A stretch of DNA of 64,000 bases, taken from positions 3,100,001 to 3,164,000 of the forward strand of contig NC_014306.1 in NCBI RefSeq assembly GCF_000196615.1. The letters are read 5' to 3'. The DNA comes from Erwinia billingiae Eb661 (GTDB lineage: Bacteria > Pseudomonadota > Gammaproteobacteria > Enterobacterales > Enterobacteriaceae). Below the pieces are notes generated by a model. It was not told the DNA's origin. It ran no database searches and was given only the letters and a program-made list of their open reading frames with translations. How positions within the stretch are numbered: the stretch's first letter is position 1; every line of letters starts with the position of its first letter. The position numbers and the translations under genes are program-made. This document shows, in pieces, positions 1-64,000 of the stretch.

Positions 1-1
1 A

Positions 2-256
2 CTGGTCATCGCCGCCAGTCAGGTGCGTTTTCAGCGCAATGCCGCGGTAAAAGAATCCTTTCTGGCGGCGATCAGCAAAACCATGACCGGGGTGTATATC
101 CTGCACTACTCCGTCTTCCATCTGTTAAGCGTGCTTATTCCGATTACCTCACTGGCTACCAAACTGATGCTTATGGTGGTGACCTTTATCGCCTCGGTCC
201 TGCTGTCGAGGTTAATGCTCTCTATCGCGTGGGTTAAAAACGTCATCACGCTGTAA
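2..256 (+). CDS. Acyltransferase-3 family membrane protein, C-terminal end (cut by window edge)
   Basis: The frame is open from the left edge to a TAA at 254-256, so only the last ~84 residues are present and the true start lies outside. It shows a Ser-Lys-Thr-Met-Thr-Gly-Val-Tyr-Ile-Leu-His stretch followed by two hydrophobic segments, the pattern of the last membrane helices of acyltransferase-3 (OatA/WecH-like) proteins. Such enzymes O-acetylate surface polysaccharides from inside the membrane. The internal GTG at 23 is not a likely start. Family assignment rests on this short tail only; another polytopic membrane protein is possible. Confidence 0.5.
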   Translation: MVIAASQVRFQRNAAVKESFLAAISKTMTGVYILHYSVFHLLSVLIPITSLATKLMLMVVTFIASVLLSRLMLSIAWVKNVITL

Positions 257-258
257 GG

Positions 259-816
259 TCAGAAGCCATAACGCAGCCAGGCGAAAAGCACGTTGCCATT
301 ATTATAGGTGCCGGGAATGTAGGTGAATTGCAGGGTTAACCGTTTATAGCCGGCGGAGAAAAGCGGAAGAACCAGCGGCAGCGGCACATAATTGGCGAAA
401 TCATCGCGCGCGGTGATCCCGGCGGTTAAGCCTAAACCCAGGCGAAAATCCTGCTGCTGATCCAGATACCAGCCCTTTTCCCAGCCGTAACCCACCATCG
501 GCTGCCACTTATTATGGGAATCCTTAAACGCCATGGCATAGAGCGCACTCCAGTTACCTTCTGCGGTATAGCGCGATACGCCGATGCCGCCGCCCCATGG
601 CGTTTCGTTATAGTTGTCAGTTTTGTGTTTGTCGTAAGCAAACCGGGCGTGCCAGCTAATAAAAGGCAAATAGAGATCGTGGTATTGAGGCTGTTCCCAT
701 GTCTGGGAAACATCATCCTTCAACCATTCCCAGCCGTCGCTGACGCTATTACTGGCGAAGGCGGGATCGATAAATAACATCAGGCACACAGACAACGCCA
801 CAGTAAGACTGCGCAT
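259..816 (-). CDS. pagP: Lipid A palmitoyltransferase PagP
   Basis: Outer-membrane enzyme that moves a palmitate from a phospholipid to lipid A, giving resistance to cationic peptides. The 185-residue protein has a signal peptide ending near Ala-Phe-Ala (residues 19-21), an amphipathic N-terminal helix with Trp-Glu-Trp-Leu, then the eight-stranded barrel. The catalytic residues are visible as His56 in the Ile-Ser-Trp-His-Ala-Arg-Phe-Ala stretch and Asp99-Ser100 in Ala-Phe-Lys-Asp-Ser. The family-typical [10 protein letters not shown] near the C terminus and the terminal Phe are kept. An AGAGGA ribosome site precedes the ATG. It ends 2 bp from the convergent acyltransferase gene. In relatives the gene is under PhoPQ; a weak candidate box lies upstream. 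Confidence 0.97.
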
Positions 817-835
817 AGTTTTTCCTCTGTTAAAT

Positions 836-852
836 TAACTGATGCATAAACA
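836..852 (-). promoter_or_regulatory. Candidate PhoP box upstream of pagP
   Basis: On the minus strand a perfect TGTTTA half-site (852-847) is followed after 5 bp by CAGTTA (841-836). The known PhoP box is a direct repeat of (G/T)GTTTA with 5-bp spacing, so only the first half fits well. The position, about 20-36 bp before the pagP start, is closer than usual. Weak call, supported mainly by known PhoPQ control of pagP in relatives. Confidence 0.25.
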
Positions 853-967
853 GGTGTAACGCGAGAGTTGACCGTCCGTGAGCCGCTGGTAAGTATTATA
901 GTTGTATATCCGGGGCGGCATTTACTGGCCTGCCCTGTTCCATTTGTGTCGAGGAGAATGGGTACCG

Positions 968-1978
968 ATGTTCACAGGTTGGTTAGACTCTTTCACGCCC
1001 TTTGCCCGGGGATTATTTCTGCTGGCTTGCCTGACGCTGGTGTTAATTGGCTTGCATCTCGCCGCACCGCTGATCAATCAGGTGCTGCTGGCGCTGTTTC
1101 TGGCAATCATGCTGGATCCACTTATTAGCCGCCTCGAAAAGCGCCGCGTTCCGCGTATTATCTCCTCCCTGCTGGTAATTATGATCCTGCTGCTGCTGAT
1201 CGTGATTATCATTATGTCACTGAGTGCCGCCACGCCAGACTTGCTTCAGCTTAGCCGCCAGATGCCCGCGCTGGTGGCGGAAAGGTTACAAACGCTGGCG
1301 CATTTGCCTGGCCAGATGGGCATTGTCTTTACCTACGAAGAAATGCTGAATTTGATTGATGGCAGCGCCATTGTGCGTTTTATCGCTACCCAGCTTTCGC
1401 TGATCCCCGGCATGCTTTCATGGTGGCTGATGGTCTTTCTGATGCTGCTGTTTATGCTGTATGAGCTGCCGATGTTTAAAACCTTCCTGCGCGCCAAAGA
1501 ACGTCATTCGCGCCTGTTTACCGCGCTGGAAGAAGGCATTCAAAGCGTAATTGTTTACGCGCAGGTGAAAACCCTGACCGGCCTGCTCGGCGGATTGATT
1601 GTCTGGGCCGCCGCCCATCTGCTGGGGTTGAAGTTAGCCTTCCTGTGGGGTCTGCTGATGTTTATCTTCAACTACGTGCCGGTCCTCGGCTCGTTTCTCG
1701 CCGCCATCCCGCCGGTAGTGCAGATCTTTATCCTGTCCGATACGCAAACCAGCCTGCTCACCGTGGGATTCTTTGTAGTGTTGAATCTGTTTTTGAGTTC
1801 CGTCCTGGAGCCGCTGATGCTCGGCAGGCGGCTGAATTTGTCACTCACCGTTCAACTGCTGTCATTTTTATTCTGGCAGTCGTTGCTCGGGATCACCGGG
1901 GCGATTCTGGCGATCCCCCTGACCTTTTTACTCACCAGAGTCTGGCTGGCGTTGCGACAAGCGCCTGACAGCGCCTGA
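968..1978 (+). CDS. AI-2E family (PerM/YdiK-type) inner-membrane permease
   Basis: Polytopic membrane protein of the autoinducer-2 exporter family, whose members export or exchange varied small molecules; the substrate cannot be read from sequence. About 336 residues from the chosen ATG at 968, which has an AGGAG 11 bp upstream; an upstream in-frame start at 902 would add a hydrophilic stretch untypical of the family. An N-terminal pair of membrane helices with the conserved Pro-Leu-Ile-Ser-Arg-Leu-Glu motif is followed by a soluble domain and a C-terminal helix bundle containing Phe-Asn-Tyr-Val-Pro-Val-Leu-Gly-Ser, diagnostic of the family. It is a single gene, divergent from pagP. Confidence 0.85.
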   Translation: MFTGWLDSFTPFARGLFLLACLTLVLIGLHLAAPLINQVLLALFLAIMLDPLISRLEKRRVPRIISSLLVIMILLLLIVIIIMSLSAATPDLLQLSRQMPALVAERLQTLAHLPGQMGIVFTYEEMLNLIDGSAIVRFIATQLSLIPGMLSWWLMVFLMLLFMLYELPMFKTFLRAKERHSRLFTALEEGIQSVIVYAQVKTLTGLLGGLIVWAAAHLLGLKLAFLWGLLMFIFNYVPVLGSFLAAIPPVVQIFILSDTQTSLLTVGFFVVLNLFLSSVLEPLMLGRRLNLSLTVQLLSFLFWQSLLGITGAILAIPLTFLLTRVWLALRQAPDSA

Positions 1979-2054
1979 TTGCCGGAGCGTGATGGCGTCC
2001 TCCGCTGATGGCTTCTGAACCCGCTTACCGCCCGATCTGTCACCCGGTTAATCT

Positions 2055-3146
2055 TCAGAGTGACGGCTGATCCTTCGGCTTCTCAATCCCCGAATCGGTC
2101 AGCGTTGCTCTCACCTGCGGCAGGCTTTGCGGATAATTCTGCTGCACAAACTCAATCATTCTTTCCCGCACGTAGCAGCGTAAATCGAAGGCCGTGGGGG
2201 AATTCTGTGCGGTCATCAACATTCTGATGGTCATGGTTTTGTCGGTGGTATCGGTCACCTGCAGCACCTTGGTTTCCTGATCCCACAGTTTGGTTTCGCC
2301 GAGGATTTTTTCAAAATGCTGACGCAGTGGCTCTAAGGGCATGGAATAGTCGAGATACAGGAACACCGAGCCTAATATCTGCGCGTTATTACGCGTCCAG
2401 TTCTGGAAAGGATTTTCGGTAAAGTAGGTAATCGGCAGCACCAGTCGGCGCAAATCCCAGATGCGCACCACCACATAGGTCAGGTTTATCTCCTCAATCC
2501 AGCCCCATTCATTTTCCACCACCACCGCATCATCAATTTTAATCGGTTGGGTAAAGGCGATCTGAATGCCGGCAAACAGATTGATTAGCGACTTCTGCAG
2601 GGCAAAACCAATGATGATACCCGCGACGCCGGCACCCGCCAGGATGGTGGTGCCGAATTTTCGCACGGCAGGGAAACTGAGCAAAATCAGGGTCAGACAG
2701 AATGACACCAGCAGGACCATCGCGACTTTTTTGACATACATAATCTGCGTGCGAATTTTACGGGCACGAAGATTATTCGAAAGATTAATGTCGTAGCGGA
2801 TAAAAAGCATGTCCTGCGCCACGTTGGTCAGTCGAATTAAAATGGAACAAAAAGACAGGATAATGAAGACGTTAAGGGTGGAGGTGATAAAGCCCAGTGA
2901 TTCCGGCTGGATGGTAATGTAGTTCACCCCGACATTGATCATCAGCAGGGGAATAAACAGAAACATCGATCCACGAAGATGCTTTTCCAGTGATTTGAAC
3001 AGCTTCCGATCGCGGCTTTGCCAGTAGCGGATGAACCGGAGAAGGATAAAGCGGGCCAGAAATCCCAGCGCGAGTGAAAGAATGACGAGCAATACCGCAG
3101 GCACCCATACTGGCGCACCAGATAACTCACCGAAAATCGTTAGCAT
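2055..3146 (-). CDS. MscS-family mechanosensitive ion channel
   Basis: Small-conductance tension-gated channel protein of 363 residues in the inner membrane. Four to five N-terminal hydrophobic segments lead to the pore helix, recognisable around residues 170-195 as a Gly/Ala-rich run (Gly-Ala-Gly-Val-Ala-Gly) followed by Gly-Phe-Ala-Leu-Gln-Lys-Ser-Leu and Asn-Leu-Phe-Ala-Gly. The beta domain follows with Ile-Lys-Ile-Asp-Asp-Ala-Val and a Gly-Trp-Ile-Glu-Glu-Ile motif, then the alpha/beta C-terminal domain. It resembles the YbdG/YnaI-like longer members rather than MscS itself. AAGGGAA precedes the ATG. It is convergent with the AI-2E gene and probably monocistronic. Confidence 0.9.
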   Translation of the reverse strand: MLTIFGELSGAPVWVPAVLLVILSLALGFLARFILLRFIRYWQSRDRKLFKSLEKHLRGSMFLFIPLLMINVGVNYITIQPESLGFITSTLNVFIILSFCSILIRLTNVAQDMLFIRYDINLSNNLRARKIRTQIMYVKKVAMVLLVSFCLTLILLSFPAVRKFGTTILAGAGVAGIIIGFALQKSLINLFAGIQIAFTQPIKIDDAVVVENEWGWIEEINLTYVVVRIWDLRRLVLPITYFTENPFQNWTRNNAQILGSVFLYLDYSMPLEPLRQHFEKILGETKLWDQETKVLQVTDTTDKTMTIRMLMTAQNSPTAFDLRCYVRERMIEFVQQNYPQSLPQVRATLTDSGIEKPKDQPSL

Positions 3147-3295
3147 TCAGTTCCCTTACCCTGTGAAAAAATGTCGTTAACGGGCTTTTCAAAAAAAGCC
3201 AAAAGTAACCGATAATTTAAGGTTAGCATAAATGCAAATCACTGAAATTTAAGATGACGTTTAATCGGATTAGTCCACCAGCGGGTTGACGATGC

Positions 3296-4204
3296 TCAGG
3301 TCACGCTGGCGTCCGCCGCCGGAGCCATCGCTAATTCCTCAGCGATAACATCAATCAGCTTTGTCACCCGGCGCGGCTGCACGCGGGAGGGAGGATAAAC
3401 GATATGCAATGCAGTCGGCGGAAGCGCGTAATCGGCCAGAACCTCGACCAGTCGGCCCGCGACAAGGTCGGCCTCAACATCCCAGATGGACTTTTTGCAC
3501 AGCCCCTGCCCCTGTAGCGCCCACTGTTTAATTAACTGGCCGTTATTGGTGGTGCGCTGCCCGTTGACCGAAACGGCATAGGGCGCGCCATCGACCTGAA
3601 AAGACCAGACTCGATCAATCCCCTGCATAAAGCGCATCATGATGCAGTCATGCTGGTTCAGGTCGTCGGGATGCAGTGGGGTTCCCCGCCGCTGCAAATA
3701 CTCAGGTGAACCACAGACCAGGCGTCGGTTATCGCCAATCGCTCTGGCCTTCAGCGTGGAGTTAGAAAACTTACCATAGCGGATGGCAAAATCTATTCCC
3801 TGACTCGCCAGATCGACAAAGCTATCGGTGAGATTCAGATCGATGGTGACAGCGGGATGCTGAACAAGGAAACGGTCGAGGATCGGCACTACGCGGGTTT
3901 GCCCCAGATCCACCGGTGCCGTAATTTTGATCGGCCCGGATATTTTTTGCGTGCCCGATCTGATGCGGCTTTCAAGCTCATCAGCTTCGGCCAGCAGCCG
4001 TCGTGCCCCCTCGGCAAACATCCTTCCTTCGTCAGTCAGACTCAGTGAGCGTGTGGTTCGCGTCAGAAAAGTGGCCTTGTAATACGACTCGAGCATCATC
4101 AGACGTTCAGAAACGGATGCCGGTGAAAGTCCCAGCTCACGACCGGCGGCTGACAAACTGCCCTTTTCCAGGATCATCAAAAACAATTTAAGGTTTTCTA
4201 GCAT
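3296..4204 (-). CDS. LysR-family transcriptional regulator
   Basis: 302-residue regulator with an N-terminal winged helix-turn-helix (residues ~1-60, Gly-Ser-Leu-Ser-Ala-Ala-Gly-Arg-Glu-Leu-Gly-Leu-Ser) and the periplasmic-binding-like effector domain of the DsdC/AaeR-like PBP2_CrgA subgroup (Asp-Ser-Phe-Val-Asp-Leu-Ala-Ser-Gln-Gly-Ile-Asp). It is transcribed divergently from the MFS transporter that starts 111 bp away, the usual arrangement for a LysR protein controlling its neighbour. The effector is unknown. Confidence 0.93.
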   Translation of the reverse strand: MLENLKLFLMILEKGSLSAAGRELGLSPASVSERLMMLESYYKATFLTRTTRSLSLTDEGRMFAEGARRLLAEADELESRIRSGTQKISGPIKITAPVDLGQTRVVPILDRFLVQHPAVTIDLNLTDSFVDLASQGIDFAIRYGKFSNSTLKARAIGDNRRLVCGSPEYLQRRGTPLHPDDLNQHDCIMMRFMQGIDRVWSFQVDGAPYAVSVNGQRTTNNGQLIKQWALQGQGLCKKSIWDVEADLVAGRLVEVLADYALPPTALHIVYPPSRVQPRRVTKLIDVIAEELAMAPAADASVT

Positions 4205-4315
4205 TCTTCGACATTCCCGAAAGATATATTCGTTATTGCATCACTTATCAATAATTTCCACAAGGCGTAAACTCCCCCTTCTCGCTAAACACCTTCGCTG
4301 AACCAGGGATACATT

Positions 4316-5530
4316 TTGACCACACAACCGCCGCAGAACCGAAACGCCGCGCCTGAGATAGCCAGCCTGACGACAGCCAACGTTATCCTGTTTGCTTTTG
4401 CCTGCGGTGCCACCACGGCCAATGTGTACTATTCGCAGTCGATTGCGGGTCTGATAGCCAGCAGCCTGCATCTGCCGGCAAGCCTGGCCGGGCTGATTGT
4501 CACCACCACCCAGTTGGGTTATGGCATCGGCCTGTTTTTTTTGGTTTGCCTGGCCGACCTGGTGGAAAACCGCCGACTGGTATTGATCACCACGGCGGGC
4601 ACCATTCTCAGCCTGATTGGCGTTGCGGCCAGTTCAAGCGCCACGGCGGTGGTGATCGCCTCATTCTTACTGGGAATTTCTACCGTAGGCAGCCAGGTTC
4701 TGGTGCCGCTTGCCGTTCATCTTTCTCCTGAAGGTCAGCGCGGTAAAATCATCGGTAACATCATGTTCGGGCTGGTGTCCGGCATTATGCTCTCTCGTCC
4801 GCTGGCCAGCTTTTTGGCCGGGCATTGGGGATGGCGGGCGATATTTATCTTCTCGGCGGCGGTGATGCTGAGCACCTTTATCCTTATGGCGCGCGCATTA
4901 CCGCAGTGGCATCCTCAACCGAAGCGGAATTATCTGGCCACGCTGCGCTCGATGCTTACCCTGCTGGCAACGTCGCGAACGCTGCAACGTCGGGCGGCCT
5001 ATCAGGGGACGATGTTCGGCATATTTAATATGTTCTGGACCGCCGCGCCGGCGATGCTGCACCTGCGCTTTGGTCTTGGACAGTCGGGGATTGCCGCCTT
5101 TGCCCTGGCCGGCGCAGCAGGTGCACTTTCGGCACCGGTAGCCGGTAAAATCGCCGACCGGGGAGGTTCAAAAATCGGCACCGGCGTAGTGATTGGCTGC
5201 GCAGGGTTGGCGCTGCTTATCAGCGGTTGGGGACAGGCGATAGCGTCATTGATGATCCTGATCTTCGCCGCGATTATTCTCGACGCTGCCACCCAGGCCA
5301 ATCAGGTATTCGGTCAGCGCGCCATCCAGAGCCTGGATGCCGAAGCGCGGGGTCGGTTAAACGCGGTCTATATGACGGTTATCTTTATCTGCGGTGCGGC
5401 GGGTTCGGCGTTGGGTTCATTGACCTATTTTCATGGCGGATGGGTCACCACCGCCACGGTGGGAGCCGGTTTAGCCCTGGTGATGCTGCTGGTGTTTTTG
5501 ACCGAATTGCGCGTAAAAAAAACGGGGTGA
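4316..5530 (+). CDS. MFS transporter, YnfM/YgaY-type drug or metabolite exporter
   Basis: 404-residue major facilitator with twelve predicted membrane helices. After the second helix it carries Leu-Ala-Asp-Leu-Val-Glu-Asn-Arg-Arg, the MFS loop motif. The half after the central loop begins with Arg-Arg-Ala-Ala-Tyr-Gln-Gly and includes a Lys-Ile-Ala-Asp-Arg-Gly-Gly motif. The start is a TTG at 4316-4318 with AGGGA 6-9 bp upstream; no ATG lies near. Divergent LysR gene upstream suggests ligand-responsive expression. Substrate unknown; members of this branch move drugs, sugars or aromatic acids. Confidence 0.88.
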   Translation: MTTQPPQNRNAAPEIASLTTANVILFAFACGATTANVYYSQSIAGLIASSLHLPASLAGLIVTTTQLGYGIGLFFLVCLADLVENRRLVLITTAGTILSLIGVAASSSATAVVIASFLLGISTVGSQVLVPLAVHLSPEGQRGKIIGNIMFGLVSGIMLSRPLASFLAGHWGWRAIFIFSAAVMLSTFILMARALPQWHPQPKRNYLATLRSMLTLLATSRTLQRRAAYQGTMFGIFNMFWTAAPAMLHLRFGLGQSGIAAFALAGAAGALSAPVAGKIADRGGSKIGTGVVIGCAGLALLISGWGQAIASLMILIFAAIILDAATQANQVFGQRAIQSLDAEARGRLNAVYMTVIFICGAAGSALGSLTYFHGGWVTTATVGAGLALVMLLVFLTELRVKKTG

Positions 5531-5598
5531 ACGCCGTTTGCAGGCTGAAAATTCCGACCGTGATCTGAATCCGGGCAGAAGTTGAGTAGTTATCCGCC

Positions 5599-6534
5599 TC
5601 ATTCAAACTGCCAGTAAAGCGGCGTGCCGAAAACCTCAACGTAGTAATCAATCACCGCCCGCACATTTAACGGTGGATGCCGCACGTTGGGATAGATGGC
5701 GGCAACATGCTGCGGCTCGGTTTTACTCGCGCCCTGATATTTTTCCATCACCCGGACCAGCGCCCCTTTTTTCAGGCTGTCACCGATGAGCCAGTCGGGA
5801 AACAGCACCATCCCCATCCCGCCAAGCGCGCTGGTCAGCAAGGATTCGGCGTTATTGGACGTCAGCAAGCCGTTAACGGGAAAGTGCGTCCAGCGGCCTC
5901 CGGGTTTTCTGAATAACCAGCGATTGGGGCCAGAGAAGCCGCGGTACACAAGGCATTTGTGCTCACTCAACTCCGCAGGCGAAGCCGGCTGTCCGTGCTT
6001 TTCTACATACTCCGGCGAGGCAACCAGATGATAATGCTGGGTGCCAAACACGCGCGCATGGAAAGAGGAATCGGTCAGGGTGCCAATCCTGAAAATCACG
6101 TCCGCCGCATCCCGGTGAGGATCGATATAGTCATCGGTCTGGGTCAGCTCAATTTGCAGGCGCGGATAGCGGTTCGACAGTTCTGTCAGCCAGGGCGCGA
6201 TATGACGCTGGCCAAAAAATACCGGCGCATTAATCCTGATCAGGCCGGAAGGTTCCAACGAACGATCGAGCATCTCGGTACGGGCTTCACTCAGCTGCTC
6301 GGTCATCGCCCTGGCATAGTCAATGAACAGCCTTCCCGCTTCGGTGGGGATCACCGCGCGGGTATTGCGATAGAAAAGCTGCTGCCCGAGCGTGTCCTCC
6401 AGTTGCAGGATCACACGGGAGATCATCGATGCAGAGACTCCTTCCCGCCTGGCGACAGCCGAAAAACTCTGCTCATCGAACACACCGATAAAAAAGAGCA
6501 GCGTGCGGAAATTTATCGCGCCTGGGTCGTACAT
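5599..6534 (-). CDS. LysR-family transcriptional regulator
   Basis: 311-residue LysR protein with an N-terminal helix-turn-helix (Gln-Ser-Phe-Ser-Ala-Val-Ala-Arg-Arg-Glu-Gly-Val-Ser) and a CrgA-type effector domain (Asp-Asp-Tyr-Ile-Asp-Pro-His-Arg-Asp-Ala-Ala-Asp). It lies between the MFS gene, with which it converges, and the YdcZ pair, from which it diverges with a 97-bp gap; the YdcZ pair is the more likely target. It is a distant paralogue of the LysR proteins at 3296 and 18495. Confidence 0.92.
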   Translation of the reverse strand: MYDPGAINFRTLLFFIGVFDEQSFSAVARREGVSASMISRVILQLEDTLGQQLFYRNTRAVIPTEAGRLFIDYARAMTEQLSEARTEMLDRSLEPSGLIRINAPVFFGQRHIAPWLTELSNRYPRLQIELTQTDDYIDPHRDAADVIFRIGTLTDSSFHARVFGTQHYHLVASPEYVEKHGQPASPAELSEHKCLVYRGFSGPNRWLFRKPGGRWTHFPVNGLLTSNNAESLLTSALGGMGMVLFPDWLIGDSLKKGALVRVMEKYQGASKTEPQHVAAIYPNVRHPPLNVRAVIDYYVEVFGTPLYWQFE

Positions 6535-6631
6535 TATCCTGATTCCTGCAAAGGTGTTTCCTGAATTATACCGTTTTTCATTATGCCGCGCTGCTATAGG
6601 ATGCTCCCCCTACACCACTGGAGACTGTTCA

Positions 6632-7066
6632 ATGCCGCTTTTATTTATATTACTCGTCGTCGCTGGCGGGATGGGATTATCCGTTGAGGCCGGCTTATTA
6701 GGGCCGCTGGGGAGCGAAGTCGGTGACTTATGGGCCACCTTCAGCATTTTTGGCGTCGGTGCGGCGCTGACCTTCCTGTTGATGCTGTTCTTTAGTCCCC
6801 GCAACAGCCCGTCATTCTTTACTCAGCCATCATGGACGCTGGTGGGGGGTATCCTCGGGCCAATCTATGTGGTCATTCTGACGGTTGCCGTGCCCATTAT
6901 CGGCATTGCGATGACCATGATTGGCATTCTCGCCGGACAGGTGTTCAAAAGCCTGGTGATTGACCATTACGGTCTGTTTGGCACCGCCCACCGTAAAATT
7001 GACAGCAAGCGCATTATCGCGCTGATTTTTATTGTTGCGGCATTGTTCCTTGTGGCAAAAGGCTAA
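6632..7066 (+). CDS. YdcZ/DUF606-family half-size DMT transporter, subunit A
   Basis: 144 residues with four to five hydrophobic helices, matching the half-size YdcZ (DUF606) branch of the drug/metabolite transporter superfamily; the tail Ala-Leu-Ile-Phe-Ile-Val-Ala-Ala-Leu-Phe-Leu-Val is the last helix. The frame is open further upstream, but the extra residues overlap the LysR gene in antisense, so the ATG at 6632 is chosen; it begins directly with a membrane helix. The second subunit starts 9 bp after the stop, so the two probably form a heterodimer. Confidence 0.85.
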   Translation: MPLLFILLVVAGGMGLSVEAGLLGPLGSEVGDLWATFSIFGVGAALTFLLMLFFSPRNSPSFFTQPSWTLVGGILGPIYVVILTVAVPIIGIAMTMIGILAGQVFKSLVIDHYGLFGTAHRKIDSKRIIALIFIVAALFLVAKG

Positions 7067-7075
7067 GGTGATTTT

Positions 7076-7567
7076 ATGCATATTTTAATGATTATTCTGG
7101 CGGTCGTCGGTGGCGCAGTCCTCAGCATGCAGGCGGCGATTGGCGGCAAGCTGGGCAGCAACGTCGGCGTATTTCGCAGCGCGTTTCTGACCTTCTCGAT
7201 TGGCGCACTGGTCACCGCACTGCTGATTTTCTTCTTTGAACCTAAACAAGCCCTGACCTTGATGGACGTGCCGAAATGGCAACTGCTGGGCGCACTCTGT
7301 GGCGTTCCGTACATCGTGATTATGGTGCTGGCGGTGCAGCGAATTGGTTCGGCGGTTGCCACGGTGGCGGTGATCTTTGGTCAGCTGGCGATGAGCATGC
7401 TGATTGATAACTTCGGCTGGTTAGGCAATGAGGCGATTCACTTCTCCGTGACGCGTCTTGGTGCAGTGGTTTGCCTGGGGATCGCGCTGTTCTTTATTTA
7501 CTCCAGCAGTAAGACCAAAACCACACCGGCGGAAAAAAACGTCAAGCAGGCCTCGGCGCGCAGCTGA
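7076..7567 (+). CDS. YdcZ/DUF606-family half-size DMT transporter, subunit B
   Basis: 163 residues, five predicted helices, with the family hallmark Ala-Val-Leu-Ser-Met-Gln-Ala-Ala-Ile-Gly-Gly-Lys-Leu-Gly-Ser in the first 30 residues, followed by Phe-Leu-Thr-Phe-Ser-Ile-Gly-Ala. The N-terminal Gln-Ala-x-Ile-Gly motif is degenerate in subunit A, which suggests division of labour. A charged C-terminal tail (Lys-Thr-Lys-Thr-Thr) would face the cytoplasm. Translationally close to subunit A (9-bp gap), hence one operon. Cargo unknown. Confidence 0.88.
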   Translation: MHILMIILAVVGGAVLSMQAAIGGKLGSNVGVFRSAFLTFSIGALVTALLIFFFEPKQALTLMDVPKWQLLGALCGVPYIVIMVLAVQRIGSAVATVAVIFGQLAMSMLIDNFGWLGNEAIHFSVTRLGAVVCLGIALFFIYSSSKTKTTPAEKNVKQASARS

Positions 7568-7628
7568 ATGCTGGCTGGCTGTCTGGCTGTCTGGCCAAGG
7601 TTAAACCGGCTCAAACCACATCGGTCGA

Positions 7629-7656
7629 AAAACAAAAAGGCTCCTTTCGGAGCCTT
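7629..7656 (-). terminator. Rho-independent terminator of the nitroreductase gene
   Basis: Eight-bp perfect stem AAGGCTCC / GGAGCCTT (7637-7644 and 7649-7656) with a TTTC loop. Read on the minus strand it is followed by TTTTTGTTTTT, a typical U-tract, placed just after the nitroreductase stop. Confidence 0.85.
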
Positions 7657-7684
7657 AGTCAGTCCAGCGCAATCGCTGTTAAAC

Positions 7685-8323
7685 CTACTTAATCTCGGTA
7701 ATAAAGTTCTCGCGAGCACGGCGGACTTTCTTCAGGTTAACCAGCCAGTCACCTTCGTCGGAACGGTAGCCCAGCGGTAAAATGATCACGCTGCGCAGAT
7801 TTTTGGCGCTCAGGCCCAGAATCTCATCCACTGCCGCCGGATCAAATCCTTCCATCGGGGTGGCATCTACCTGCTGTTCAGCGGCGGCAATCAGTGCGGA
7901 ACCCAGACCAATATAGGCCTGGCGGGCCGCGGCCTGATAGTTGGCTTCCTGACCGCGTTCCGCCACGATGCCCAGCAGCATCTGACGATAGTTTTCCCAG
8001 CCTTCGTTGGTCGAGTTGCGCACGTCATTGGTCAGATCGAACATCATATTGACGCGATCGGCGGTGATGTCGTCCCAGGCAGCGAAGACCAGCAGATGCG
8101 AGCAGTCAGTAACCTGCGCCTGATTCCAGCTGACCGCTTTGATTTTTTCGCGAATTTCCGCGTTGGTCACCACCAGTAATTCAAAAGGTTGCAGGCCGCT
8201 GGAGGTCGCGGTTAAGCGCACGGCTTCAAGAATATGTTCCAGCTTGTCGGCCGGGATTTTCTTCGCCGGATCGTATTTTTTGGTTGCGTAACGCCAGTTA
8301 AGAAACTCGGTAATCTTAGTCAT
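7685..8323 (-). CDS. NAD(P)H-dependent nitroreductase, NfsB-like
   Basis: 212-residue FMN-binding oxidoreductase of the NfsB/DrgA group, cytoplasmic, reducing nitroaromatics and quinones with NAD(P)H. The N-terminal Arg-Tyr-Ala-Thr-Lys-Lys-Tyr-Asp-Pro is the FMN phosphate-binding motif, followed by Thr-Ser-Ser-Gly-Leu-Gln-Pro-Phe-Glu; the C-terminal Pro-Met-Glu-Gly-Phe-Asp-Pro and Ile-Leu-Pro-Leu-Gly-Tyr-Arg complete the fold. Length is normal. It has its own terminator and is monocistronic. True NfsB orthology is not certain. Confidence 0.88.
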   Translation of the reverse strand: MTKITEFLNWRYATKKYDPAKKIPADKLEHILEAVRLTATSSGLQPFELLVVTNAEIREKIKAVSWNQAQVTDCSHLLVFAAWDDITADRVNMMFDLTNDVRNSTNEGWENYRQMLLGIVAERGQEANYQAAARQAYIGLGSALIAAAEQQVDATPMEGFDPAAVDEILGLSAKNLRSVIILPLGYRSDEGDWLVNLKKVRRARENFITEIK

Positions 8324-8885
8324 TAATCTTATCCATCGCGATAGAGTTGAGGGTGGTGTGCAGCTTATAAGCCTTTATATCGCCCCCAGTCTAACGACAA
8401 TTCAGGCGGAAGGCGTAGAGCAAATCGAGGCATATTAAGACTATGCGGAATTACATTCTCTCCTGTCAGGCCCGCCTTATGTTGTCCAGGAATCTGACGT
8501 TCCAGTACAAAACGTGCGTATATCAAATCCGCGCAGAAGGGCTGGGTTACCGACTCAGGAATCCGCTCGTCACGGTTTGAGAGAATTTTCAGGGAGAGAT
8601 TACGGTGTTGCACGATAGCCGGGAACCTGGCTGTGAGAAATATGTCGATGGGCCTGAGCCCTTACCTCTTGATGACGAGAAGAGTGTTCATGAGTGGGTT
8701 GAGAATGTGCGTTTCTGGCGGGTTTTCGGGTGGTTTGTTACCCTTTTTACCGGTTATTCGTCAGAAACACCGCCAGCTTGTTTTAGCGGTACGTACAATT
8801 AGAAAGTTATGGGTAAATCTCATTTGTAATGGCCAATGGCTTCTAAGAGCGAGGGACGGACATTGGCTTTTCGTGCCAATAAGAG
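8324..8885 (+). other. Gene-poor stretch left of the IS911-like element
   Basis: No recognisable gene. Short frames on both strands (8365-8613 minus; 8605-8802 plus) have no ribosome site or family I know. A plus-strand frame beginning near 8633 runs to the element and is stopped by the TAG inside its first bases, so a short gene or gene remnant here may have been cut by the insertion. The left half could also carry the nitroreductase promoter. Confidence 0.35.
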
Positions 8886-8893
8886 TGTAGCGG

Positions 8894-10068
<1,175 letters not shown>

Positions 10069-10145
10069 AATGTCACCTGTTTTGACTATGAGGTGATGAT
10101 ATCACCTCTATTCAGGTGGCCAAATTCAGTGTGCCACTACAGAGA

Positions 10146-10170
10146 TACCCACCGGGTGGGTAGGCTTTTT
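10146..10170 (+). terminator. Terminator-like hairpin right of the IS element
   Basis: TACCCACC / GGTGGGTA arms (10146-10153 and 10155-10162) followed on the plus strand by GGCTTTTT. It faces rightward transcription, so it probably ended a transcript from the left side that the IS now interrupts. The almost loop-free stem is a weakness; the real fold would open two or three pairs. Confidence 0.45.
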
Positions 10171-10189
10171 CACTATGTCATTGCCAAAC

Positions 10190-10546
10190 TTATACCGCAC
10201 CTGCCTCTGGTGTTCCCTGATGGAATGCCAGCTCCCATCGCTCCCTGTCAGAATACATCCAGCAGGAAGAACGCAGGGATGCTCGGCTGCCGTCCGAATT
10301 GTACGTCTTGTAGTGCAAAATGGCGCAGTACTCCCCCATGCTGATCAGCCGGAAATCACTGCTAAGAATGATCGTAGGACTTAATTCGCCAGTCAGAGAT
10401 GCTATCGTCTCCGCGCGGTCAACTATTACGCCTGACCGTGTAATTTCCCGAAATTCCGGATGCAAAATCTGTTCAAGCCATTTCCGATCATTCCTCCGGG
10501 CACCGTGAAGACTGCATTCAAGTGCTTTTAGCTTTTCCAGGAGCAT
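10190..10546 (-). CDS. DUF4440/NTF2-like fold small protein
   Basis: 118 residues from the ATG at 10546, preceded by GGTGAG; the in-frame ATG at 10591 is possible but has no ribosome site. The pattern Leu-Glu-x-x-Leu-His ... Trp-Leu-Glu-Gln-Ile-Leu-His-Pro-Glu-Phe-Arg-Glu-Ile, then Gly-Val-Ile-Val-Asp-Arg and later strands, is typical of DUF4440/SnoaL-like cone-fold proteins. Such proteins bind small hydrophobic ligands or act as isomerases or cyclases; no catalytic role can be assigned. It stands alone between the IS and the TetR gene. Confidence 0.65.
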   Translation of the reverse strand: MLLEKLKALECSLHGARRNDRKWLEQILHPEFREITRSGVIVDRAETIASLTGELSPTIILSSDFRLISMGEYCAILHYKTYNSDGSRASLRSSCWMYSDRERWELAFHQGTPEAGAV

Positions 10547-10722
10547 TCTGCTCACCCTAATTGAACCCTGACAGTTGAAGGAATTTATCATAACATCCCA
10601 AGGCTAATCTTTAATGGCCCCGAGGGGTAACCTACGCTTTTGGCACAGGACTACCCACGACAATACCAAAGGGCATCTATGAGCAAGGAGCGGACTCTGT
10701 TGCTTTGGATTAAATCATCTTC

Positions 10723-11337
10723 TCAGCATGGTTTAAAATCACAACCAGAGGGGGGTTCTGCAAAAAGAATGTCTGGTAAAGTCTGCGTCAGAAAGTCATA
10801 AGAATTCGTGCACCCTTCTATGCGTATACGTACCATCACTCCTTCATAACTATGAATGAGCAGCTTTGCCGCGCTTTCCGGTGACATCACCGGCGATAAA
10901 GTCTGAGCATGCTGAGCGTCATTAAATACGTTTATCAGATCGCGCTCCCAGCAGGAAAAAAACGACAGCAGTTTTTGCCGAATTTTTTCACTGTTTACCG
11001 AACTTGTGTGTCCAATAATACCCGCCAGGCAGCCTGTTGCTTCAGGTTCTCGCTCAATATATTCCCTGTGCCCGTTAAGCCAGCTCATCAGGCGCATGCG
11101 AGGAATCATGGTACTGTCCAGCAATGTATCCGTCCGTAGTTGAGCAAAAGTCTCGATATAAGCGTCAAGCGTGGCACAGGCAAATTCTTCTTTACTCGGA
11201 AAGAGATTATAAAAAGACCCTTTAGGCATGCCTGCCTCGCTCAGAATCGTCGTGATCCCCCCGCCTTCATAACCCTCCCTCATGAAAACTCGTATACCAG
11301 CGTTCAAAAGACGTTTGCGCGTATCACTTTTCGCCAT
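10723..11337 (-). CDS. TetR/AcrR-family repressor
   Basis: 204 residues. The N-terminal TetR helix-turn-helix (residues ~5-50) contains Gly-Gly-Ile-Thr-Thr-Ile-Leu-Ser-Glu-Ala-Gly and Gly-Ser-Phe-Tyr-Asn-Leu-Phe-Pro-Ser-Lys-Glu, close to the YjdC/NemR-like branch with a Cys-containing ligand domain (TetR_C_16 type). It is divergent from the EamA transporter gene 54 bp away, so it likely represses that gene and itself from this short gap. Confidence 0.92.
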   Translation of the reverse strand: MAKSDTRKRLLNAGIRVFMREGYEGGGITTILSEAGMPKGSFYNLFPSKEEFACATLDAYIETFAQLRTDTLLDSTMIPRMRLMSWLNGHREYIEREPEATGCLAGIIGHTSSVNSEKIRQKLLSFFSCWERDLINVFNDAQHAQTLSPVMSPESAAKLLIHSYEGVMVRIRIEGCTNSYDFLTQTLPDILFAEPPSGCDFKPC

Positions 11338-11391
11338 AATAATTAGACCATTCTACTTTTTTTATAAGACTAACACAGGCAGGGATTAAAG

Positions 11392-12288
11392 ATGCCACTT
11401 ATTAAAACCCTCAGCAGGCACACTCTGGGGCTGATTATGGTGTGCCTTTCGGCCATCCTGTGGAGCTCAGCGGGATTTTTCGTGAGAATGATCGATATGA
11501 ACACATGGGCTATGGTCGCATGGCGCTCACTGTTTGCTTTCCTGTCGCTGATTCTTCTGCTTGCATGGGGCGGGTATCTACGCCGCTTTTCATTCCGTAA
11601 TGATGTGGGCTTAAAAGGGCTGATAACGGCTGCTGTAATGGCAATTTCCATGTTCTGCTACGTAGCGGCACTGAAACTCACCAGCGTCGCAGGCGTGATG
11701 ACCGTCTATGCCACAATCCCTTTTTTTGCTATGGGGTTGGGCTGGCTGATACAGAGTAAAAAAATTACGAAACGCGCGCTTATCTCCGCAGCAGTTAGCC
11801 TCGTCGGCGTTGTAGTTATGGCTGCCTCCGCATCGGGTTCAGGCGATACGGCAGGTAACGCTCTGGCTCTGATAATGACTGCCGGGTTTGCCGCCAGCAT
11901 AGTTATGTCCGGAAAGTGGCCGGAAATGAACCTGCCTGCAGTCACAGCTCTGGCTTGCGCCCTCTGCGGAGTGTTCTGCTTTGCGATGATGCCGCAGGGT
12001 CTCCCTGTTCCAGGTACGCATGACATCTTATGGTTAATTGCTTTTGCGCTGTCCACGCAGAGTATGAGCTATCTATTGTTCATGGCAGGAAGCCGGCATC
12101 TTGACCCTGCAGAGGCCAGTCTGATTGCACAAGCTGACATCGTATTGGGGCCCATGTGGGTCTGGGTGTTCTTCAGTGAATTGCCAGCCAATAATACGTT
12201 GTTGGGTGGGGCAATAACCTTTGTTGCAGTCACAGGTTACCTTGCAGGTGAGTATTACCTGAAAAGAAATTCGGCACGGAAAAACTGA
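11392..12288 (+). CDS. EamA-family (DMT) transporter
   Basis: 298 residues, ten predicted membrane helices made of two EamA repeats of five. The first repeat starts Leu-Gly-Leu-Ile-Met-Val-Cys-Leu-Ser-Ala-Ile-Leu-Trp-Ser-Ser-Ala-Gly-Phe, the second after residue ~150, ending with the typical Gly-Gly-Ala-Ile-Thr-Phe-Val-Ala-Val-Thr-Gly. AGGGAT precedes the ATG at good distance. Probable exporter of amino acids or metabolites under the divergent TetR repressor. Confidence 0.9.
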   Translation: MPLIKTLSRHTLGLIMVCLSAILWSSAGFFVRMIDMNTWAMVAWRSLFAFLSLILLLAWGGYLRRFSFRNDVGLKGLITAAVMAISMFCYVAALKLTSVAGVMTVYATIPFFAMGLGWLIQSKKITKRALISAAVSLVGVVVMAASASGSGDTAGNALALIMTAGFAASIVMSGKWPEMNLPAVTALACALCGVFCFAMMPQGLPVPGTHDILWLIAFALSTQSMSYLLFMAGSRHLDPAEASLIAQADIVLGPMWVWVFFSELPANNTLLGGAITFVAVTGYLAGEYYLKRNSARKN

Positions 12289-12407
12289 TCGCTTTCGTTG
12301 TGTAAGGATATACCTGATCTTTTACAAATCACTCGCTTACAACTTCCGCTTCTGGCACAAATCGGACATTGCTGACAGGCATACCCGGGCGGGACAAATA
12401 CAGTAAT

Positions 12408-12429
12408 GGACACAACCGTAATTCTGTCC
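12408..12429 (+). repeat. Repeat P, copy 1 (22-bp dyad)
   Basis: Begins GGACACA and ends ATTCTGTCC, an inverted repeat GGACA ... TGTCC with a 12-bp centre. Identical length to copies at 13152 and 13673. Confidence 0.65.
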
Positions 12430-12465
12430 GGTTCTTGTACCTTGCTGGCATTACGACAGCTGCAG

Positions 12466-12507
12466 CTGCGCGGCCAGCCTGAAATCTGCTGGCATACTTT
12501 GCGCTCG
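12466..12507 (+). repeat. Repeat Q, copy 1 (42 bp)
   Basis: Shares with copy 2 (13058-13099) the run CTGCGCGGCCAGCCTGAAAT and, after one mismatch, CTGGCATACT and GCGC; only three differences in 42 bp. Confidence 0.75.
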
Positions 12508-12552
12508 ATGCGCCGGTGAACACGGCCCGCTGCTGGCATCTTCACACATAAC

Positions 12553-12629
12553 CAGTACTGTAAAAGTCCCGTAATACCGTGTCGCCCGGACATTTTATGT
12601 ACCGTTTGGCCGCTACCATTCAGTACTTT
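12553..12629 (+). repeat. Repeat R, copy 1 (77 bp)
   Basis: Starts with the palindrome CAGTACTG and ends with CAGTACTTT; the 77-bp unit matches 12950-13029 nearly throughout apart from a short variable stretch after GTCGCCCGG. Ends of this kind resemble a miniature mobile unit but no target duplication is evident. Confidence 0.8.
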
Positions 12630-12949
12630 CACTGTTTTTATTTATTTTATTCCCAGGAATCGCAGAAAAAACCCCGCCACACCTGTCCTATTTCGTCGAT
12701 ATCATGGCAAAATACCCCAATATCGCCCATCGTCGGCCATCTTTGCCAAACCTCGCACCCGACATCCCAGAGTGTGAATGTGTAAAATATTATCTATTTA
12801 TCAATAACTTAATGCGTCATTGTTCTAAGTATAAATCCATATGGCGGCGAGATACTTGCCCTGAAACAAAATCCGGTATTCGGATGGATTTGGGGCCATC
12901 TGCCCGCCATATAGTTTTATAAGCTGATACATATACATTTCCTCATTAT

Positions 12950-13029
12950 CAGTACTGTAAAAGTCCCGTAATACCGTGTCGCCCGGTCATTTTCAAACCA
13001 CCGTTTGGCCGCTACCATTCAGTACTTTT
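12950..13029 (+). repeat. Repeat R, copy 2 (80 bp)
   Basis: Second copy of repeat R in the same orientation, 397 bp downstream of copy 1, with three extra bases in the middle. Confidence 0.8.
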
Positions 13030-13057
13030 CGTCCTGCTGACAGATGCGCCATCGCAC

Positions 13058-13099
13058 CTGCGCGGCCAGCCTGAAATCTACTGGCATACTCTGCGCCCG
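13058..13099 (+). repeat. Repeat Q, copy 2 (42 bp)
   Basis: Second copy of repeat Q, here after repeat R rather than before it. Confidence 0.75.
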
Positions 13100-13151
13100 T
13101 GCGGTCGCAGGACTGCTGGCAGACCGTCCTTTCTTCATTTTCCCGCTACCT

Positions 13152-13173
13152 GGACACAATGGGTATTCTGTCC
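13152..13173 (+). repeat. Repeat P, copy 2, upstream of the GNAT gene
   Basis: GGACACA ... TATTCTGTCC, followed by a TATGCAG motif that also follows copy 3. It ends 32 bp before the GNAT start codon. Confidence 0.7.
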
Positions 13174-13205
13174 AGACTATGCAGACTGAAATCACTGGAA
13201 CAATC

Positions 13206-13658
13206 ATGAAAATCCAACTCACAAACATCACCCCGGACTGCCCTGGATTTGCTGAGTTAAGATCGCAGAGCATGGCTGAAGGATTTAACATGCTGCGCAG
13301 ACTGGAAGAAAACTGGCTTAGCGGGCAGAACCGCTTTGACAGGCCCGGAGAAAAAGTAATTGGGGCTTCTGTCGATGGATTAATCGTCGGCGTGTGTGGA
13401 CTCAACATCGATCCATTTACGCTAAAAACTGGCATTGGCCGTCTACGCCATCTCTATGTAGATTCAGGATGGAGAAAAAGGCAGATTGGCAGCGCCCTTC
13501 TCAATGAAATTATTAAGGATTCTGGTCGCTGGTTTGATTTCATCAACACAAACGCTCCTCCATCGGCTTTCACCTTCTATGAACGAGCTGGCTTTGTTGC
13601 TTTAACTGGCATAGAAAAAGTCACGCACCGCCTATGCCTCAGAGACACAGCGCGATAA
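13206..13658 (+). CDS. GNAT-family N-acetyltransferase
   Basis: 150 residues from the ATG at 13206; the open frame begins earlier but crosses repeats Q and P. The acetyl-CoA loop is seen as Leu-Tyr-Val-Asp-Ser-Gly-Trp-Arg-Lys-Arg-Gln-Ile-Gly-Ser-Ala-Leu (residues ~80-97, Arg-x-x-x-Ile-Gly form) and the C-terminal Phe-Tyr-Glu-Arg-Ala-Gly-Phe motif is complete. Substrate unknown. It is a lone gene between P copies 2 and 3, an arrangement like a small cassette. Confidence 0.85.
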   Translation: MKIQLTNITPDCPGFAELRSQSMAEGFNMLRRLEENWLSGQNRFDRPGEKVIGASVDGLIVGVCGLNIDPFTLKTGIGRLRHLYVDSGWRKRQIGSALLNEIIKDSGRWFDFINTNAPPSAFTFYERAGFVALTGIEKVTHRLCLRDTAR

Positions 13659-13672
13659 TACAGTCACGTCTT

Positions 13673-13694
13673 GGACACACTGCATATTCTGTCC
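13673..13694 (+). repeat. Repeat P, copy 3, downstream of the GNAT gene
   Basis: GGACACA ... TATTCTGTCC again, starting 15 bp after the GNAT stop and followed by ATATGCAG. With copy 2 it brackets the gene as direct repeats 521 bp apart. Further right, at 13750-13775, lies an AAAAGCGGACCTTG run related to half of the palindrome at 12346. Confidence 0.7.
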
Positions 13695-13878
13695 AAATAT
13701 GCAGAACGGCGTTTTAAACATCTTCAGAATTCAAAGTAACTAACTGGCAGCTTTGAGCGAAAAGCGGACCTTGTTTATGGATTGTATGGTGTTGAGGGGG
13801 GACCTCATACAAACAACTACTCAGCAATTAAGCCTTCATAACCAGAAAGCTTAATTGCCAGAGAATGCGCGAAGAGTT

Positions 13879-14832
13879 TCAGTTCAGAAAAGGAGGATTC
13901 TCTTCAGAGAACCAGCCGGGAACGTACTCGCTCCAGCTGAACTTCCACAAAGCCTCTTCTTTGCGAAGCTCAATTCGATAATGAGCACCGTACATCCACT
14001 CACCATTCTTATTTTTTATCTGTCCTGGTATTAAGCGCCCCGTCCACATTTCAGCTGTTTTACCGTCTGTTCTGAGGGTGATTTTTAGTGGGACACCATA
14101 ATGCTGCATCCAGGGCCAGTGACGACGAAACTCTTTAAGCGATCCTACAATACTGTGCAGACCTTTTAATGGTCCCAGTGGAGGGAATTGTCCGCAAGCA
14201 TCTAAGGTGTAACAGGTCCGGAACTGGCTAAAATCATTCTGGTCAATCCCCCACGAATAACGTGAATACGACTCCTCAATTTGCTCTTCCTCAGTCGCCT
14301 TTATCTGGTTCTGCGCAATGCAATGCCAGGGGGAATCCAGCTCACTGACCAGAACAGGTGGCGCATCTCCCGGACGCCACCCCTGTTGCCCAGGAGGCAG
14401 ACGCCAGTTAACCAGATAATCAGTATCACCTTCCGCCCAGCCGATGTTTATAAGCACTTCGGTCAGCTTCCAGCCATCAGACTCTGCTTTCAGCGTCAGT
14501 CGCAACACTGCGCCAAACAGGGCAACGGGATTATATTTTGCGCCTGGTGCTACCTCACCATACAGATAGGCGCTTACCATGGCGGTCCCTTCTCCGTCCG
14601 CAGCCGCGTAAAAATTAGAGGTCACCAGATTTAGATGCTTTTCAGAGGATGTATCTTCACGTAACGCTGCGATTAATGCTGATTTACCATGAAGTATGCC
14701 TTTGTGGCTGCTTCTGAGTTTGACCGTTTCAGCCACAGAGCAATCCGTATCGGCCCAGTGGCCGGATTCCCAGTTTTTTCGAAGTGTTTCCATAAAACTG
14801 AGTGCATCTGAGCGGCTAAGAGGGGTAATCAT
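13879..14832 (-). CDS. Two-domain NTF2/SnoaL-fold protein
   Basis: 317 residues that split into two cone-fold halves. The first (to ~165) has His-Lys-Gly-Ile-Leu-His-Gly-Lys-Ser-Ala-Leu; the second (from ~180) begins Glu-Glu-Gln-Ile-Glu-Glu-Ser-Tyr-Ser-Arg-Tyr-Ser-Trp-Gly-Ile-Asp and ends with a strand containing Tyr-Gly-Ala-His-Tyr-Arg-Ile-Glu-Leu. Both halves look like SnoaL_4-type domains. AGGAGA precedes the ATG. It follows the EthD gene with a 108-bp gap in the same direction and may be the last gene of the flavoenzyme operon. No defined activity; a ligand-binding, dehydratase or isomerase role is possible. Confidence 0.7.
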   Translation of the reverse strand: MITPLSRSDALSFMETLRKNWESGHWADTDCSVAETVKLRSSHKGILHGKSALIAALREDTSSEKHLNLVTSNFYAAADGEGTAMVSAYLYGEVAPGAKYNPVALFGAVLRLTLKAESDGWKLTEVLINIGWAEGDTDYLVNWRLPPGQQGWRPGDAPPVLVSELDSPWHCIAQNQIKATEEEQIEESYSRYSWGIDQNDFSQFRTCYTLDACGQFPPLGPLKGLHSIVGSLKEFRRHWPWMQHYGVPLKITLRTDGKTAEMWTGRLIPGQIKNKNGEWMYGAHYRIELRKEEALWKFSWSEYVPGWFSEENPPFLN

Positions 14833-14940
14833 TGAATATCTCCTGTCTGTACAGCGCCTGTTTTCGATATTTCTCTGTCTGATGTGTGCATTTTGACGGT
14901 CCGGAAGTAACCAACGCGATCGCAGGCTAAGAGTGATGTC

Positions 14941-15267
14941 TTAACGCTTTCTGATTTCGGTGATGTAGGTAATGGCGGCGCTATCGACAAAGTTCGGCAC
15001 ATCCCGGAAGGCTTCCTGACCAACCGGCGAATCAAATGCAGCCACGGCATCTTCGATGGAGTCGAACCATAATTCAGAAAACCCATCTACCGGGGCATCC
15101 GGGTATTTTTCCCGATCGACGGGATTTAAAACGTAGCCCCGTAATCCCGGCAAACGCAGAGCAATTTCCGTGTGTACTTCATCCCAGTGCTTTACAAAGT
15201 CTTCAAAACTCTGTCCTTTTTTACGAATAAGAAAGCCCACATGCTTGAAGCCGTTTAAAGTTGTCAT
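14941..15267 (-). CDS. EthD-domain protein (dimeric alpha+beta barrel)
   Basis: 108 residues with the EthD pattern: Gly-Phe-Leu-Ile-Arg-Lys-Lys-Gly-Gln-Ser-Phe-Glu-Asp-Phe-Val-Lys-His-Trp-Asp near the N terminus, a central Gly-Leu-Arg-Gly-Tyr, then Phe-Ser-Glu-Leu-Trp-Phe-Asp. EthD proteins accompany oxygenases acting on ethers, aromatics and polyketide quinones, some being cyclases or decarboxylases. AGGAGA ribosome site. The gene sits after the LLM-OYE pair on the same strand. Confidence 0.85.
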   Translation of the reverse strand: MTTLNGFKHVGFLIRKKGQSFEDFVKHWDEVHTEIALRLPGLRGYVLNPVDREKYPDAPVDGFSELWFDSIEDAVAAFDSPVGQEAFRDVPNFVDSAAITYITEIRKR

Positions 15268-15419
15268 CGTATTCTCCTGTGTGCAGTGTCCTGCAATTTA
15301 TTGTTTGGAAAGGCGTTATTAATTAATCTGGTGCAACTGGACCCAATGCCATTTACATGACCAGTAGCAGGTTAGTGCTGCCTGATGTGCCCGCGCCTGG
15401 ACGGTTCACTGGCTGCGCC

Positions 15420-16514
15420 TCAGTCATGATCTTCACCATGGAAGGGATAATCGGTATAGCCTTCTTCCCCACCGCCGTAATAGGAACTTCGCCTGGCCAT
15501 AGTCAGTGGCCAGCCCTTGCGCACCCGCTCAACAAAATCTGGATTGGCGATAAACGGACTGCCAAAAGCCGCAAGATCGGTCAGTCCATCGTCGATAAGT
15601 GCCGCGGCCTGAGCGGGAGTAAGACCACCTGCGAGGATAAGCGTGCCACGCCATACCTGTCGGAAATCGCGCAACAGGCCGTTAAACATCACGGGCCCCT
15701 GGGCCATCAGGTGGACATAAGCTATCCCTCTGCGGCTAAGCTCCTTACCGATATAAAGATAGGTTTCCGAGGTATCGGCGTAATGAGCCATGTCCTGAAG
15801 TTGATTACAGGGGGAAAGGCGCACGCCCGTCCGGCTTGTACCAATTTCATCTGAAATGGCGTCAACAATTTCAAGAAGAAGGCGCGTACGGTTTGCCAGG
15901 CTTCCGCCGCCGTAGCCGTCATCGCGCGTATTCAGTACAGGATTAATGAATTGTTCAATGAGATAGCCATTGGCACCATGCACCTCCACGCCATCAAACC
16001 CCGCCGAAATGGCGTTGGCAGCGGCATTGCGAAAATCAGCCACTATCTGCTTAATCTCTTCAGTCAGCAGGGCGCGGGGCGGGCTTGCAGTAACCGTTGC
16101 AGGTTCACCATTTTCATCCCAGGCAAAGGCGCTCCCACCCTGAACGGAGACGGAACTGACAGGGTGCTGCCCCTCAGGCTGGAGGCTGGTATGAGATACC
16201 CGTCCAACATGCCAGAGCTGAGCAAATATTTTTCCTCCTTTCTTATGCACGGCCTGTGTGACTGGCAGCCAGGCTTCAACATGACTGTCGAGATAGATCC
16301 CCGGATTAAAGAGATAGCCAGTGCCTTCGCGAGAGACCGGTAAACCTTCTGAAATAATTAATCCGGCGCTGGCACGTTGTGCGTAATAAAGTGCCGTTAA
16401 GGCATCAGCATGCTCGTCCCGTGCGCGGGAGCGCGTCATGGGCGCCATGATAAAGCGGTTTTTCAGCGTGATATCGCCGAGCCTGTAGCCGGTAAATAGC
16501 TTTTTCATAGCCAT
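15420..16514 (-). CDS. Old Yellow Enzyme family alkene reductase (NemA-like), copy 1
   Basis: 364-residue FMN-dependent ene-reductase using NADPH to reduce activated C=C bonds or nitro groups. A Met-Ala-Pro-Met-Thr-Arg-Ser-Arg-Ala stretch (23-31) contacts FMN; substrate-binding His179 and Asn182 and the proton donor Tyr184 are present in Val-His-Gly-Ala-Asn-Gly-Tyr. The C-terminal Gly-Tyr-Thr-Asp-Tyr-Pro is typical. The start overlaps the stop of the LLM gene (TGATG), showing translational coupling. A second copy lies 3 kb away; they are diverged paralogues. Confidence 0.93.
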   Translation of the reverse strand: MAMKKLFTGYRLGDITLKNRFIMAPMTRSRARDEHADALTALYYAQRASAGLIISEGLPVSREGTGYLFNPGIYLDSHVEAWLPVTQAVHKKGGKIFAQLWHVGRVSHTSLQPEGQHPVSSVSVQGGSAFAWDENGEPATVTASPPRALLTEEIKQIVADFRNAAANAISAGFDGVEVHGANGYLIEQFINPVLNTRDDGYGGGSLANRTRLLLEIVDAISDEIGTSRTGVRLSPCNQLQDMAHYADTSETYLYIGKELSRRGIAYVHLMAQGPVMFNGLLRDFRQVWRGTLILAGGLTPAQAAALIDDGLTDLAAFGSPFIANPDFVERVRKGWPLTMARRSSYYGGGEEGYTDYPFHGEDHD

Positions 16515-17509
16515 CAGTTCCAGGCTTCAGCGATGAGCTGATGTGACCTGATCCTTGCATCGGCATCATGTATCCACGAATTCACCATAATTTCATCCGC
16601 ACCGGTACGGCGGACCAGGTCATTCAGGCCGGTCCGGACGGTCTCTTTTGTGCCCCACACCGATTCACGCAGCTGAGTCAGTACGCGCTGAGCCTCTACC
16701 GGATGCCAGAGCGCATTCATATCGTCTACCGGCTTCGGTAATTTCACCTCAACGCCCCGCCCAAGATTTACAAACTTCTGCAGTTCGGTAGTCGCCAGAT
16801 AGTCTGCTTCGCTCTGGTTTTCAGCGGCGACGACGTTGACGCAAATCATCACATACGGTTCGGCAAGCGATTCTGATGGGCGGAAGCCTGAACGATAGGT
16901 ATCAATGGCAGCGAGCATGGCATCGGGCGCAAAGTGAGAGGCAAAAACAAGGGGCAAACCTTTCTGCGCCGCCAGCTGTGCACTGAAGGTACTCGAACCC
17001 AGCAACCACAACGGAATATCGAGTCCCGCACCTGGCACGGCCGTAATACGCTGTCCGCGTTGTGCAGGCGCAAGAAAATGCTGTAGTTCATCCAGCATGT
17101 CGGGGAAGTCGAGTCCCTTGGCGCGGGTTTCACGGCGCAGCGCCTGCAATGTTTCCTGGTCAGTGCCCGGCGCACGGCCCAGTCCTAAATCAACGCGGCC
17201 CGGATACATAATCTCAAGCGTGCCAAACTGCTCAGCGACAACAAGCGGTGCATGGTTTGGCAGCATAATGCCACCCGAGCCAATACGAATTTTTTCAGTT
17301 TTTGCGCCGATATGGCTGAGTATCACCGCCGTCGCCGCGCTGGCGATATCGACCATATTGTGATGCTCTGCCATCCAGAAACGGTGATACCCGGCTTTTT
17401 CGGCCGCCTGCGCCAGCCGCACGCTGTTGGTAATGGCGTCAGAAAGGGTATTGCCTTCGGTAATGGGTGCCAGGTCAAGCAGTGACAGGGGGATTGTTTT
17501 CTCTTTCAT
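16514..17509 (-). CDS. LLM-class flavin-dependent oxidoreductase (YhbW-like)
   Basis: Luciferase-like TIM-barrel flavoprotein of 331 residues from the ATG at 17509 (GGAG 6 bp upstream; ATG at 17512 and an open frame to 17557 are alternatives). It has Met-Ala-Glu-His-His-Asn near residue 50, [15 protein letters not shown] and [13 protein letters not shown], the group-1 LLM signature. These use reduced FMN and oxygen for monooxygenation. First gene of the minus-strand set LLM-OYE-EthD-NTF2. Confidence 0.92.
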
Positions 17510-17613
17510 CATTATCTCCACATCGCCGGAACAGTCGTCCGGAGGTAAATTAATCATTTCGGAAATTACTATGATTGTTTTTACACGGATGATAAATCGG
17601 GTTTCGGTCGCAT

Positions 17614-17638
17614 CTATGCGGACTTAGATTCTACAATC
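17614..17638. promoter_or_regulatory. Candidate operator A (TAGATTCTA motif) in the LLM / NTF2 divergent gap
   Basis: CTATG-N3-ACTTAGATTCTACAATC lies about 105 bp before the LLM start and about 100 bp before the divergent gene at 17738. It contains the palindrome TAGATTCTA and resembles elements before the second OYE gene and the MFS gene. Placement and dyad suit the LysR protein encoded at 18495. Confidence 0.5.
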
Positions 17639-17700
17639 CTGTTTCTTCTTTAGGGGTATCTTTGATGTCTTACTCTGCGTCAACAAACCAAAACCACCTG

Positions 17701-17727
17701 CGACACGACACGACAGACAGACAGACA
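17701..17727 (+). repeat. Tandem microsatellite: CGACA x3 then GACA x3
   Basis: Three CGACA units (17701-17715) run straight into three GACA units (17716-17727), ending at the AGGA ribosome site of the gene starting at 17738. The tract is within the 5' leader, where slippage would change leader length and spacing to any upstream element. Confidence 0.85.
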
Positions 17728-17737
17728 AGGAAAAACC

Positions 17738-18472
17738 ATGACTGAAGAGCAGATTTGGAAAGCCCGGTATTACTCGGCATGTGATATTGCCCATCGCTGG
17801 TTTGCTTTTTTTGAGGGACAAACAGAGGAGGTCAGCCGGCATCTGGATATTTTTACTCCGTACGTCAGGCTGGTTCATGCCGGCACGCATCTTCTGGCCG
17901 AGGGAAAAGACGGAATGGATAGCTGGTTGAAAAGCCTGCCATACGAAAAGGGCTCGCACTTTATCCGGCGCTTTGAATTTATTCCCGGCCAGGAAAACGA
18001 GGCAACCGTTAATATGGATATTGGCTACCAGAGGGTCGAAAGTGATTTGACGGTGGGAGGGGCACTTTCGGAATACCGGACAACGCTCTTATTCGGTGAG
18101 GGAGAGGACGCTTTTTTTACTTTCATGCAGAAAACTCCCGTATATCAAAACCCTGATAAGGTATTCCGTGAGTCATTCAGTGAAAACCGGGTACATTCGT
18201 TTATAGCCCGTTTCTTTCAGCTTATGCTGACCGCAAGGTCTGGGGCTGTTTCAACGATCGTTTCCGGGAAAGCCGATGAGAATACACGGCAGAATTTACC
18301 CGCATTTTTACGCAGTGCCGATCCCGACGGGATAAGTATTGAAGAGACAGACATTCTGGCGATGAAGAGCACCCTGTTACTTCCTGTAGATGGTACTGAA
18401 CGGAGACTCTGCCTGGAACTGGCTGAAGAGGGAGGCCGCTACCTCGTCATTCGTCACGCAGACTGGTCCTGA
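17738..18472 (+). CDS. NTF2/SnoaL-fold protein of unknown role
   Basis: 244 residues. The first ~140 resemble a cone-fold domain (Ala-His-Arg-Trp-Phe-Ala-Phe-Phe-Glu-Gly, then Arg-Leu-Val-His-Ala-Gly-Thr-His-Leu); the rest looks like a second, more diverged copy starting Ser-Phe-Ser-Glu-Asn-Arg-Val-His-Ser-Phe. AAGGA lies 7 bp before the ATG, directly after the microsatellite. The LysR gene follows 22 bp downstream, so the two are probably co-transcribed. I do not recognise a specific family. Confidence 0.6.
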   Translation: MTEEQIWKARYYSACDIAHRWFAFFEGQTEEVSRHLDIFTPYVRLVHAGTHLLAEGKDGMDSWLKSLPYEKGSHFIRRFEFIPGQENEATVNMDIGYQRVESDLTVGGALSEYRTTLLFGEGEDAFFTFMQKTPVYQNPDKVFRESFSENRVHSFIARFFQLMLTARSGAVSTIVSGKADENTRQNLPAFLRSADPDGISIEETDILAMKSTLLLPVDGTERRLCLELAEEGGRYLVIRHADWS

Positions 18473-18494
18473 AGCACTTAACGGAATATTCAAC

Positions 18495-19406
18495 ATGCGA
18501 AATACCGATCACCTGGGCGGAATTACCGCCTTTGTCACTACTGCACAGCAGGGAGGTTTTACCGCGGCGGCTGAGAGACTCGGGCTGACAAAATCAGCCG
18601 TGGGTAAAAGTGTGGGTCGCCTTGAAGCCAGGCTGGGACTTAAATTGTTTCTGCGATCCACGCGGCGTCTGAGCCTGACGCCGGATGGTGAGCGTTTCCT
18701 GATAAGTTGTCAAAATGCCATGGATATTCTTGAGCAGGCAGAAGCCGAGTTGACCTCTCATATCTGCCAGCCTTCAGGGCGGCTTCGGGTGGACTTACCC
18801 GCAGCCTTTGGCAGACAGCGTATTTTGCCGATCCTGCTGCAGATTACACGCCGTTATCCCGAACTCGCATTGACCGTCACTTTCAGCGAACGATTTGTCG
18901 ACCTCATTGAGGAGGGTATTGACCTTGTCATCCGCATTGGTGAACTTGCCGACAGCAGTGGGCTGGTTGCCAGAAGGCTGACCACGCAGAAACTGGTTAT
19001 CTGCGCTTCTCCTGACTATTTACTGTACGGTGGAGAACCCGTTTCATCTGAAGAACTGAGCCAGCATCAGTGTGTGGTGGGGTTTCGCCGGAATCAGCCG
19101 ATCTCCTGGCTACTCAAAGAAAATGATGGTCAGATTTCGCGGTATACGCCGCCACCGACCCATGAGTTTGCGGACGGAGATGCGATGTTATCGGCCACGC
19201 TGGCGGGCTGTGGGCTTTCACAACTGCCGTTATGGCTGGTTGGAAAATATCTTGAATCAGGGGAGCTGAAAGAGGTTCTGGTCGGACATTCCGGTGGAGA
19301 AATGCCCATCAGTGCGCTCTGGCCTAAAAACCGCCAACTGTTACCTAAAATTCGTTATGTTGTGGACACGTTGATAAAGGCAGCAGAAGACGGCTTACTT
19401 GACTGA
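18495..19406 (+). CDS. LysR-family regulator of the flavoenzyme cluster
   Basis: 303 residues from the ATG at 18495 (the frame is open upstream but overlaps the preceding gene). The N-terminal helix-turn-helix includes Gly-Phe-Thr-Ala-Ala-Ala-Glu-Arg-Leu-Gly-Leu-Thr-Lys-Ser-Ala-Val-Gly-Lys-Ser; the effector domain is CrgA-like (Ser-Glu-Arg-Phe-Val-Asp-Leu-Ile-Glu-Glu-Gly-Ile-Asp). Its central location among the LLM, OYE and MFS genes and the shared motif before three of them suggest it controls the set. It ends 8 bp from the convergent OYE copy 2. Confidence 0.93.
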   Translation: MRNTDHLGGITAFVTTAQQGGFTAAAERLGLTKSAVGKSVGRLEARLGLKLFLRSTRRLSLTPDGERFLISCQNAMDILEQAEAELTSHICQPSGRLRVDLPAAFGRQRILPILLQITRRYPELALTVTFSERFVDLIEEGIDLVIRIGELADSSGLVARRLTTQKLVICASPDYLLYGGEPVSSEELSQHQCVVGFRRNQPISWLLKENDGQISRYTPPPTHEFADGDAMLSATLAGCGLSQLPLWLVGKYLESGELKEVLVGHSGGEMPISALWPKNRQLLPKIRYVVDTLIKAAEDGLLD

Positions 19407-19414
19407 TGGGACGA

Positions 19415-20524
19415 CTATGCCGTTGTATCTGGCCAGAACGGATAATCGGTATAGCCTTCCTCAGCCCCACCATACATTGTTGCCCGGTTAACTTCATTCA
19501 GCGGCCAGTTGTTTTTCATCCGCTCTGTGAGGTCAGGATTGGCAATATAGGGTCTGCCAAAAGCAATGAGATCCGCTTTTCCTTCCTGCAGGTAAATTTC
19601 GGCTCGTTGCTTATCGAATCCCCCTGCAATAATGAGCGAGCCGCTGTAGGCCTTTCGGAATTTCTCAATGAATCCTTCAGGAATAGCCTGTTCACCTAAA
19701 GTCTGTTGATCGCTCAGGTGAACATAGGCCAGCCGGCGTGTCGTGAGCTCTTCTGCCAGCGTCAGCCAGGTTTGTTCTTCACCGCTGAATGCATGCATAT
19801 CAAACAGACGACCAAATGGCGCAAGTCGTATGCCGGTTTTTCCTCCACCGATCGCCCGTGATACAGCGTCAGTCACTTCAAGCACGAATCGCAGTCGGTT
19901 CTCAATTCTCTCACCACCGTATTCATCGCTGCGCGTGTTCAGAGCGCCATTAATAAACTGTTCAAGCAGATAGCCGTTTGCCGCGTGGATTTCGACGCCG
20001 TCAAAACCCGCTTCAATAGCATTTTCAGCGGCCTGTACATAATCCTGAATGACCAAACCGATCTCTTTGGCTGAAAGAGCGCGCGGGAATGAAACCGGAA
20101 CAGGTCCAGCAATGCCATTTTCATCACGGGCATAACACGTCGAGTTTTCAGCCCTGACGGCAACTGAGCTGACGGGGGCGGCGCCATTCTTTTGCAGACT
20201 GACATGCGAAATTCGCCCAACATGCCAGAGCTGGATGAATATTTTGCCGCCTGCCTGATGAACAGCCTGAGTCGTTTTCTTCCATCCCTCTACCTGTGCA
20301 GCAGAGTAGATACCAGGCGTAAAAAGATACCCCTGCCCCTGAACGGAAATTTGAGAGCCTTCGCTGACGATAAGGCCTGCTGATGCGCGCTGACGATAAT
20401 ATTTAGCGGTGAGGTTATCGGCAATATCCCCTTCTCTGGCCCGGGAACGGGTCATCGGTGCCATGACAATACGGGTTTGAATTGTCGTGTCGCCGACGGT
20501 GTATGAAGTAAACAACTTTTCCAT
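19415..20524 (-). CDS. Old Yellow Enzyme family alkene reductase (NemA-like), copy 2
   Basis: 369 residues with the OYE features: Met-Ala-Pro-Met-Thr-Arg-Ser-Arg (21-28), His180-x-x-Asn183 and Tyr185 in Ile-His-Ala-Ala-Asn-Gly-Tyr, and the Glu-Glu-Gly-Tyr-Thr-Asp-Tyr-Pro-Phe tail. It is a paralogue of copy 1 with clear divergence all along, so not a recent duplication. It is transcribed alone; the MFS gene ends 125 bp upstream on the same strand, and a palindrome plus operator-like motif stand in that gap. Confidence 0.93.
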   Translation of the reverse strand: MEKLFTSYTVGDTTIQTRIVMAPMTRSRAREGDIADNLTAKYYRQRASAGLIVSEGSQISVQGQGYLFTPGIYSAAQVEGWKKTTQAVHQAGGKIFIQLWHVGRISHVSLQKNGAAPVSSVAVRAENSTCYARDENGIAGPVPVSFPRALSAKEIGLVIQDYVQAAENAIEAGFDGVEIHAANGYLLEQFINGALNTRSDEYGGERIENRLRFVLEVTDAVSRAIGGGKTGIRLAPFGRLFDMHAFSGEEQTWLTLAEELTTRRLAYVHLSDQQTLGEQAIPEGFIEKFRKAYSGSLIIAGGFDKQRAEIYLQEGKADLIAFGRPYIANPDLTERMKNNWPLNEVNRATMYGGAEEGYTDYPFWPDTTA

Positions 20525-20588
20525 TACAGGCTCCTTTTAATCACTGAACTCCATAATGCGGTGCTGAAAGAGGGAATAAAACCCCCGT

Positions 20589-20620
20589 TCTGTTCCGAAC
20601 AGAGGTTCCATAGATTCTAC
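20589..20620. promoter_or_regulatory. Palindrome TCTGTTC-C-GAACAGA and operator B upstream of OYE copy 2
   Basis: A perfect 7-bp-arm palindrome occupies 20589-20603, followed at 20611-20619 by TAGATTCTA, the core also found at 17625-17633. Both lie 65-95 bp before the OYE start, a position suited to regulator binding. Which protein binds which element is not known. Confidence 0.5.
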
Positions 20621-20648
20621 TTAGAGCAGCGATCCGTCTTTATTTTTT

Positions 20649-21827
20649 TCAGGCCATCTCTTCCTGAACCGGTACTGATTTAGTATCAGAGCGGTGTTTA
20701 ATCAGAATGCTGACAAATGCCAGCAGAGTGAAGAGCACGCTGCTCAGTACCACCGAGTGCGTCCCCAGGCGGGCGATAAACCATCCACCCGTCAGTGAAC
20801 CGAGGGTAATTCCCAGATTGGAGAACGACATATAAAGGCTGTTGGCAAACTCGGGCGCTTCGCTGGCTTCACGCATCAGCCAGGTCTGACTGACCACCAG
20901 GCCGGATGAGTGGAATGCGCCCCAGAACACGGTCAGCAGGCACATCACCAACGGTGAAAAGCCAAAGAACCATACCAAAAGCAGAAGCAAGGTGAACAGC
21001 AGCGGGTAAACCAGAGTGGTTTTAACTACGTTCTTTTGCAGGAAACTGCTGAACACGAAGTTGCCAGCAAAACCACAGACACCAAAGAGGATTAGCATGG
21101 CGCTGATGTAATTGTTATTCAGGTGAGTAACGCGTGAAAGATAATCTGCAACATAGCTAAAGCTGGAAAACATTGCGGCGAAAATTAACGTTACCGTTGA
21201 GATGGTCAGCCACAGCTTACCGTTCCGCAGAACGGAAAGCTGGCTGGCAAAGGAAACCTTATGCAGGGTCGGCATTGATGGCATCAGGAACAGGACGCCC
21301 AGGAAGGCCACCACGCACGCTGCAGCACCAAAGTAAAACGCTGCGGATAAAGAGAAATGCTCGGCAATCAGAGAGCTGAGGGGGACACCCAGCACCAGCC
21401 CAATGGCCACTCCGGCAAACACTTTTGCTGCAGCGCCTGCGGCTTTTTCTTTCGGTACGGAATTAGCGGCCACAACCAGCGCAACGGCAAAGAAGACGGC
21501 ATGAGCCAGCGCAGGCAGAATGCGAAACACCAACATCAGGTTGAACACGTCAGTGGTGGCATAAATCAGGTTCGACACAATAAAGACGACAAGAATGCTC
21601 AGCAGAACCGTTTTCTTGTTAAAGCCAGACAGCATCAGCGTGATAAAAGGCCCGGTAACGGCCACGATAATGGCATAGATGCTGACCAGAAAACCGACCT
21701 GGGTGGGCGTGACGTGGAGCTGAGAAACCAGTTTTGGCAGTAAGCCGATGATGGCAATTTCGGTGGTGATTACCCCGAAAACAGCCACAGACAGCGCCAG
21801 TAAAAGCAGAGTGCTTTTATTTTGCAT
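20649..21827 (-). CDS. MFS transporter (DHA1, NepI/AraJ-like exporter)
   Basis: 392 residues, twelve helices. Thr-Thr-Glu-Ile-Ala-Ile-Ile-Gly-Leu-Leu-Pro in helix 1 and Gly-Phe-Leu-Val-Ser-Ile-Tyr-Ala-Ile in helix 2 are the DHA1 drug/H+ antiporter pattern, with Arg-Ile-Leu-Pro-Ala-Leu-Ala-His-Ala in helix 4 (the arabinose/nucleoside exporter branch). The MFS loop signature after helix 2 is reduced to Ser-Gly-Phe-Asn-Lys-Lys. It probably exports a product or toxic substrate of the flavoenzyme cluster. Confidence 0.9.
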   Translation of the reverse strand: MQNKSTLLLLALSVAVFGVITTEIAIIGLLPKLVSQLHVTPTQVGFLVSIYAIIVAVTGPFITLMLSGFNKKTVLLSILVVFIVSNLIYATTDVFNLMLVFRILPALAHAVFFAVALVVAANSVPKEKAAGAAAKVFAGVAIGLVLGVPLSSLIAEHFSLSAAFYFGAAACVVAFLGVLFLMPSMPTLHKVSFASQLSVLRNGKLWLTISTVTLIFAAMFSSFSYVADYLSRVTHLNNNYISAMLILFGVCGFAGNFVFSSFLQKNVVKTTLVYPLLFTLLLLLVWFFGFSPLVMCLLTVFWGAFHSSGLVVSQTWLMREASEAPEFANSLYMSFSNLGITLGSLTGGWFIARLGTHSVVLSSVLFTLLAFVSILIKHRSDTKSVPVQEEMA

Positions 21828-21904
21828 GGAATACCCTTAGAAACATTGCAGATGAAATTCACAAAGTTAAATAGCGAAACGTAACTTTTATGCGTTGTTG
21901 CCCG

Positions 21905-21995
21905 GATGATTTTCCGGAGAAAGGATCATCGCTGAGTTTGATAAGGGGGGAAATACGTATTCAGGCGTTTCTATGTAGACATAAATTCTTCAATG
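21905..21995. promoter_or_regulatory. Upstream region of the MFS gene: dyad and operator-like motif C
   Basis: GATGAT ... ATCATC (21905-21910 and 21925-21930) encloses TTTCCGGAGAAA, making a nested dyad 78-103 bp before the start. At 21971-21995 stands CTATG-N2-GACATAAATTCTTCAATG, similar along its whole length to motif A at 17614. No clear -35/-10 pair was pinned down. Confidence 0.4.
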
Positions 21996-22054
21996 CAACA
22001 GACCTGATCTTCGTTGGTTGGTATAACTGACCATGAGCAATGTCCGCTATTGGC

Positions 22055-23275
22055 TGTGAGTTCAACTAATGGATGCAACACACCGGTTAAATCGCTCTGC
22101 GGGTGACTCAAAGTCTAGTGTTTTTCTCGGCCTCTCGTTAAGTTGCCTGGCAACACTATTTAATCTTTGCTGGCTGTGAACTGAAAGGTCTGTCCCTTTT
22201 GGAAAATACTCTCTGAGCAATCTGTTCGTATTTTCATTTGAACCACGCTGCCAGGGGGATTGAGGATCACAAAAATAGACCTGTATATCAGTGGCTACGG
22301 TAAACATGATGTGGTTGGTCATTTCAGCACCCCGGTCCCAGGTTAATGTTTTATACAGTTCTGCAGGTAAACTTTGGGCTTGTCTGATAAGTGCTGATAT
22401 TACTGTGGAGGTCTTGTTATCACTGATTTTTGCCAGCATAACAAAGCGGGAATGGCGTTCTACCAGTGTGACGATATAAGAGTTTTTCGAGCCCTGGATC
22501 AGGTCACCTTCCCAGTGACCCGGTATGGCTCTGTCTGCGGCTTCAGGTGGCCTTTCGCTGATGGGTATCGCGCCCGGGATTGACCCTAATCCTTTCCCTT
22601 TAAGCGATGTTGTTCTGGATTTACGCACTGTTCTTCCGCTTCTGAGGCACTGTTGTAGTTCTTTTTTTAATGCTCCCCGGGTTTGTATAAAAAGCGTTTT
22701 ATAAATCGTTTCATGTGACACATGCATTTCCTGATTATCGGGATAACAGCGTTTCAACCAACCGGCGATTTGTTCTGGTGCCCAGCCCTGATGCATTTTT
22801 TCCGCAATGATTTTACACAATGCGGAGCATTCAATTAGCTTACAAGGTTTAGGTCTGAGGGTACTGTTCCACGCTTCCTTATCAGCTTTTGCTGCACGGT
22901 ATTGATTTGCACCTCCGTGCCTCTGTATCTCGCGGCTAATAGTCGAGGGGGCTCTTGATAATTTATCAGCTATTTCCCTGATACTGCGTTTTGCTACCAG
23001 CCCTCTGGATATCTCCTCTCTTTCATCAAGCGAAAGAGATAACCGGTGCCGTTTTCGAGTTGGAGGACGGTACCCACCCGTTTGGTAAATCGTGGGCATA
23101 ATAGAAGAGTGATATCTGTCGAACATTCTGGCGATTTCATGCAAAGAATCACCTTGCTTATACCTGTCCCAGATAATCGCTTTCTGTTCTGGCGTGTAGT
23201 AAATACGGGATCTTTGTTTCATGGTAACGCCCTCCTTGTTTAAGGATAGCGTTGCATCGACCAATTGAACTCACA
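22055..23275 (-). mobile_element. Complete IS30-family element (1221 bp)
   Basis: The ends read TGTGAGTTCAA on each strand and the inverted repeats extend ~25 bp through ATGCAAC. The dinucleotide GC flanks both ends (22053-22054 and 23276-23277), a 2-bp target duplication as in IS30, and the length equals that of IS30 itself. Removing the element restores a TCCGCTATTGGC-ACAGAGCG palindrome-like target, a recurring sequence in this window. Confidence 0.93.
22062..23222 (-). CDS. IS30-family transposase
   Basis: 386 residues from the ATG at 23222, chosen because AGGAGGG stands 7 bp upstream; a frame open to 23264 includes the inverted repeat. Two N-terminal helix-turn-helix regions (residues ~8-50 and 60-100, the second with Ser-Ile-Arg-Glu-Ile-Ala-Asp-Lys-Leu-Ser-Arg-Ala) precede the DDE core: Asp in His-Trp-Glu-Gly-Asp-Leu, Asp in Thr-Trp-Asp-Arg-Gly-Ala-Glu, Glu in Ser-Asn-Glu-Asn-Thr-Asn. 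Intact and probably functional. Confidence 0.95.
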   Translation of the reverse strand: MKQRSRIYYTPEQKAIIWDRYKQGDSLHEIARMFDRYHSSIMPTIYQTGGYRPPTRKRHRLSLSLDEREEISRGLVAKRSIREIADKLSRAPSTISREIQRHGGANQYRAAKADKEAWNSTLRPKPCKLIECSALCKIIAEKMHQGWAPEQIAGWLKRCYPDNQEMHVSHETIYKTLFIQTRGALKKELQQCLRSGRTVRKSRTTSLKGKGLGSIPGAIPISERPPEAADRAIPGHWEGDLIQGSKNSYIVTLVERHSRFVMLAKISDNKTSTVISALIRQAQSLPAELYKTLTWDRGAEMTNHIMFTVATDIQVYFCDPQSPWQRGSNENTNRLLREYFPKGTDLSVHSQQRLNSVARQLNERPRKTLDFESPAERFNRCVASIS

Positions 23276-23495
23276 GCACAGAGCGTACCTTCATCATCTG
23301 GCGTTCTGTCCGCGGTCAGCGAACCCAGTCTTTCTGCAACAGACCCGGCATTCGCGCAAACTCTCTCACATTATTAATCACAAGAATGGCTACAGCCGCT
23401 ATGGCTTGATCCCCATTGATTAACACAACGTGTTGTTAAAAATATCCGCTTCTGGCTGTGAGTTGCCCCCAGAGGAAATTAGGGCTGACGTACGG

Positions 23496-24241
<746 letters not shown>

Positions 24242-24252
24242 GATGAGCTCCT

Positions 24253-24304
24253 GTATAGCAAATGATATACATAGCTTACATCTGCCGTATAGAGAATGCT
24301 ATAC
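24253..24304. promoter_or_regulatory. Twin operators of the toxin-antitoxin pair
   Basis: Two 18-bp inverted repeats of the form GTATAG-N6-(A/C)TATAC at 24253-24270 and 24287-24304, 34 bp apart start to start, 12-63 bp before the antitoxin start. Both share the central AATG. The spacing of about three helical turns would put both sites on one DNA face, fitting cooperative binding by the toxin-antitoxin complex. Confidence 0.75.
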
Positions 24305-24445
24305 ACATTGACAGCGAATTTTTTGTGACGGGATAGCGTTGAAACAATCAACCTCTACCTTAGCCTGAGGAAAGAACACTTGTGTCTTGCAACAAAAAGG
24401 CCTTTTCTGCTTTGCGTTGACAAGAGCACATCGAGGCATATTTCC

Positions 24446-25516
24446 TTAGTCAGCCAGGGTACTCAACAACGCCTGCTCCAGCTTATCGGCGGTAATCGTA
24501 AACGGCAGATGCTGCAGGCTGTCCGCCGGGAAGCGGATGGATTCAGCCAGCGCTCTGACCCGCGCTTTGCGGTCATCACCAACAAACGGCAGGGTCAGCG
24601 GCGTATTGAAGCGCTGCAACAGCCCCATCAACCGGCTGTCCGCCCGATCGCTGTTTTGCTCGATAATCGATTGCACCCGCAGGCTGAAACCAACCTTCTC
24701 GCCGTGCAGCCAGTGATGTAATTCGGGCTGATGGGTCAGGCGATCGTGGATCACGTGGGCAAATCCCGGCGTGGCAAGCCGATCCTGAATGCTGTTTGCC
24801 AGCCCGGCCAGCACGATATTGGCCTCAATCACCTTTTCCAGCGCCGGCGTCACCCGCTGTTGCGCATTGTCGGCAACGGCCTGCTCGCCCCACTTCTCAA
24901 ACGCGGCCACCGCCTGCCAGGCCGCATAGACTTTCAGATCCAGCGCCAGACGGTCGGGGTTTTGCCGCTGATAGGGCTCAAACTCGTACCATTTGGCCAG
25001 CGCATCGACGATGCCGGACTTCAGATAACGCACGTCGCTGCGGGCAATGACCTCGCTGTCCACCAGCACCAGCGCCGGCATTTTATTGAGCGGATCGCTG
25101 CGCAGATGCCCGCCCTGCTGATTATAAACAATCGCCAGCGGCGACCAGGCGGCACAGGTGGCGGCCAGCGTGGAGAAATTGATCAGCACCCGATCCGGCA
25201 GCGCGTCGTTGACCGCCTTGGCGGTGTCCAGCACCCTTCCTCCGCCAATCGCCAGCACCACCTTGACGTCCTGCTCCTGCACGCTGTTTTGCAGCGTTTC
25301 TATCGCCGCATCGGTGCACTCGCCGTGCAGAAAATTGAGCTGCCAGCGGATGCCCGCGCGTTCCAGGCTTTCGCTCAGCTGCGGGTTAACCGCTTCCCAG
25401 GCCTGCGGCGAGGTGAGGATATGAATACGCAGGCCAAACGGCGCAACAATCTCGCCCACTTCGGCCCGCAGCCCCGCCTTTTGCAGGTAGGCTTTCGGCG
25501 ATTTAATGGCAAACAT
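24446..25516 (-). CDS. Iron-containing alcohol dehydrogenase, HcxA/YbdH-like hydroxycarboxylate dehydrogenase
   Basis: 356 residues of the group-III dehydrogenase fold. Gly-Gly-Gly-Arg-Val-Leu-Asp-Thr-Ala-Lys (about 91-100) is the NAD(P)-binding loop; Thr-Leu-Ala-Ala-Thr-Cys-Ala-Ala-Trp-Ser-Pro-Leu-Ala-Ile-Val-Tyr and Leu-His-Gly-Glu-Lys-Val-Gly are shared with E. coli HcxA, which reduces 2-oxo acids such as 2-oxobutyrate and, as known, can act on methylthio-2-oxobutyrate-like acids. One usual metal His is present in His-Ala/Val-Ile-His. Last gene of the cluster; together with the aminotransferase it could interconvert an amino, keto and hydroxy acid. Confidence 0.82.
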   Translation of the reverse strand: MFAIKSPKAYLQKAGLRAEVGEIVAPFGLRIHILTSPQAWEAVNPQLSESLERAGIRWQLNFLHGECTDAAIETLQNSVQEQDVKVVLAIGGGRVLDTAKAVNDALPDRVLINFSTLAATCAAWSPLAIVYNQQGGHLRSDPLNKMPALVLVDSEVIARSDVRYLKSGIVDALAKWYEFEPYQRQNPDRLALDLKVYAAWQAVAAFEKWGEQAVADNAQQRVTPALEKVIEANIVLAGLANSIQDRLATPGFAHVIHDRLTHQPELHHWLHGEKVGFSLRVQSIIEQNSDRADSRLMGLLQRFNTPLTLPFVGDDRKARVRALAESIRFPADSLQHLPFTITADKLEQALLSTLAD

Positions 25517-25534
25517 GGGAAGTCCTCTTTTCGG

Positions 25535-26203
25535 TTAGCGACGGTAGGCCAGCGATCGGACAATGCGGTCGCCGATCTTTTGAATGACCTGCACCATCAC
25601 CAGCAGCACCACAATCGTTGCCGCCATAATCTGATTGTCAAAACGTTGATAGCCGTAGCGGATCGCCAGGTCCCCTAACCCACCGCCGCCGACCACACCG
25701 GCCATGGCGGAAAAGCCAATCAGCATCACGATGGTCAGGGTAATGCCGGCGATCAGCGCGGGCAGCGCCTCGGGCAGTAATACCCGGCTGACGATGTGCC
25801 ACAGATTGCCGCCCATCGACACCACAGCTTCAATGCGGCCGCGATCGACCTCATCCAGCGCGTTTTCGACAATACGGGCAAAAAACGGAAAGGCGCCCAG
25901 CGTGATCGGCACAATGGCCGCCGTACTGCCCAGCGTGGTGCCAACCAGCAAACGGGTGAACGGGATCAGCGCAATCAGCAGCACCACGAAAGGTAAGGCG
26001 CGGCCGACGTTGACGACGGTATTCAGCACGGTGGCAAGCGTGCGGTTGGGCAAAATGCCGTTCTTGCGGGTTAAAAACAGCAACACGCCCACCGGCAGGC
26101 CCAGCGCCACGGTAAACACCGCCGCCAGCAGTACCATATAGGCGGTTTCACAGGTGGCATTCAGCAGCAGATCCTGAAAGCGGTCCCAGTTTACGCTACG
26201 CAT
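25535..26203 (-). CDS. Methionine-type ABC permease (MetI-like), set 1
   Basis: 222 residues with five to six membrane helices and the conserved EAA loop (Ile-Glu-Ala-Val-Val-Ser-Met-Gly-Gly ... Leu-Pro-Glu-Ala-Leu-Pro) that docks the ATPase. The sequence [12 protein letters not shown] near the C terminus is MetI-specific. It overlaps the ATPase gene by 13 bp and is followed 18 bp later by the dehydrogenase gene. Confidence 0.93.
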
Positions 26204-26979
26204 CTGGCCTGCTCCTCACGCTGGTAGCGGGTAATAAAGGCTCGATCGGCTTCGCCATCTTTCAGCAGCATCTGGCGCAGGCGTCCGTCGGCGCGAGCCA
26301 TAATTTCGGTCACGCTGCCGCTCTCCACCAGTCGGCCATTTTCCAGCAGCGCCGCGCCGTCACAGATACGCTTCACCACGCCCATTTCATGGGTGATCAG
26401 CACGATGGTAATGTTGAGCTGCTGCTGAATATCGGCCAGCAGATCGAGGATCGAGGCGGTGGTTTCGGGGTCCAGCGCGCTGGTGGCTTCATCGCACAGC
26501 AGGTAACGGGGTTTGGCGGCCAGCGCCCGGGCGATGCCGACCCGCTGTTTTTGCCCACCGGAAAGTTGTGATGGCCAGGCGTTGGCAAAGTTTTCCAGAC
26601 CAACCAGCTGTAGCAAGGCGTTGACGCGCTCGCGCCGCTGTTTCGCGGGAACACCGGCAATTTCCAGCGGCAAATCGATGTTGTCGTGAACGGTGCGGGA
26701 ATGCAGCAGATTGAAGTGCTGGAATATCATGCCCATCTGCTGCCGCTGACGGCGCAGCTGCGGCAGGCTGAGCTTGCCAATGTCTTCGCCATCAATCTCA
26801 ATCTGCCCGGCGCTGGGCTGTTCAAGCAGGTTCAGGCAGCGTAACAGGGTGCTTTTTCCCGCGCCGCTGCGCCCGAGAATGCCGAAGATCGAACCATCCT
26901 CAATGGTCAGCGAGACCTGATCTAACGCCGGCACCTCCGTGCCGGCATAATGTTTAGTGATTTGGCTGAGTTTAATCAT
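26191..26979 (-). CDS. Methionine-type ABC ATPase lacking the regulatory NIL domain, set 1
   Basis: 262 residues from the ATG at 26979, which overlaps the binding-protein stop by 8 bp. Walker A Gly-Arg-Ser-Gly-Ala-Gly-Lys-Ser-Thr (36-44), signature Leu-Ser-Gly-Gly-Gln-Lys-Gln-Arg, Walker B Leu-Leu-Cys-Asp-Glu and the His switch are intact. Canonical MetN is ~343 residues with a C-terminal NIL/ACT-like domain that binds methionine and blocks transport; here the chain stops after a short Arg-rich tail. The second copy in the cluster has that domain. Confidence 0.93.
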
Positions 26980-27781
26980 GCTTCTCGTCCGCAACCGGGA
27001 TCACCGAACCGTTGTAGTTCTTGCGGATAAATTCGGCAACCTGCGGTGAAGTCAGGTCTTTTGCCAGTTGCAATACGCGCGGATCTTTCGCCAGTTCAGG
27101 CGTGGTCACCAGCAGGTTGGCATACGGATTATGCTCGGCGGATTCCAGCCCCAACGCATCCTTCGCCGGGGTTAAGCCCGCTTCCAGCGCGTAGTTACCG
27201 TTGATAATCGCGGCATCGACGTCATCCAGCGAGCGCGGCAGCTGCGGCGATTCAATTTCGATGATTCTGATTTTTTTCGGGTTGTCGCTGATGTCTTTCG
27301 GCGTCACCAGCGTCGATCCGGCCTCACCCTGCGCATTCAGCTTGATCACCCCTTTCTGCTGAAGCAACCACAGCGCGCGGCTCAGGTTGGTGGTGTTATT
27401 TGGCACCGCGATGGTCGCCCCCTGCGGCAGCGCCTGAAGGCTTTTCACCTTGCGGGAATAAATCCCCAGCGGCTCAATATGCACGCTGGCCACCACGCTG
27501 AAGGTTTTCCCGAGCGCTTTTTCCTGATCCTTCAGATACGGCAGATGCTGGAAGTAGTTGGCATCCACATCGCCTGCCGACAGCAGTTCGTTCGCATTCA
27601 CCCCACCGTTCAGTTCGACAATATTCAGATCCAGCTTCGGATCGATTTTCTTCACATACTCCAGGATCTCGGCATGTGGCACCGGATCCGCTGCCACGCG
27701 TAACGGCGCCGCATATAAGCTCTGTGCAACCAGTAATGACAGCCCTGCCAGGGTAAATACGGTCTTTTTAATCATCATCAT
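26972..27781 (-). CDS. MetQ/NlpA-family binding protein, set 1
   Basis: 269 residues. A signal peptide (first ~24 residues, ending Ser-Leu-Tyr-Ala-Ala) lacks the lipobox Cys of E. coli MetQ, so this is a soluble periplasmic form. NlpA features: [28 protein letters not shown], and Val-Pro-Asn-Asn-Thr-Thr-Asn. Three ATG codons stand in a row; the third (27775) is best spaced from AAGAGA. Ligand probably methionine-like, but binding residues differ from set 2. Confidence 0.92.
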
Positions 27782-27791
27782 TCTCTTGTTG

Positions 27792-28814
27792 TTATTGACT
27801 GTTGGTATGTTCGGGATAGAAGCGTCGGGCCACTTCGGGATGGGAGCGCAGGCGGCCTTTCAGGTAATTCCAGCCCACTTCGCGTAATAAGGGATTGAGC
27901 GGATCGCTGGCCGGACCCAGCGCCAGACGGGCAAGCGAGTCCGGCAGCTGATAGACCGGCACCACCGCATCGAGCTGGGCACCGAGGAAAAACGCCACCG
28001 ACAGACGTTCCTTTTCGGCCTTCGGTGACACCACGCGATGGATGGTGGCGCGCAGGTAGCCGTTGCTGGCGAGTTCCAGCAGTTCACCAATATTGACCAC
28101 AAACGAGCCAGGCAGTGGCGAGGCGGCAATCCAGTTATCGGGCGTAACCTCAACCTGCAAACCCGGCTGGTCGTCCTGCAACAGCAGCGTCAGGAAACCG
28201 GAATCTTTATGCGCGCCGACGCCCTGCGAAGACTCGGACTCACTGCGGCCAGGATAGCGGATCAGCTTGATATGTTCGTTCGGATACTTGCCATACAGGT
28301 TATCGAAGGCGTTGCGCGGCAGTTGCAGCGCTTCGGCAAAGCCGCGCAGCAGCTCAAGCGCCACCTGGGTCATATCCTGCTGCCAGCCGGTCAGCACGGT
28401 TTTTAATTCGGGCAACGCCTCCGGCCACTGATTCGGTCCCTGCATCCGCTGCCAGGTGGGTACTTCCGGGGTGTTTACTACCGCGTCACGATCGGCACCA
28501 ATATCGAATTGTTCGCGGTAATCCGGCTGGCTGCGGGTTATTTCCACACCAGCCAGGTTATATCCGCGAAAATGCGGCGAGTTCTCCATTTTAACTTTCA
28601 GCTTTTCTTCTTGTGAAAGCGAAAAAAAAGAACGGGCCACGTTCTGTACGTTATCTAATACGGTTTTTTCAACGCCGTGATTAATCAGATAAAAGAAGCC
28701 GACATCGCGCGCGGCCTGGCCGAGTTTCTCAATGGTGTGTTTTCTTTGCTGCTCATCGCCGGTTAACTGGGCGAAATCAATTACCGGCAGCGCGAGCGTT
28801 TCTGTCTGGCTCAT
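27792..28814 (-). CDS. Isopenicillin-N-synthase-family Fe(II) oxygenase
   Basis: 340 residues, N-terminal DIOX_N domain (to ~120) and C-terminal 2OG-Fe(II) jelly roll. The iron triad His202-x-Asp204 ... His259 and the 2-oxoglutarate pair Arg270-x-Ser272 are all present, so the enzyme should be active and use 2-oxoglutarate unless it works in the IPNS way. The family includes hydroxylases, desaturases, IPNS and ethylene-forming enzymes. The gene lies 10 bp before the MetQ set 1 gene, making a small amino-acid-like substrate the natural guess. AAGACT precedes the ATG weakly. Confidence 0.9.
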   Translation of the reverse strand: MSQTETLALPVIDFAQLTGDEQQRKHTIEKLGQAARDVGFFYLINHGVEKTVLDNVQNVARSFFSLSQEEKLKVKMENSPHFRGYNLAGVEITRSQPDYREQFDIGADRDAVVNTPEVPTWQRMQGPNQWPEALPELKTVLTGWQQDMTQVALELLRGFAEALQLPRNAFDNLYGKYPNEHIKLIRYPGRSESESSQGVGAHKDSGFLTLLLQDDQPGLQVEVTPDNWIAASPLPGSFVVNIGELLELASNGYLRATIHRVVSPKAEKERLSVAFFLGAQLDAVVPVYQLPDSLARLALGPASDPLNPLLREVGWNYLKGRLRSHPEVARRFYPEHTNSQ

Positions 28815-28949
28815 AAGTCTTATCCCGTTGGCATGTCATAGAACAACAATGCCATTTCCGCCGGGGCTTAACTACGAAGTAATCCTGCAATCAATATGCA
28901 ATCGGCAGCATTTCATGAATAACAGTGAAATGGCTGAAATAACAGCGGA

Positions 28950-31265
28950 TTACTCGCCGGGATATTTCACAAATTGCGGTGGGTTGTAGGCGGTAATTTC
29001 CGGCAGCGGCTGGTCAAACAGCTGAATATCGACAAAGCAGGTTTGCGCACTGCAGCCCTGGCCCAACCGTGAACTGCCGCGATCCTCGGTCAGCACGTTG
29101 GGATTGCCGTGCTTGTCCATTGGCGCGGCCTGATGCGTATTCAGCGGATCGTACCAGGCGCCCGTCGACATCTGCACCACGCCCGGCAGAATATCCCGCG
29201 TCAGATGGACGCCCGCCAGCAGGGCTCCGCGTGAATTGAACACTTTGACGATGCTGTTTTCGCCGATGCCGCGCGGCTGCGCATCGTCCGGATGCATCCA
29301 GAGCGGTTCGCGCCCGGCGATTTTGGTCTGCTGGCTGACTTTGCCATGATCGTACTGGCTGTGCAGACGCGTGCGCGGCTGGCTGGAGAGCAAATGCAGC
29401 GGCCAGTGCTGCTTCACCGCCTGCTGAGCCTCGTACTCCGGCTGATGCCAGTAAGCATGGCCCGGCGCTTCCTGATAATCGAAGCCGGCGACCGTGGCGG
29501 AAAACAGTTCAATCTTGCCGGACGGCGTCGAAAGCGGTGCCGCGTCGGGATCGTCCCGAAAATCCTGCAACATAATCTGCGGCTGCGCCGGTCGGGCGTA
29601 TTCCAGCTTGCCGGTTTCCCAGAATTCGCTGAATGAAGGCAGCGTGATCCCCTGCTCTTCCGCACGCGCTCGCGATCCCTCGTACATCGCCTGCAGCCAT
29701 TCGCGCTCGTTCCGGCCTTCGGTGAACGCCGGGGCAAAACCGAGCCGTTCCGCAAGCGCGGCGAAAATCGCGTAGTCAGACTTCGCTTCGGCAAACGGCG
29801 CAATATGCTGCTGCATAGCGATCATAAAGCCGTCATTGCTGGCGCTGCCGATATCTTCCCGTTCCAGCGAGGTGCTGGCGGGTAACACGATATCGGCGAA
29901 TTTCGCCTGCGCGGTCCAGAACTGCTCATGCACGATAATGGTGTCCGGGCGCTGCCAGGCGCTGACCAGCTTGTTGAGATCCTGATGATGGTGGAAGGTG
30001 TTGCCGCCGGCCCAGTAGATCAGCCGGATGTCGGGATAGCTCAGCGACTGGCCGTCAAACTCGAAGGGTTCACCCGGCTGCAACAGCATGTCGGCAATGC
30101 GCGCCACCGGGATGCGACGGCTGACCGGGTTCTTTCCGACCGGCAGGCGCGGCCCGGAGAACATCCGCCGATCGGCACCGGCCAGATTGGTCGAGGCATA
30201 GCCGAAGCCCAGTCCGCCGCCGGCGGTGCCGATCTGCCCCAGTAAGGCGGTGGTGGCGACCACTGCCCAGAACGCCTGTTCGCCCTGCCGCGCGCGCTGC
30301 ACGGACCAGGCAATATTGATCATCGTTTTGCGGCTGGCCATCCGCCGCGCCAGCTGACGAATATCGTCGGCCGCCAGCCCGGTAATCTCAGCCGCCCATT
30401 CCGGGCTTTTCACCACGCCGTCGCTTTCACCCAACAAATAGGCTGAATACGGGGCAAAGCCGGTGGTGTAGCGTGCCACGAACGCGCGATCGACCAACTG
30501 TTCAGCAATCAGTACCTGACACACCGCCAGCAGCAAGGCGGTATCCGTGCCGGGCTGGATCGCCAGCCACCGGGCATCGGGCACCGCAGAGAGATCGTTT
30601 TTTACCGGGCTGACGTTGATAAATTCGGTGCCGTTGTCGCGCATTTTATCCAGCCAGAACGCCAGCGCATGGTCGTTGGCTCCGCCGCCGTTCACCTGGG
30701 CGTTACGCAGCGGCAGGCCGCCAATCGCCACAAACAGCTCGCAGTGTTCCGCCAGGACCGGCCAGTGGGTGTGGCGGCGTTGCAGCTCATCCAGATCGCC
30801 GAGAATATGCGGCAGCGTGCGCTCACCGGCGGCGATGCTGTAGGTGTTGCTGCTGGCGGTATAGCCGCCAAACTGGTTCAGAAAACGGTGCAGCTGGCTT
30901 TGCGCATGGTGAAAGCGCCCGGCACTGGACCAGCCATAGGAGCCGCCGTAAATCGCCTGATTGCCGTGCTGCTGCTTCACCCGCGCCAGTTCATCCGCCA
31001 CCAGCGTTAACGCCACGTCCCAGCTGACTTCGACAAACGGCTCTTTGCCGCGCGCGCTACGTGATGCCGCCTTGCCCTGAAGATAGCCCAGCCGCACCGC
31101 CGGGCGTTGAACGCGGGTATTTCCCTGCACCGCGCCAGGCAGCGATTCGCCTATCTTTGACGGCTGACGATCCCAGGCCACCGGCGCAACCTTTGTAAGC
31201 ACGCCCTGCTGCGTGGTCACCCGATAGGTGCCCCAGTGCATCACAGCCAAATCTTTATTGTTCAT
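28950..31265 (-). CDS. BisC-like cytoplasmic molybdopterin oxidoreductase (sulfoxide/N-oxide reductase)
   Basis: 771 residues from the ATG at 31265, 7 bp after the permease stop (the frame is open to 31337 inside that gene). DMSO-reductase family: His-Trp-Gly-Thr-Tyr near the N terminus as in BisC, Gly-Gly-Ser-Tyr-Gly-Trp-Ser-Ser114 with the Mo-ligand Ser, Trp-Ala-Gly-Gly-Asn-x-Phe-His-His-His-Gln-Asp, and Ser-Gln-Pro-x-x-Arg-Leu-His-Ser-Gln-Tyr. No Tat signal and no N-terminal Cys cluster, so a soluble cytoplasmic enzyme like BisC, which reduces biotin sulfoxide and free methionine-S-sulfoxide. Neighbours suggest an oxidised sulfur amino acid as substrate. Confidence 0.9.
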   Translation of the reverse strand: MNNKDLAVMHWGTYRVTTQQGVLTKVAPVAWDRQPSKIGESLPGAVQGNTRVQRPAVRLGYLQGKAASRSARGKEPFVEVSWDVALTLVADELARVKQQHGNQAIYGGSYGWSSAGRFHHAQSQLHRFLNQFGGYTASSNTYSIAAGERTLPHILGDLDELQRRHTHWPVLAEHCELFVAIGGLPLRNAQVNGGGANDHALAFWLDKMRDNGTEFINVSPVKNDLSAVPDARWLAIQPGTDTALLLAVCQVLIAEQLVDRAFVARYTTGFAPYSAYLLGESDGVVKSPEWAAEITGLAADDIRQLARRMASRKTMINIAWSVQRARQGEQAFWAVVATTALLGQIGTAGGGLGFGYASTNLAGADRRMFSGPRLPVGKNPVSRRIPVARIADMLLQPGEPFEFDGQSLSYPDIRLIYWAGGNTFHHHQDLNKLVSAWQRPDTIIVHEQFWTAQAKFADIVLPASTSLEREDIGSASNDGFMIAMQQHIAPFAEAKSDYAIFAALAERLGFAPAFTEGRNEREWLQAMYEGSRARAEEQGITLPSFSEFWETGKLEYARPAQPQIMLQDFRDDPDAAPLSTPSGKIELFSATVAGFDYQEAPGHAYWHQPEYEAQQAVKQHWPLHLLSSQPRTRLHSQYDHGKVSQQTKIAGREPLWMHPDDAQPRGIGENSIVKVFNSRGALLAGVHLTRDILPGVVQMSTGAWYDPLNTHQAAPMDKHGNPNVLTEDRGSSRLGQGCSAQTCFVDIQLFDQPLPEITAYNPPQFVKYPGE

Positions 31266-31272
31266 CAGGCGG

Positions 31273-31941
31273 TTACTCGCGGCGAAGTCGGCGCGCCAGA
31301 CGCGTGCCAAAGGTCTGTAATAACTGGACGATAACAATCAGCACCAGCGCGGTAGACAGGGTGGCAAAGACGTCAAAGCGTTGATAGCCGTAGGTAATGG
31401 CTAAATCGCCGATGCCGCCGCCGCCCACCGTGCCCGCCATTGCGGTTGCCCCCAGCAGGCCGATGGTGGCGGTGGTCAGCGCCAGCACCAGCGAGGACGC
31501 GACTTCCGGCAGCATAAAGTACCAGATGGTCTGGAAGGTGGTGGCCCCCATCGCGTTGGCGGACTCGAGAATACCTTCATCCACTTCCAGCAGCGCGCTC
31601 TCGACCAGTCGGGAAATGTACGGCGCGATAAAGATCACCAGCGGCACAATCGCGCCCGGCGTCCCGATGGTGGTATGCACCAGCAGGCGGGTAAACGGCA
31701 GGATGGTGATCAGCAAAATGATAAAGGGCAGCGAGCGGATGACGTTAACAATCGGGTTCAGCACCTGATGCACAAAGCGGTTGGGCAGAATGCCGCCCGG
31801 ACGGCAGATCACCAGCACGATCCCCAACGGGATGCCGAGCAGCGAGCCAAACCCCAGAGAAACGGCAATCATCACCGCCGTATCATGCAGCGCCAGCAGA
31901 AACTGATCGCCGGTAATGGCGGTATCAAAGAGATCAAACAT
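31273..31941 (-). CDS. Methionine-type ABC permease (MetI-like), set 2
   Basis: 222 residues, five to six helices, with the EAA loop Glu-Ser-Ala-Asn-Ala-Met-Gly-Ala ... Leu-Pro-Glu-Val-Ala-Ser and the MetI hallmark Gly-Thr-Val-Gly-Gly-Gly-Gly-Ile-Gly-Asp-Leu-Ala. It overlaps the ATPase gene by 8 bp. Same length as the set 1 permease but diverged over the whole chain. Confidence 0.94.
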   Translation of the reverse strand: MFDLFDTAITGDQFLLALHDTAVMIAVSLGFGSLLGIPLGIVLVICRPGGILPNRFVHQVLNPIVNVIRSLPFIILLITILPFTRLLVHTTIGTPGAIVPLVIFIAPYISRLVESALLEVDEGILESANAMGATTFQTIWYFMLPEVASSLVLALTTATIGLLGATAMAGTVGGGGIGDLAITYGYQRFDVFATLSTALVLIVIVQLLQTFGTRLARRLRRE

Positions 31942-32959
31942 CGGTGATTTTCACTCCTGACTGGCGAAGAAAATGAATAGCCGCCTCGGTGTGTGCCGCG
32001 TCGCCTTTGAGCTGCACGATCATAAAACCGAGAATGGTGCTCTGCACTTCCGACATATTGGCAAACAGGATATTGACCTCCACCGGAAAGTCGCGGATCA
32101 AGCGGTTAATGATCGGCTGCTGCGCGGTGACGCCGATAAATTCCAGCCGTAACGAGCGCGCGGTTTCCTGTTCCGCCAGCAACGCCAGCGTTTGTTCCGG
32201 CAGGCGATCGTGGATCACCGACTGCACAAAGCTGGCGCTGACCGCGTGCTGCGGATTACCGAACAGGCTCAGCACATCGCCCTGCTCGACAATGCGCCCC
32301 TGTGCCATCACCGCCACCCGGTTGCAGATCTTCTGCACCACCGACATTTCGTGGGTAATCAGCACGATGGTGATGCCATAACGCTGATTGATCTCTTTTA
32401 ACAGCAGCAGAATTTGCACCGTGGTTTGCGGATCCAGCGCGGAGGTCGCCTCGTCACACAGCAACACCGAGGGATTGGTTGCCAGCGCGCGGGCAATGCC
32501 GACCCGTTGCTTCTGACCGCCGGAGAGTTCGTTGGGAAAGCTGTTGGCCTTGTCGCTCAGACTGACAAACGCCAGCAGTTCTTCCACCCGCGTGCGGATA
32601 AACGCCTTATCCCGCCCCTGCAAAATCAGCGGGATCGCCACGTTATGAAACACGGTTTTGGCATTCAGCAGGTTGAAGTGCTGAAAGATCATGCCGATGT
32701 CTTTCTTCACCTCATTGAGTCGTGGCTTGCTGACTCCCTGCAGGGATTCGCCATTGACCCGCACCTCGCCCTGGCTTGGCGTTTCCAGATGATTGATCAG
32801 CCGCAGCAGCGTGCTTTTACCCGCGCCGCTGGTGCCAATCACGCCAAAGATATCGCCCTTTTCGATGGTGAGATCGATACGGTCGAGGGCCAGAAACGCC
32901 ACGTTGTTACGTGAAAACGTTTTGCTGACGTTGCGAAACGCGATGGTTGGCTGACTCAT
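31934..32959 (-). CDS. metN: Methionine-type ABC ATPase with NIL domain (MetN), set 2
   Basis: 341 residues, the canonical MetN length. Walker A Gly-Thr-Ser-Gly-Ala-Gly-Lys-Ser-Thr (about 42-50), signature Leu-Ser-Gly-Gly-Gln-Lys-Gln-Arg, Walker B Leu-Leu-Cys-Asp-Glu-Ala-Thr. From ~270 the NIL domain begins (Leu-Glu-Phe-Ile-Gly-Val-Thr ... Pro-Ile-Ile-Asn-Arg-Leu), which in MetN senses cytoplasmic methionine. It overlaps both neighbours (8 and 4 bp). Whether it is the housekeeping MetN is not known; the operon context suggests a specialised one. Confidence 0.94.
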   Translation of the reverse strand: MSQPTIAFRNVSKTFSRNNVAFLALDRIDLTIEKGDIFGVIGTSGAGKSTLLRLINHLETPSQGEVRVNGESLQGVSKPRLNEVKKDIGMIFQHFNLLNAKTVFHNVAIPLILQGRDKAFIRTRVEELLAFVSLSDKANSFPNELSGGQKQRVGIARALATNPSVLLCDEATSALDPQTTVQILLLLKEINQRYGITIVLITHEMSVVQKICNRVAVMAQGRIVEQGDVLSLFGNPQHAVSASFVQSVIHDRLPEQTLALLAEQETARSLRLEFIGVTAQQPIINRLIRDFPVEVNILFANMSEVQSTILGFMIVQLKGDAAHTEAAIHFLRQSGVKITDV

Positions 32960-33771
32960 TTGAAATAGTCTGGCAGCAGGTAGCCCTGATACTCAGCGTG
33001 GCTCTGGATGTACTGTTTGAATTCGGCAGAGTGATAGCCGGCAATAATATCTTTGGCGAACGGCGCGTCTTTGTTTTTGCCCGCCACGGTGACGATGTTG
33101 ATAAAGTTGCTGGTGGGATCTTCCAGCTTCAGCGCCGAACTGAGCTTCATGCCGCTGGACACCGCAAAGTTGCCCTGGATCACGCCGTAATCGACATCAG
33201 GCAGTGCCCGGACCTGCTGGGCGTTATCCATCTCTTTCAGCACAATTTTGTACGGATTTTCGGTGACGTTTTTCTGCGAAAAAGTAGCGGGATCGCTTTT
33301 CGGGCTGATTTTCAGCCAGCCGATGCTTTGCAATAACAGCGCCGCGCGATACTCATTGGACGCCTGATTCGGCACCGACACCGTTGCGCCTTCAGCCGGC
33401 TTAGTCAGCGAGGTGATTTTGCCGGAATACAGTCCCATTGGTGGGGTTGGCACCTGCACAATGCCGACGTTATCAATGCCTAAGCGATCGTTGACCGACT
33501 TCAGATAGACCGGGTGCTGCATAATATTGGCTTCGATATTGCCACGGCTGACCGCATCGTTAACCTGAATGCCGTCACTGAAATCTTTATATTCGACCTT
33601 ATAGCCCTTTTTAATTAACGAGGGCGCGACGCCTTTCTCGAACTGCTCTTTATACGGACCCGGATTAAAGCCCACCCGGATCAGTTTATTGTCGTCAGCA
33701 TGGGCGGTGGCCAGAACGGCGGCGGAAGATAACAGGCCAAAAACGATCCCTTGCAATACAAACTTGCTCAT
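32956..33771 (-). CDS. MetQ/NlpA-family binding protein, set 2
   Basis: 271 residues with a signal peptide cleaved near Ala-Thr-Ala-His-Ala (to ~25) and no lipobox. Body: Gly-Phe-Asn-Pro-Gly-Pro-Tyr-Lys-Glu-Gln-Phe, Asn-Asp-Ala-Val-Ser-Arg-Gly-Asn-Ile-Glu-Ala-Asn-Ile-Met-Gln-His-Pro, Val-Pro-Asn-Gln-Ala-Ser-Asn-Glu. These loops shape the ligand pocket and differ from set 1, so the two importers probably take different compounds. First gene of the minus-strand cluster; the 240-bp gap to the divergent aminotransferase must hold both promoters. Confidence 0.92.
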   Translation of the reverse strand: MSKFVLQGIVFGLLSSAAVLATAHADDNKLIRVGFNPGPYKEQFEKGVAPSLIKKGYKVEYKDFSDGIQVNDAVSRGNIEANIMQHPVYLKSVNDRLGIDNVGIVQVPTPPMGLYSGKITSLTKPAEGATVSVPNQASNEYRAALLLQSIGWLKISPKSDPATFSQKNVTENPYKIVLKEMDNAQQVRALPDVDYGVIQGNFAVSSGMKLSSALKLEDPTSNFINIVTVAGKNKDAPFAKDIIAGYHSAEFKQYIQSHAEYQGYLLPDYFK

Positions 33772-34011
33772 CAGTAAATCCTTAATGCGGATAATGAAAG
33801 AACGTAATTAAATCACAGCTAAAGTTTGATCCTGAAGGTAAAAAGCCGTTGCCGTTGGGCTTAATTCTGCTAAAGATAGTCATCATTTGAATTAACGCTT
33901 TCTGGCAATGGATAGCGTTATTTCTGCTAACGTCCGCGTGGGTTTTCCGTATTCACTGTTCAGGCGATATGCCATTATTTCCCGCTTAACCGTTTTATTT
34001 CCGGGGGGAAT

Positions 34012-35193
34012 ATGCCTGACTTTGCCGCATCGCAATTAGTGGAAGACTTAGAAGAAAATTTATTTGGCGTGCTGGAAAAGCTGGCGGCAAACGTCGACGG
34101 CACGCAGCTGCCGCTGATCGACCTGTCATCCGGCAGCCCGCGCCAGCCGACGCCGCCGGAAATCATCGCCAGCCTGCAGAGCGCGGCGGAAAACCCCGGC
34201 AATCACGAATATTCCTCATTCTGGGGAAAACCGCAGATCCGCACGGCCATCGCCGCATTTTATCTGCGCGAATACGGCGTGGAACTCGATCCCGATCGCG
34301 AGATCGCCGTTTTTCAGGGATCGCATATTGCGGTCAGCGGCATACCGCGCGCGTTGCTTAATCCCGGCCAGGTGCTGATTTCCACCGATCCCTGCTATCC
34401 CCTTTACCGCTCTGCGGCCAGGCAGTCGCAGGCCGATTTTTACGGCATTCCACTGGATGAAAGCACCGGTTTCCTGCCGGACTTCAGCCGGGTTCCCGAG
34501 GATATCGCCCGTCGCGGCGGCCTGCTGGTGCTTAACTATCCGCACAATCCTACCGGCGCGATGGCGACGCCGGCCCTGTTCCAGGCCGCGCTGGAATTTG
34601 CCGAAAACTATCACCTGCCGCTACTGCATGACTTTGCCTACGCCTCGATTGGCAGCCACCGCCAGGATCGGCCGATCAGCCTGCTGTCGCAGCCCGGCGC
34701 TAAACAGTGGGGCGTCGAGGTGTATACCATGTCGAAAAGCTTCCTGATGGCCGGCTGGCGCTTTGGCTTTGCGGTGGGCAATGCCTCGATTATCAGCGCT
34801 TTTAAGAAGCTGCACACCCACAGTTACAGTACCGTGTATGGCGCCGTTCAGGATGCCGCGGTCACCGCGCTGGAGCTGCCGAGCGAACGCATTGACGCGC
34901 TGGCCGATATCTATCATCAGCGACGCGAGCAGGTTTTTACCAGGCTGGCGGAGATGAACTGGCCGGTGAGGAAACAGCAAGGCACCTTCTTCCTGTGGCT
35001 GCCGGTGCCGGAGGGCTTTAGCGGCGAGGATTTTGTCGGCAAGCTTCTGCACGAGGCCCATGTGCTGGTTGCACCGGGTGATGGATTTGGTGAGCACGCC
35101 AGTCAGTATATTCGCATCAGCCTGACGGTGCAGACTGAGCTGCTGATGGCCGCGCTGGATCGCATTGCGGCGTTGGAATTTTTTGCGGGATGA
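34012..35193 (+). CDS. Class I/II PLP aminotransferase (AlaC/LL-DAP-type)
   Basis: 393 residues, cytoplasmic. PLP-lysine Lys242 in Thr-Met-Ser-Lys-Ser, Asp207 in Leu-Leu-His-Asp-Phe-Ala-Tyr, Asn179-Pro-Thr-Gly, and Gly-Trp-Arg-Phe-Gly are all in place. The Phe-Ala-Tyr and Ser-Lys-Ser-x-x-Met-Ala-Gly-Trp-Arg pattern groups it with AlaC rather than AspC. Divergent from the metQ-like gene, it could transaminate the amino acid delivered by the two importers, giving a 2-oxo acid for the HcxA-like dehydrogenase. Confidence 0.9.
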   Translation: MPDFAASQLVEDLEENLFGVLEKLAANVDGTQLPLIDLSSGSPRQPTPPEIIASLQSAAENPGNHEYSSFWGKPQIRTAIAAFYLREYGVELDPDREIAVFQGSHIAVSGIPRALLNPGQVLISTDPCYPLYRSAARQSQADFYGIPLDESTGFLPDFSRVPEDIARRGGLLVLNYPHNPTGAMATPALFQAALEFAENYHLPLLHDFAYASIGSHRQDRPISLLSQPGAKQWGVEVYTMSKSFLMAGWRFGFAVGNASIISAFKKLHTHSYSTVYGAVQDAAVTALELPSERIDALADIYHQRREQVFTRLAEMNWPVRKQQGTFFLWLPVPEGFSGEDFVGKLLHEAHVLVAPGDGFGEHASQYIRISLTVQTELLMAALDRIAALEFFAG

Positions 35194-35196
35194 AGG

Positions 35197-35220
35197 TGCT
35201 GAGGAGTTGACTCCTCAGCA
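35197..35220. terminator. Perfect 11-bp hairpin after the aminotransferase gene
   Basis: TGCTGAGGAGT and its exact complement ACTCCTCAGCA flank a 2-bp centre directly after the aminotransferase stop. There is no T-run on either side, so it may be a Rho-linked 3' stabiliser or a shared end for the convergent SDR gene rather than an intrinsic terminator. Confidence 0.5.
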
Positions 35221-35256
35221 GTGCGGCAAGCTGCTAGCGAACCCGCCGCGCGTTAA

Positions 35257-36102
35257 TCATTTCGGAAAATCAGTGCCGACCGAGGTATCTTTCCAGGCTT
35301 CAACCTGGGAAAGACGCGCTTTGAGTTTCGCCGTTACCGCATCGTGACCCCAGGCGCCCATCACCAGATGCCGCGGCGCATCGTCGGTGTGGGTGATGGC
35401 AATCATTGCCTGCGCGGCGCGCACCGGATCGCCCGCCTGCTTGCCGCTGTTTTCGGCGGTGCCTTTCATCCTGGCGGCGGCGGTTTCCTCGTAATCATTA
35501 ATTTTGCTTGGCGTCTGATGCAATGAACGACCGGCCCAGTCGGTGCGGAACGGTCCCGGCTCGACGCAGGTGACGTGAATGCCTAACGGACCCACTTCCG
35601 CCAGCAGGGAATCTGACCAGCCTTCTACCGCATGTTTGCTGGCAGAGTAATAGCCCGAGCCTGGGAAGCCAATAATGCCCGCCACCGAGGTGATATTGAT
35701 AATGTGTCCGCTGCCCGCTTTACGCATGGTCGGCAGCACTTCGCGGGTCATGGCAAACAGGCCAAAGACGTTGGCATCAAACTGGGCGCGGATTTCCTGC
35801 TCTTCACCCTCTTCCACCGAGGTCTGATAGCCATAGCCGGCGTTATTGACCAGCACATCGATGGTGCCGAATTTCGCCAGCGCCGCCTCAACCCCTTTTT
35901 TAATGGTGCTGCTGTCGGTCACGTCCAGCGCCAGTGCCAGCGCGCGATCTTCCACGCCGGTCACCAAATCCTCAATTTTTGATTTATCCCGCGCGGTGAC
36001 CACTACGCGGTAATTCTGTTTCAACAGCTCTTTTACCAGTTCGCGCCCAAAACCTGTTGAGCAGCCGGTAATAAACCAGACGGGATTCTTGTCAGTAGCC
36101 AT
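35257..36102 (-). CDS. Short-chain dehydrogenase/reductase
   Basis: 281-residue classical SDR. Cofactor loop Thr-Gly-Cys-Ser-Thr-Gly-Phe-Gly (12-19), Asn-Asn-Ala-Gly (86-89), catalytic Ser139, Tyr152 and Lys156 in Tyr-Ser-Ala-Ser-Lys. Thr-Ala-Arg-Asp after the second strand points to NADP(H). Members of this branch are called oxidoreductase YdaD/retinol-type without a fixed substrate. AGGATAACAAC precedes the ATG. It stands alone. Confidence 0.9.
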   Translation of the reverse strand: MATDKNPVWFITGCSTGFGRELVKELLKQNYRVVVTARDKSKIEDLVTGVEDRALALALDVTDSSTIKKGVEAALAKFGTIDVLVNNAGYGYQTSVEEGEEQEIRAQFDANVFGLFAMTREVLPTMRKAGSGHIINITSVAGIIGFPGSGYYSASKHAVEGWSDSLLAEVGPLGIHVTCVEPGPFRTDWAGRSLHQTPSKINDYEETAAARMKGTAENSGKQAGDPVRAAQAMIAITHTDDAPRHLVMGAWGHDAVTAKLKARLSQVEAWKDTSVGTDFPK

Positions 36103-36139
36103 GTTGTTATCCTCAGTTCTGCAGTGTTGAAAATGAGAA

Positions 36140-36161
36140 CCCCACCACGAACGCAGTGGGG
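36140..36161 (-). terminator. Possible terminator after the first GhrA-like gene
   Basis: CCCCAC / GTGGGG stem with a 10-nt loop; on the minus strand it is followed by TTCTCATTTTC. It lies about 150 bp after the GhrA-like stop and 38 bp before the SDR start. Stem short and T-run broken, hence a weak call. Confidence 0.35.
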
Positions 36162-36303
36162 AAAAGCATGACCCAAAGCGTAGTTGCTGAAACGCCTCGC
36201 TGCCTGGTTGCTTTGTGCGAAAGTATGTCCCGACCGACGCGGAGCCGCGGCAGTCGGGCCGATGAAGGCATTAGCGAAGATTCCGTGGCGGCCCTATTTC
36301 TGC

Positions 36304-37230
36304 TTAATAGCCGCGCGACCGGTCAACCAGGCCGATCATCGTTTCGCCCCGTTCAAAGCGGCGAATATTCTCCAGCAGCGCGCGCACCGCACTTTCGGGC
36401 TGGGTCTGGCTGGCGATATGCGGCGTCAGCCAGATGGCCGGATGGGTCCAGAACGGATGATCTTGCGGCAGCGGTTCTGGCGAAGAGACGTCAATCACCG
36501 CCGCCAGCAGCTGACCACTTTCCAGCGCGTCCAGCAGGTGTTGATGATGAAGGTGCTTGCCGCGCCCCACCTGCACCAGCGACGCGCCCGGCGGCAGCTG
36601 GCTGAACAGCGAAGCATTCAGGATGCCTTCGGTGGCGGGCGTCAGCGGCAGCAGGCAAATCAGGATATCGCTGCGTGCCAGAAACGCGCCAAGCTCGGCG
36701 TCACCGACAAAGCTGCTGACGCCGGGGATGGCTTTGGCCGAGCGGCTCCAGCCGGCGCAGTCGAAGCCCAGTTGCACCAGCGGCGCTAAGGCCGCCTCGC
36801 CCAGTTCACCCACGCCCATCACCCCCACCCGACAGTGTGCCGCGGGTTTGCTGCCATGGCCGAGCCACAGCTGCTGACGCTGCTGATGCAGATAGCGCGG
36901 CATATTGCGGTGCAAACCGAGCACGGCGAAGGTGACGTATTCCACCATCCCCTGGGTCAGGCCCGGTTCGATCATCCGCACCACCGGCAGTTCTGGCGGC
37001 AGGCGGGAATAATCAAACTGGTCGGCCCCGGCACCCACCGAGAACAGCACCTTCAGATTCGGGAACTGCTGCAAGATCTCCTCCGGCGGCTGCCAGGCCA
37101 CCAGATAGTCGATGCTTGCAGAATCGCCGATGTCTGGCCACTGGCGGAAGCTGGCGTCCGGGGCCAGTTGCGCCAGCAGATCCGCCCACAGATCGCCGCG
37201 TTCAGAGGCGGATTTATAGAGGATATTCAT
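36304..37230 (-). CDS. GhrA-like 2-hydroxyacid dehydrogenase (glyoxylate/hydroxypyruvate reductase), copy 1
   Basis: 308 residues of the D-2-hydroxyacid dehydrogenase family. Gly-Val-Met-Gly-Val-Gly-Glu-Leu-Gly (about 133-141) is the NAD(P) loop; catalytic Arg in Gly-Arg-Gly, Glu in Ser-Pro-Glu-Pro-Leu-Pro and His in Leu-Thr-Pro-His-Ile-Ala-Ser are present. Start overlaps the GNAT stop by one base (TGATG). A paralogue in the same arrangement is at 51649. Likely reduces 2-oxo acids; substrate not known. Confidence 0.92.
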   Translation of the reverse strand: MNILYKSASERGDLWADLLAQLAPDASFRQWPDIGDSASIDYLVAWQPPEEILQQFPNLKVLFSVGAGADQFDYSRLPPELPVVRMIEPGLTQGMVEYVTFAVLGLHRNMPRYLHQQRQQLWLGHGSKPAAHCRVGVMGVGELGEAALAPLVQLGFDCAGWSRSAKAIPGVSSFVGDAELGAFLARSDILICLLPLTPATEGILNASLFSQLPPGASLVQVGRGKHLHHQHLLDALESGQLLAAVIDVSSPEPLPQDHPFWTHPAIWLTPHIASQTQPESAVRALLENIRRFERGETMIGLVDRSRGY

Positions 37231-38072
37231 CAGGCCATCGCCTGCGACATCAAGCCAAACGCCAGCATTCCTTGCGGCTGCCAGGGCTTGCCGTGGATCA
37301 TCGCCACCGGGCGGTCAACTTCCAGCAAACCCAAAGTATTAAGCCAGTCGCCGAGGCCGGTTTCGCTGCTGGTATCCAGGCGAACAAACTGCCCCTGCAA
37401 TCCCGCCAGCAGCGCGCTAATCAGCACCTTTGCACGCGGAAGATCGCGGCAGATAACCGGGCCAACGCTATAGCCGTGACCAAAACGCCGCAGGCAGGCA
37501 AAACCTTGCACCGTGCCCTGCTCTTCCAGCAGTAAAATTCGCTCTGCGCTGTCGAACAGGGTGTCGATAAGCTGCGGCCGGTATTGACCGTGCGCCTGAC
37601 GATCCAAAGTGGTCATCAGCGCCAAATCGTCACGGCAGGCAGGCCGCAGCAGCTGCCCCTGTTCAGGTAACAGCGGGATCACTTCGGCCAGTTCACGGCA
37701 CTGATGCTGTTCTATGTGCCCACAGGCGACAAACCCCAGCTTCTCGTACAGCGGTTGCCCCATCTCCGTGGCGTGCAGGCGCGCGTTGCGCCCTTCCAGC
37801 TTTTGCAGCGCGGTTTGCATCAGCTGCTTGCCAATCCCTTTGCCCTGCGCCTGGTCGGCGACAATCACCAGTCCAATCGAGGCGTAATCCTCGCCCCAGC
37901 GCCAGAAAATTGTCGTGCCCAGCAGTTCACCGTCCTGTTCCACGGCGATCCCCTCGCCCAGCTGCAGCGCCTGTTGCCAGTCCGCCAGCCGGTGCGGCCA
38001 CTTGAGGTGTTGGGTCAGAGCAAAGGCCTGTTGAAGATGCCGGTCCTGCAGTGCGCAAATCGGGTAACTCAT
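37230..38072 (-). CDS. Tandem-GNAT acetyltransferase, copy 1
   Basis: 280 residues from the ATG at 38072 (AAGGAAT 7 bp upstream; the open frame to 38291 reads back into cbl). Residues ~1-140 form a complete GNAT domain with Gln-Gly-Lys-Gly-Ile-Gly-Lys-Gln-Leu-Met for acetyl-CoA and Leu-Tyr-Glu-Lys-Leu-Gly-Phe; ~150-280 is a degenerate GNAT_acetyltr_2-type half with Ser-Val-Gly-Pro-Val. Coupled to the GhrA-like gene. A paralogue of the same layout is at 52575. Substrate unknown. Confidence 0.87.
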   Translation of the reverse strand: MSYPICALQDRHLQQAFALTQHLKWPHRLADWQQALQLGEGIAVEQDGELLGTTIFWRWGEDYASIGLVIVADQAQGKGIGKQLMQTALQKLEGRNARLHATEMGQPLYEKLGFVACGHIEQHQCRELAEVIPLLPEQGQLLRPACRDDLALMTTLDRQAHGQYRPQLIDTLFDSAERILLLEEQGTVQGFACLRRFGHGYSVGPVICRDLPRAKVLISALLAGLQGQFVRLDTSSETGLGDWLNTLGLLEVDRPVAMIHGKPWQPQGMLAFGLMSQAMA

Positions 38073-38096
38073 GCTTATTCCTTTACGGCTGAAGGC

Positions 38097-38133
38097 AAAA
38101 AAAACGCCCATCTCGGGTGATGAGAATGGGCGT
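38097..38133 (-). terminator. Rho-independent terminator of cbl
   Basis: ACGCCCAT-CTC / GAG-A-ATGGGCGT stem (38104-38114 and 38121-38133) followed on the minus strand by eight T residues (complement of 38097-38104). It separates cbl from the GNAT-GhrA pair, so the pair has its own promoter or depends on readthrough. Confidence 0.88.
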
Positions 38134-38181
38134 ATTTGCGCTTCTTTTTCAACTGTTTTTGCTTCAGGCGAGCCTGAACGG

Positions 38182-39138
38182 TCAGATCTGGAAGTCGAGT
38201 ACCGGCTCCTCGGTGGTGACCGCCAACGCCTGACGCTTGATCTCTTCCAGCGACAGATTGGCATTGCACAACTCAAGGAATTGCCAGACAAAGTTGCGCT
38301 GCAGCTGGCCGCGCTTCAACCCCAGCCAGACGGTGTTGGACTCGAACAGATGCTTGGCTTCCAGTCGGGTCAGCGACGAATGCTCGTCCAGCTGGCAGGC
38401 CTGATCGGCCAGCACGCCGACACCTAAGCCTAATTCGACATAGGTTTTCACCACGTCGGAATCCTGCGCGCTTAACACGATGTCCGGCTTCAGGCTGGCA
38501 GAATGGAAGGCGCGGTCAACGCGCGAACGTCCGGTGATGCCCTGGCGGTAGGTGATTAACGGATAGCGGCTCAGCGCTTCCAGCGAGACCGGCTGCTGCT
38601 GCTCCAGCTCATGCCCTTTCGGCACCAGCAGCGCATGATGCCAGTTAAACCACGGGAAAGCGGCCAGCGCCGGGTTATTCACTACCTGCTCGCTGGCGAT
38701 CCCGACATCGGCTTCGCCTGCAGCCAGCATGGTAACGATCTCCTGCGGAGATCCCTGGTTCAGTTCAACGCGGACATTAGGATAGAGCGCACGGAAGGCT
38801 TTGATCACCTTCGGCAGAGAATAGCGTGCCTGAGTGTGGGTGGTGGCGATGGTCAGCACGCCGCTGGATTCATTGGTGAAGACGTCCGCCAGGCGGCGCA
38901 CCTTGCCCGCTTCATCGAGGATGCGTTCAGCAATGGTCAACAGCGCTTTACCGGGTTCGGTCATGCCGAGCAGACGTTTGCCACGACGGATAAACAGCTC
39001 CACGCCCAGTTCATCTTCCAGATCCCGGATATGGCGACTGACGCCCGATTGCGAAGTGAATAACGTATTGGCAACTTCGGTAAGATTAAAGTCGCAGCGT
39101 GCGGCTTCCCTGATGATTTTAAGCTGTTGAAAATTCAC
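38182..39138 (-). CDS. cbl: Cbl, LysR-type regulator of alternative sulfur use
   Basis: 318 residues. CysB-like LysR protein: Met-Asn-Phe-Gln-Gln-Leu-Lys-Ile-Ile-Arg-Glu-Ala-Ala-Arg opens the helix-turn-helix domain with Phe-Thr-Ser-Gln-Ser-Gly-Val-Ser-Arg-His; the effector domain keeps Thr-Thr-His-Thr-Gln-Ala-Arg-Tyr and Gln-Gly-Ser-Pro. In E. coli Cbl activates sulfonate genes (tau, ssu) under sulfate starvation and is itself activated by CysB and by nitrogen signals through Nac. It follows nac on the same strand, 139 bp downstream. Confidence 0.95.
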   Translation of the reverse strand: MNFQQLKIIREAARCDFNLTEVANTLFTSQSGVSRHIRDLEDELGVELFIRRGKRLLGMTEPGKALLTIAERILDEAGKVRRLADVFTNESSGVLTIATTHTQARYSLPKVIKAFRALYPNVRVELNQGSPQEIVTMLAAGEADVGIASEQVVNNPALAAFPWFNWHHALLVPKGHELEQQQPVSLEALSRYPLITYRQGITGRSRVDRAFHSASLKPDIVLSAQDSDVVKTYVELGLGVGVLADQACQLDEHSSLTRLEAKHLFESNTVWLGLKRGQLQRNFVWQFLELCNANLSLEEIKRQALAVTTEEPVLDFQI

Positions 39139-39247
39139 GCGCGCGCCCCTTTCTGTTTTCTGTTGGATAACGACATGTTAAGGAGGCTAATCGATATCAA
39201 CAAATAATAAAAAAAGGTTTTATATGCTTTTTAGTGCTAAGAAGTGA

Positions 39248-39265
39248 GGCGCGCAACCGCGCGCC
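39248..39265 (-). terminator. GC hairpin after nac
   Basis: GGCGCGC / GCGCGCC with an AACC loop between the nac stop and the cbl start. No T-run follows, so it may only reduce readthrough into cbl. Confidence 0.4.
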
Positions 39266-39277
39266 CGACAGAGGGGA

Positions 39278-40195
39278 TTAGCTCACTAACATCAGTTCGC
39301 GGTCTTCGACCACCGGCTTGTTCAGCAGCGATAACAGAATATTTTTCACCGCCTGCGCCGATGGCGACAGCGGCACGCGGGCAGAGACGTTCAGCGACAG
39401 CGGCAGATTCAGCGTTGGGCTGTTAATTCGCGCCATCCACGCATTGGTCGAACTGACCAGCGCACGGGCAGCAGATTCTGGCAATACGGTGACACCCATT
39501 CCGCTGGAAACAGCGGCGGTCAGCGTGGCGATAGATTCGATTTCACCGATAATGCGGGCGCTGAGGCGACGCAGTGAGAAGGCTTCATCAACGCGTTTAC
39601 GCACGGCGCTGTAATCACGCGGCAGGAACAGGTTCATCAGCGCCACGTCGGCCAGGTCAATGGTCTGTCCAGGACAGTCCGTTGCGCCAACCAGATACAA
39701 TTCTTCTTTCATCAGCGGCATGCTGGTGATGCCAGCCGTAGGCGCACGATCGTAGAGCACCGCCATGTCAAGCTGCCCATTCATCACTTTTTCGTTTAAT
39801 GACGAGCCGCTGTTCTCATGCAGATAAACCAGCACATCCGGGAATTGCTCACGCACGGTTTGCAGTAAAGGCATGGTCAGCGATGACGCTGCGGTGCCCG
39901 GTGCAAGTCCGATAGAGACCTGACCATTCAGTGACTGACCGGCATTGATCACCGCGGTCTGGGCCTGCTCACATTGGCGCAAAATGGTGCGGGCATGGGA
40001 ATACAGGATCTTGCCCGCTTCGGTTGGCGTCACGCCACGCTTGGTGCGGATCAACAATTGCTGGTCCAGTTCATTCTCAAGCATCGCGACCTGCTGGCTG
40101 AGGGCAGGCTGTGCAATATGCAGGACTTCTGCGGCCTGAGTCAGGCTGCCGATGTCGACGATTTTTACGAAATATTTGAGTCGTCGTAAGTTCAT
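39278..40195 (-). CDS. nac: Nac, LysR-type nitrogen assimilation control protein
   Basis: 305 residues, close to Klebsiella and E. coli Nac: Met-Asn-Leu-Arg-Arg-Leu-Lys-Tyr-Phe-Val-Lys-Ile-Val-Asp at the start, helix-turn-helix with Ile-Ala-Gln-Pro-Ala-Leu-Ser-Gln-Gln, and Gly-Leu-Ala-Pro-Gly-Thr-Ala opening the C-terminal domain. Nac is made under nitrogen limitation and couples sigma-54/NtrC signalling to sigma-70 promoters without a co-effector. The promoter elements upstream confirm that wiring here. Order nac-cbl-(tRNA-Asn nearby) matches E. coli. Confidence 0.96.
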   Translation of the reverse strand: MNLRRLKYFVKIVDIGSLTQAAEVLHIAQPALSQQVAMLENELDQQLLIRTKRGVTPTEAGKILYSHARTILRQCEQAQTAVINAGQSLNGQVSIGLAPGTAASSLTMPLLQTVREQFPDVLVYLHENSGSSLNEKVMNGQLDMAVLYDRAPTAGITSMPLMKEELYLVGATDCPGQTIDLADVALMNLFLPRDYSAVRKRVDEAFSLRRLSARIIGEIESIATLTAAVSSGMGVTVLPESAARALVSSTNAWMARINSPTLNLPLSLNVSARVPLSPSAQAVKNILLSLLNKPVVEDRELMLVS

Positions 40196-40274
40196 GTTGC
40201 CTCCGTCACGGATCCCCGAATGCCATTTTCACTGGCGTAAGAAATAAGTTTTCACTCTGGTGCACGGAGATAAT

Positions 40275-40290
40275 TGCAATCACCGTGCCA
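40275..40290 (-). promoter_or_regulatory. Sigma-54 promoter of nac
   Basis: On the minus strand TGGCAC (40290-40285), 5 bp, TTGCA (40279-40275): a perfect -24/-12 element with GG and GC 10 bp apart. Transcription would start near 40263, giving a ~70-nt leader before nac. Confidence 0.93.
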
Positions 40291-40419
40291 GAATTTTCTT
40301 AAGGGGAGAGTTCAGGGCCAGCTTATGGCTAACAGGCGGTAAAATAAGAGAATCTGATTACCCCTTTAGGGTTAATCATAATTATTTATACCTTGGTGGG
40401 GGAGACAGACAGGATTGGC

Positions 40420-40434
40420 GCACTGCATTGGTGC
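40420..40434. promoter_or_regulatory. NtrC enhancer site upstream of nac
   Basis: GCAC-N7-GTGC (GCACTGCATTGGTGC), the NtrC dyad, centred about 145 bp upstream of the sigma-54 element, the usual enhancer distance. A weaker CCTTGGTGG element lies at 40391-40399 and could be a second half-occupied site. Confidence 0.82.
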
Positions 40435-40480
40435 AAAAATTGCTGTCCAGGCGTGCATGTAACCGTTACCACGTCGTCGA

Positions 40481-40510
40481 AAGGGCCAGAACAGTGATGT
40501 TCTGGCCCTT
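40481..40510 (-). terminator. Terminator after the sugar ABC operon
   Basis: Perfect 13-bp stem AAGGGCCAGAACA / TGTTCTGGCCCTT (40481-40493, 40498-40510) with a GTGA loop, 20 bp after the permease stop. The T-run on the minus strand is only TTT, but the stem is very strong. Confidence 0.75.
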
Positions 40511-40530
40511 AGCGTGTGTTGCAGAATGAC

Positions 40531-41562
40531 TTAACGTTTCTTGCGGTTGCGGTACATATCGATGGAAACCGCGGCCACGATGATGATGCCTTTAATGATG
40601 TCCTGCACGTAAGCATCGACGCCGACGAAGGTGAAGCCGCTCTTGATCAGCCCGAGAATCACCGCACCAATCAGCGTACCGGTGATGCGACCGACGCCGC
40701 CCATCAGGCTGCTGCCGCCGATAACCGCTGCGGCGATGGCATCCAGCTCGTACGACATCCCCATGCTTGACTGGCCGCTACTGACGCGCGCCGCCAGCAC
40801 CACACCGGCCAGACCGGACAGGCCACCGGCGATGGTATAAACGATGATCAGGTATTTGTTAACGTTAATCCCGGACACCTTCGCCGAGGTCATGTTGCCG
40901 CCAATGGCGTAAACATATTTACCGTAACGAGTGTGCTTCAGGGCAATGTGGAAGATCACCGCCACCACCAGGAAGATGATAACCGGCATCGCGCCCTGAC
41001 CAATCGAGGTGAAGCCATCAGACAGGAAGCTGATAGGGTTACCCTGAGTGTAATACTGCGCCAGACCGCGCGCCGATACCATCATCCCCAGTGTGGCAAT
41101 AAAAGGAGGGATGCCGGTACGGGTGATCAGCACGCCGTTGATCACCCCGGCGAGGAACCCGACCCCCACCCCGGCGACAATCGGTACCACCGCAGGCAGG
41201 TTCACCAGCGACGGATACATTGGCGTCAGGCTGTCGGAGGTTTGTGCCAGACTGGCCGCCACCACCGCAGTTAACGCAATCACCGACCCGGACGACAGGT
41301 CGATCCCCGTGGTAATAATGACCTGCGTCACCCCCACGGCAATGATCCCGATAATCGCCACCTGCAGCACAATCAGCACCAGGCGATTTGGGTTCATCAG
41401 AAACGACTGGTCACGCACATACCAACCGAAGGCTTCAAAGATCAGCGCAATGCCGACCATCACGATAAAGATACCGGTGTCTTTCGGCAATTTGCCTTTC
41501 AGACTGGAGAATACAGAAGCCGAGGGGGCCGGCTGTTGAGTTGTCATTTTTACATCACTCAT
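40531..41562 (-). CDS. Ribose/inositol-type ABC permease
   Basis: 343 residues with eight to ten helices, BPD_transp_2 family. Gly-Ile-Asp-Leu-Ser-Ser-Gly-Ser-Val-Ile-Ala-Leu is the family motif in the first third; Gly-Ile-Pro-Pro-Phe-Ile-Ala-Thr-Leu-Gly-Met-Met and the C-terminal Gly-Gly-Ser-Ser-Leu-Met-Gly-Gly-Val-Gly follow. It is nearer the myo-inositol/rhizopine (IatP-like) branch than RbsC by these stretches. AAGGT ribosome site; 17 bp after the ATPase gene. Confidence 0.92.
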   Translation of the reverse strand: MSDVKMTTQQPAPSASVFSSLKGKLPKDTGIFIVMVGIALIFEAFGWYVRDQSFLMNPNRLVLIVLQVAIIGIIAVGVTQVIITTGIDLSSGSVIALTAVVAASLAQTSDSLTPMYPSLVNLPAVVPIVAGVGVGFLAGVINGVLITRTGIPPFIATLGMMVSARGLAQYYTQGNPISFLSDGFTSIGQGAMPVIIFLVVAVIFHIALKHTRYGKYVYAIGGNMTSAKVSGINVNKYLIIVYTIAGGLSGLAGVVLAARVSSGQSSMGMSYELDAIAAAVIGGSSLMGGVGRITGTLIGAVILGLIKSGFTFVGVDAYVQDIIKGIIIVAAVSIDMYRNRKKR

Positions 41563-41579
41563 AGGGTTACCTTACGTCC

Positions 41580-43064
41580 TTACTCGGACGCCAACGACAA
41601 AATGGTTTCCTGGTCAGCCTCTTCTTTATCGAGGATGCCGGTAATACGACCGCCGTGCATCACCATCACCCGGTCACTCATGCCCAGAATTTCAGGCAGT
41701 TCAGAAGAGACCATAATGATGGCGACGCCACGGTTCGCCAGTTCGCTTATCAGGCGGTAAATTTCCGCCTTGGCGCCCACATCGATGCCGCGTGTTGGCT
41801 CATCGAGGATCAGGACTTTTGGCTGCGCCAGCAGCCAGCGCGCAATCAGCACCTTCTGCTGGTTACCGCCACTCAGGTTGTTGATGATTTGGTCCATGGT
41901 CGGCGTTTTGATGTTCAGTCGCCGGATTTGCTCCATGCAGTCCTTCGCCATCTGCACATGACTGACGAAACCGCCCTTGCTGCTGTATTCCGGCATGTTG
42001 ACGATGCTCATGTTCTCCATCACCGACAGCACCAGGAACAGCCCGGACTTTTTGCGATCCTCGGTCAGGAACGCCAGCCCTTTTTCAATTGCCGTGGAAG
42101 GCGAATCGATTTTGGTGGGCACGCCGTCAATCAGGATTTCGCCGCCGTCGATGCTGGTCATGCCAAACAGGCTTTCCATCACCTCACTGCGGCCGGCACC
42201 CACCAGCCCGGCCACGCCGAGGATTTCACCGCGACGCACGCTGAAGCTGATGTCATGGAACACGTCCTTGCGATACAGATTGCGTACCGTCAGCACGTCC
42301 TGGCCAATATCATTGTTGAATTTCGGGAACAGCTGGGTCAGTTCGCGCCCCACCATCTGGGTAATCAGTGACTGGCGGGAATAGCTGGCGGTACTGTCGC
42401 TGCCCACCCACGCGCCATCACGGAACACGCTGACTTCATCGGTAATGGCAAAGATCTCATCCATTTTGTGGCTGATATAGATGATGGCTTTGCCCTGCTC
42501 ACGCAGGTCACGAATGATGGCAAACAGGTGCGAGACTTCCGTTTCGGTCAGCGCCGAGGTCGGTTCGTCCATGATCACCACGTCGGCATTCCACGACACC
42601 GCTTTGGCAATCTCCACCATCTGCTGGGAAGCGATGCTTAACTCCCCGACCATCCGCTCCGGCGTCAGGCGAATATTCAGTTTCGCCAGCAGCTCTTTGG
42701 TCATCTTGTTGAGTTTGCCGTGGTCGACAAAGCCATACTTCATCGGCTCACGACCCAGCCAGATATTTTCGGCAACGGTCATATGAGGGACTAAGTTGAG
42801 TTCCTGATGGATCATCGAGATACCTGAACGCAGCGCGTCCATGGTGTCGACAAACTGCACCGGCTCCCCTTTAACTTTTATTTGTCCCTCATCGGGACGG
42901 TAAATCCCGATGAGGCACTTCATTAAAGTGGATTTGCCCGCGCCATTTTCGCCCATCAGCGCATGGACAGTTCCTGCCTTCACGCGTAAAGAGACATTAC
43001 TTAATGCTTTTACGCCCGGAAAAAACTTGCTGATGCCTTCGGCTTCAAGCGCATATGCGGCCAT
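41580..43064 (-). CDS. Sugar ABC importer ATPase (RbsA/IatA-like, two domains)
   Basis: 494 residues with two nucleotide-binding domains. The first has Walker A Gly-Glu-Asn-Gly-Ala-Gly-Lys-Ser-Thr (about 38-46) and Glu in Ile-Met-Asp-Glu-Pro-Thr; the second has a degenerate Walker A (Gly-Leu-Val-Gly-Ala-Gly-Arg-Ser-Glu), as is usual for RbsA-type proteins, but an intact Leu-Ser-Gly-Gly-Asn-Gln-Gln-Lys and Asp-Glu-Pro-Thr-Arg-Gly. GGAGGTGAAG precedes the ATG. Confidence 0.94.
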   Translation of the reverse strand: MAAYALEAEGISKFFPGVKALSNVSLRVKAGTVHALMGENGAGKSTLMKCLIGIYRPDEGQIKVKGEPVQFVDTMDALRSGISMIHQELNLVPHMTVAENIWLGREPMKYGFVDHGKLNKMTKELLAKLNIRLTPERMVGELSIASQQMVEIAKAVSWNADVVIMDEPTSALTETEVSHLFAIIRDLREQGKAIIYISHKMDEIFAITDEVSVFRDGAWVGSDSTASYSRQSLITQMVGRELTQLFPKFNNDIGQDVLTVRNLYRKDVFHDISFSVRRGEILGVAGLVGAGRSEVMESLFGMTSIDGGEILIDGVPTKIDSPSTAIEKGLAFLTEDRKKSGLFLVLSVMENMSIVNMPEYSSKGGFVSHVQMAKDCMEQIRRLNIKTPTMDQIINNLSGGNQQKVLIARWLLAQPKVLILDEPTRGIDVGAKAEIYRLISELANRGVAIIMVSSELPEILGMSDRVMVMHGGRITGILDKEEADQETILSLASE

Positions 43065-43086
43065 TCTTCACCTCCGTACGGCGGGG

Positions 43087-44010
43087 TTATTTTTGGTTCA
43101 TGCTGGTGAATTTTTCGTAGTTGTCTTTGGTGATCAGCTGGAATGGGATATCCACGATCTTCTGCACTTTTTCACCATTGGCCAACTTCACCGCAGTTTT
43201 CACTGCACCCTCGCCTTGACCCTTGGCATCCTGGAACACGGTCGCGACCATCTTGCCGTTTTTAATCATCTGCAATGCATCTGGCGTACCATCGACACCG
43301 GCAACCAGGATGTGAGAATCGTTTTTACCGAGCGCCTGCAGGGCACCGATCGCCATTTCATCGTTGTTAGCGGCAATCGCGTTGATGTCATCACCGGCGG
43401 TTAACCAGTTGCTGACCACATCGACGGCATCGTTACGGGTGAATTTAGCGGTTTGTTCTTTGGTGACTTTCATACCTGGGTATTTGGCGATGATCGCTTT
43501 CACGCCGGCGGTACGTTTACGGGTGGATTCGTTGGCAAGGTCACCCAGCAGGATGGCGACGTTACCTTTATAGTTCATGTTTTTTGCCAGCGCTTCCATC
43601 TGCAGACGACCGGCCAGCTCAGAATCCGAGCCAACATAGGCCATTTTGTCCACCAGCGGCTGAGCCGGTTCGCGGTTCACGAAGATCAGCGGGATGCTGG
43701 CTTTCGCCGCCAGGTCCATAATCGGCTTCACGGCGTTGGTATCCACCGGGTTGACGATGATGGCGTCAACGCCCTGGCCGATAAAGTTCTGCACCTGGGA
43801 AAGCTGCTGTGCGACATCACCCTTAGCGTCTTCAACCTGCCCTTTCACGCCCTCTTTCTGCATCTCTTTCTGCATGGAGGTACGCAGAATGGTCAGAAAG
43901 TTGTCATCAAACAGCGCCATAGAAACACCGACCTGCAAATCTTTTGCGAAGACGGAAACGGGTAACATACACACTAACAGCGACGCTAAAATCGTTTTTT
44001 TCACGTTCAT
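43087..44010 (-). CDS. Periplasmic sugar-binding protein (inositol/rhizopine-like)
   Basis: 307 residues from the ATG at 44010 (AAGGG 7 bp upstream). Signal peptide to Val-Phe-Ala (about 22). Peripla_BP_4 fold: Val-Gly-Val-Ser-Met-Ala-Leu-Phe-Asp-Asp-Asn-Phe, Gln-Leu-Ser-Gln-Val-Gln-Asn-Phe-Ile-Gly-Gln-Gly-Val-Asp-Ala, Phe-Val-Asn-Arg-Glu-Pro, and Asn-Asn-Asp-Glu-Met-Ala. Phe-Val-Asn-Arg-Glu-Pro is common in inositol-binding relatives. First gene of the operon binding protein-ATPase-permease. Confidence 0.92.
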   Translation of the reverse strand: MNVKKTILASLLVCMLPVSVFAKDLQVGVSMALFDDNFLTILRTSMQKEMQKEGVKGQVEDAKGDVAQQLSQVQNFIGQGVDAIIVNPVDTNAVKPIMDLAAKASIPLIFVNREPAQPLVDKMAYVGSDSELAGRLQMEALAKNMNYKGNVAILLGDLANESTRKRTAGVKAIIAKYPGMKVTKEQTAKFTRNDAVDVVSNWLTAGDDINAIAANNDEMAIGALQALGKNDSHILVAGVDGTPDALQMIKNGKMVATVFQDAKGQGEGAVKTAVKLANGEKVQKIVDIPFQLITKDNYEKFTSMNQK

Positions 44011-44470
44011 GGCTAAGCCCTTTTTATCGTTAGTATGCGCAGGCTGGTTGTTACATCGAATGAAAATTTCTTTTACATTCACTCAACTTCACCGACGGCT
44101 TCAGTAAAATGTAGGGTAAATCATGCTTAAGGTAAGACCCGACTGCTGTAAACGCTCCTTTCAATTACTCGTAGTAAATCATCATGTTAAACCTGCTATT
44201 TCGATCTTAATCTGGCCGCCCGTTACCATCAGCCTGCGAACCAGTTCATTTGTTTCATAATAACGTCATATGAAATTTTCAATATGAAACCACCGAAACG
44301 CCTGTTTTAAAATCGACAAATAACAAAAATTTGACACACCTCTAACATCGGCAAAGGATTCCGATCAAAGTGAGATCTGGCGCATGAGATTGCATTTTGA
44401 GCAGGTGGGTGGCAAAAACGACGATTCGCTGTTTTTGCCAGCAAACGCACGCGATTTTTGCATTCGCCCT
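44011..44470 (-). other. 460-bp gap between the sugar ABC operon and tRNA-Asn
   Basis: No gene. It holds the ABC promoter region with a dyad-rich stretch at 44253-44290 and, on the plus strand near 44331, a TTGACA without a good -10. Short minus-strand frames at 44307-44598 are shadows that run into the tRNA. Confidence 0.6.
44253..44290. promoter_or_regulatory. Candidate operator region of the sugar ABC operon
   Basis: TTTCATA (44253-44259) pairs with TATGAAA (44269-44275) across 9 bp, overlapping GAAATTTTC (44272-44280) and a second ATATGAAA (44282-44289). GAAA-n-TTTC dyads resemble sites of RpiR/IolR-type sugar regulators in general, but no such gene is in the window. It lies ~245 bp before the binding-protein start. 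Confidence 0.35.
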
Positions 44471-44499
44471 TTGACAAGCGACGGTGCTGCCGATAACAT
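44471..44499 (+). promoter_or_regulatory. Sigma-70 promoter of tRNA-Asn
   Basis: TTGACA at 44471-44476, 17-bp spacer, TAACAT at 44494-44499; a GCGCCCCG discriminator follows, typical of stringently controlled stable-RNA promoters. The tRNA starts 18 bp after the -10. Confidence 0.8.
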
Positions 44500-44517
44500 G
44501 CGCCCCGTTGAAACAAT

Positions 44518-44593
44518 TCCTCTGTAGTTCAGTCGGTAGAACGGCGGACTGTTAATCCGTATGTCACTGGTTCGAGTCCAGTCAGAGGAGCCA
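44518..44593 (+). tRNA. tRNA-Asn(GTT)
   Basis: 76 nt with encoded CCA. Acceptor arms TCCTCTG / CAGAGGA, D loop AGTCGGTAGA, anticodon GTT in CTGTTAATC, T loop TTCGAGTC. Identical in pattern to E. coli asnT/U/V/W. In E. coli the same isoacceptor genes flank cbl-nac, supporting synteny. Its 3' end is a well-known integration site, and the accessory island begins just beyond it. Confidence 0.98.
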
Positions 44594-44604
44594 TACATTG
44601 AAAA

Positions 44605-44640
44605 GCCCGCTCAGGGAAACCTGAGCGGGCTTTTTGCTTT
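44605..44640 (+). terminator. Rho-independent terminator of tRNA-Asn
   Basis: GCCCGCTCAG / CTGAGCGGGC (10-bp perfect stem, 44605-44614 and 44621-44630), GGAAAC loop, then TTTTTGCTTT. Confidence 0.95.
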
Positions 44641-44709
44641 TCTGAATCTGAACGAATCTTGGTATAAGCGGATTGCAAAACTCATCCGGGCCAATCATCA
44701 GCGTTACAT

Positions 44710-46692
44710 TTATAAGGCGGCGTTTAACGCAGGAAAGCGTTTGAGTAATTTCGCGAACAGCTCAGACATCTGCTGTTCCAACGCTAATTCGCTACCCTCG
44801 CCTGCCTGCACCGCCGCAAATACCTGATGCTTAAGGAAGTGACGCCAAACCACCGGGCGCTGCGCGAGGAAGAGGGTCAGCAGATGGTAGCGTTGCGGCG
44901 TCCACAGTGTTTCAAACTCACGGCGGGCGCTACCCACGTCAAAGTGCTCCCCGTTACTTTCCGGCATCTGGCTGCGTAAACCCGCAGTACCAACTTCATC
45001 AATCTCGCCCTGCTCCAGCATCACGCCGTACTGCTCTCGCGCTGCCTGTTCGCTGAGAAAACCGCACTGCACATCCTGTAATACCGCCTGCGCGCTGCGA
45101 TTTTTCGCCAGGCCGTAGCCGCCAGCGCCGGGGCCTTTAATGGCGACGACATCCCCCGGTCCGCAGTGGATCACGTCGGTATTGCCGTGCTCGGTGACGC
45201 GTCCGTCGGCGTGTTCAGTGCGGAACCACGAGGTGCTGCCCGCCCTGCCGCCCGCCGCGCCCGCCGAGGAGAACACCGAGCGATTGCGATTGCGGGCGGT
45301 AATTGTCGTATTCGGCACGAACACCTCAAACGCCATCTCCGTTGCCAGCCCGCCGCGATACTCCCCTGCCCCGGCGCTGTCGGGCGCCAGCCCGTAGCGG
45401 TGGAAACGCACCGGCACTTCCGTTTCATTAATCTCAATCGGCGTATTCTTCAGAAACGCCGACAGGCCGCCGGAGCCATCGGGGCCATCGTGCTTCGGCG
45501 TGCCGCCCGCACCGCCGCCAACCGGACCGAGCGAGGCAACCACGCTGCGATTCTGCCCGTCAACAGTGCGGATATTGATGATGGAATTGCCGCCCGGCGA
45601 GTTAGCCGGCAGGCGCTCCGGCATTGCCAGAGAAAACGCGCCGACGGTGGCGATCTGCGACATCGCGCAGGTCAGCGAACGCATTCCCACCGCCGCCGGA
45701 GCTTCGCAGTTCATAATGGTGCCCGGCGGCAATATTGCCCGCGTCGGGCGCAGCGTTCCGGCATTTAGTAGCAGTGAACTGTCAAGGGTGGAGAGCACAT
45801 AGGTGACGCCAACCAGCGCCAGCGGATGGCGTTCGCGCCCGCCGGTTGGCATATTCAACGACGACATAAGTTGCGGATCGCTGCCGGTGTAATCCAGCTC
45901 CAGCACCTCGCCTTTGACGCGCAGCGTGACGGCGATGCGGCAAGGATAGCCGCCCTCACCGTCTTCATCTGCATAGTCGGCGTAGAAATAGTCGCCGTCG
46001 GGAATGGTCCTGATAATACTGCGCGCCTGCTGCTCGGCGTAGTCGAGAATGCCTTCAATGCCACTGAGGAAGTCGTCGACACCGAAGCGGGCGATGATCT
46101 CCTGCACCTTACGCTCGCCGATATTTACCGAAGCGATCTGTGCGTTGAAGTCGCCCCAGTTCTGCTCAGGCGCTCGCACGTTGAGGCGCATAATGCACGC
46201 CACCTCTTCGTTCAGCACCCCGCCGCTGATGATTTTCAGCGGCGGAATGCGGATACCCTCCTGCACGATTTCGGTTAGCGAGCGCGACAGCGAGGCCGGA
46301 ACCGCGCCGCCAACGTCGGTGTTATGGATATGCCCGACTACAAAGCACACCACCTCACCATGATGGAACACGGGTTTCCAGATATGGATATCCGGCGAGT
46401 GAGTGGCCACATTACCGGCGTAGGAGTCGTTGGTGATGCAGATATCCCCTTCCTGATAGCCGTCGATCAGTTCCAGTACCGGACCGTAGTCAATGCCGCT
46501 GTACCACGGCGCGCCGAAGCTGCGCGGTGAGGCGAACGCCATACCGCTGCGATTGACAATCTGGCAGGAGAAATCCTCCGTCTCTTTAACGAAGGTGGAG
46601 TGCGCGGTGCGCATCAGGGTAAAGGCCATCGCATCAGCGGCGGCGGCGCAGTAGTTGGCGAGTATTTGCAGGTTACGACCATCAATTGCCAT
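44710..46692 (-). CDS. hyuB: Hydantoinase/oxoprolinase B-family subunit (HyuB-like)
   Basis: 660 residues. The B subunit carries the substrate and metal-linked half of ATP-dependent cyclic-amide hydrolases (5-oxoprolinase, N-methylhydantoinase, acetophenone carboxylase, caprolactamase). Family motifs: Ser-Thr-Phe-Val-Lys-Glu-Thr-Glu-Asp-Phe-Ser-Cys, Asn-Asp-Ser-Tyr-Ala-Gly-Asn-Val-Ala-Thr-His-Ser-Pro-Asp, Gly-His-Ile-His-Asn-Thr-Asp-Val-Gly-Gly and a Gly-rich His-Asp-Gly-Pro-Asp-Gly-Ser-Gly-Gly stretch. C-terminal ~80 residues extend past the usual end. Overlaps hyuA by 11 bp. Confidence 0.92.
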   Translation of the reverse strand: MAIDGRNLQILANYCAAAADAMAFTLMRTAHSTFVKETEDFSCQIVNRSGMAFASPRSFGAPWYSGIDYGPVLELIDGYQEGDICITNDSYAGNVATHSPDIHIWKPVFHHGEVVCFVVGHIHNTDVGGAVPASLSRSLTEIVQEGIRIPPLKIISGGVLNEEVACIMRLNVRAPEQNWGDFNAQIASVNIGERKVQEIIARFGVDDFLSGIEGILDYAEQQARSIIRTIPDGDYFYADYADEDGEGGYPCRIAVTLRVKGEVLELDYTGSDPQLMSSLNMPTGGRERHPLALVGVTYVLSTLDSSLLLNAGTLRPTRAILPPGTIMNCEAPAAVGMRSLTCAMSQIATVGAFSLAMPERLPANSPGGNSIINIRTVDGQNRSVVASLGPVGGGAGGTPKHDGPDGSGGLSAFLKNTPIEINETEVPVRFHRYGLAPDSAGAGEYRGGLATEMAFEVFVPNTTITARNRNRSVFSSAGAAGGRAGSTSWFRTEHADGRVTEHGNTDVIHCGPGDVVAIKGPGAGGYGLAKNRSAQAVLQDVQCGFLSEQAAREQYGVMLEQGEIDEVGTAGLRSQMPESNGEHFDVGSARREFETLWTPQRYHLLTLFLAQRPVVWRHFLKHQVFAAVQAGEGSELALEQQMSELFAKLLKRFPALNAAL

Positions 46693-48742
46693 GATGCGCT
46701 CCGGTTTGCGGGGTAATAATCAGATTGCCGAAGCGGTCGACATCGACCTGCATTTGCGGCGGAACACAGGTGGTGCAGTCATCCTGAGTGATAATCACCG
46801 GGCCGCTCAACTGGTGCCCGGCCAGCAGCGCGCCACGCGATACCACACCAACCTGCCACCACTGGCCGTCAATCCACGCGTCCACTTCACTCAGTACCGT
46901 CACCGGCCCGCTGGCCTGCGCCAGGGTGATGAGGCGCGGTTTCGGCGTTGGCGAAGAGAGCACCAGCCGCAGGTTGATCAATTGCACTGCCGCGCGCTCA
47001 TCATGGTGACCGAAAAGGCGGGTGTGATGGGCGTCAAACGCGGCGCGCACGGCAGCGAGATCTCCCGCCAGCAGCCACGATTCCTGCAGCGCCACATCGA
47101 TTTCAAACGATTGGCCGCGATAGCGCATATCGGCGGAGAAACTCAGTTGATACGGCAAATCGGCACCGTATTCGCGCGCCAGCCAGCCTTCGGCTTCGGT
47201 GCGCAAATCCTGCGAGTTGTCCTTCAGGTCTTCAGCCACCGCCGCCGTCAGGTCGCAGTAAACCGTGCGAATAAAGTCATTTTTCACATCCGCCACCAGC
47301 CCGCCCAGCGCTGACAGTACGCCCGGCGTTGGCGGCACCACCACGCCTTTTAGTTTCAGCTCACGGGCCAGGAAGCAGCCCATCATTGGGCCGGCACCGC
47401 CAAAGGCGAGGAAGTAGAACTCACGCGGGTCGAGGCCGAAGCGCGATATCAATCCGCTGGTGTCGCTGTACATGCTGGAGATCGCCAGTGCGATGATGTT
47501 TTCAGCCGTTTCTTCAACACTGATACCGAGCGGTGCGGCCAGTTTTTCTACCGCCGCACGCGCCCCGGCCACATCAACCTGCACCGCGTTATAGCCCAGA
47601 TCGCCGTGCCCGATCAGCCCGCAGGCGGCAAAGGCATCGGTGGCGGTGGCTTCGGTGCCACCACGCCGGAAACACACCGGGCCAGGCAGTGAACCGGCGC
47701 TGTCCGGCCCGACCTGAAGGACGCCAAGGCTGTCCAGCCAGGCGATTGATCCGCCGCCCTGACCGACCGAGGTGACCGATACCGATGGGATGTAGATCGG
47801 GAAATCACCGATAATTTCCCCGCTGCCGTACTCCGGGCGGCCGTCGATAATGACCGCCACATCGGCGCTGGTGCCGCCTATATCAAGGCTCAGCAGGCGA
47901 TCAAAACCGCAGATTTCGGCAATGTAGCTGGCGCCCATCACGCCGGAAGCGGTGCCGGACAGCACCATCTGCACGCACTCGGCTTTGGCCTGTGCCAGCC
48001 CCATTACTCCGCCGTTGGATTTGGTAATGCGCGGCAGTACCGGCACGCCCATCTCTTTCAGCGCGCGCTCGAACGAGTCCAGATAATGGATCACTTTCGG
48101 CTGCACGTAAGCGTTGATCACCGCAGTAATAGTGCGTTCGTATTCGCGAATAATCGGCCAGATCTCGGCCGAGCAGGAGGTCAGCAGGTCGGGGGCGATT
48201 TCAGCGACGATCTCGCGCACCTGCGCTTCGTTGCTGCCGTTGCGATAGCTGTGCAGCAGCGAGACGACAATGCCCTGGCAGCCGGCGGCCCGTGCGGCAT
48301 CCACCGCCTCGCTCACGCTCTGACGGTCAACCGGCAGCAGTACGTTACCGTCACGGTCGCTGCGTTCTTTGATGGCGAACACGCGGTCGCGGGTGATCAG
48401 CGGTGCCGGGCGGCGCGAGAACAGGTCGTGGATATGCGGGATTTTCAGGCGCGCCAGTTCCAGCACGTCGCAGAAGCCCTCGGTGGCAAACAGCGCCAGC
48501 TTAACGCCCTTGCGCTGGATCACCGCATTCACCCCGACGGTGGTGCCATGGGTGAAGTAGTGAATATCGGCAGGGTTAATGCCGTCGCGCTGCTGGAATG
48601 CCGCCAGCCCGGTGGTGATTTCATTGCCGGGGCTGTCGGGCCGCGACAAGACTTTCAGGGTGCGGATGCTGTTATCGCGCTCGTCGAGCAGCGCAAAGTC
48701 AGTAAACGAGCCGCCGATATCGACGCCAACGCGGTAAGTCAT
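46682..48742 (-). CDS. hyuA: Hydantoinase/oxoprolinase A-family subunit (HyuA-like)
   Basis: 686 residues with the actin-like ATPase domains: Val-Gly-Val-Asp-Ile-Gly-Gly-Ser-Phe-Thr-Asp (5-15), Thr-His-Gly-Thr-Thr-Val-Gly-Val-Asn-Ala, Leu-Asp-Ile-Gly-Gly-Thr-Ser-Ala-Asp and Phe-Gly-Gly-Ala-Gly-Pro-Met. It phosphorylates the amide of the ring for hydrolysis by HyuB. Target could be a hydantoin, 5-oxoproline or a lactam. It overlaps the upstream GNAT gene by 4 bp (ATGA) and hyuB by 11 bp: one tightly coupled operon. Confidence 0.94.
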   Translation of the reverse strand: MTYRVGVDIGGSFTDFALLDERDNSIRTLKVLSRPDSPGNEITTGLAAFQQRDGINPADIHYFTHGTTVGVNAVIQRKGVKLALFATEGFCDVLELARLKIPHIHDLFSRRPAPLITRDRVFAIKERSDRDGNVLLPVDRQSVSEAVDAARAAGCQGIVVSLLHSYRNGSNEAQVREIVAEIAPDLLTSCSAEIWPIIREYERTITAVINAYVQPKVIHYLDSFERALKEMGVPVLPRITKSNGGVMGLAQAKAECVQMVLSGTASGVMGASYIAEICGFDRLLSLDIGGTSADVAVIIDGRPEYGSGEIIGDFPIYIPSVSVTSVGQGGGSIAWLDSLGVLQVGPDSAGSLPGPVCFRRGGTEATATDAFAACGLIGHGDLGYNAVQVDVAGARAAVEKLAAPLGISVEETAENIIALAISSMYSDTSGLISRFGLDPREFYFLAFGGAGPMMGCFLARELKLKGVVVPPTPGVLSALGGLVADVKNDFIRTVYCDLTAAVAEDLKDNSQDLRTEAEGWLAREYGADLPYQLSFSADMRYRGQSFEIDVALQESWLLAGDLAAVRAAFDAHHTRLFGHHDERAAVQLINLRLVLSSPTPKPRLITLAQASGPVTVLSEVDAWIDGQWWQVGVVSRGALLAGHQLSGPVIITQDDCTTCVPPQMQVDVDRFGNLIITPQTGAHHGN

Positions 48743-49209
48743 GGAGTACGGTCCTCTGGTGGGGTGGGAATAAATTCCATCAATCGTTCTGGCTGTGCCA
48801 CTGGCTTCCAGCCCGCGCGGCGATAGACGTCATGCGCGTCGTCGGTCGCCAGCATCCAGCGTTTTATGGTTTTCAATTCAGGGTGATGGATAATCGAGGC
48901 AGCAAACCAGCGCCCTAAGCCTTTGCCACGATGCGCTGCGTCAATCATCACGTCGCTAAGATAGGCAAAGCGGCTGTAGTCGGTGATCAGGCGGCCAAAT
49001 CCCACCTGCTGCTGCTGGTAATAGATGCCGAAGGTCATCGATGCGGCGAGGGAGCGTTCGGTCATCTCCAGCGTCTGCCCCTGCGCCCAGTAACTGTGTT
49101 CGGAGATCTGCCCGTGAACCCAGGCAATATCTATTTTTTGCGGGTCGCTGCTTAACAGATACTCATCGCGCTGCCATTCAGCAACGGCAGGCACAAACGG
49201 CTTTAGCAT
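48739..49209 (-). CDS. GNAT-family acetyltransferase, first gene of the hyu operon
   Basis: 156 residues. Acetyl-CoA loop His-Arg-Gly-Lys-Gly-Leu-Gly-Arg-Trp (about 98-106) and Phe-Ala-Tyr-Leu-Ser-Asp-Val before it; C-terminal Val-Tyr-Arg-Arg-Ala-Gly-Trp. Members with this Tyr-Leu-Ser-Asp-Val form act on small amino compounds. Coupling to hyuA suggests it modifies an amino-acid product, perhaps by N-acetylation. AGGG ribosome site. Confidence 0.87.
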   Translation of the reverse strand: MLKPFVPAVAEWQRDEYLLSSDPQKIDIAWVHGQISEHSYWAQGQTLEMTERSLAASMTFGIYYQQQQVGFGRLITDYSRFAYLSDVMIDAAHRGKGLGRWFAASIIHHPELKTIKRWMLATDDAHDVYRRAGWKPVAQPERLMEFIPTPPEDRTP

Positions 49210-49220
49210 AGGGAGCCCTG

Positions 49221-49245
49221 ACTGTTTTCTGATGTTAAAAACAGT
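49221..49245. promoter_or_regulatory. Dyad ACTGTTTT-N9-AAAACAGT before the GNAT-hyu operon
   Basis: Perfect 8-bp arms at 49221-49228 and 49238-49245, only 12-36 bp before the operon start. On mRNA it would form a leader hairpin next to the ribosome site; on DNA it is a 25-bp operator candidate. Confidence 0.5.
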
Positions 49246-49354
49246 GTAGAGCCATTAACGGTGAGAGTTTTTTTGTTGATAAGGGTAAGGACAGCGTTTT
49301 GTGGGGAATTGCGGGCGGGTGGGGAAATATTCTGCCGGTGCGATGTTGCATCAC

Positions 49355-49380
49355 GGGCGGACCGAAAAAGAGGTCCGCCC
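49355..49380. repeat. REP-like hairpin repeat, copy 1
   Basis: GGGCGGACC / GGTCCGCCC (9-bp perfect arms) around GAAAAAGA, followed by CTAC. A degenerate second copy lies at 54800. Located in the gap between the Lrp-like gene and the GNAT-hyu operon. Confidence 0.75.
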
Positions 49381-49454
49381 CTACTTCTTCCGGGTATGCA
49401 TAACCTGACAGTCCAGGCGCGGCCATACAACAACTAGCCTGACCAGGTAAAAAA

Positions 49455-49961
49455 TTAAAACTCAACCTGCGTATGACGAGCGATCAGCGAGCGTAGCGGG
49501 ACGCTGCTTTTCATAATCGGTGATTTAATCACGATATAACTGAAGTACTTATCGATGCCCACTTTGGCGTCCAGCAGCCCTTCAATCACTTCCTGGTAAT
49601 GCTCAATACTGCGGGTGATAAAACGCAGCAGATAGTCGTAGCCGCCGGTGATCAGGTGGCACTCCATCAGTTCGTCCACTTCACGGATCGCATTCTCGAA
49701 CTTGAGGAAATCTTCGCGTCGGTGTCCGGATAGCGTCACTTCGGTAAACACCGTCACCGAATCGGTGATTTTGGTGAGGTTAATGTGCGCTTCGTAACCA
49801 GTAATAAAACCCGCAGTTTCCAGACGCTTTACGCGTTGCAGGCAGGGGCTGGGCGAAAGCCCGACTGTATCGGCAAGATTGACATTGCTGATACGACCAT
49901 CTTTCTGTAGCTGTACCAGAATGTTGATGTCGATACGGTCCAGTTTCATTAAGCCGTTCAT
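49455..49961 (-). CDS. Lrp/AsnC-family transcriptional regulator
   Basis: 168 residues from the ATG at 49961, which has GAGGGG about 4-5 bp upstream; 49949 and 49973 are alternative starts. N-terminal helix-turn-helix (Leu-Asp-Arg-Ile-Asp-Ile-Asn-Ile-Leu ... Asn-Leu-Ala-Asp-Thr-Val-Gly-Leu-Ser-Pro-Ser-Pro-Cys) and C-terminal RAM ligand domain with Glu-Cys-His-Leu-Ile-Thr-Gly-Gly-Tyr-Asp-Tyr. Such regulators sense amino acids. Between the hyu operon and the aminotransferase gene, it is the natural controller of this island; an extended dyad stands before it. Confidence 0.94.
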   Translation of the reverse strand: MNGLMKLDRIDINILVQLQKDGRISNVNLADTVGLSPSPCLQRVKRLETAGFITGYEAHINLTKITDSVTVFTEVTLSGHRREDFLKFENAIREVDELMECHLITGGYDYLLRFITRSIEHYQEVIEGLLDAKVGIDKYFSYIVIKSPIMKSSVPLRSLIARHTQVEF

Positions 49962-49995
49962 AAAACCCCTCATTGGTTCACATCACCCAAATGGT

Positions 49996-50044
49996 ATAGC
50001 ACGCTTAATCACTGATACGCCAGTGATTTAACATCGCGTGCTAT
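49996..50044. promoter_or_regulatory. 49-bp nested inverted repeat before the Lrp-family gene
   Basis: Outer arms ATAGCACGC / GCGTGCTAT (49996-50004, 50036-50044) enclose inner arms AATCACTG / CAGTGATT (50007-50014, 50021-50028). It lies 35-83 bp before the Lrp start and 49 bp after the aminotransferase stop, too extensive for chance and lacking a terminator T-run. Probable autoregulatory site. Confidence 0.65.
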
Positions 50045-50092
50045 CCGAGCGTAATTATCAATAAATGCAATAATATCAATGAGGAAGAATTA

Positions 50093-51409
50093 TCAGCCCA
50101 GGCGTCCCGTGGCGCGCGCCAGTGCGATATCAAAGATATGCAGCGCTTCTTCCAGTTGCGAATCGCTGGTCACCAGCGGTGCGAGGAAGCGCACGGTATT
50201 ACGGTGCAGGCCGCATTTGATCAACAGCAACCCTTCCTGACAGGCACTGTCGAGGATCTTCTGCGTCAGCGCCGCGTCAGGATGTTTGGTTTCGAAGTCG
50301 ATAATCTCTACCGCCTGCATAAAGCCGATGCCGCGCACTTCGCCGATGCAGGCATATTTATCCGCCAGCTGCTGCAAGCGTGCATTCATCTGCTCGCCGA
50401 GCTGGTTGGAGCGCTCCAGCAGATTGCCATGCTCCAGCAGATCCAGCACTGCCAGCGATGACGCGCAGGCCAGCGCATTCCCGCCGTAGGTGCCACCAAG
50501 ACCGCCAGGTGTTGGCGCATCCATAATCGCCGCTTTACCGACCACACCGGAAATCGGCAGGCCGCCGCCGAGGCTTTTCGCCACGGTCACCAGGTCCGGC
50601 ACAATCCCGCTATGCTGGAAGGCAAACATCTTGCCGGTCCGTCCAAAGCCGGTCTGCACTTCATCGCAGATCAGTAGAATGCCATGACGCGTGGTGATCT
50701 CACGCAGCGCCTGCATAAACGCCGGGGAAGCTGGCAGGAAGCCGCCGTCGCCCTGCACCGGTTCGATAATAATCGCCGCCACGCGCTCCGGCAGGATCTG
50801 CACTGCAAACAGCGTATCCAGCGCTTTTAAGCAGTCCGCTTCTGAAATATCGTGGAACGCATTCGGGAACGGCACGCGGTAAATATCGCCGGGGAACGGG
50901 CCGAAATTCTGCTTATACGGCTGACTCATACCGGTTAAGGTTACGCCTAATAAGGTACGGCCATGGAACGCACCATCAAACGCAATAATGCCGGGGCGAT
51001 TGGTGTGCGCACGGGCAATTTTTACCGCGTTTTCTACCGCTTCCGCACCGCTGGTGAAGAACACGCTTTTGAACTCTTCACCCGCACCAACCAGCTTATT
51101 CAGGCGCTTGGCCAGTTCGATATAGCCCGGATAGGCTGCCACCTGGAAGCAGGCATGGGACACTAACTGCAACTGCTCGGTCACGGCATTGATCACCGCC
51201 GGATGGCTGTGGCCGACGTTTAATACGCCGATGCCTCCAACGAAATCTAAATAACGATTGCCTTCCACGTCCCACACTTCAGAACCTTTACCTTTGGCAA
51301 TCACAATCGGGTGTGCGGTGACGATGCCACGCGGCACGTTCTCGGCACGGGCGTCCAGTAACAGGGCGTTATCAGAAAATGTCTGCTGCTCAGCCAGTAA
51401 ATTATGCAT
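50093..51409 (-). CDS. Class III aminotransferase, GABA-transaminase-like (GabT/PuuE type)
   Basis: 438 residues from the ATG at 51409, with GAGG 6 bp upstream (an ATG at 51421 and an open frame to 51484 are less likely). PLP-lysine Lys278 in Val-Ala-Lys-Ser-Leu-Gly-Gly-Gly, Asp249 in Cys-Asp-Glu-Val-Gln-Thr-Gly, and Gly-Ala-Glu-Ala-Val-Glu-Asn-Ala as in GabT. Converts an omega-amino acid plus 2-oxoglutarate to a semialdehyde plus glutamate; fits downstream of lactam opening and upstream of the aldehyde dehydrogenase at 62 kb. Confidence 0.92.
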   Translation of the reverse strand: MHNLLAEQQTFSDNALLLDARAENVPRGIVTAHPIVIAKGKGSEVWDVEGNRYLDFVGGIGVLNVGHSHPAVINAVTEQLQLVSHACFQVAAYPGYIELAKRLNKLVGAGEEFKSVFFTSGAEAVENAVKIARAHTNRPGIIAFDGAFHGRTLLGVTLTGMSQPYKQNFGPFPGDIYRVPFPNAFHDISEADCLKALDTLFAVQILPERVAAIIIEPVQGDGGFLPASPAFMQALREITTRHGILLICDEVQTGFGRTGKMFAFQHSGIVPDLVTVAKSLGGGLPISGVVGKAAIMDAPTPGGLGGTYGGNALACASSLAVLDLLEHGNLLERSNQLGEQMNARLQQLADKYACIGEVRGIGFMQAVEIIDFETKHPDAALTQKILDSACQEGLLLIKCGLHRNTVRFLAPLVTSDSQLEEALHIFDIALARATGRLG

Positions 51410-51545
51410 TGTATGCCTCATTGACGTGAAGATGATGAATTGCCCCAACGGGCATCTGCAAAGTATCGCAATAAGCCGGACCATTAAGCTGCCGTTCCGG
51501 GGGCGGCAGCGGCATTAGCTTTCGTAATTCGGGCCAATCTTTCGG

Positions 51546-51647
51546 TTAAATTTCAGACCCGAGCGTTTCCTGCACCAGCGCGTCAGGCAGCCCCTCTTCC
51601 GCGGGTTGGAAGATAAAATTCACCGTACCGTCGAACTGCACATCCAT
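51546..51647 (-). pseudogene. Fragment of an M20-family amidohydrolase
   Basis: 33 codons directly after the GhrA-like stop include Phe-Asp-Gly-Thr-Val-Asn-Phe-Ile-Phe-Gln-Pro-Ala-Glu-Glu-Gly, the core strand and catalytic Glu-Glu of M20D hydrolases (hippurate/N-acyl amino acid hydrolases). No other part of the ~390-residue enzyme is visible on either side and the frame ends quickly. A remnant, showing the operon once carried such a hydrolase. Confidence 0.72.
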
Positions 51648-51648
51648 A

Positions 51649-52575
51649 TCAATATCCTTTATCGCGATCGACCACGCCGACCATGCTTTCACCGCGCTCA
51701 TAGCGGCGAATATTCTCCAGCAGTGCGTTGACCGCGCTCTCCGGCTGGGTCTGGCTGGCAATATGCGGCGTCAGCCAAAGGGCCGGATGCTGCCAGAAGG
51801 CATGCCCGGCGGGCAGCGGTTCCGGCGTGGTGACATCCACCACAGCCGCACTCAGCTGCTGGCTGTCGAGCGCCTGGATTAAATCGTCGTGATTGAGCTG
51901 CGCCCCGCGCCCGACCTGCACCAGCGCCGCACCGGGCGGCAGCTGGCTAAAGAGCGCGGTATTGAGCATCCCTTCGGTGCTGGCGGTGAGCGGCAGCAGG
52001 CAGATTAAGATATCGCTGCGTGCGAGGAATTCGCTAAGGCGATCGTTACCGGCAAAGCACTGCACGCCGGGCAGATCGCGCGGGGTGCGGCTCCAGCCGG
52101 CACAGTCAAACCCGAGCGCCACCAGCGGTTTCAGCACCGCTTCCCCCAGCGTGCCTAGGCCCATCACGCCGACGCGTCGTTTTCCGGCAGTGTGGACCGG
52201 ATGCGTCTGCCACAGCCCCGCGCGCTGCTGCTGCAGGTAGCGCGGCATATCGCGATGCAGGCCGAGCACGGCAAAGGTCACATACTCCACCATGCCGCTG
52301 GTCAGCCCCGGCTCGATCATCCGCACCACCGGCAGTTCCGGCGGCAGGTTGGCGTAATCGAACTGGTCGGCACCCGCACCGACCGAAAACAGCACTTTCA
52401 GGTTAGGAAACTGCTGCATGATATTGTCCGGCGGCACCCATGCCACCAGATACTCCACCTCTTCCGGATTGCCGATCTCCGGCCACAGGCGGAAGCTGGC
52501 CGCCGGTGCCATCTGCGCCACCAGCGCGGCCCACTTCTGCCCGCGCTCGGGTTCTGATTTATAGACAATATTCAT
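51649..52575 (-). CDS. GhrA-like 2-hydroxyacid dehydrogenase, copy 2
   Basis: 308 residues, same length as copy 1 at 36304 and alignable end to end. NAD(P) loop Gly-Val-Met-Gly-Leu-Gly-Thr-Leu-Gly, Arg in Gly-Arg-Gly-Ala, Glu in Thr-Pro-Glu-Pro-Leu-Pro and catalytic His in Thr-Pro-His-Ile-Ala-Ser. The start overlaps the GNAT stop by one base as in copy 1. Context suggests reduction of a 2-oxo acid produced in the island. Confidence 0.92.
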   Translation of the reverse strand: MNIVYKSEPERGQKWAALVAQMAPAASFRLWPEIGNPEEVEYLVAWVPPDNIMQQFPNLKVLFSVGAGADQFDYANLPPELPVVRMIEPGLTSGMVEYVTFAVLGLHRDMPRYLQQQRAGLWQTHPVHTAGKRRVGVMGLGTLGEAVLKPLVALGFDCAGWSRTPRDLPGVQCFAGNDRLSEFLARSDILICLLPLTASTEGMLNTALFSQLPPGAALVQVGRGAQLNHDDLIQALDSQQLSAAVVDVTTPEPLPAGHAFWQHPALWLTPHIASQTQPESAVNALLENIRRYERGESMVGVVDRDKGY

Positions 52576-53426
52576 CAGGCCATCGCCTGGCTCATCAGCC
52601 CGAATGCCTGCATACCGCCGCTTTCCAGCTGCCACGGCTGCCCTTTCACCATGGTGGTCGGGGCGTCCACTTCCACCAACCCCAGCTCATTCAGCCATGG
52701 GCCAAGCCCGGCGGAACGGTCGGTATCAATACGCACAAACTGCCCGCTCATGCCGTTCAACAGTTCGCTGACCAGCAATCTGGCGTTGGCGAGGTTGCTT
52801 GCCACGACCGGCCCGATGGCATAGCCGTGGCCAAAGCGGCGCAGGCTGGCGAACCCGGCGGCGGTGCCGTTCTCTTCCAGCACCACAAAACGTTCGGCGC
52901 TGTCGAGCAGATGGGTGATTAACAGCGGGCGGTGCTGACCGTGCGCCTGGCGGTCGAACGCGGTCAGCATCGCAGCATCCTGCACGCCCGCGCTGCGAAT
53001 GCGCTGCTGCGGCCCGCAGGGAATGGCGGGTACCGCCGCCAGCTCGCGACACTGGTGCTGCTCCACATGGCCGGTGGCGACAAAGCCGAGTTTTTCATAC
53101 AACGGCTGCCCGGCAGCGGTGGCGTGCAGGCGCACATTGCTGCCTTCGAGTTTTGCCAGCGCCGCCTGCATCAGCTGTTTGCCAATGCCGCGCCCCTGCT
53201 GAGCGTCATCGACAATCACCAGGCCGAGGGTGGCGTACTCCTTGCCCCAGCGCCAGAACAGGATCGTGCCGACCAGCGCACCGTCCTCTTCCGCCACCAG
53301 CCCGTCGCCCAGCAGCAGCGCCTGCTGCCAGTCGGCGCGACGGTGCGGCCATTTGAGCCGCTGCGTGAGTGCGAAAGCCGCATCGAGATGGGTTTCATTC
53401 ATTGCTTTGAGTTCAAGAGTCATCAC
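52575..53426 (-). CDS. Tandem-GNAT acetyltransferase, copy 2
   Basis: 283 residues. First GNAT domain with Gln-Gln-Gly-Arg-Gly-Ile-Gly-Lys-Gln-Leu-Met and Leu-Tyr-Glu-Lys-Leu-Gly-Phe; second half degenerate with Ala-Ile-Gly-Pro-Val-Val. Shares with copy 1 the stretch Leu-Lys-Trp-Pro-His-Arg and the C-terminal Phe-Gly-Leu-Met-Ser-Gln-Ala-Met-Ala. AGGAACAG precedes two ATG codons (53426 or 53423). It lies 6 bp after the FAD oxidase gene. Confidence 0.87.
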   Translation of the reverse strand: MMTLELKAMNETHLDAAFALTQRLKWPHRRADWQQALLLGDGLVAEEDGALVGTILFWRWGKEYATLGLVIVDDAQQGRGIGKQLMQAALAKLEGSNVRLHATAAGQPLYEKLGFVATGHVEQHQCRELAAVPAIPCGPQQRIRSAGVQDAAMLTAFDRQAHGQHRPLLITHLLDSAERFVVLEENGTAAGFASLRRFGHGYAIGPVVASNLANARLLVSELLNGMSGQFVRIDTDRSAGLGPWLNELGLVEVDAPTTMVKGQPWQLESGGMQAFGLMSQAMA

Positions 53427-53432
53427 TGTTCC

Positions 53433-54764
53433 TTACATCATGCCCGGCGCATCAAGGCCGGAACCGTCAATCAGGCGTTCATAGCGGAACGGCTTCGCAT
53501 CGACAATCGGGGTATCGTGGGTGGCGAGATCGGCTGCGAGGCGCCCGGCACCGGGGCCGATGCCAAAACCGTGTGCGCTGTAACCCGCCGAGATAATCAA
53601 CCCCGGCAGCTTGCCGACGGTGGAGATCACCGGCACCGCGTCCGGCGTGCTGTCGATCATTCCGCCCCACGCCTGCTCAAGCCGCACGCCCGCCATCGAC
53701 GGGAACTCGTTGCGCATCGCGGCCAGCCCCTCCTCCACCATTGCAATATCCGGGCGCGGGTCGAGGATGCGCACTTTTTCAAACGGCGACACGCCATCCA
53801 TCTGCCAGCGTGCCAGCGATTCCGGGCCACTGATAAAGGGACTGATACCGAGGTTAATCGTCAGATTTTTGCGCCGCGCTTTAAAAGTGGGATAGAACTG
53901 ACGGGCGTAGCGCAGCCCCTGCGCACCCGGCTCCAGGCGACCACGGCCAGAGACGGAAACGGTGTAGCTGCCGTCAAGCTGCGGACGGCAGGCAAAGCCC
54001 GGCGTATACAGCGGCAGCGCAATTTTCTGTTCGATGGGTGCGGTGCGGAACGCGGTGCCGATCACGTTACCCAGCGGCAGATCGATGCCGTGACGGCGGC
54101 AGAACATGGAAGTCCACGCCCCACCCGCGCAGATCACACTGCTGGTTTTGATCAGGCCGCGCTCGGTCACTACGCCGCTGACTTTGCCGTTGGTGATATC
54201 CAGACCGCGCACCGCGCACTGCTGGAATACCAGGCCGCCGAGGCGCTGTGCGGCAATCGCCAGGCCCGGTGCCGCCAGTGACGGCTCCGCGTGACCGTCC
54301 GTAGGTGAAGAGACGCCGCCCAGCCAGCTGCTGGAGCTGCCCGGCGTCATCTCCTTCGCGCGTTCGGCGGTCAGGATTTCGCTATGGAAGTCATAGCCTT
54401 TCGCCATGGTGTTCCACGCTTCCCAGGCGTTGATCTCGGCCTGATTTTTGGTGGCATACACCAGACCGCTGCGGCGGAAGCCCAGCTCTTCGCCGGTCTC
54501 CTCGCCCAGTTCGGCCCAGCGTTGCAGGGCATATTTAATCAGCGGCAGTTCGCGCTCGTCGCGGTTCTGCTGACGGCACCAGCCCCAGTTGCGGCTCGAC
54601 TGTTCGCCGCCGACAAGGCCTTTTTCAATCAGCACTACGCTGACCCCTTTTTTTGCCAGTTCATAGGCCGCAGCCGCCCCGGCAATTCCGGCACCAATCA
54701 CCACCACATCCGCTGTCGGTGGAAAATGCGGGCTGTCCTGTACGTATCGAATCGGTGCTGGCAT
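53433..54764 (-). CDS. FAD-dependent amino-acid/amine oxidase (DAO family), enzyme 1
   Basis: 443 residues. Rossmann loop Val-Val-Ile-Gly-Ala-Gly-Ile-Ala-Gly-Ala (21-30), Gly-Glu-Gln-Ser-Ser-Arg-Asn-Trp-Gly-Trp after the second strand (typical of DadA/SoxB-like proteins), C-terminal Gly-Tyr-Ser-Ala-His-Gly-Phe-Gly-Ile-Gly-Pro for FAD ribityl. Probably deaminates an amino acid or secondary amine to an oxo product. First gene of the FAD-GNAT-GhrA group; binding-site residues for a particular substrate cannot be read. Confidence 0.9.
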   Translation of the reverse strand: MPAPIRYVQDSPHFPPTADVVVIGAGIAGAAAAYELAKKGVSVVLIEKGLVGGEQSSRNWGWCRQQNRDERELPLIKYALQRWAELGEETGEELGFRRSGLVYATKNQAEINAWEAWNTMAKGYDFHSEILTAERAKEMTPGSSSSWLGGVSSPTDGHAEPSLAAPGLAIAAQRLGGLVFQQCAVRGLDITNGKVSGVVTERGLIKTSSVICAGGAWTSMFCRRHGIDLPLGNVIGTAFRTAPIEQKIALPLYTPGFACRPQLDGSYTVSVSGRGRLEPGAQGLRYARQFYPTFKARRKNLTINLGISPFISGPESLARWQMDGVSPFEKVRILDPRPDIAMVEEGLAAMRNEFPSMAGVRLEQAWGGMIDSTPDAVPVISTVGKLPGLIISAGYSAHGFGIGPGAGRLAADLATHDTPIVDAKPFRYERLIDGSGLDAPGMM

Positions 54765-54799
54765 GTTGTTCCTTACCTGAAAATTTTTGTCTTTATTGC

Positions 54800-54826
54800 G
54801 GGCGGACCGAAAAAGAAGGTCCCCCC
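54800..54826. repeat. REP-like hairpin repeat, copy 2 (degenerate)
   Basis: GGGCGGACC-GAAAAAGAA-GGTCCCCCC followed by CTAC; same unit as at 49355 with one arm decayed. Sits between the ABC operon end and the FAD gene. Confidence 0.7.
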
Positions 54827-54871
54827 TACATATGACTCATCGTCGGGGTCAACCCGCGAAAATGTATCTGC

Positions 54872-56536
54872 TTACAACGCGATATCGCTTTCCTGGTGCT
54901 CGTCGAGCCAGCCCTGGCGCAGCTCCGGCACGGCGCGTTTCAGCCGCTCATAGTACAGCTCGGTCGATGGCTTGTCGTAATCGGCGCGCGCCACCTGAGT
55001 CACCATACGGCCATTTTTCACCACGATAATTTCGTCACACACCGAGCGCACCGCGTGCAGGTCGTGGCTGATAAACAGCACCGACAGGCCCAGCTCGCGG
55101 CGCAGTTCGGTGATCAGATCCAGCACTGCGGAGGCCACCACGGTATCCAGCGCCGAGGTCACTTCATCACAGAGGATCAGGTCCGGCTCGGCGGCCAGCG
55201 CACGTGCCAGGTTGACGCGCTGCTTCTGGCCGCCGGACAGCGACCACGGCTTGCGCCACAGCGCATTGCGCGGCAGGCGAACGAGGTCGAGCAGCTGTAG
55301 CATACGCTGTTCGAGCGCCGCGCCGCGCAGGCCGTGGAACAGCTTTAAAGGGCGTTTGAGAATGGTTTCGATGGTGTGCGCCGGATTCAGCGCGGTGTCC
55401 GCCATCTGGAACACGTACTGAATGCGGCGCAGCTCGTTTTCCGGGCGCTGATGCATATCCCCGGCAATATAGTGACCGTTAAACAGAATATGGCCGCCGC
55501 TCGGCTTGTTCATCCCGGCTATCGCGTGCGCCAGCGTGGTTTTGCCGGAGCCGGACTCGCCGATAATGCCAATTGCCTGGCCGCGATACAGCTTGAAGTT
55601 AATCTCTTCGAGGATCTTAATCTTCGGCTGCCCTGCCCTGTCGAGGGGGCCGTAACCGGCACAGAGATCGCGCACCTGCAGTAGCGGCTGCACTCTCTCA
55701 TCCTGCTCCTGCCATGGGCTGGGGCGGGCTTTCTGCTTCGCCGCTTCCAGCAGCAGATGGCTGTACTCCGCCACCGGAGCGCGCAGCAGCTGCTCGGTGG
55801 TGCCGTATTCGGCGATGTTGCCCTTCAGCAGCACCAGGATCTTATCCGCCATCTGCGCCACCACCGCCAGATCGTGGCTGACGTAGATAGCGGTGGTGCC
55901 GCGCTGGCGCACCACGCGGCGGAACGCCTTGAGCACTTCTACCTGCGTGGTCACATCGAGCGCGGTGGTGGGTTCATCAAGGATCACCACTTCCGGGTCA
56001 CTAATCAGCGCCATCGCGGTCATCAGGCGCTGCAGCTGCCCACCGGAGACCTGGTGCGAATAGCGGTCGCCGATGGTCTCGGGGTTGGGCAGCGCCAGCT
56101 CGCGGAACAGCTCAATCGCCTTGGTTTCGGCGTCGGCGCGGCTCATCACCCCATGGATCACCACCGGTTCGACCACCTGGTCCATGATCTTCATCGCCGG
56201 ATTAAACGAGGCAGCGGCACTCTGGGCGATATAGGCCACTTTGTTGCCGCGGAACTGACACAGCTGCGACGGCGTTAACGAAGTGACGTCGGTCCCGGCA
56301 ACGTGTACCGTGCCCCCGGCAATCTTACAGCCGTGGCGCGCATAGCCCATTAACGCCAGCGCAATGGTGGTTTTCCCGGAGCCGGACTCGCCGATCAGCG
56401 CCAGCACTTCGCCCTTCTGCACGGTAAAACGAATATCGGAAACCAGGCTGATTTCATGCCCGTCGTCGGCGCTGGCGGTGACGCGCAGATTCTCGACCGA
56501 CACCATCGGTGTGGATGCGTGTGGCGTAATATTCAT
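54872..56536 (-). CDS. Peptide/opine-type ABC ATPase, two domains fused (GsiA-like)
   Basis: 554 residues joining DppD- and DppF-type ATPases. Each half has a Walker A (Gly-Glu-Ser-Gly-Ser-Gly-Lys-Thr-Thr near 52 and 335), Gly-Gly-Gln signature and Asp-Glu-Pro/Val-Thr Walker B. The oligopeptide C-terminal extension between the halves is short. Overlaps the permease gene by 4 bp. Drives uptake of the substrate bound by the protein at 58369. Confidence 0.94.
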   Translation of the reverse strand: MNITPHASTPMVSVENLRVTASADDGHEISLVSDIRFTVQKGEVLALIGESGSGKTTIALALMGYARHGCKIAGGTVHVAGTDVTSLTPSQLCQFRGNKVAYIAQSAAASFNPAMKIMDQVVEPVVIHGVMSRADAETKAIELFRELALPNPETIGDRYSHQVSGGQLQRLMTAMALISDPEVVILDEPTTALDVTTQVEVLKAFRRVVRQRGTTAIYVSHDLAVVAQMADKILVLLKGNIAEYGTTEQLLRAPVAEYSHLLLEAAKQKARPSPWQEQDERVQPLLQVRDLCAGYGPLDRAGQPKIKILEEINFKLYRGQAIGIIGESGSGKTTLAHAIAGMNKPSGGHILFNGHYIAGDMHQRPENELRRIQYVFQMADTALNPAHTIETILKRPLKLFHGLRGAALEQRMLQLLDLVRLPRNALWRKPWSLSGGQKQRVNLARALAAEPDLILCDEVTSALDTVVASAVLDLITELRRELGLSVLFISHDLHAVRSVCDEIIVVKNGRMVTQVARADYDKPSTELYYERLKRAVPELRQGWLDEHQESDIAL

Positions 56537-57387
56537 GCAACCCCCCTGGCGACCACGGTTAATGAACGCATGGACTGTAAGCTGTCGATAAACAGGTTGG
56601 CGCCGATAGTCAGGCTGGCAATCGCCACCGCCGGCATCAATACCGCCGGGGATCCGTCAAACAGCCCCTGCAGGTTTTCGCGCACCAGCGTGCCCCAGTC
56701 GGCATACGGCGGCTGTACGCCAAGGCCGAGGAAGCTCAGGCCGCTAAGCAGCAGCACGATGTAGACAAAACGCAGGCCGAAGTCGGTGAGCATCGGGTGC
56801 AACATATTCGGCAGAATGTCGTGGATAGCCACATACAGGCGGCTCTCACCGCGCAGACGCGAGGCCTGAACATAGTCCATCGAGCGCAGGTTCGACGCCA
56901 TGGCATAGGCGATGCGATAAGCGCCCGGCCAGTAGGTAAACACCGCGGTAATAATCAGCATCGGCAGCGAAGACCCAAACACCGCGACGATCATCAGCGC
57001 CAGGATTTTGCCCGGCAGTACCAGCATCGCATCGTTGATTCGCCCGAGGATCTCCTCCAGCCAGCGCCCGGCGACCGCCGCCAGCAGCGCCAGCAGGGTA
57101 CCCACCAGGCTGGCCAGCAGTGCGGCAGTCAGCGCCAGGCCGATAGAGTAGCGCGCGCCGAACAGAATGCGGCTGAAGATATCGCGCCCGAGGTAATCGG
57201 TGCCGAACCAGAACTCGCGGCTGAAGCCACCGAACAACGGACCGCCGCCGATATCTTCAAGATTGTGCGGTGCCAGCGCAGTGCCGAATACCGCCATAAA
57301 AATCCAGAACAGGGTGATCAGTAGGCCGATACGGCCGCTGACGGAGAGAGATTGAAAGAAGCGCCACGGCAGCGTGAGTGTGTTCAT
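56533..57387 (-). CDS. Peptide-type ABC permease (DppC-like)
   Basis: 284 residues from the ATG at 57387 (GGAGG 5-8 bp upstream; a GTG at 57399 is the alternative). N-terminal OppC domain then five helices and the EAA loop Val-Gln-Ala-Ser-Arg-Leu-Arg-Gly-Glu-Ser ... Ile-Leu-Pro-Asn. Gly-Thr-Asp-Tyr-Leu-Gly-Arg-Asp-Ile-Phe-Ser-Arg is the family landmark. Start overlaps the DppB-like stop by one base. Confidence 0.93.
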   Translation of the reverse strand: MNTLTLPWRFFQSLSVSGRIGLLITLFWIFMAVFGTALAPHNLEDIGGGPLFGGFSREFWFGTDYLGRDIFSRILFGARYSIGLALTAALLASLVGTLLALLAAVAGRWLEEILGRINDAMLVLPGKILALMIVAVFGSSLPMLIITAVFTYWPGAYRIAYAMASNLRSMDYVQASRLRGESRLYVAIHDILPNMLHPMLTDFGLRFVYIVLLLSGLSFLGLGVQPPYADWGTLVRENLQGLFDGSPAVLMPAVAIASLTIGANLFIDSLQSMRSLTVVARGVA

Positions 57388-58340
57388 CAGCCCCTCCACT
57401 TAGGATTGAACGCAATAGTCAGAACATCAGCAATCAGCAGCAGCACCAGGTAGCAGACGGCGAAGAACATCACGCATAGCTGCACTACCGGCAGGTCGCG
57501 GTTGCTCACCGCATCGACCATCTGGCTGGCCAGCCCGGGATAGCTGAAGATACTTTCGATAATAATTACCCCGCCAAACAGGTAGGAGAGGCTGAGGGAG
57601 ATGGCGTTGGCAATCGGCCCGACCGCGTTAGGCAGCGCATGCCGCAGCATGGCACGCAGCGGGGAGACGCCTTTCAACAACGTCATTTCCAGGTAAGGGC
57701 TGTCCATCTGGTTGACGATAGCGGCACGCGTCATGCGCGCCATCTGCGCGACCACCACGCAGCACAGGGTCATCACCGGCAGCGCGAAGGTGCGCAGGAA
57801 GCCGAGGAAGTCCTGATGCGTGGAGCCGAGCGACATCGCCGGCACCCAGTGCAGCTTGACGGCGAAGATGATCACCGCCACGGTCGCCACCAGAAACTCC
57901 GGCACCGCCACCACCGCCATGGTGCTGACCACCAGCGCCCGATCCAGCAGCGAGCCGCGCTTCATCGCGGCAGTAATGCCGATAATCAGCGCGACCGGCA
58001 CGGAGACCAGCGTGGTGGTCGCTGCCAGCTGGAAAGTCGCAGGAATACGCTGTGCCACCAGCTGCGTAACCGGCAGGTTACTGGCAAACGAGGTACCGAA
58101 ATTGCCCTGAAACATTCCGGCCAGCCAGCTGAAATAACGCACGATCAGCGGCTGGTCCAGCCCGAGATGCTGGCGCAGGGCCGCCACCGTTTCCGGGGTC
58201 GCCGACTGGCCAAGGATCATCTGCGCCGCATCGCCCGGCAGCATGCTGGTGATAAGAAACACCAGCGCCGAGACAATAAGCAGCGTAAGTAAACCCGACC
58301 CTATGCGCCGGAGTATCAGTGTCAGAATGTATCGGTTCAT
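57387..58340 (-). CDS. Peptide-type ABC permease (DppB-like)
   Basis: 317 residues, six helices. Pro-Gly-Asp-Ala-Ala-Gln-Met-Ile-Leu-Gly after the first helix and Leu-Gly-Leu-Asp-Gln-Pro-Leu match DppB/NikB; the EAA loop is Leu-Lys-Gly-Val-Ser ... His-Ala-Leu-Pro-Asn-Ala. 28 bp after the binding-protein gene. Confidence 0.94.
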   Translation of the reverse strand: MNRYILTLILRRIGSGLLTLLIVSALVFLITSMLPGDAAQMILGQSATPETVAALRQHLGLDQPLIVRYFSWLAGMFQGNFGTSFASNLPVTQLVAQRIPATFQLAATTTLVSVPVALIIGITAAMKRGSLLDRALVVSTMAVVAVPEFLVATVAVIIFAVKLHWVPAMSLGSTHQDFLGFLRTFALPVMTLCCVVVAQMARMTRAAIVNQMDSPYLEMTLLKGVSPLRAMLRHALPNAVGPIANAISLSLSYLFGGVIIIESIFSYPGLASQMVDAVSNRDLPVVQLCVMFFAVCYLVLLLIADVLTIAFNPKWRG

Positions 58341-58368
58341 CGCCGTTCTCCTGCTCAGTATTTAGGGA

Positions 58369-59973
58369 TTAAGCCGCCAGCCATGCGAACTCATGGAAGC
58401 GGTAACCCATCATCATGCCCGACGGCCAGGCCTCCACCCCTTTCACCTTGTTACTACAGCCATCCATGGTACTGATAAAGGCCGGGATCAATGTGCCGCA
58501 GTTGTCATACACCAGCTGCTGCATGTCGCCATACATCTGCTTGCGTTTCACCTGGTCGTTCTCGCCACGGGCGGCGGTGACCAACTGGTCGAACTGGGCA
58601 TTTTTCCAGCCGGATTCGTTCCACGGCGCGGAGGACTGATAGAACTGGGAGAACAGCATATCCAGCGTCGGGCGCGGGTTTACCGAGCCGTAACCGACCG
58701 GATCTTTCATCCAGTGAGCTGACCAGTAGCCGTCGTACGGGACGCGGCGTACTGAGACGTTAAGCCCGGCGCTGCGCGCTATCTGCTGTAACAGCTGACC
58801 GCCTTCCACTGCCCCTTCGATATTGGGGGTGGTGATCACTTCCACTTTCGCGCCGACCATGTTGGCTTTTTTCAGGTGGAATTTGGCCTTGTCGAGATCC
58901 AGCGGACGCTGCGGGATATCTTTGTTGAACATCGGGTGCCATGGCGGAACCGGGGTGTCGTTACCGACGGTGCCGAAGCCCTGCAGCACGGTTTTAAGGA
59001 TCATTTCACGCGGCTGCAGATACTTCATCGCCAGCACGAAATCGGGGTTGCTGCCGGGTGCCTTGTCGGTACGGATGATCAGGTCGCTGTACATGCCGGA
59101 CTTGCTCTCCATAATGGTGAACTGGCCGTTCTGCTTCAGGCGTTTCACATCATTGGCGGAGAGCGTGGAGACGATATGCAGGTCGCCGGACATCAGGGCG
59201 TTAACGCGGGCCGCCGGGTCGGTGACGCCCATCAGCTCCACTTCGTCGAGGTGCGGCAGGCCCGGTTTCCAGTAGTTTTTATTCTTCGCGCCGGAAGTAC
59301 GCACGCCCGGCTGGAACTCTTTCAACACAAACGGCCCGGTGCCGATGCCTTTACTGAAGTCTTTGGTGCCGTCCTGCACAATCAGGAAAGAGCTGGTGGA
59401 GAGGATCGACGGCAGGTCAACGTTGGCCTGTTCCAGCACGATGGAAACCTCCGTCGGGCTGACCGCTTTAATCTCTTTCATCTGGCTGGCGAGGGTGATC
59501 ACCGTCGAGGCCACCGCCGGGTCTTTATGGCGGCTGAGCGAGTAAACCACATCGGCCGCGGTCAGGGCTTTACCGTCGTGGAAGGTAACGCCCGGGCGCA
59601 GTTTGATATTCCAGTTGATGCCGTCAGCGCTGTCGAAAGATTCCGCCAGCGCCGGCTGCGCCTTAAGGTTTTTATCCAGCTCGGTCAGGCCGCTGTAGAA
59701 CATAAACTGGCGGCAGTAGTCGCCGCTGTTGCTGCCTTTGGCCGGGTCGAGGGTATCGCTGGCCGAGGCGTTAGCCACCGCCGCGCGCAGTTTGCCGCCC
59801 ATCACCGGGGTTTCCGCTGCGAAGCTGAACGCCGGGAAACCGATCAGGCCGGTACTCATCACCGCGCCTGCGGACAGCAGCTTCATCATGCCACGTCGTG
59901 AAATCGCGACATCCGTAATCACCTGGGGCAAATTCGGGTTAACACGGCTAAATTCTTTGCGAAATTTACTCAT
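58369..59973 (-). CDS. Family 5 binding protein with Tat signal
   Basis: 534 residues from the ATG at 59973 (GAGGG upstream; the frame open to 60195 has no ribosome site). Signal: Ile-Ser-Arg26-Arg27-Gly-Met-Met-Lys-Leu-Leu, then a hydrophobic run to Phe-Ser-Phe-Ala-Ala (~53), a twin-arginine leader. SBP_bac_5 body: Leu-Arg-Pro-Gly-Val-Thr-Phe-His-Asp-Gly-Lys-Ala-Leu-Thr-Ala-Ala-Asp-Val-Val-Tyr-Ser. Folded export is unusual for peptide binders. First gene of the importer operon after the FAD oxidase at 60131. Ligand unknown, perhaps a cyclic amide or amino-acid conjugate. Confidence 0.92.
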   Translation of the reverse strand: MSKFRKEFSRVNPNLPQVITDVAISRRGMMKLLSAGAVMSTGLIGFPAFSFAAETPVMGGKLRAAVANASASDTLDPAKGSNSGDYCRQFMFYSGLTELDKNLKAQPALAESFDSADGINWNIKLRPGVTFHDGKALTAADVVYSLSRHKDPAVASTVITLASQMKEIKAVSPTEVSIVLEQANVDLPSILSTSSFLIVQDGTKDFSKGIGTGPFVLKEFQPGVRTSGAKNKNYWKPGLPHLDEVELMGVTDPAARVNALMSGDLHIVSTLSANDVKRLKQNGQFTIMESKSGMYSDLIIRTDKAPGSNPDFVLAMKYLQPREMILKTVLQGFGTVGNDTPVPPWHPMFNKDIPQRPLDLDKAKFHLKKANMVGAKVEVITTPNIEGAVEGGQLLQQIARSAGLNVSVRRVPYDGYWSAHWMKDPVGYGSVNPRPTLDMLFSQFYQSSAPWNESGWKNAQFDQLVTAARGENDQVKRKQMYGDMQQLVYDNCGTLIPAFISTMDGCSNKVKGVEAWPSGMMMGYRFHEFAWLAA

Positions 59974-60130
59974 CTGCACACCCTCAAAAAAATTAATAAA
60001 ACGTTGGATCCCTAAATAATTCGCGTCGCAGGAAGGCGGCGACACAGCGAATCCCCGGGAGCTTACGCCAGTAAGTGACTGGGCCTCGCTGTGACAGCCA
60101 ACGCATCTGCGGTTCGAAGTAAGACGGGGA

Positions 60131-61408
60131 TCATGAAAAGCGATCCTTCGCTTTGTAGTACAGTCCAGCAACAGGCAGGAACCACGGTTTGCCAAAGTAG
60201 CCGGGGACCGCAGGCCAGGCGCTGCGCTGCCAGGGGTTGTTATTGGCTTTTTCTGCTACCAGGTCCGCCATGACCCGGCCCATCCACACCGACATCTGCG
60301 TACCGTGACCGCTGTAGCCGAGCGAGTAAAACACCCCTTCGTGCTCACCCGCGTGCGGCAGGCGGTCGGCGGTCATATCCACCAGTCCGCCCCAGCAGTA
60401 ATCAATCGGTACGTCACCCAACGCCGGGAACATCTTCTGCATCCCGGCTTTCAGTACATCACCGCTTTTCGCGTCTGAGGTTGGGCTGCTGATGGCGAAA
60501 CGCGCACGGCCACCAAATACCAGACGCCGATCGGCAGTGGTACGGATGTAATTGCCCAGATTGAGCGAGGTGACGTAGGTACGGTCACCCGGCAGGATCT
60601 GCTGCAGTAACGATTCGGACAGCGGCGCGGTCACGGTGACAAAACTGCCAACCGGAATAATGCGGCGCTGGAACCAGTCAAACGGGCCGATATTGGAGCA
60701 GCCGGTCGCCATCAGCACTTTCCCGGCGACAATATCGCCCTGGGCGGTGCTGACGCGGTGACGGTAGCCGTTGAGGCGCGTCAGCCCGGTCACGGCGCGC
60801 TGCGGATAAATGGCGGCACCCGCACGGGCAGCCGCTTCTGCCAGCCCAACGCCGAATTTGCCCATATGCATCTGCCCGCCGTGGCGCTGCAGCAGGCCGC
60901 CGTGGAATGACGGCGAATCGATTTCACGCTTCACATCCTGGCTACTGAGAATTTCAACATCCGGGTCAACATGGCGCTTCATCATCTCGCACGCCGCCAC
61001 CAGCGACGGCATATGTGACGCCTTACTGGCCAGTTTCAGCTTGCCGCAGCGGCGGAAGTCACAGTCGATCTGCTCGTCAGCCACCACGCTCTGCACGTAG
61101 TCGACCGCATCGGCAAACGCCCGATAATAGCGGGTCGCCTGCTCAACGCCCTGGCTCTCCACCAGCGCCGAGAAGTTCTGCGCCACGCCGGTATTACAGT
61201 GGCCGCCGTTGCGGCCGGATGCCTGGCTCATCACCTCGCCCGCTTCCAGCACCACCACGTTCACCCCGCTGCGCGCCAGATTCAGCGCCGCCGAGATGCC
61301 GGTAAAGCCACCGCCAATCACCACCACATCGGCGGTCGCAGGCAGATCGCCGGTTTTTGCACCGGTGAATACGGGTGCTGTTGCCTGCCAGAATGATTCC
61401 AGTTTCAT
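60131..61408 (-). CDS. FAD-dependent amine oxidase (PuuB/OrdL-like), enzyme 2
   Basis: 425 residues. Val-Val-Val-Ile-Gly-Gly-Gly-Phe-Thr-Gly-Ile-Ser-Ala-Ala (28-41), Gln-Ala-Ser-Gly-Arg-Asn-Gly-Gly-His as in PuuB, and C-terminal Tyr-Ser-Gly-His-Gly-Thr-Gln-Met. PuuB oxidises gamma-glutamylputrescine to an aldehyde; here the pairing with an aldehyde dehydrogenase and a GABA-type transaminase is similar. Followed by the binding-protein gene, preceded by the HAD gene 19 bp away. Confidence 0.92.
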   Translation of the reverse strand: MKLESFWQATAPVFTGAKTGDLPATADVVVIGGGFTGISAALNLARSGVNVVVLEAGEVMSQASGRNGGHCNTGVAQNFSALVESQGVEQATRYYRAFADAVDYVQSVVADEQIDCDFRRCGKLKLASKASHMPSLVAACEMMKRHVDPDVEILSSQDVKREIDSPSFHGGLLQRHGGQMHMGKFGVGLAEAAARAGAAIYPQRAVTGLTRLNGYRHRVSTAQGDIVAGKVLMATGCSNIGPFDWFQRRIIPVGSFVTVTAPLSESLLQQILPGDRTYVTSLNLGNYIRTTADRRLVFGGRARFAISSPTSDAKSGDVLKAGMQKMFPALGDVPIDYCWGGLVDMTADRLPHAGEHEGVFYSLGYSGHGTQMSVWMGRVMADLVAEKANNNPWQRSAWPAVPGYFGKPWFLPVAGLYYKAKDRFS

Positions 61409-61427
61409 CGCCCTGCTCCTCTGAGGC

Positions 61428-62096
61428 CTACAGCCCTACCACGCCCGGAAGTCCGCCAATATCTTTAATCTCGGTGTACTCATATGCCGGGTTACCCGGA
61501 CCGTGACCGCGATTAACAAACACTTTGTTTTTGATGCCGAGGTCATAAGCGGTCATCAGGTCGTAACGCAGGCTGCTGGAGACGTGCAGGATCTCGTCCG
61601 GCCCGCAGTTCAGCTTGTTGAGCATGTATTCGAAGCCCTTCATCTGCGGCTTATAGGCGCCAACTTCTTCGGCGGTAATGGTCATATGGATGGGGGCGCC
61701 AAGACGTGGCACGTGGTTTTTGATCAGCTCATCGGTGGAGTTGGTCAGCAGCACCAGCGGGAACTCTTTGGCGACAATCGCCAGGCCAGCCGGAACGTCC
61801 GGGTGCGGTCCCCAGGTCGCGCAGGCGGTCATCACCGCAGCACAGTCCTGATCGGTACACTCGACGCCCCATTTATTACAGGTGCGGTACAGCGCATTGG
61901 CCACCACCAGCGGATAAAGTTTGAATGCCCCCAGCACTTCGTCCATACGGTAGGTAGAGAAGTCAGTGGTGAAGGCCTCCATACGTTCCGGGCTGACGCG
62001 ATCGGCGAAGATGGCGGCAGCAGCACCGGCCATATCGAAGTTGATCAGCGTGCCGTAACAGTCGAAGGTGATGAATTTCGGTTTAAACACAGCCAT
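61428..62096 (-). CDS. HAD-family hydrolase, L-2-haloacid dehalogenase-like (type II)
   Basis: 222 residues. Motif I Phe-Asp12-Cys-Tyr-Gly-Thr-Leu, motif II Leu-Leu-Thr-Asn-Ser, motif III Lys in Tyr-Lys-Pro, motif IV Ser-Ser-Leu-Arg-Tyr-Asp-Leu. Tyr after the catalytic Asp and Ser-Ser-Leu-Arg-Tyr-Asp are haloacid dehalogenase features, as opposed to phosphatases with a second Asp. In amine-catabolic operons such proteins often have no known dehalogenase role. Confidence 0.88.
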   Translation of the reverse strand: MAVFKPKFITFDCYGTLINFDMAGAAAAIFADRVSPERMEAFTTDFSTYRMDEVLGAFKLYPLVVANALYRTCNKWGVECTDQDCAAVMTACATWGPHPDVPAGLAIVAKEFPLVLLTNSTDELIKNHVPRLGAPIHMTITAEEVGAYKPQMKGFEYMLNKLNCGPDEILHVSSSLRYDLMTAYDLGIKNKVFVNRGHGPGNPAYEYTEIKDIGGLPGVVGL

Positions 62097-62140
62097 TACG
62101 CTACCTCTTCAGAGTTGGGTCTAAGGATGAAAAACAGTGA

Positions 62141-63610
62141 CTAGAAGTCGATCAGTACGCTTTTATAACGCTGGCAGGCTTCAAACGCCTGCCGGCCCAG
62201 ATCTTTACCGATGCCTGAGCCGTGGAAGCCGCCAGTCGGGATAATAAAGTCGCCGGAGCGGCCGTAACGGTTGATCCACACGGTGCCGGCGGCAATGCCG
62301 CGCATCGCCCGCAGCGCACGGTCAATATTTTTGGTGTGTACCCCGGCGCACAGGCCGTAGGTCGGGTGGGAAGCCAGCGCCAGCCCTTCGGCTTCCTCAT
62401 CAAAGATTTGTACAGTCAGCACCGGGCCGAAGATCTCCTCCTGCACCGCCGGGTTGTCGTTAGCCACGCCCGCCAGCAGCGTCGGTTGCCAGAAGAACCC
62501 TTCGCCGGTATCGGCAAAGCGCTGCCCGCCTACCAGCACTTCCGCTCCCTGCTGGCGGGCGCTGTTGATCACCGAGGCCACCTTCGTGGCCTGGCGCCGA
62601 TCAATCATCGGCGCATAGCGGCTGCTCTCGTCCCAGGTCACACCGGCCCGGAAACCCTGGCACAGCTCAATCAGTTTGCCGATCAGCGCATCGTGCACGC
62701 CGCGTTGTACAATCAGACGCGTCCCGGCGACGCAGGCCTGGCCGCCGTTGGCGGTAAAACCACGCAGGATACGCCCGGCCACCTCAGTGATATCGCCGCA
62801 GTCGTCGAACACCAGCTGCGGGCTTTTGCCACCCAGCTCCAGCGTCACCGGCTTCATACCGTTAAACGCCGCGTCGCTCATGATGCGTGCGCCGGTGGCC
62901 GTTGAGCCGGTAAAGGAGACTTTGCGCACCAGCGGATGCGCCACCAGCGCGCTACCGGTCACCGCGCCGCCGCCCTGAATAATGTTCAGCACTCCGGCAG
63001 GCAGGCCCGCCTGCACGGCCAGTTCGGCCATGCGCACGGTAGAGAACGGCGTCAGCTCTGAAGGCTTCAGCACCACGGCATTTCCTGCTGCCAGCGCCGG
63101 GCCACATTTCCACGAGGCCATCGACAGCGGGAAGTTCCACGGCGTAATCGCCCCGATCACCCCGTAAGGTTCCGGTACCAGCATGCCGAGACTGACATCG
63201 CGGGTCGGCAGCACGTCGCCGCTATATTTGTCGGCGCACTCGGCATAGAAGCGAATGGCGTCGGCAGTAAACGGGATCTCGTGATTGACCACGTCATAGA
63301 TAGGGCGCGTGGAGCCAAGCGACTCCAGCTGTGCCAGCAGCGGATCGACCTCAATCATGTCCGCCCAGCGCTTCAGTACCGCGCCGCGCTGACGCGGCGG
63401 GCAGCTGGCCCAGCCGCTGTCACGGACGGCAGCATCCGCCACGCTCACCGCCTCATCCACCAGCGCCGCATCCGCCTGATACAGTTCACCCGCCAGCAGG
63501 CCATCGGAAGGACGCTTAACCGCCAGCTGCTCACCCTGCCCGCGAATATGCTTACCATTAATGAAATGTCCTGCGGGCAGTGCGATTTTATCCGGGTCAA
63601 AACTAAGCAT
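62141..63610 (-). CDS. NAD(P)-dependent aldehyde dehydrogenase
   Basis: 489 residues. Catalytic Cys293 in Gly-Gly-Gln-Ala-Cys, Glu258 in Leu-Glu-Leu-Gly-Gly-Lys-Ser, Asn159 in Pro-Trp-Asn-Phe-Pro, cofactor Lys182-Pro-Ser-Glu. Resembles PuuC/betaine-aldehyde type enzymes. First gene of the minus-strand operon ALDH-HAD-FAD oxidase-importer, with a large dyad upstream. It would oxidise the aldehyde produced by the oxidase or the transaminase. Confidence 0.94.
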   Translation of the reverse strand: MLSFDPDKIALPAGHFINGKHIRGQGEQLAVKRPSDGLLAGELYQADAALVDEAVSVADAAVRDSGWASCPPRQRGAVLKRWADMIEVDPLLAQLESLGSTRPIYDVVNHEIPFTADAIRFYAECADKYSGDVLPTRDVSLGMLVPEPYGVIGAITPWNFPLSMASWKCGPALAAGNAVVLKPSELTPFSTVRMAELAVQAGLPAGVLNIIQGGGAVTGSALVAHPLVRKVSFTGSTATGARIMSDAAFNGMKPVTLELGGKSPQLVFDDCGDITEVAGRILRGFTANGGQACVAGTRLIVQRGVHDALIGKLIELCQGFRAGVTWDESSRYAPMIDRRQATKVASVINSARQQGAEVLVGGQRFADTGEGFFWQPTLLAGVANDNPAVQEEIFGPVLTVQIFDEEAEGLALASHPTYGLCAGVHTKNIDRALRAMRGIAAGTVWINRYGRSGDFIIPTGGFHGSGIGKDLGRQAFEACQRYKSVLIDF

Positions 63611-63639
63611 GGAGTGTTCCTTATTTAGCCTGCTAACTA

Positions 63640-63693
63640 ATGCTTTCTGGTACTTAGCAATACTGCATTTGTATTAAGTAATGCAGAAAGCAT
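63640..63693. promoter_or_regulatory. 54-bp nested inverted repeat before the aldehyde dehydrogenase operon
   Basis: Outer arms ATGCTTTCTG / CAGAAAGCAT (63640-63649, 63684-63693) enclose TACTTA / TAAGTA (63651-63656, 63675-63680) and AATAC / GTATT (63659-63663, 63671-63675). It lies 30-83 bp before the operon start. Size and nesting parallel the element before the Lrp-family gene. Confidence 0.68.
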
Positions 63694-63903
63694 GCCAGCC
63701 CTGTGAAAAAATAATAATGCGTAATAACGGGGTGAAAAAAATTTTGTGCCGTAATGACGGTGTTTTTTTTCCTGTTAAGCCGATTATTTAAATAGATGAT
63801 TTTCATCGTAAACGAATGCACCACCGTCGTGAATTCGATACTCACCTTGCACCGATTAAGCGCAGTATTTTTGTGGCGGTTTGGTTAACCCCAGGAATTG
63901 ATT
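63694..63903. other. A/T-rich stretch at the right end
   Basis: About 210 bp with no convincing gene on either strand; it is the far upstream region of the aldehyde dehydrogenase operon. Confidence 0.5.
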
Positions 63904-63939
63904 AAAAAAAAGGCCCGAACCTTTTCAGGGTGTGGGCCT
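63904..63939 (-). terminator. Rho-independent terminator of a gene right of the window
   Basis: AGGCCC-N2-ACC ... GGT-N2-GGGCCT stem (63911-63939) followed on the minus strand by eight T residues (complement of 63904-63911). It would end a leftward transcript entering from beyond 64000. 63940-64000 shows no clear coding sequence. Confidence 0.82.
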
Positions 63940-64000
63940 CAGAGATGGCTTAATTTTATTTTTTATTTACAGACTGCCGAAATGAAATGCTTTCGATTCG

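Follow-up and report, generated by a model that had tools for sequence, protein, structure and literature searches.

Why should a single bacterial locus encode two importers of the methionine type, a molybdenum reductase and an iron oxygenase? We examined such a cluster in a 64,000-nucleotide stretch of DNA (the window) from Erwinia billingiae Eb661, a bacterium related to plant-associated species. On the comparisons described below, the cluster probably serves to take up modified sulfur amino acids and to salvage sulfur from them by means of the reductase and the oxygenase; oxidised methionine is one candidate substrate among others. Ten open reading frames were confirmed in the arrangement that had been proposed: nine run along the minus strand from 33771 to 24446, and an aminotransferase gene diverges from them. 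The features are as follows, with bit scores given beside the curated cut-offs.

34012..35193, plus strand: AT, divergent class I/II aminotransferase of module A (PF00155; best model PRK08068 transaminase, 418.4 bits, cut-off 494; methionine aminotransferase PRK09082, 150.9/420; LL-DAP aminotransferase TIGR03540, 362.7/593.25)
33772..34011, no strand: intergenic region common to AT and MetQ_A, with an ATTWAATCACA element
32956..33771, minus strand: MetQ_A, periplasmic binding protein of importer A, NlpA/MetQ family (PF03180, E 1.6e-56; lipoprotein model TIGR00363, 114.9 bits, cut-off 228.85)
31934..32959, minus strand: MetN_A, ATPase of importer A with a NIL domain (PF09383, E 6.3e-23; TIGR02314, 381.1 bits, cut-off 499.7)
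31273..31941, minus strand: MetI_A, permease of importer A (PRK10782, 180.1 bits, cut-off 212)
28950..31265, minus strand: BISC, molybdopterin S/N-oxide reductase of the BisC/DMSO-reductase type (TIGR00509 bisC_fam, 930.9 bits, cut-off 1017.55)
27792..28814, minus strand: OXY, Fe(II)/2-oxoglutarate oxygenase of the PaIPNS-like (IPNS) family (PF14226 and PF03171)
26972..27781, minus strand: MetQ_B, binding protein of importer B (PF03180, E 1.9e-77; TIGR00363, 177.7 bits, below the same cut-off)
26191..26979, minus strand: MetN_B, ATPase of importer B lacking the NIL domain PF09383 (TIGR02314, 321.8 bits, below the cut-off)
25535..26203, minus strand: MetI_B, permease of importer B (PRK10782, 220 bits, over the cut-off)
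24446..25516, minus strand: HcxA-like iron-type alcohol dehydrogenase (PF00465; glycerol-dehydrogenase model, 231.4 bits, cut-off 336; oxidoreductase model PRK10586/NF007880, which we take to be YbdH/HcxA, 168.7 bits, cut-off 429)

The family names of the original prediction thus stand in broad terms, but proteins called 'BisC', 'HcxA' and 'MetQ' score under the curated cut-offs. Its claim of intact active sites held for BISC and OXY, whose residues were checked; for the other enzymes it stands on family match. The successive gaps among the nine minus-strand genes are -4, -8, 7, 135, 10, -8, -13 and 18 nt, so that overlapping genes or short gaps (-13 to 18 nt) were seen at seven of the eight junctions, but not at the BISC/OXY boundary, where the sole long gap marks the junction of the two modules defined below. 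The likeliest start of BISC is the ATG at 31265: the longer frame, from a TTG at 31337, runs into metI, and the majority of homologues align only from about residue 25 onwards. MetN_B starts with the ATG at 26979, with an alternative TTG frame to 26994. SDR and GhrA-like genes at 35257-37230 were rejected as parts of the cluster, as no orthologue lies beside the full clusters examined; the best matches of the SDR in this region are at about 30-33%. An IS30-like element neighbours the cluster, and a role for it was set aside.

Comparison of loci shows the cluster to consist of two modules with evidently separate histories, joined in the window and in other genera. Module A comprises AT, divergent from MetQNI_A and BISC, together with HcxA, and module B comprises OXY followed by MetQNI_B. 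AT was present at 15 of 15 module-A loci, and the HcxA-like gene, at a level of at least 40%, at 12 of 15. Clusters joining AT, MetQNI_A, BISC, OXY and MetQNI_B were found at 13 examined loci, the window included. Module B is widespread, with MetQ_B directly downstream of OXY in 50/54 loci and in 13/16 groups (by record title), and module A also occurs without OXY. The original prediction had named co-occurrence in other genomes as the point on which it could fail; such co-occurrence was found, with the linkage kept in several genera. By tests that ignore relatedness, OXY was present in 7/7 genomes with MetQ_A versus 54/198 of the family sample (P 8e-5), in 8/10 genomes with BISC in the same 198-genome sample (P 6e-4) and, within the genus, in 10/10 genomes with BISC versus 22/37 (P 0.002); the last association had a P of 0.014 when restricted to genomes of at least 4.5 Mb. 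The idea of ten genes forming one inseparable pathway was not upheld: AT, BISC and HcxA go together, and OXY goes with its own importer.

The two modules might be unrelated operons joined by chance, in which case OXY and MetQNI_B would play no part in the module-A pathway and a few transfer events would have spread the junction. The 135-nt gap and the occurrence of either module alone elsewhere agree with this, as does Pantoea, in which the reductase half appears to have gone in one piece, hcxA being in decay: strains that keep OXY and MetQNI_B lack module A as a block and have an hcxA remnant. Since these strains retain module B in the absence of BISC, OXY is independent of BISC. We nevertheless regard a chance join as unlikely, because at least four genus labels in the sampled genomes (g1, g6, g129 and g171) preserve the junction, because seven of the eight genomes with module A located away from OXY have OXY elsewhere (the eighth, G484, being left out), and because both enzyme families also occur together in Azospirillum, where a 52.6% OXY is paired with a 56% BISC as well as with an SDR and a PLP enzyme.

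The binding proteins bear on what is imported. The pocket-loop Tyr of ordinary MetQ proteins (DYVxPN type), which we take to contact the ligand, was retained in 0/60 orthologues, both importers combined, that have a residue there. In MetQ_A it is replaced by Gly, with SDG instead of the DY type in 15/15 orthologues, window included, and Gln replaces an Asn in a further change of the pocket motif. MetQ_B orthologues had Tyr in 0/45 cases (33 Gly, 11 Asn, 1 Ser), counting those with a residue at the position; a 46th orthologue is truncated. The Tyr is kept by two of three other aligned MetQ-like proteins of the same genome, one separate MetQ having the standard pocket motif (L117), by 2/2 at loci L136 and L138, and in the solved MetQ-type chains whose alignments were inspected. 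No lipobox was seen by eye in either MetQ. Given the altered pocket loop, plain methionine import was set aside.

A related alternative is that the two MetNIQ systems import methionine and its sulfoxide, that BISC reduces free methionine-S-sulfoxide, and that AT and HcxA convert methionine, 4-methylthio-2-oxobutyrate and the corresponding hydroxy acid into one another. In its favour, the family names are right in broad terms, enterobacterial BisC supports growth on methionine-S-sulfoxide according to PMC5270733, and the met boxes common to E. coli mtnE and ybdH, described in PMC3228920, parallel AT and HcxA. We consider it improbable: both MetQ proteins lack the pocket Tyr, with the Gln for Asn in MetQ_A; the genome already has the standard-motif MetQ and two further BisC-like genes; and OXY and LuxS (see below) are left with no clear role. 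It is also disfavoured by the search for a tandem met box (MetJ), which gave 0 matches in the window with a 16-base consensus and up to 3 mismatches, a setting that weaker sites would escape. As to other regulatory features, the ATTWAATCACA element between AT and MetQ_A was found in 15/23 aligned regions, and a promoter and terminator scan gave sites no more numerous than in shuffles.

BISC aligned with DMSO reductase 1eu1, with GGSYGW identical and the YS..AA Ser-ligand stretch aligned; the Ser stretch and SYGW are presumably molybdenum-ligand/active-site residues. No Tat motif was seen by eye, and BISC is likely cytoplasmic, reducing an imported sulfoxide. It shares 45-46% identity with the other two BisC-like proteins found in the genome. 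In the BISC tree, the module-A proteins form their own clade, whose sister group comprises BISCs from methionine-salvage loci and MetQNI loci. Outside module A, orthologues lie within 9.5 kb of mtnB, mtnCDE or an operon of ribose-type ABC plus kinase genes at 17/20 loci, and a K. pneumoniae record is annotated with an orthologue in a methionine-salvage context. Two plasmid matches at 69% (Rahnella and Pantoea At-9b) lack sulfur context and count against an organosulfur role.

Sister clusters provided another clue. A LuxS-SDR pair was present at 8/8 module-A loci without OXY versus 1/13 with OXY, the search for LuxS also covering the six extra full clusters. The LuxS of sister cluster L094, the single protein scanned, scored 225.5 bits with NF002606 (cut-off 208), and the HxxEH zinc motif reads HTLEHLLA in 8/8 sequences. 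The exchange of LuxS and OXY amounts to three changes on the BISC tree, and a few losses in ancestral lineages may account for it, without one function having replaced the other. Taken together, the loss of the MetQ Tyr, the BISC relatives in methylthioribose-salvage loci and the LuxS-type S-ribosylhomocysteine lyase in sister clusters point to a substrate that would be a bulkier thioether than methionine. The original prediction of salvage of oxidised or modified methionine stands for modified sulfur amino acids, for which family linkage and sulfur-gene neighbours speak, but not for methionine sulfoxide as the substrate. Plant S-alkyl-cysteine sulfoxides (methiin/alliin type), reduced by BISC and then oxidatively S-dealkylated by OXY to cysteine, are a doubtful choice: although onion, Brassica seed and fruit are among the sources of Pantoea records with the genes, and at least two onion-derived records have BISC, module A is absent from AR24 and AR1a, two other strains from onion, the BISC relatives lie in methylthioribose-salvage loci, and LuxS in the sister clusters points to homocysteine thioethers.

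In OXY, Y187, D204, H259, R270 and S272 were invariant, and H202 nearly so, among 36 aligned sequences, and both the HxD...H iron triad and the RxS motif of the Fe(II)/2-oxoglutarate superfamily were found. The nearest solved chains are 9ovh (top), a reconstructed ancestor (Anc357) close to PaIPNS, and 6jyv, which is PaIPNS itself (6JYV), the best natural one, whose gene we take to be PA4191. Ethylene-forming enzyme produces ethylene from 2-oxoglutarate and hydroxylates L-Arg; ethylene formation by OXY was rejected, PaIPNS being inactive in a published test. PMC12329707 (2025) states that PaIPNS binds 2-oxoglutarate and that its function is not known; a term search had no occurrence in PMC12581299 or PMC6687942. 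The OXY family spans Proteobacteria and a Chloroflexota plasmid, and no DNA match was found in E. coli genomes. Divergent homologues often adjoin genes for a methionine-gamma-lyase-like or other transsulfuration-type PLP enzyme, SsuD, MsuE or a sulfatase.

These results support organosulfur salvage as the role of the locus, because the gene families are found together and remain linked across several genera, and because many relatives elsewhere have sulfur genes as neighbours. To a two-module organosulfur scavenging locus working by the following mechanism we assign a probability of about 0.5. The importer of module A would likely take up an S-substituted amino acid, its sulfur possibly oxidised, our best guess being an S-substituted (homo)cysteine sulfoxide; BISC would likely reduce the imported sulfoxide in the cytoplasm, and AT and HcxA process the amino-acid, 2-oxo-acid or 2-hydroxy-acid end. 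Module B would likely import a related compound on which OXY acts. More speculatively, OXY, with Fe(II), 2-oxoglutarate and O2, might hydroxylate the carbon adjoining sulfur, and the product might split into a thiol and a carbonyl. Such an oxidative S-dealkylation would return the (homo)cysteine sulfur to metabolism, and this C-S cleavage might be the step assigned to LuxS and SDR in sister clusters. The scores of BisC, HcxA and MetQ below their curated cut-offs count against this scavenging mechanism, as do several loci: MetQ_A lies away from BISC in three of the seven MetQ_A genomes (L103-L105), OXY has no MetQ neighbour at L037, L048 and L078 and an upstream MetQ at L077, and OXY lies in a cluster resembling TldD/PmbA plus a TonB receptor at L107 and downstream of an apparent siderophore-type ABC at L120 and L121.

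We put forward more tentatively a sulfoxide branch of thioribosyl/thioether salvage, in which the BISC subfamily would reduce 5-methylthioribose sulfoxide (mtn loci, ribose-type ABC) and S-substituted homocysteine sulfoxide (MetQNI loci), and the OXY family would be a 2-oxoglutarate thioether S-dealkylase replacing LuxS and SDR. If true, the S-dealkylase role would explain the function of PaIPNS-like enzymes. Among the matches listed from the open-access PMC literature, nothing concerned the cluster, the oxygenase-BisC pairing or a methylthioribose sulfoxide reductase; a term search of the main text of the methionine-salvage review PMC6302742 gave 0 occurrences of 'sulfoxide', 'BisC' and 'molybd-'. 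Two questions become testable through this analysis: the role of PaIPNS-like oxygenases, and whether oxidised thiosugars are repaired within methionine salvage. A few enzymes, importers and candidate substrates are singled out, and strains that naturally carry or lack either half can be compared.

Among known systems, E. coli MetNIQ has the same three-gene architecture and families as MetQNI_A and MetQNI_B. It differs in several respects. Neither MetQ protein of the window has the conserved pocket Tyr or a visible lipobox, and the pocket motif of MetQ_A is altered further; the NIL domain is missing from MetN_B; the MetQ and MetN cut-offs are reached by neither importer and that of MetI by one of the two. 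BISC shares the molybdopterin fold, Ser-ligand stretch and SYGW with S-oxide reductases of the BisC/DMSO-reductase type, but in module A it forms a separate clade. Its orthologues lie inside or beside methionine-salvage (mtn) loci, as in K. pneumoniae, whereas the window cluster has no mtn gene and mtnB is elsewhere in the genome. OXY keeps the iron triad and RxS of the PaIPNS/ethylene-forming enzyme family and differs in being accompanied by a MetQNI importer. In the Shewanella megL-pcbC case, the methionine-gamma-lyase-like group is always clustered with an IPNS-like oxygenase, as described in PMC3228920; this pairing recurs at 4/6 of the divergent OXY loci fetched, whereas the window cluster has, in place of a PLP lyase, two importers and a molybdenum reductase.

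The cluster in the window is best read as two organosulfur modules that became joined and have stayed linked across several genera. Module A comprises a divergent aminotransferase gene (AT), an importer operon for binding protein, ATPase and permease (MetQNI_A), a molybdopterin reductase of the BisC/DMSO-reductase type (BISC) and an HcxA-like dehydrogenase; module B comprises a PaIPNS-like Fe(II)/2-oxoglutarate oxygenase (OXY) and a second importer (MetQNI_B). The original prediction described one ten-gene route for uptake and salvage of oxidised or modified methionine. An unusual locus of the sulfur-salvage type is indeed present, and organosulfur salvage stands; the single route gives way to two joined modules.

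All ten genes, nine on the minus strand and the divergent AT, are present with open frames, and family matches place them broadly in the families first named. The gaps are short or overlapping as described, except for 135 nt between BISC and OXY. Intact active sites, claimed for every enzyme, were confirmed by alignment for BISC, whose GGSYGW and Ser-ligand stretch align with DMSO reductase, and for OXY, which keeps the HxD...H triad, RxS and Tyr187 (36-sequence alignment); the remaining enzymes were judged via family match only. The ATG at 31265 is the probable start of BISC; in the longer frame, the match to most homologues begins only near residue 25. The left border of the cluster (22062-23987) holds, as judged by eye, an IS30-family-like transposase gene and a small GNAT acetyltransferase gene. 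Between AT and MetQ_A (33772-34011) there is an ATTWAATCACA element, a possible operator; when 23 such intergenic regions were aligned, 15 had it close to the start of MetQ_A, and one locus accounts for two of these 15.

The families co-occur elsewhere. Full clusters, with AT, MetQNI_A, BISC, OXY and MetQNI_B together, were found at 13 examined loci (L029-L032, L040, L082, L113, L118, L119, L132, L133 (the same as L079), L137 and the window), a count that includes stretches fetched from other genomes and excludes L034, which ends at a contig edge. Three of these (L040, L118 and L119) have as HcxA-like gene a 45-50% relative that adjoins AT and does not lie behind MetI_B. A search of genome contigs for OXY gave 56 loci, of which two at 30% identity were excluded; in the remaining 54 the encoded OXY is at least 40% identical. 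Fifty of the 54 have MetQ_B no more than 400 bp downstream of OXY, accompanied by MetN_B in 39; in eleven (L053-L061, L063 and L075) MetQ stands behind OXY without MetN, and this binding protein may use the membrane parts of another importer. MetQ lies directly upstream of OXY, not downstream, in L077. In 7 of the 54, the gene directly upstream of OXY was BISC; eight of the remaining loci are short. By genome, and with relatedness ignored in every test, OXY occurred in 7/7 MetQ_A-positive genomes (in three of which MetQ_A does not adjoin BISC) and in 8/10 BISC genomes, versus 54/198 overall (hypergeometric P 8e-5 and 6e-4, respectively). In the genus sample it occurred in 10/10 BISC genomes versus 22/37 (P 0.002), with P values of 0.014, 0.030 and 0.027 when the minimum genome size was set to 4.5, 4.8 and 5.0 Mb, respectively.

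Both binding proteins differ from ordinary MetQ at a loop Tyr, and MetQ_A also at IN-type and FQH residues; we take these positions to line the methionine pocket. The solved MetQ chains whose alignments were inspected have a DY loop. Among 46 MetQ_B orthologues, the Tyr position is occupied in 45, by Gly (33), Asn (11) or Ser (1) and never by Tyr; MetQ_A had Gly in 15/15; Tyr is kept in two of the three other MetQ-like proteins of the window's genome and in both at L136/L138. MetQ_A also has IQGNFA and IMQH versus the IN-type and FQH residues of ordinary MetQ. If these residues do line the pocket, their replacement suggests that the ligand is bigger than methionine. The NIL domain provides feedback on the importer by intracellular methionine; a domain search found none in MetN_B, which makes importer B less likely to be under such feedback.

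For BISC itself, every match at E <=1e-260 was taken from the family sample (392 genomes) and the genus sample (37 genomes), which gave 35 loci, the window plus 34. Module A was present in 15 of the 35, with AT in all 15, the HcxA-like gene in 12 and OXY in 7. The other 8 had no OXY within 9.5 kb and carried a LuxS-type gene and a short-chain dehydrogenase gene beside BISC; the one LuxS-type protein scanned scored 225.5 bits against a cut-off of 208. When the seven OXY-bearing loci were joined by six further full clusters searched for LuxS, LuxS was found in 1/13 module-A loci with OXY versus 8/8 without (Fisher P 4e-5, uncorrected), the sole locus with both being L133/L079. In a quick BISC tree, in which L137 is a long branch, module A forms one side of a branch with SH-aLRT 99; OXY versus LuxS needs three changes, and supported branches force at least two for either label. 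This may be read as one C-S cleaving unit having been exchanged for another. An ancestor that held both, either being lost later, fits too. OXY was found elsewhere in the genome in 7/7 LuxS-type genomes examined (seven of the eight).

Outside module A, 12 of the 20 BISC loci had a ribose-type ABC and PfkB kinase operon within 9.5 kb, and five of these twelve also had mtnB or mtnCDE; five further loci had mtnB without that operon. Three had none of these markers, although a MetQNI-like operon (about 36/55/52% identity) was present in two. Of the marker genes, three were scanned against curated models (an mtnB, a LuxS and an ABC binding protein); mtnC, mtnD, mtnE and the kinases were named by eye and from this annotated record:

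Klebsiella pneumoniae pKLP00155_2, 2940-16933: BISC orthologue in a methionine-salvage locus, which by record annotation runs, gene after gene, through mtnB, two kinases, a 2-hydroxyacid dehydrogenase, the genes of a sugar ABC importer, this BISC, an mtnD-type gene, mtnC and an aminotransferase

Plasmid BISC matches (69%) in Rahnella and Pantoea At-9b had neither mtn nor ribose-type ABC context. The window's genome has a further BisC-like gene (45%, with one in-frame stop; G000:C3:4350000-4366000) directly behind genes that by eye resemble an amino-acid ABC importer, so that importer and reductase are paired there a second time. On Agrobacterium pAt15955 (3361-16044), a 51% relative lies with histidine ammonia-lyase, urocanate hydratase, amidohydrolase and betaine-type ABC importer genes, possibly for the breakdown of a histidine betaine or of the corresponding oxide. 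We infer both the compound imported at the joined cluster and the action of OXY on it; the boldest reading that fits would be a sulfoxide branch of thioribosyl/thioether salvage. The main text of a methionine salvage pathway review has 0 occurrences of sulfoxide, BisC or molybd- (PMC6302742).

The modules also come apart. On Pantoea megaplasmids, where proP adjoins the cluster, 58 records had an OXY match and, among the matches listed, 34 had BISC at 76% or more. Seven plasmids without BISC next to OXY were examined, and all seven keep OXY and MetQNI_B. The hcxA gene is intact in one (L176) and missing from three (L174, L175, L177); the other three (L083, L173, L178) share an identical truncated remnant, probably through one shared event; hcxA is also absent at four genome-contig OXY loci without BISC (L028, L033, L035, L036). 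No AT, BISC or MetQNI_A remnant was found at 55% or more in the seven plasmid stretches. The hcxA remnant speaks for loss and against gain. The dehydrogenase therefore belongs to module A, and OXY can do without it.

More distant OXY loci were compared as well. Seven Azospirillum records have OXY (52.6%): in three of them BISC (56%) is no more than 3 kb away, in a fourth the distance is about 11 kb, and the remaining three gave no BISC match; Shinella and Pseudoroseomonas records have both, far apart. Nine annotated plasmid loci were hand-picked, one of them reached via BISC: six had a clear sulfur or MetQNI neighbour, two had weak ones (rhodanese-like; nitrogenase-like in a Chloroflexota plasmid) and one had neither kind. 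On a Candidatus Chlorohelix plasmid (L183, 1-6980), an OXY homologue 59% identical to that of Azospirillum directly follows nitrogenase-like genes annotated nifB/nifH/component 1. In L107 (G312, 8535-18981), OXY and an HcxA-like gene (55%) lie beside what by eye are TldD-, PmbA-, ABC exporter- and TonB receptor-like genes.

A published study describes PaIPNS as binding 2-oxoglutarate and having no known function; the top PDB match of OXY, 9ovh, is an ancestor reconstructed in that work (PMC12329707). Twelve OXY matches below 60% identity were listed and six loci examined. A methionine-gamma-lyase-like gene adjoins OXY in four (L125, L127, L128, L130), the two proteins scanned scoring about 440 bits against a cut-off of 549.7; L131 has an O-acetylhomoserine sulfhydrylase-type gene there, and L129 neither. 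These gamma-lyase-like neighbours match an arrangement noted in a MetJ study, where an IPNS-like oxygenase is invariably clustered with one group of megL genes (PMC3228920).
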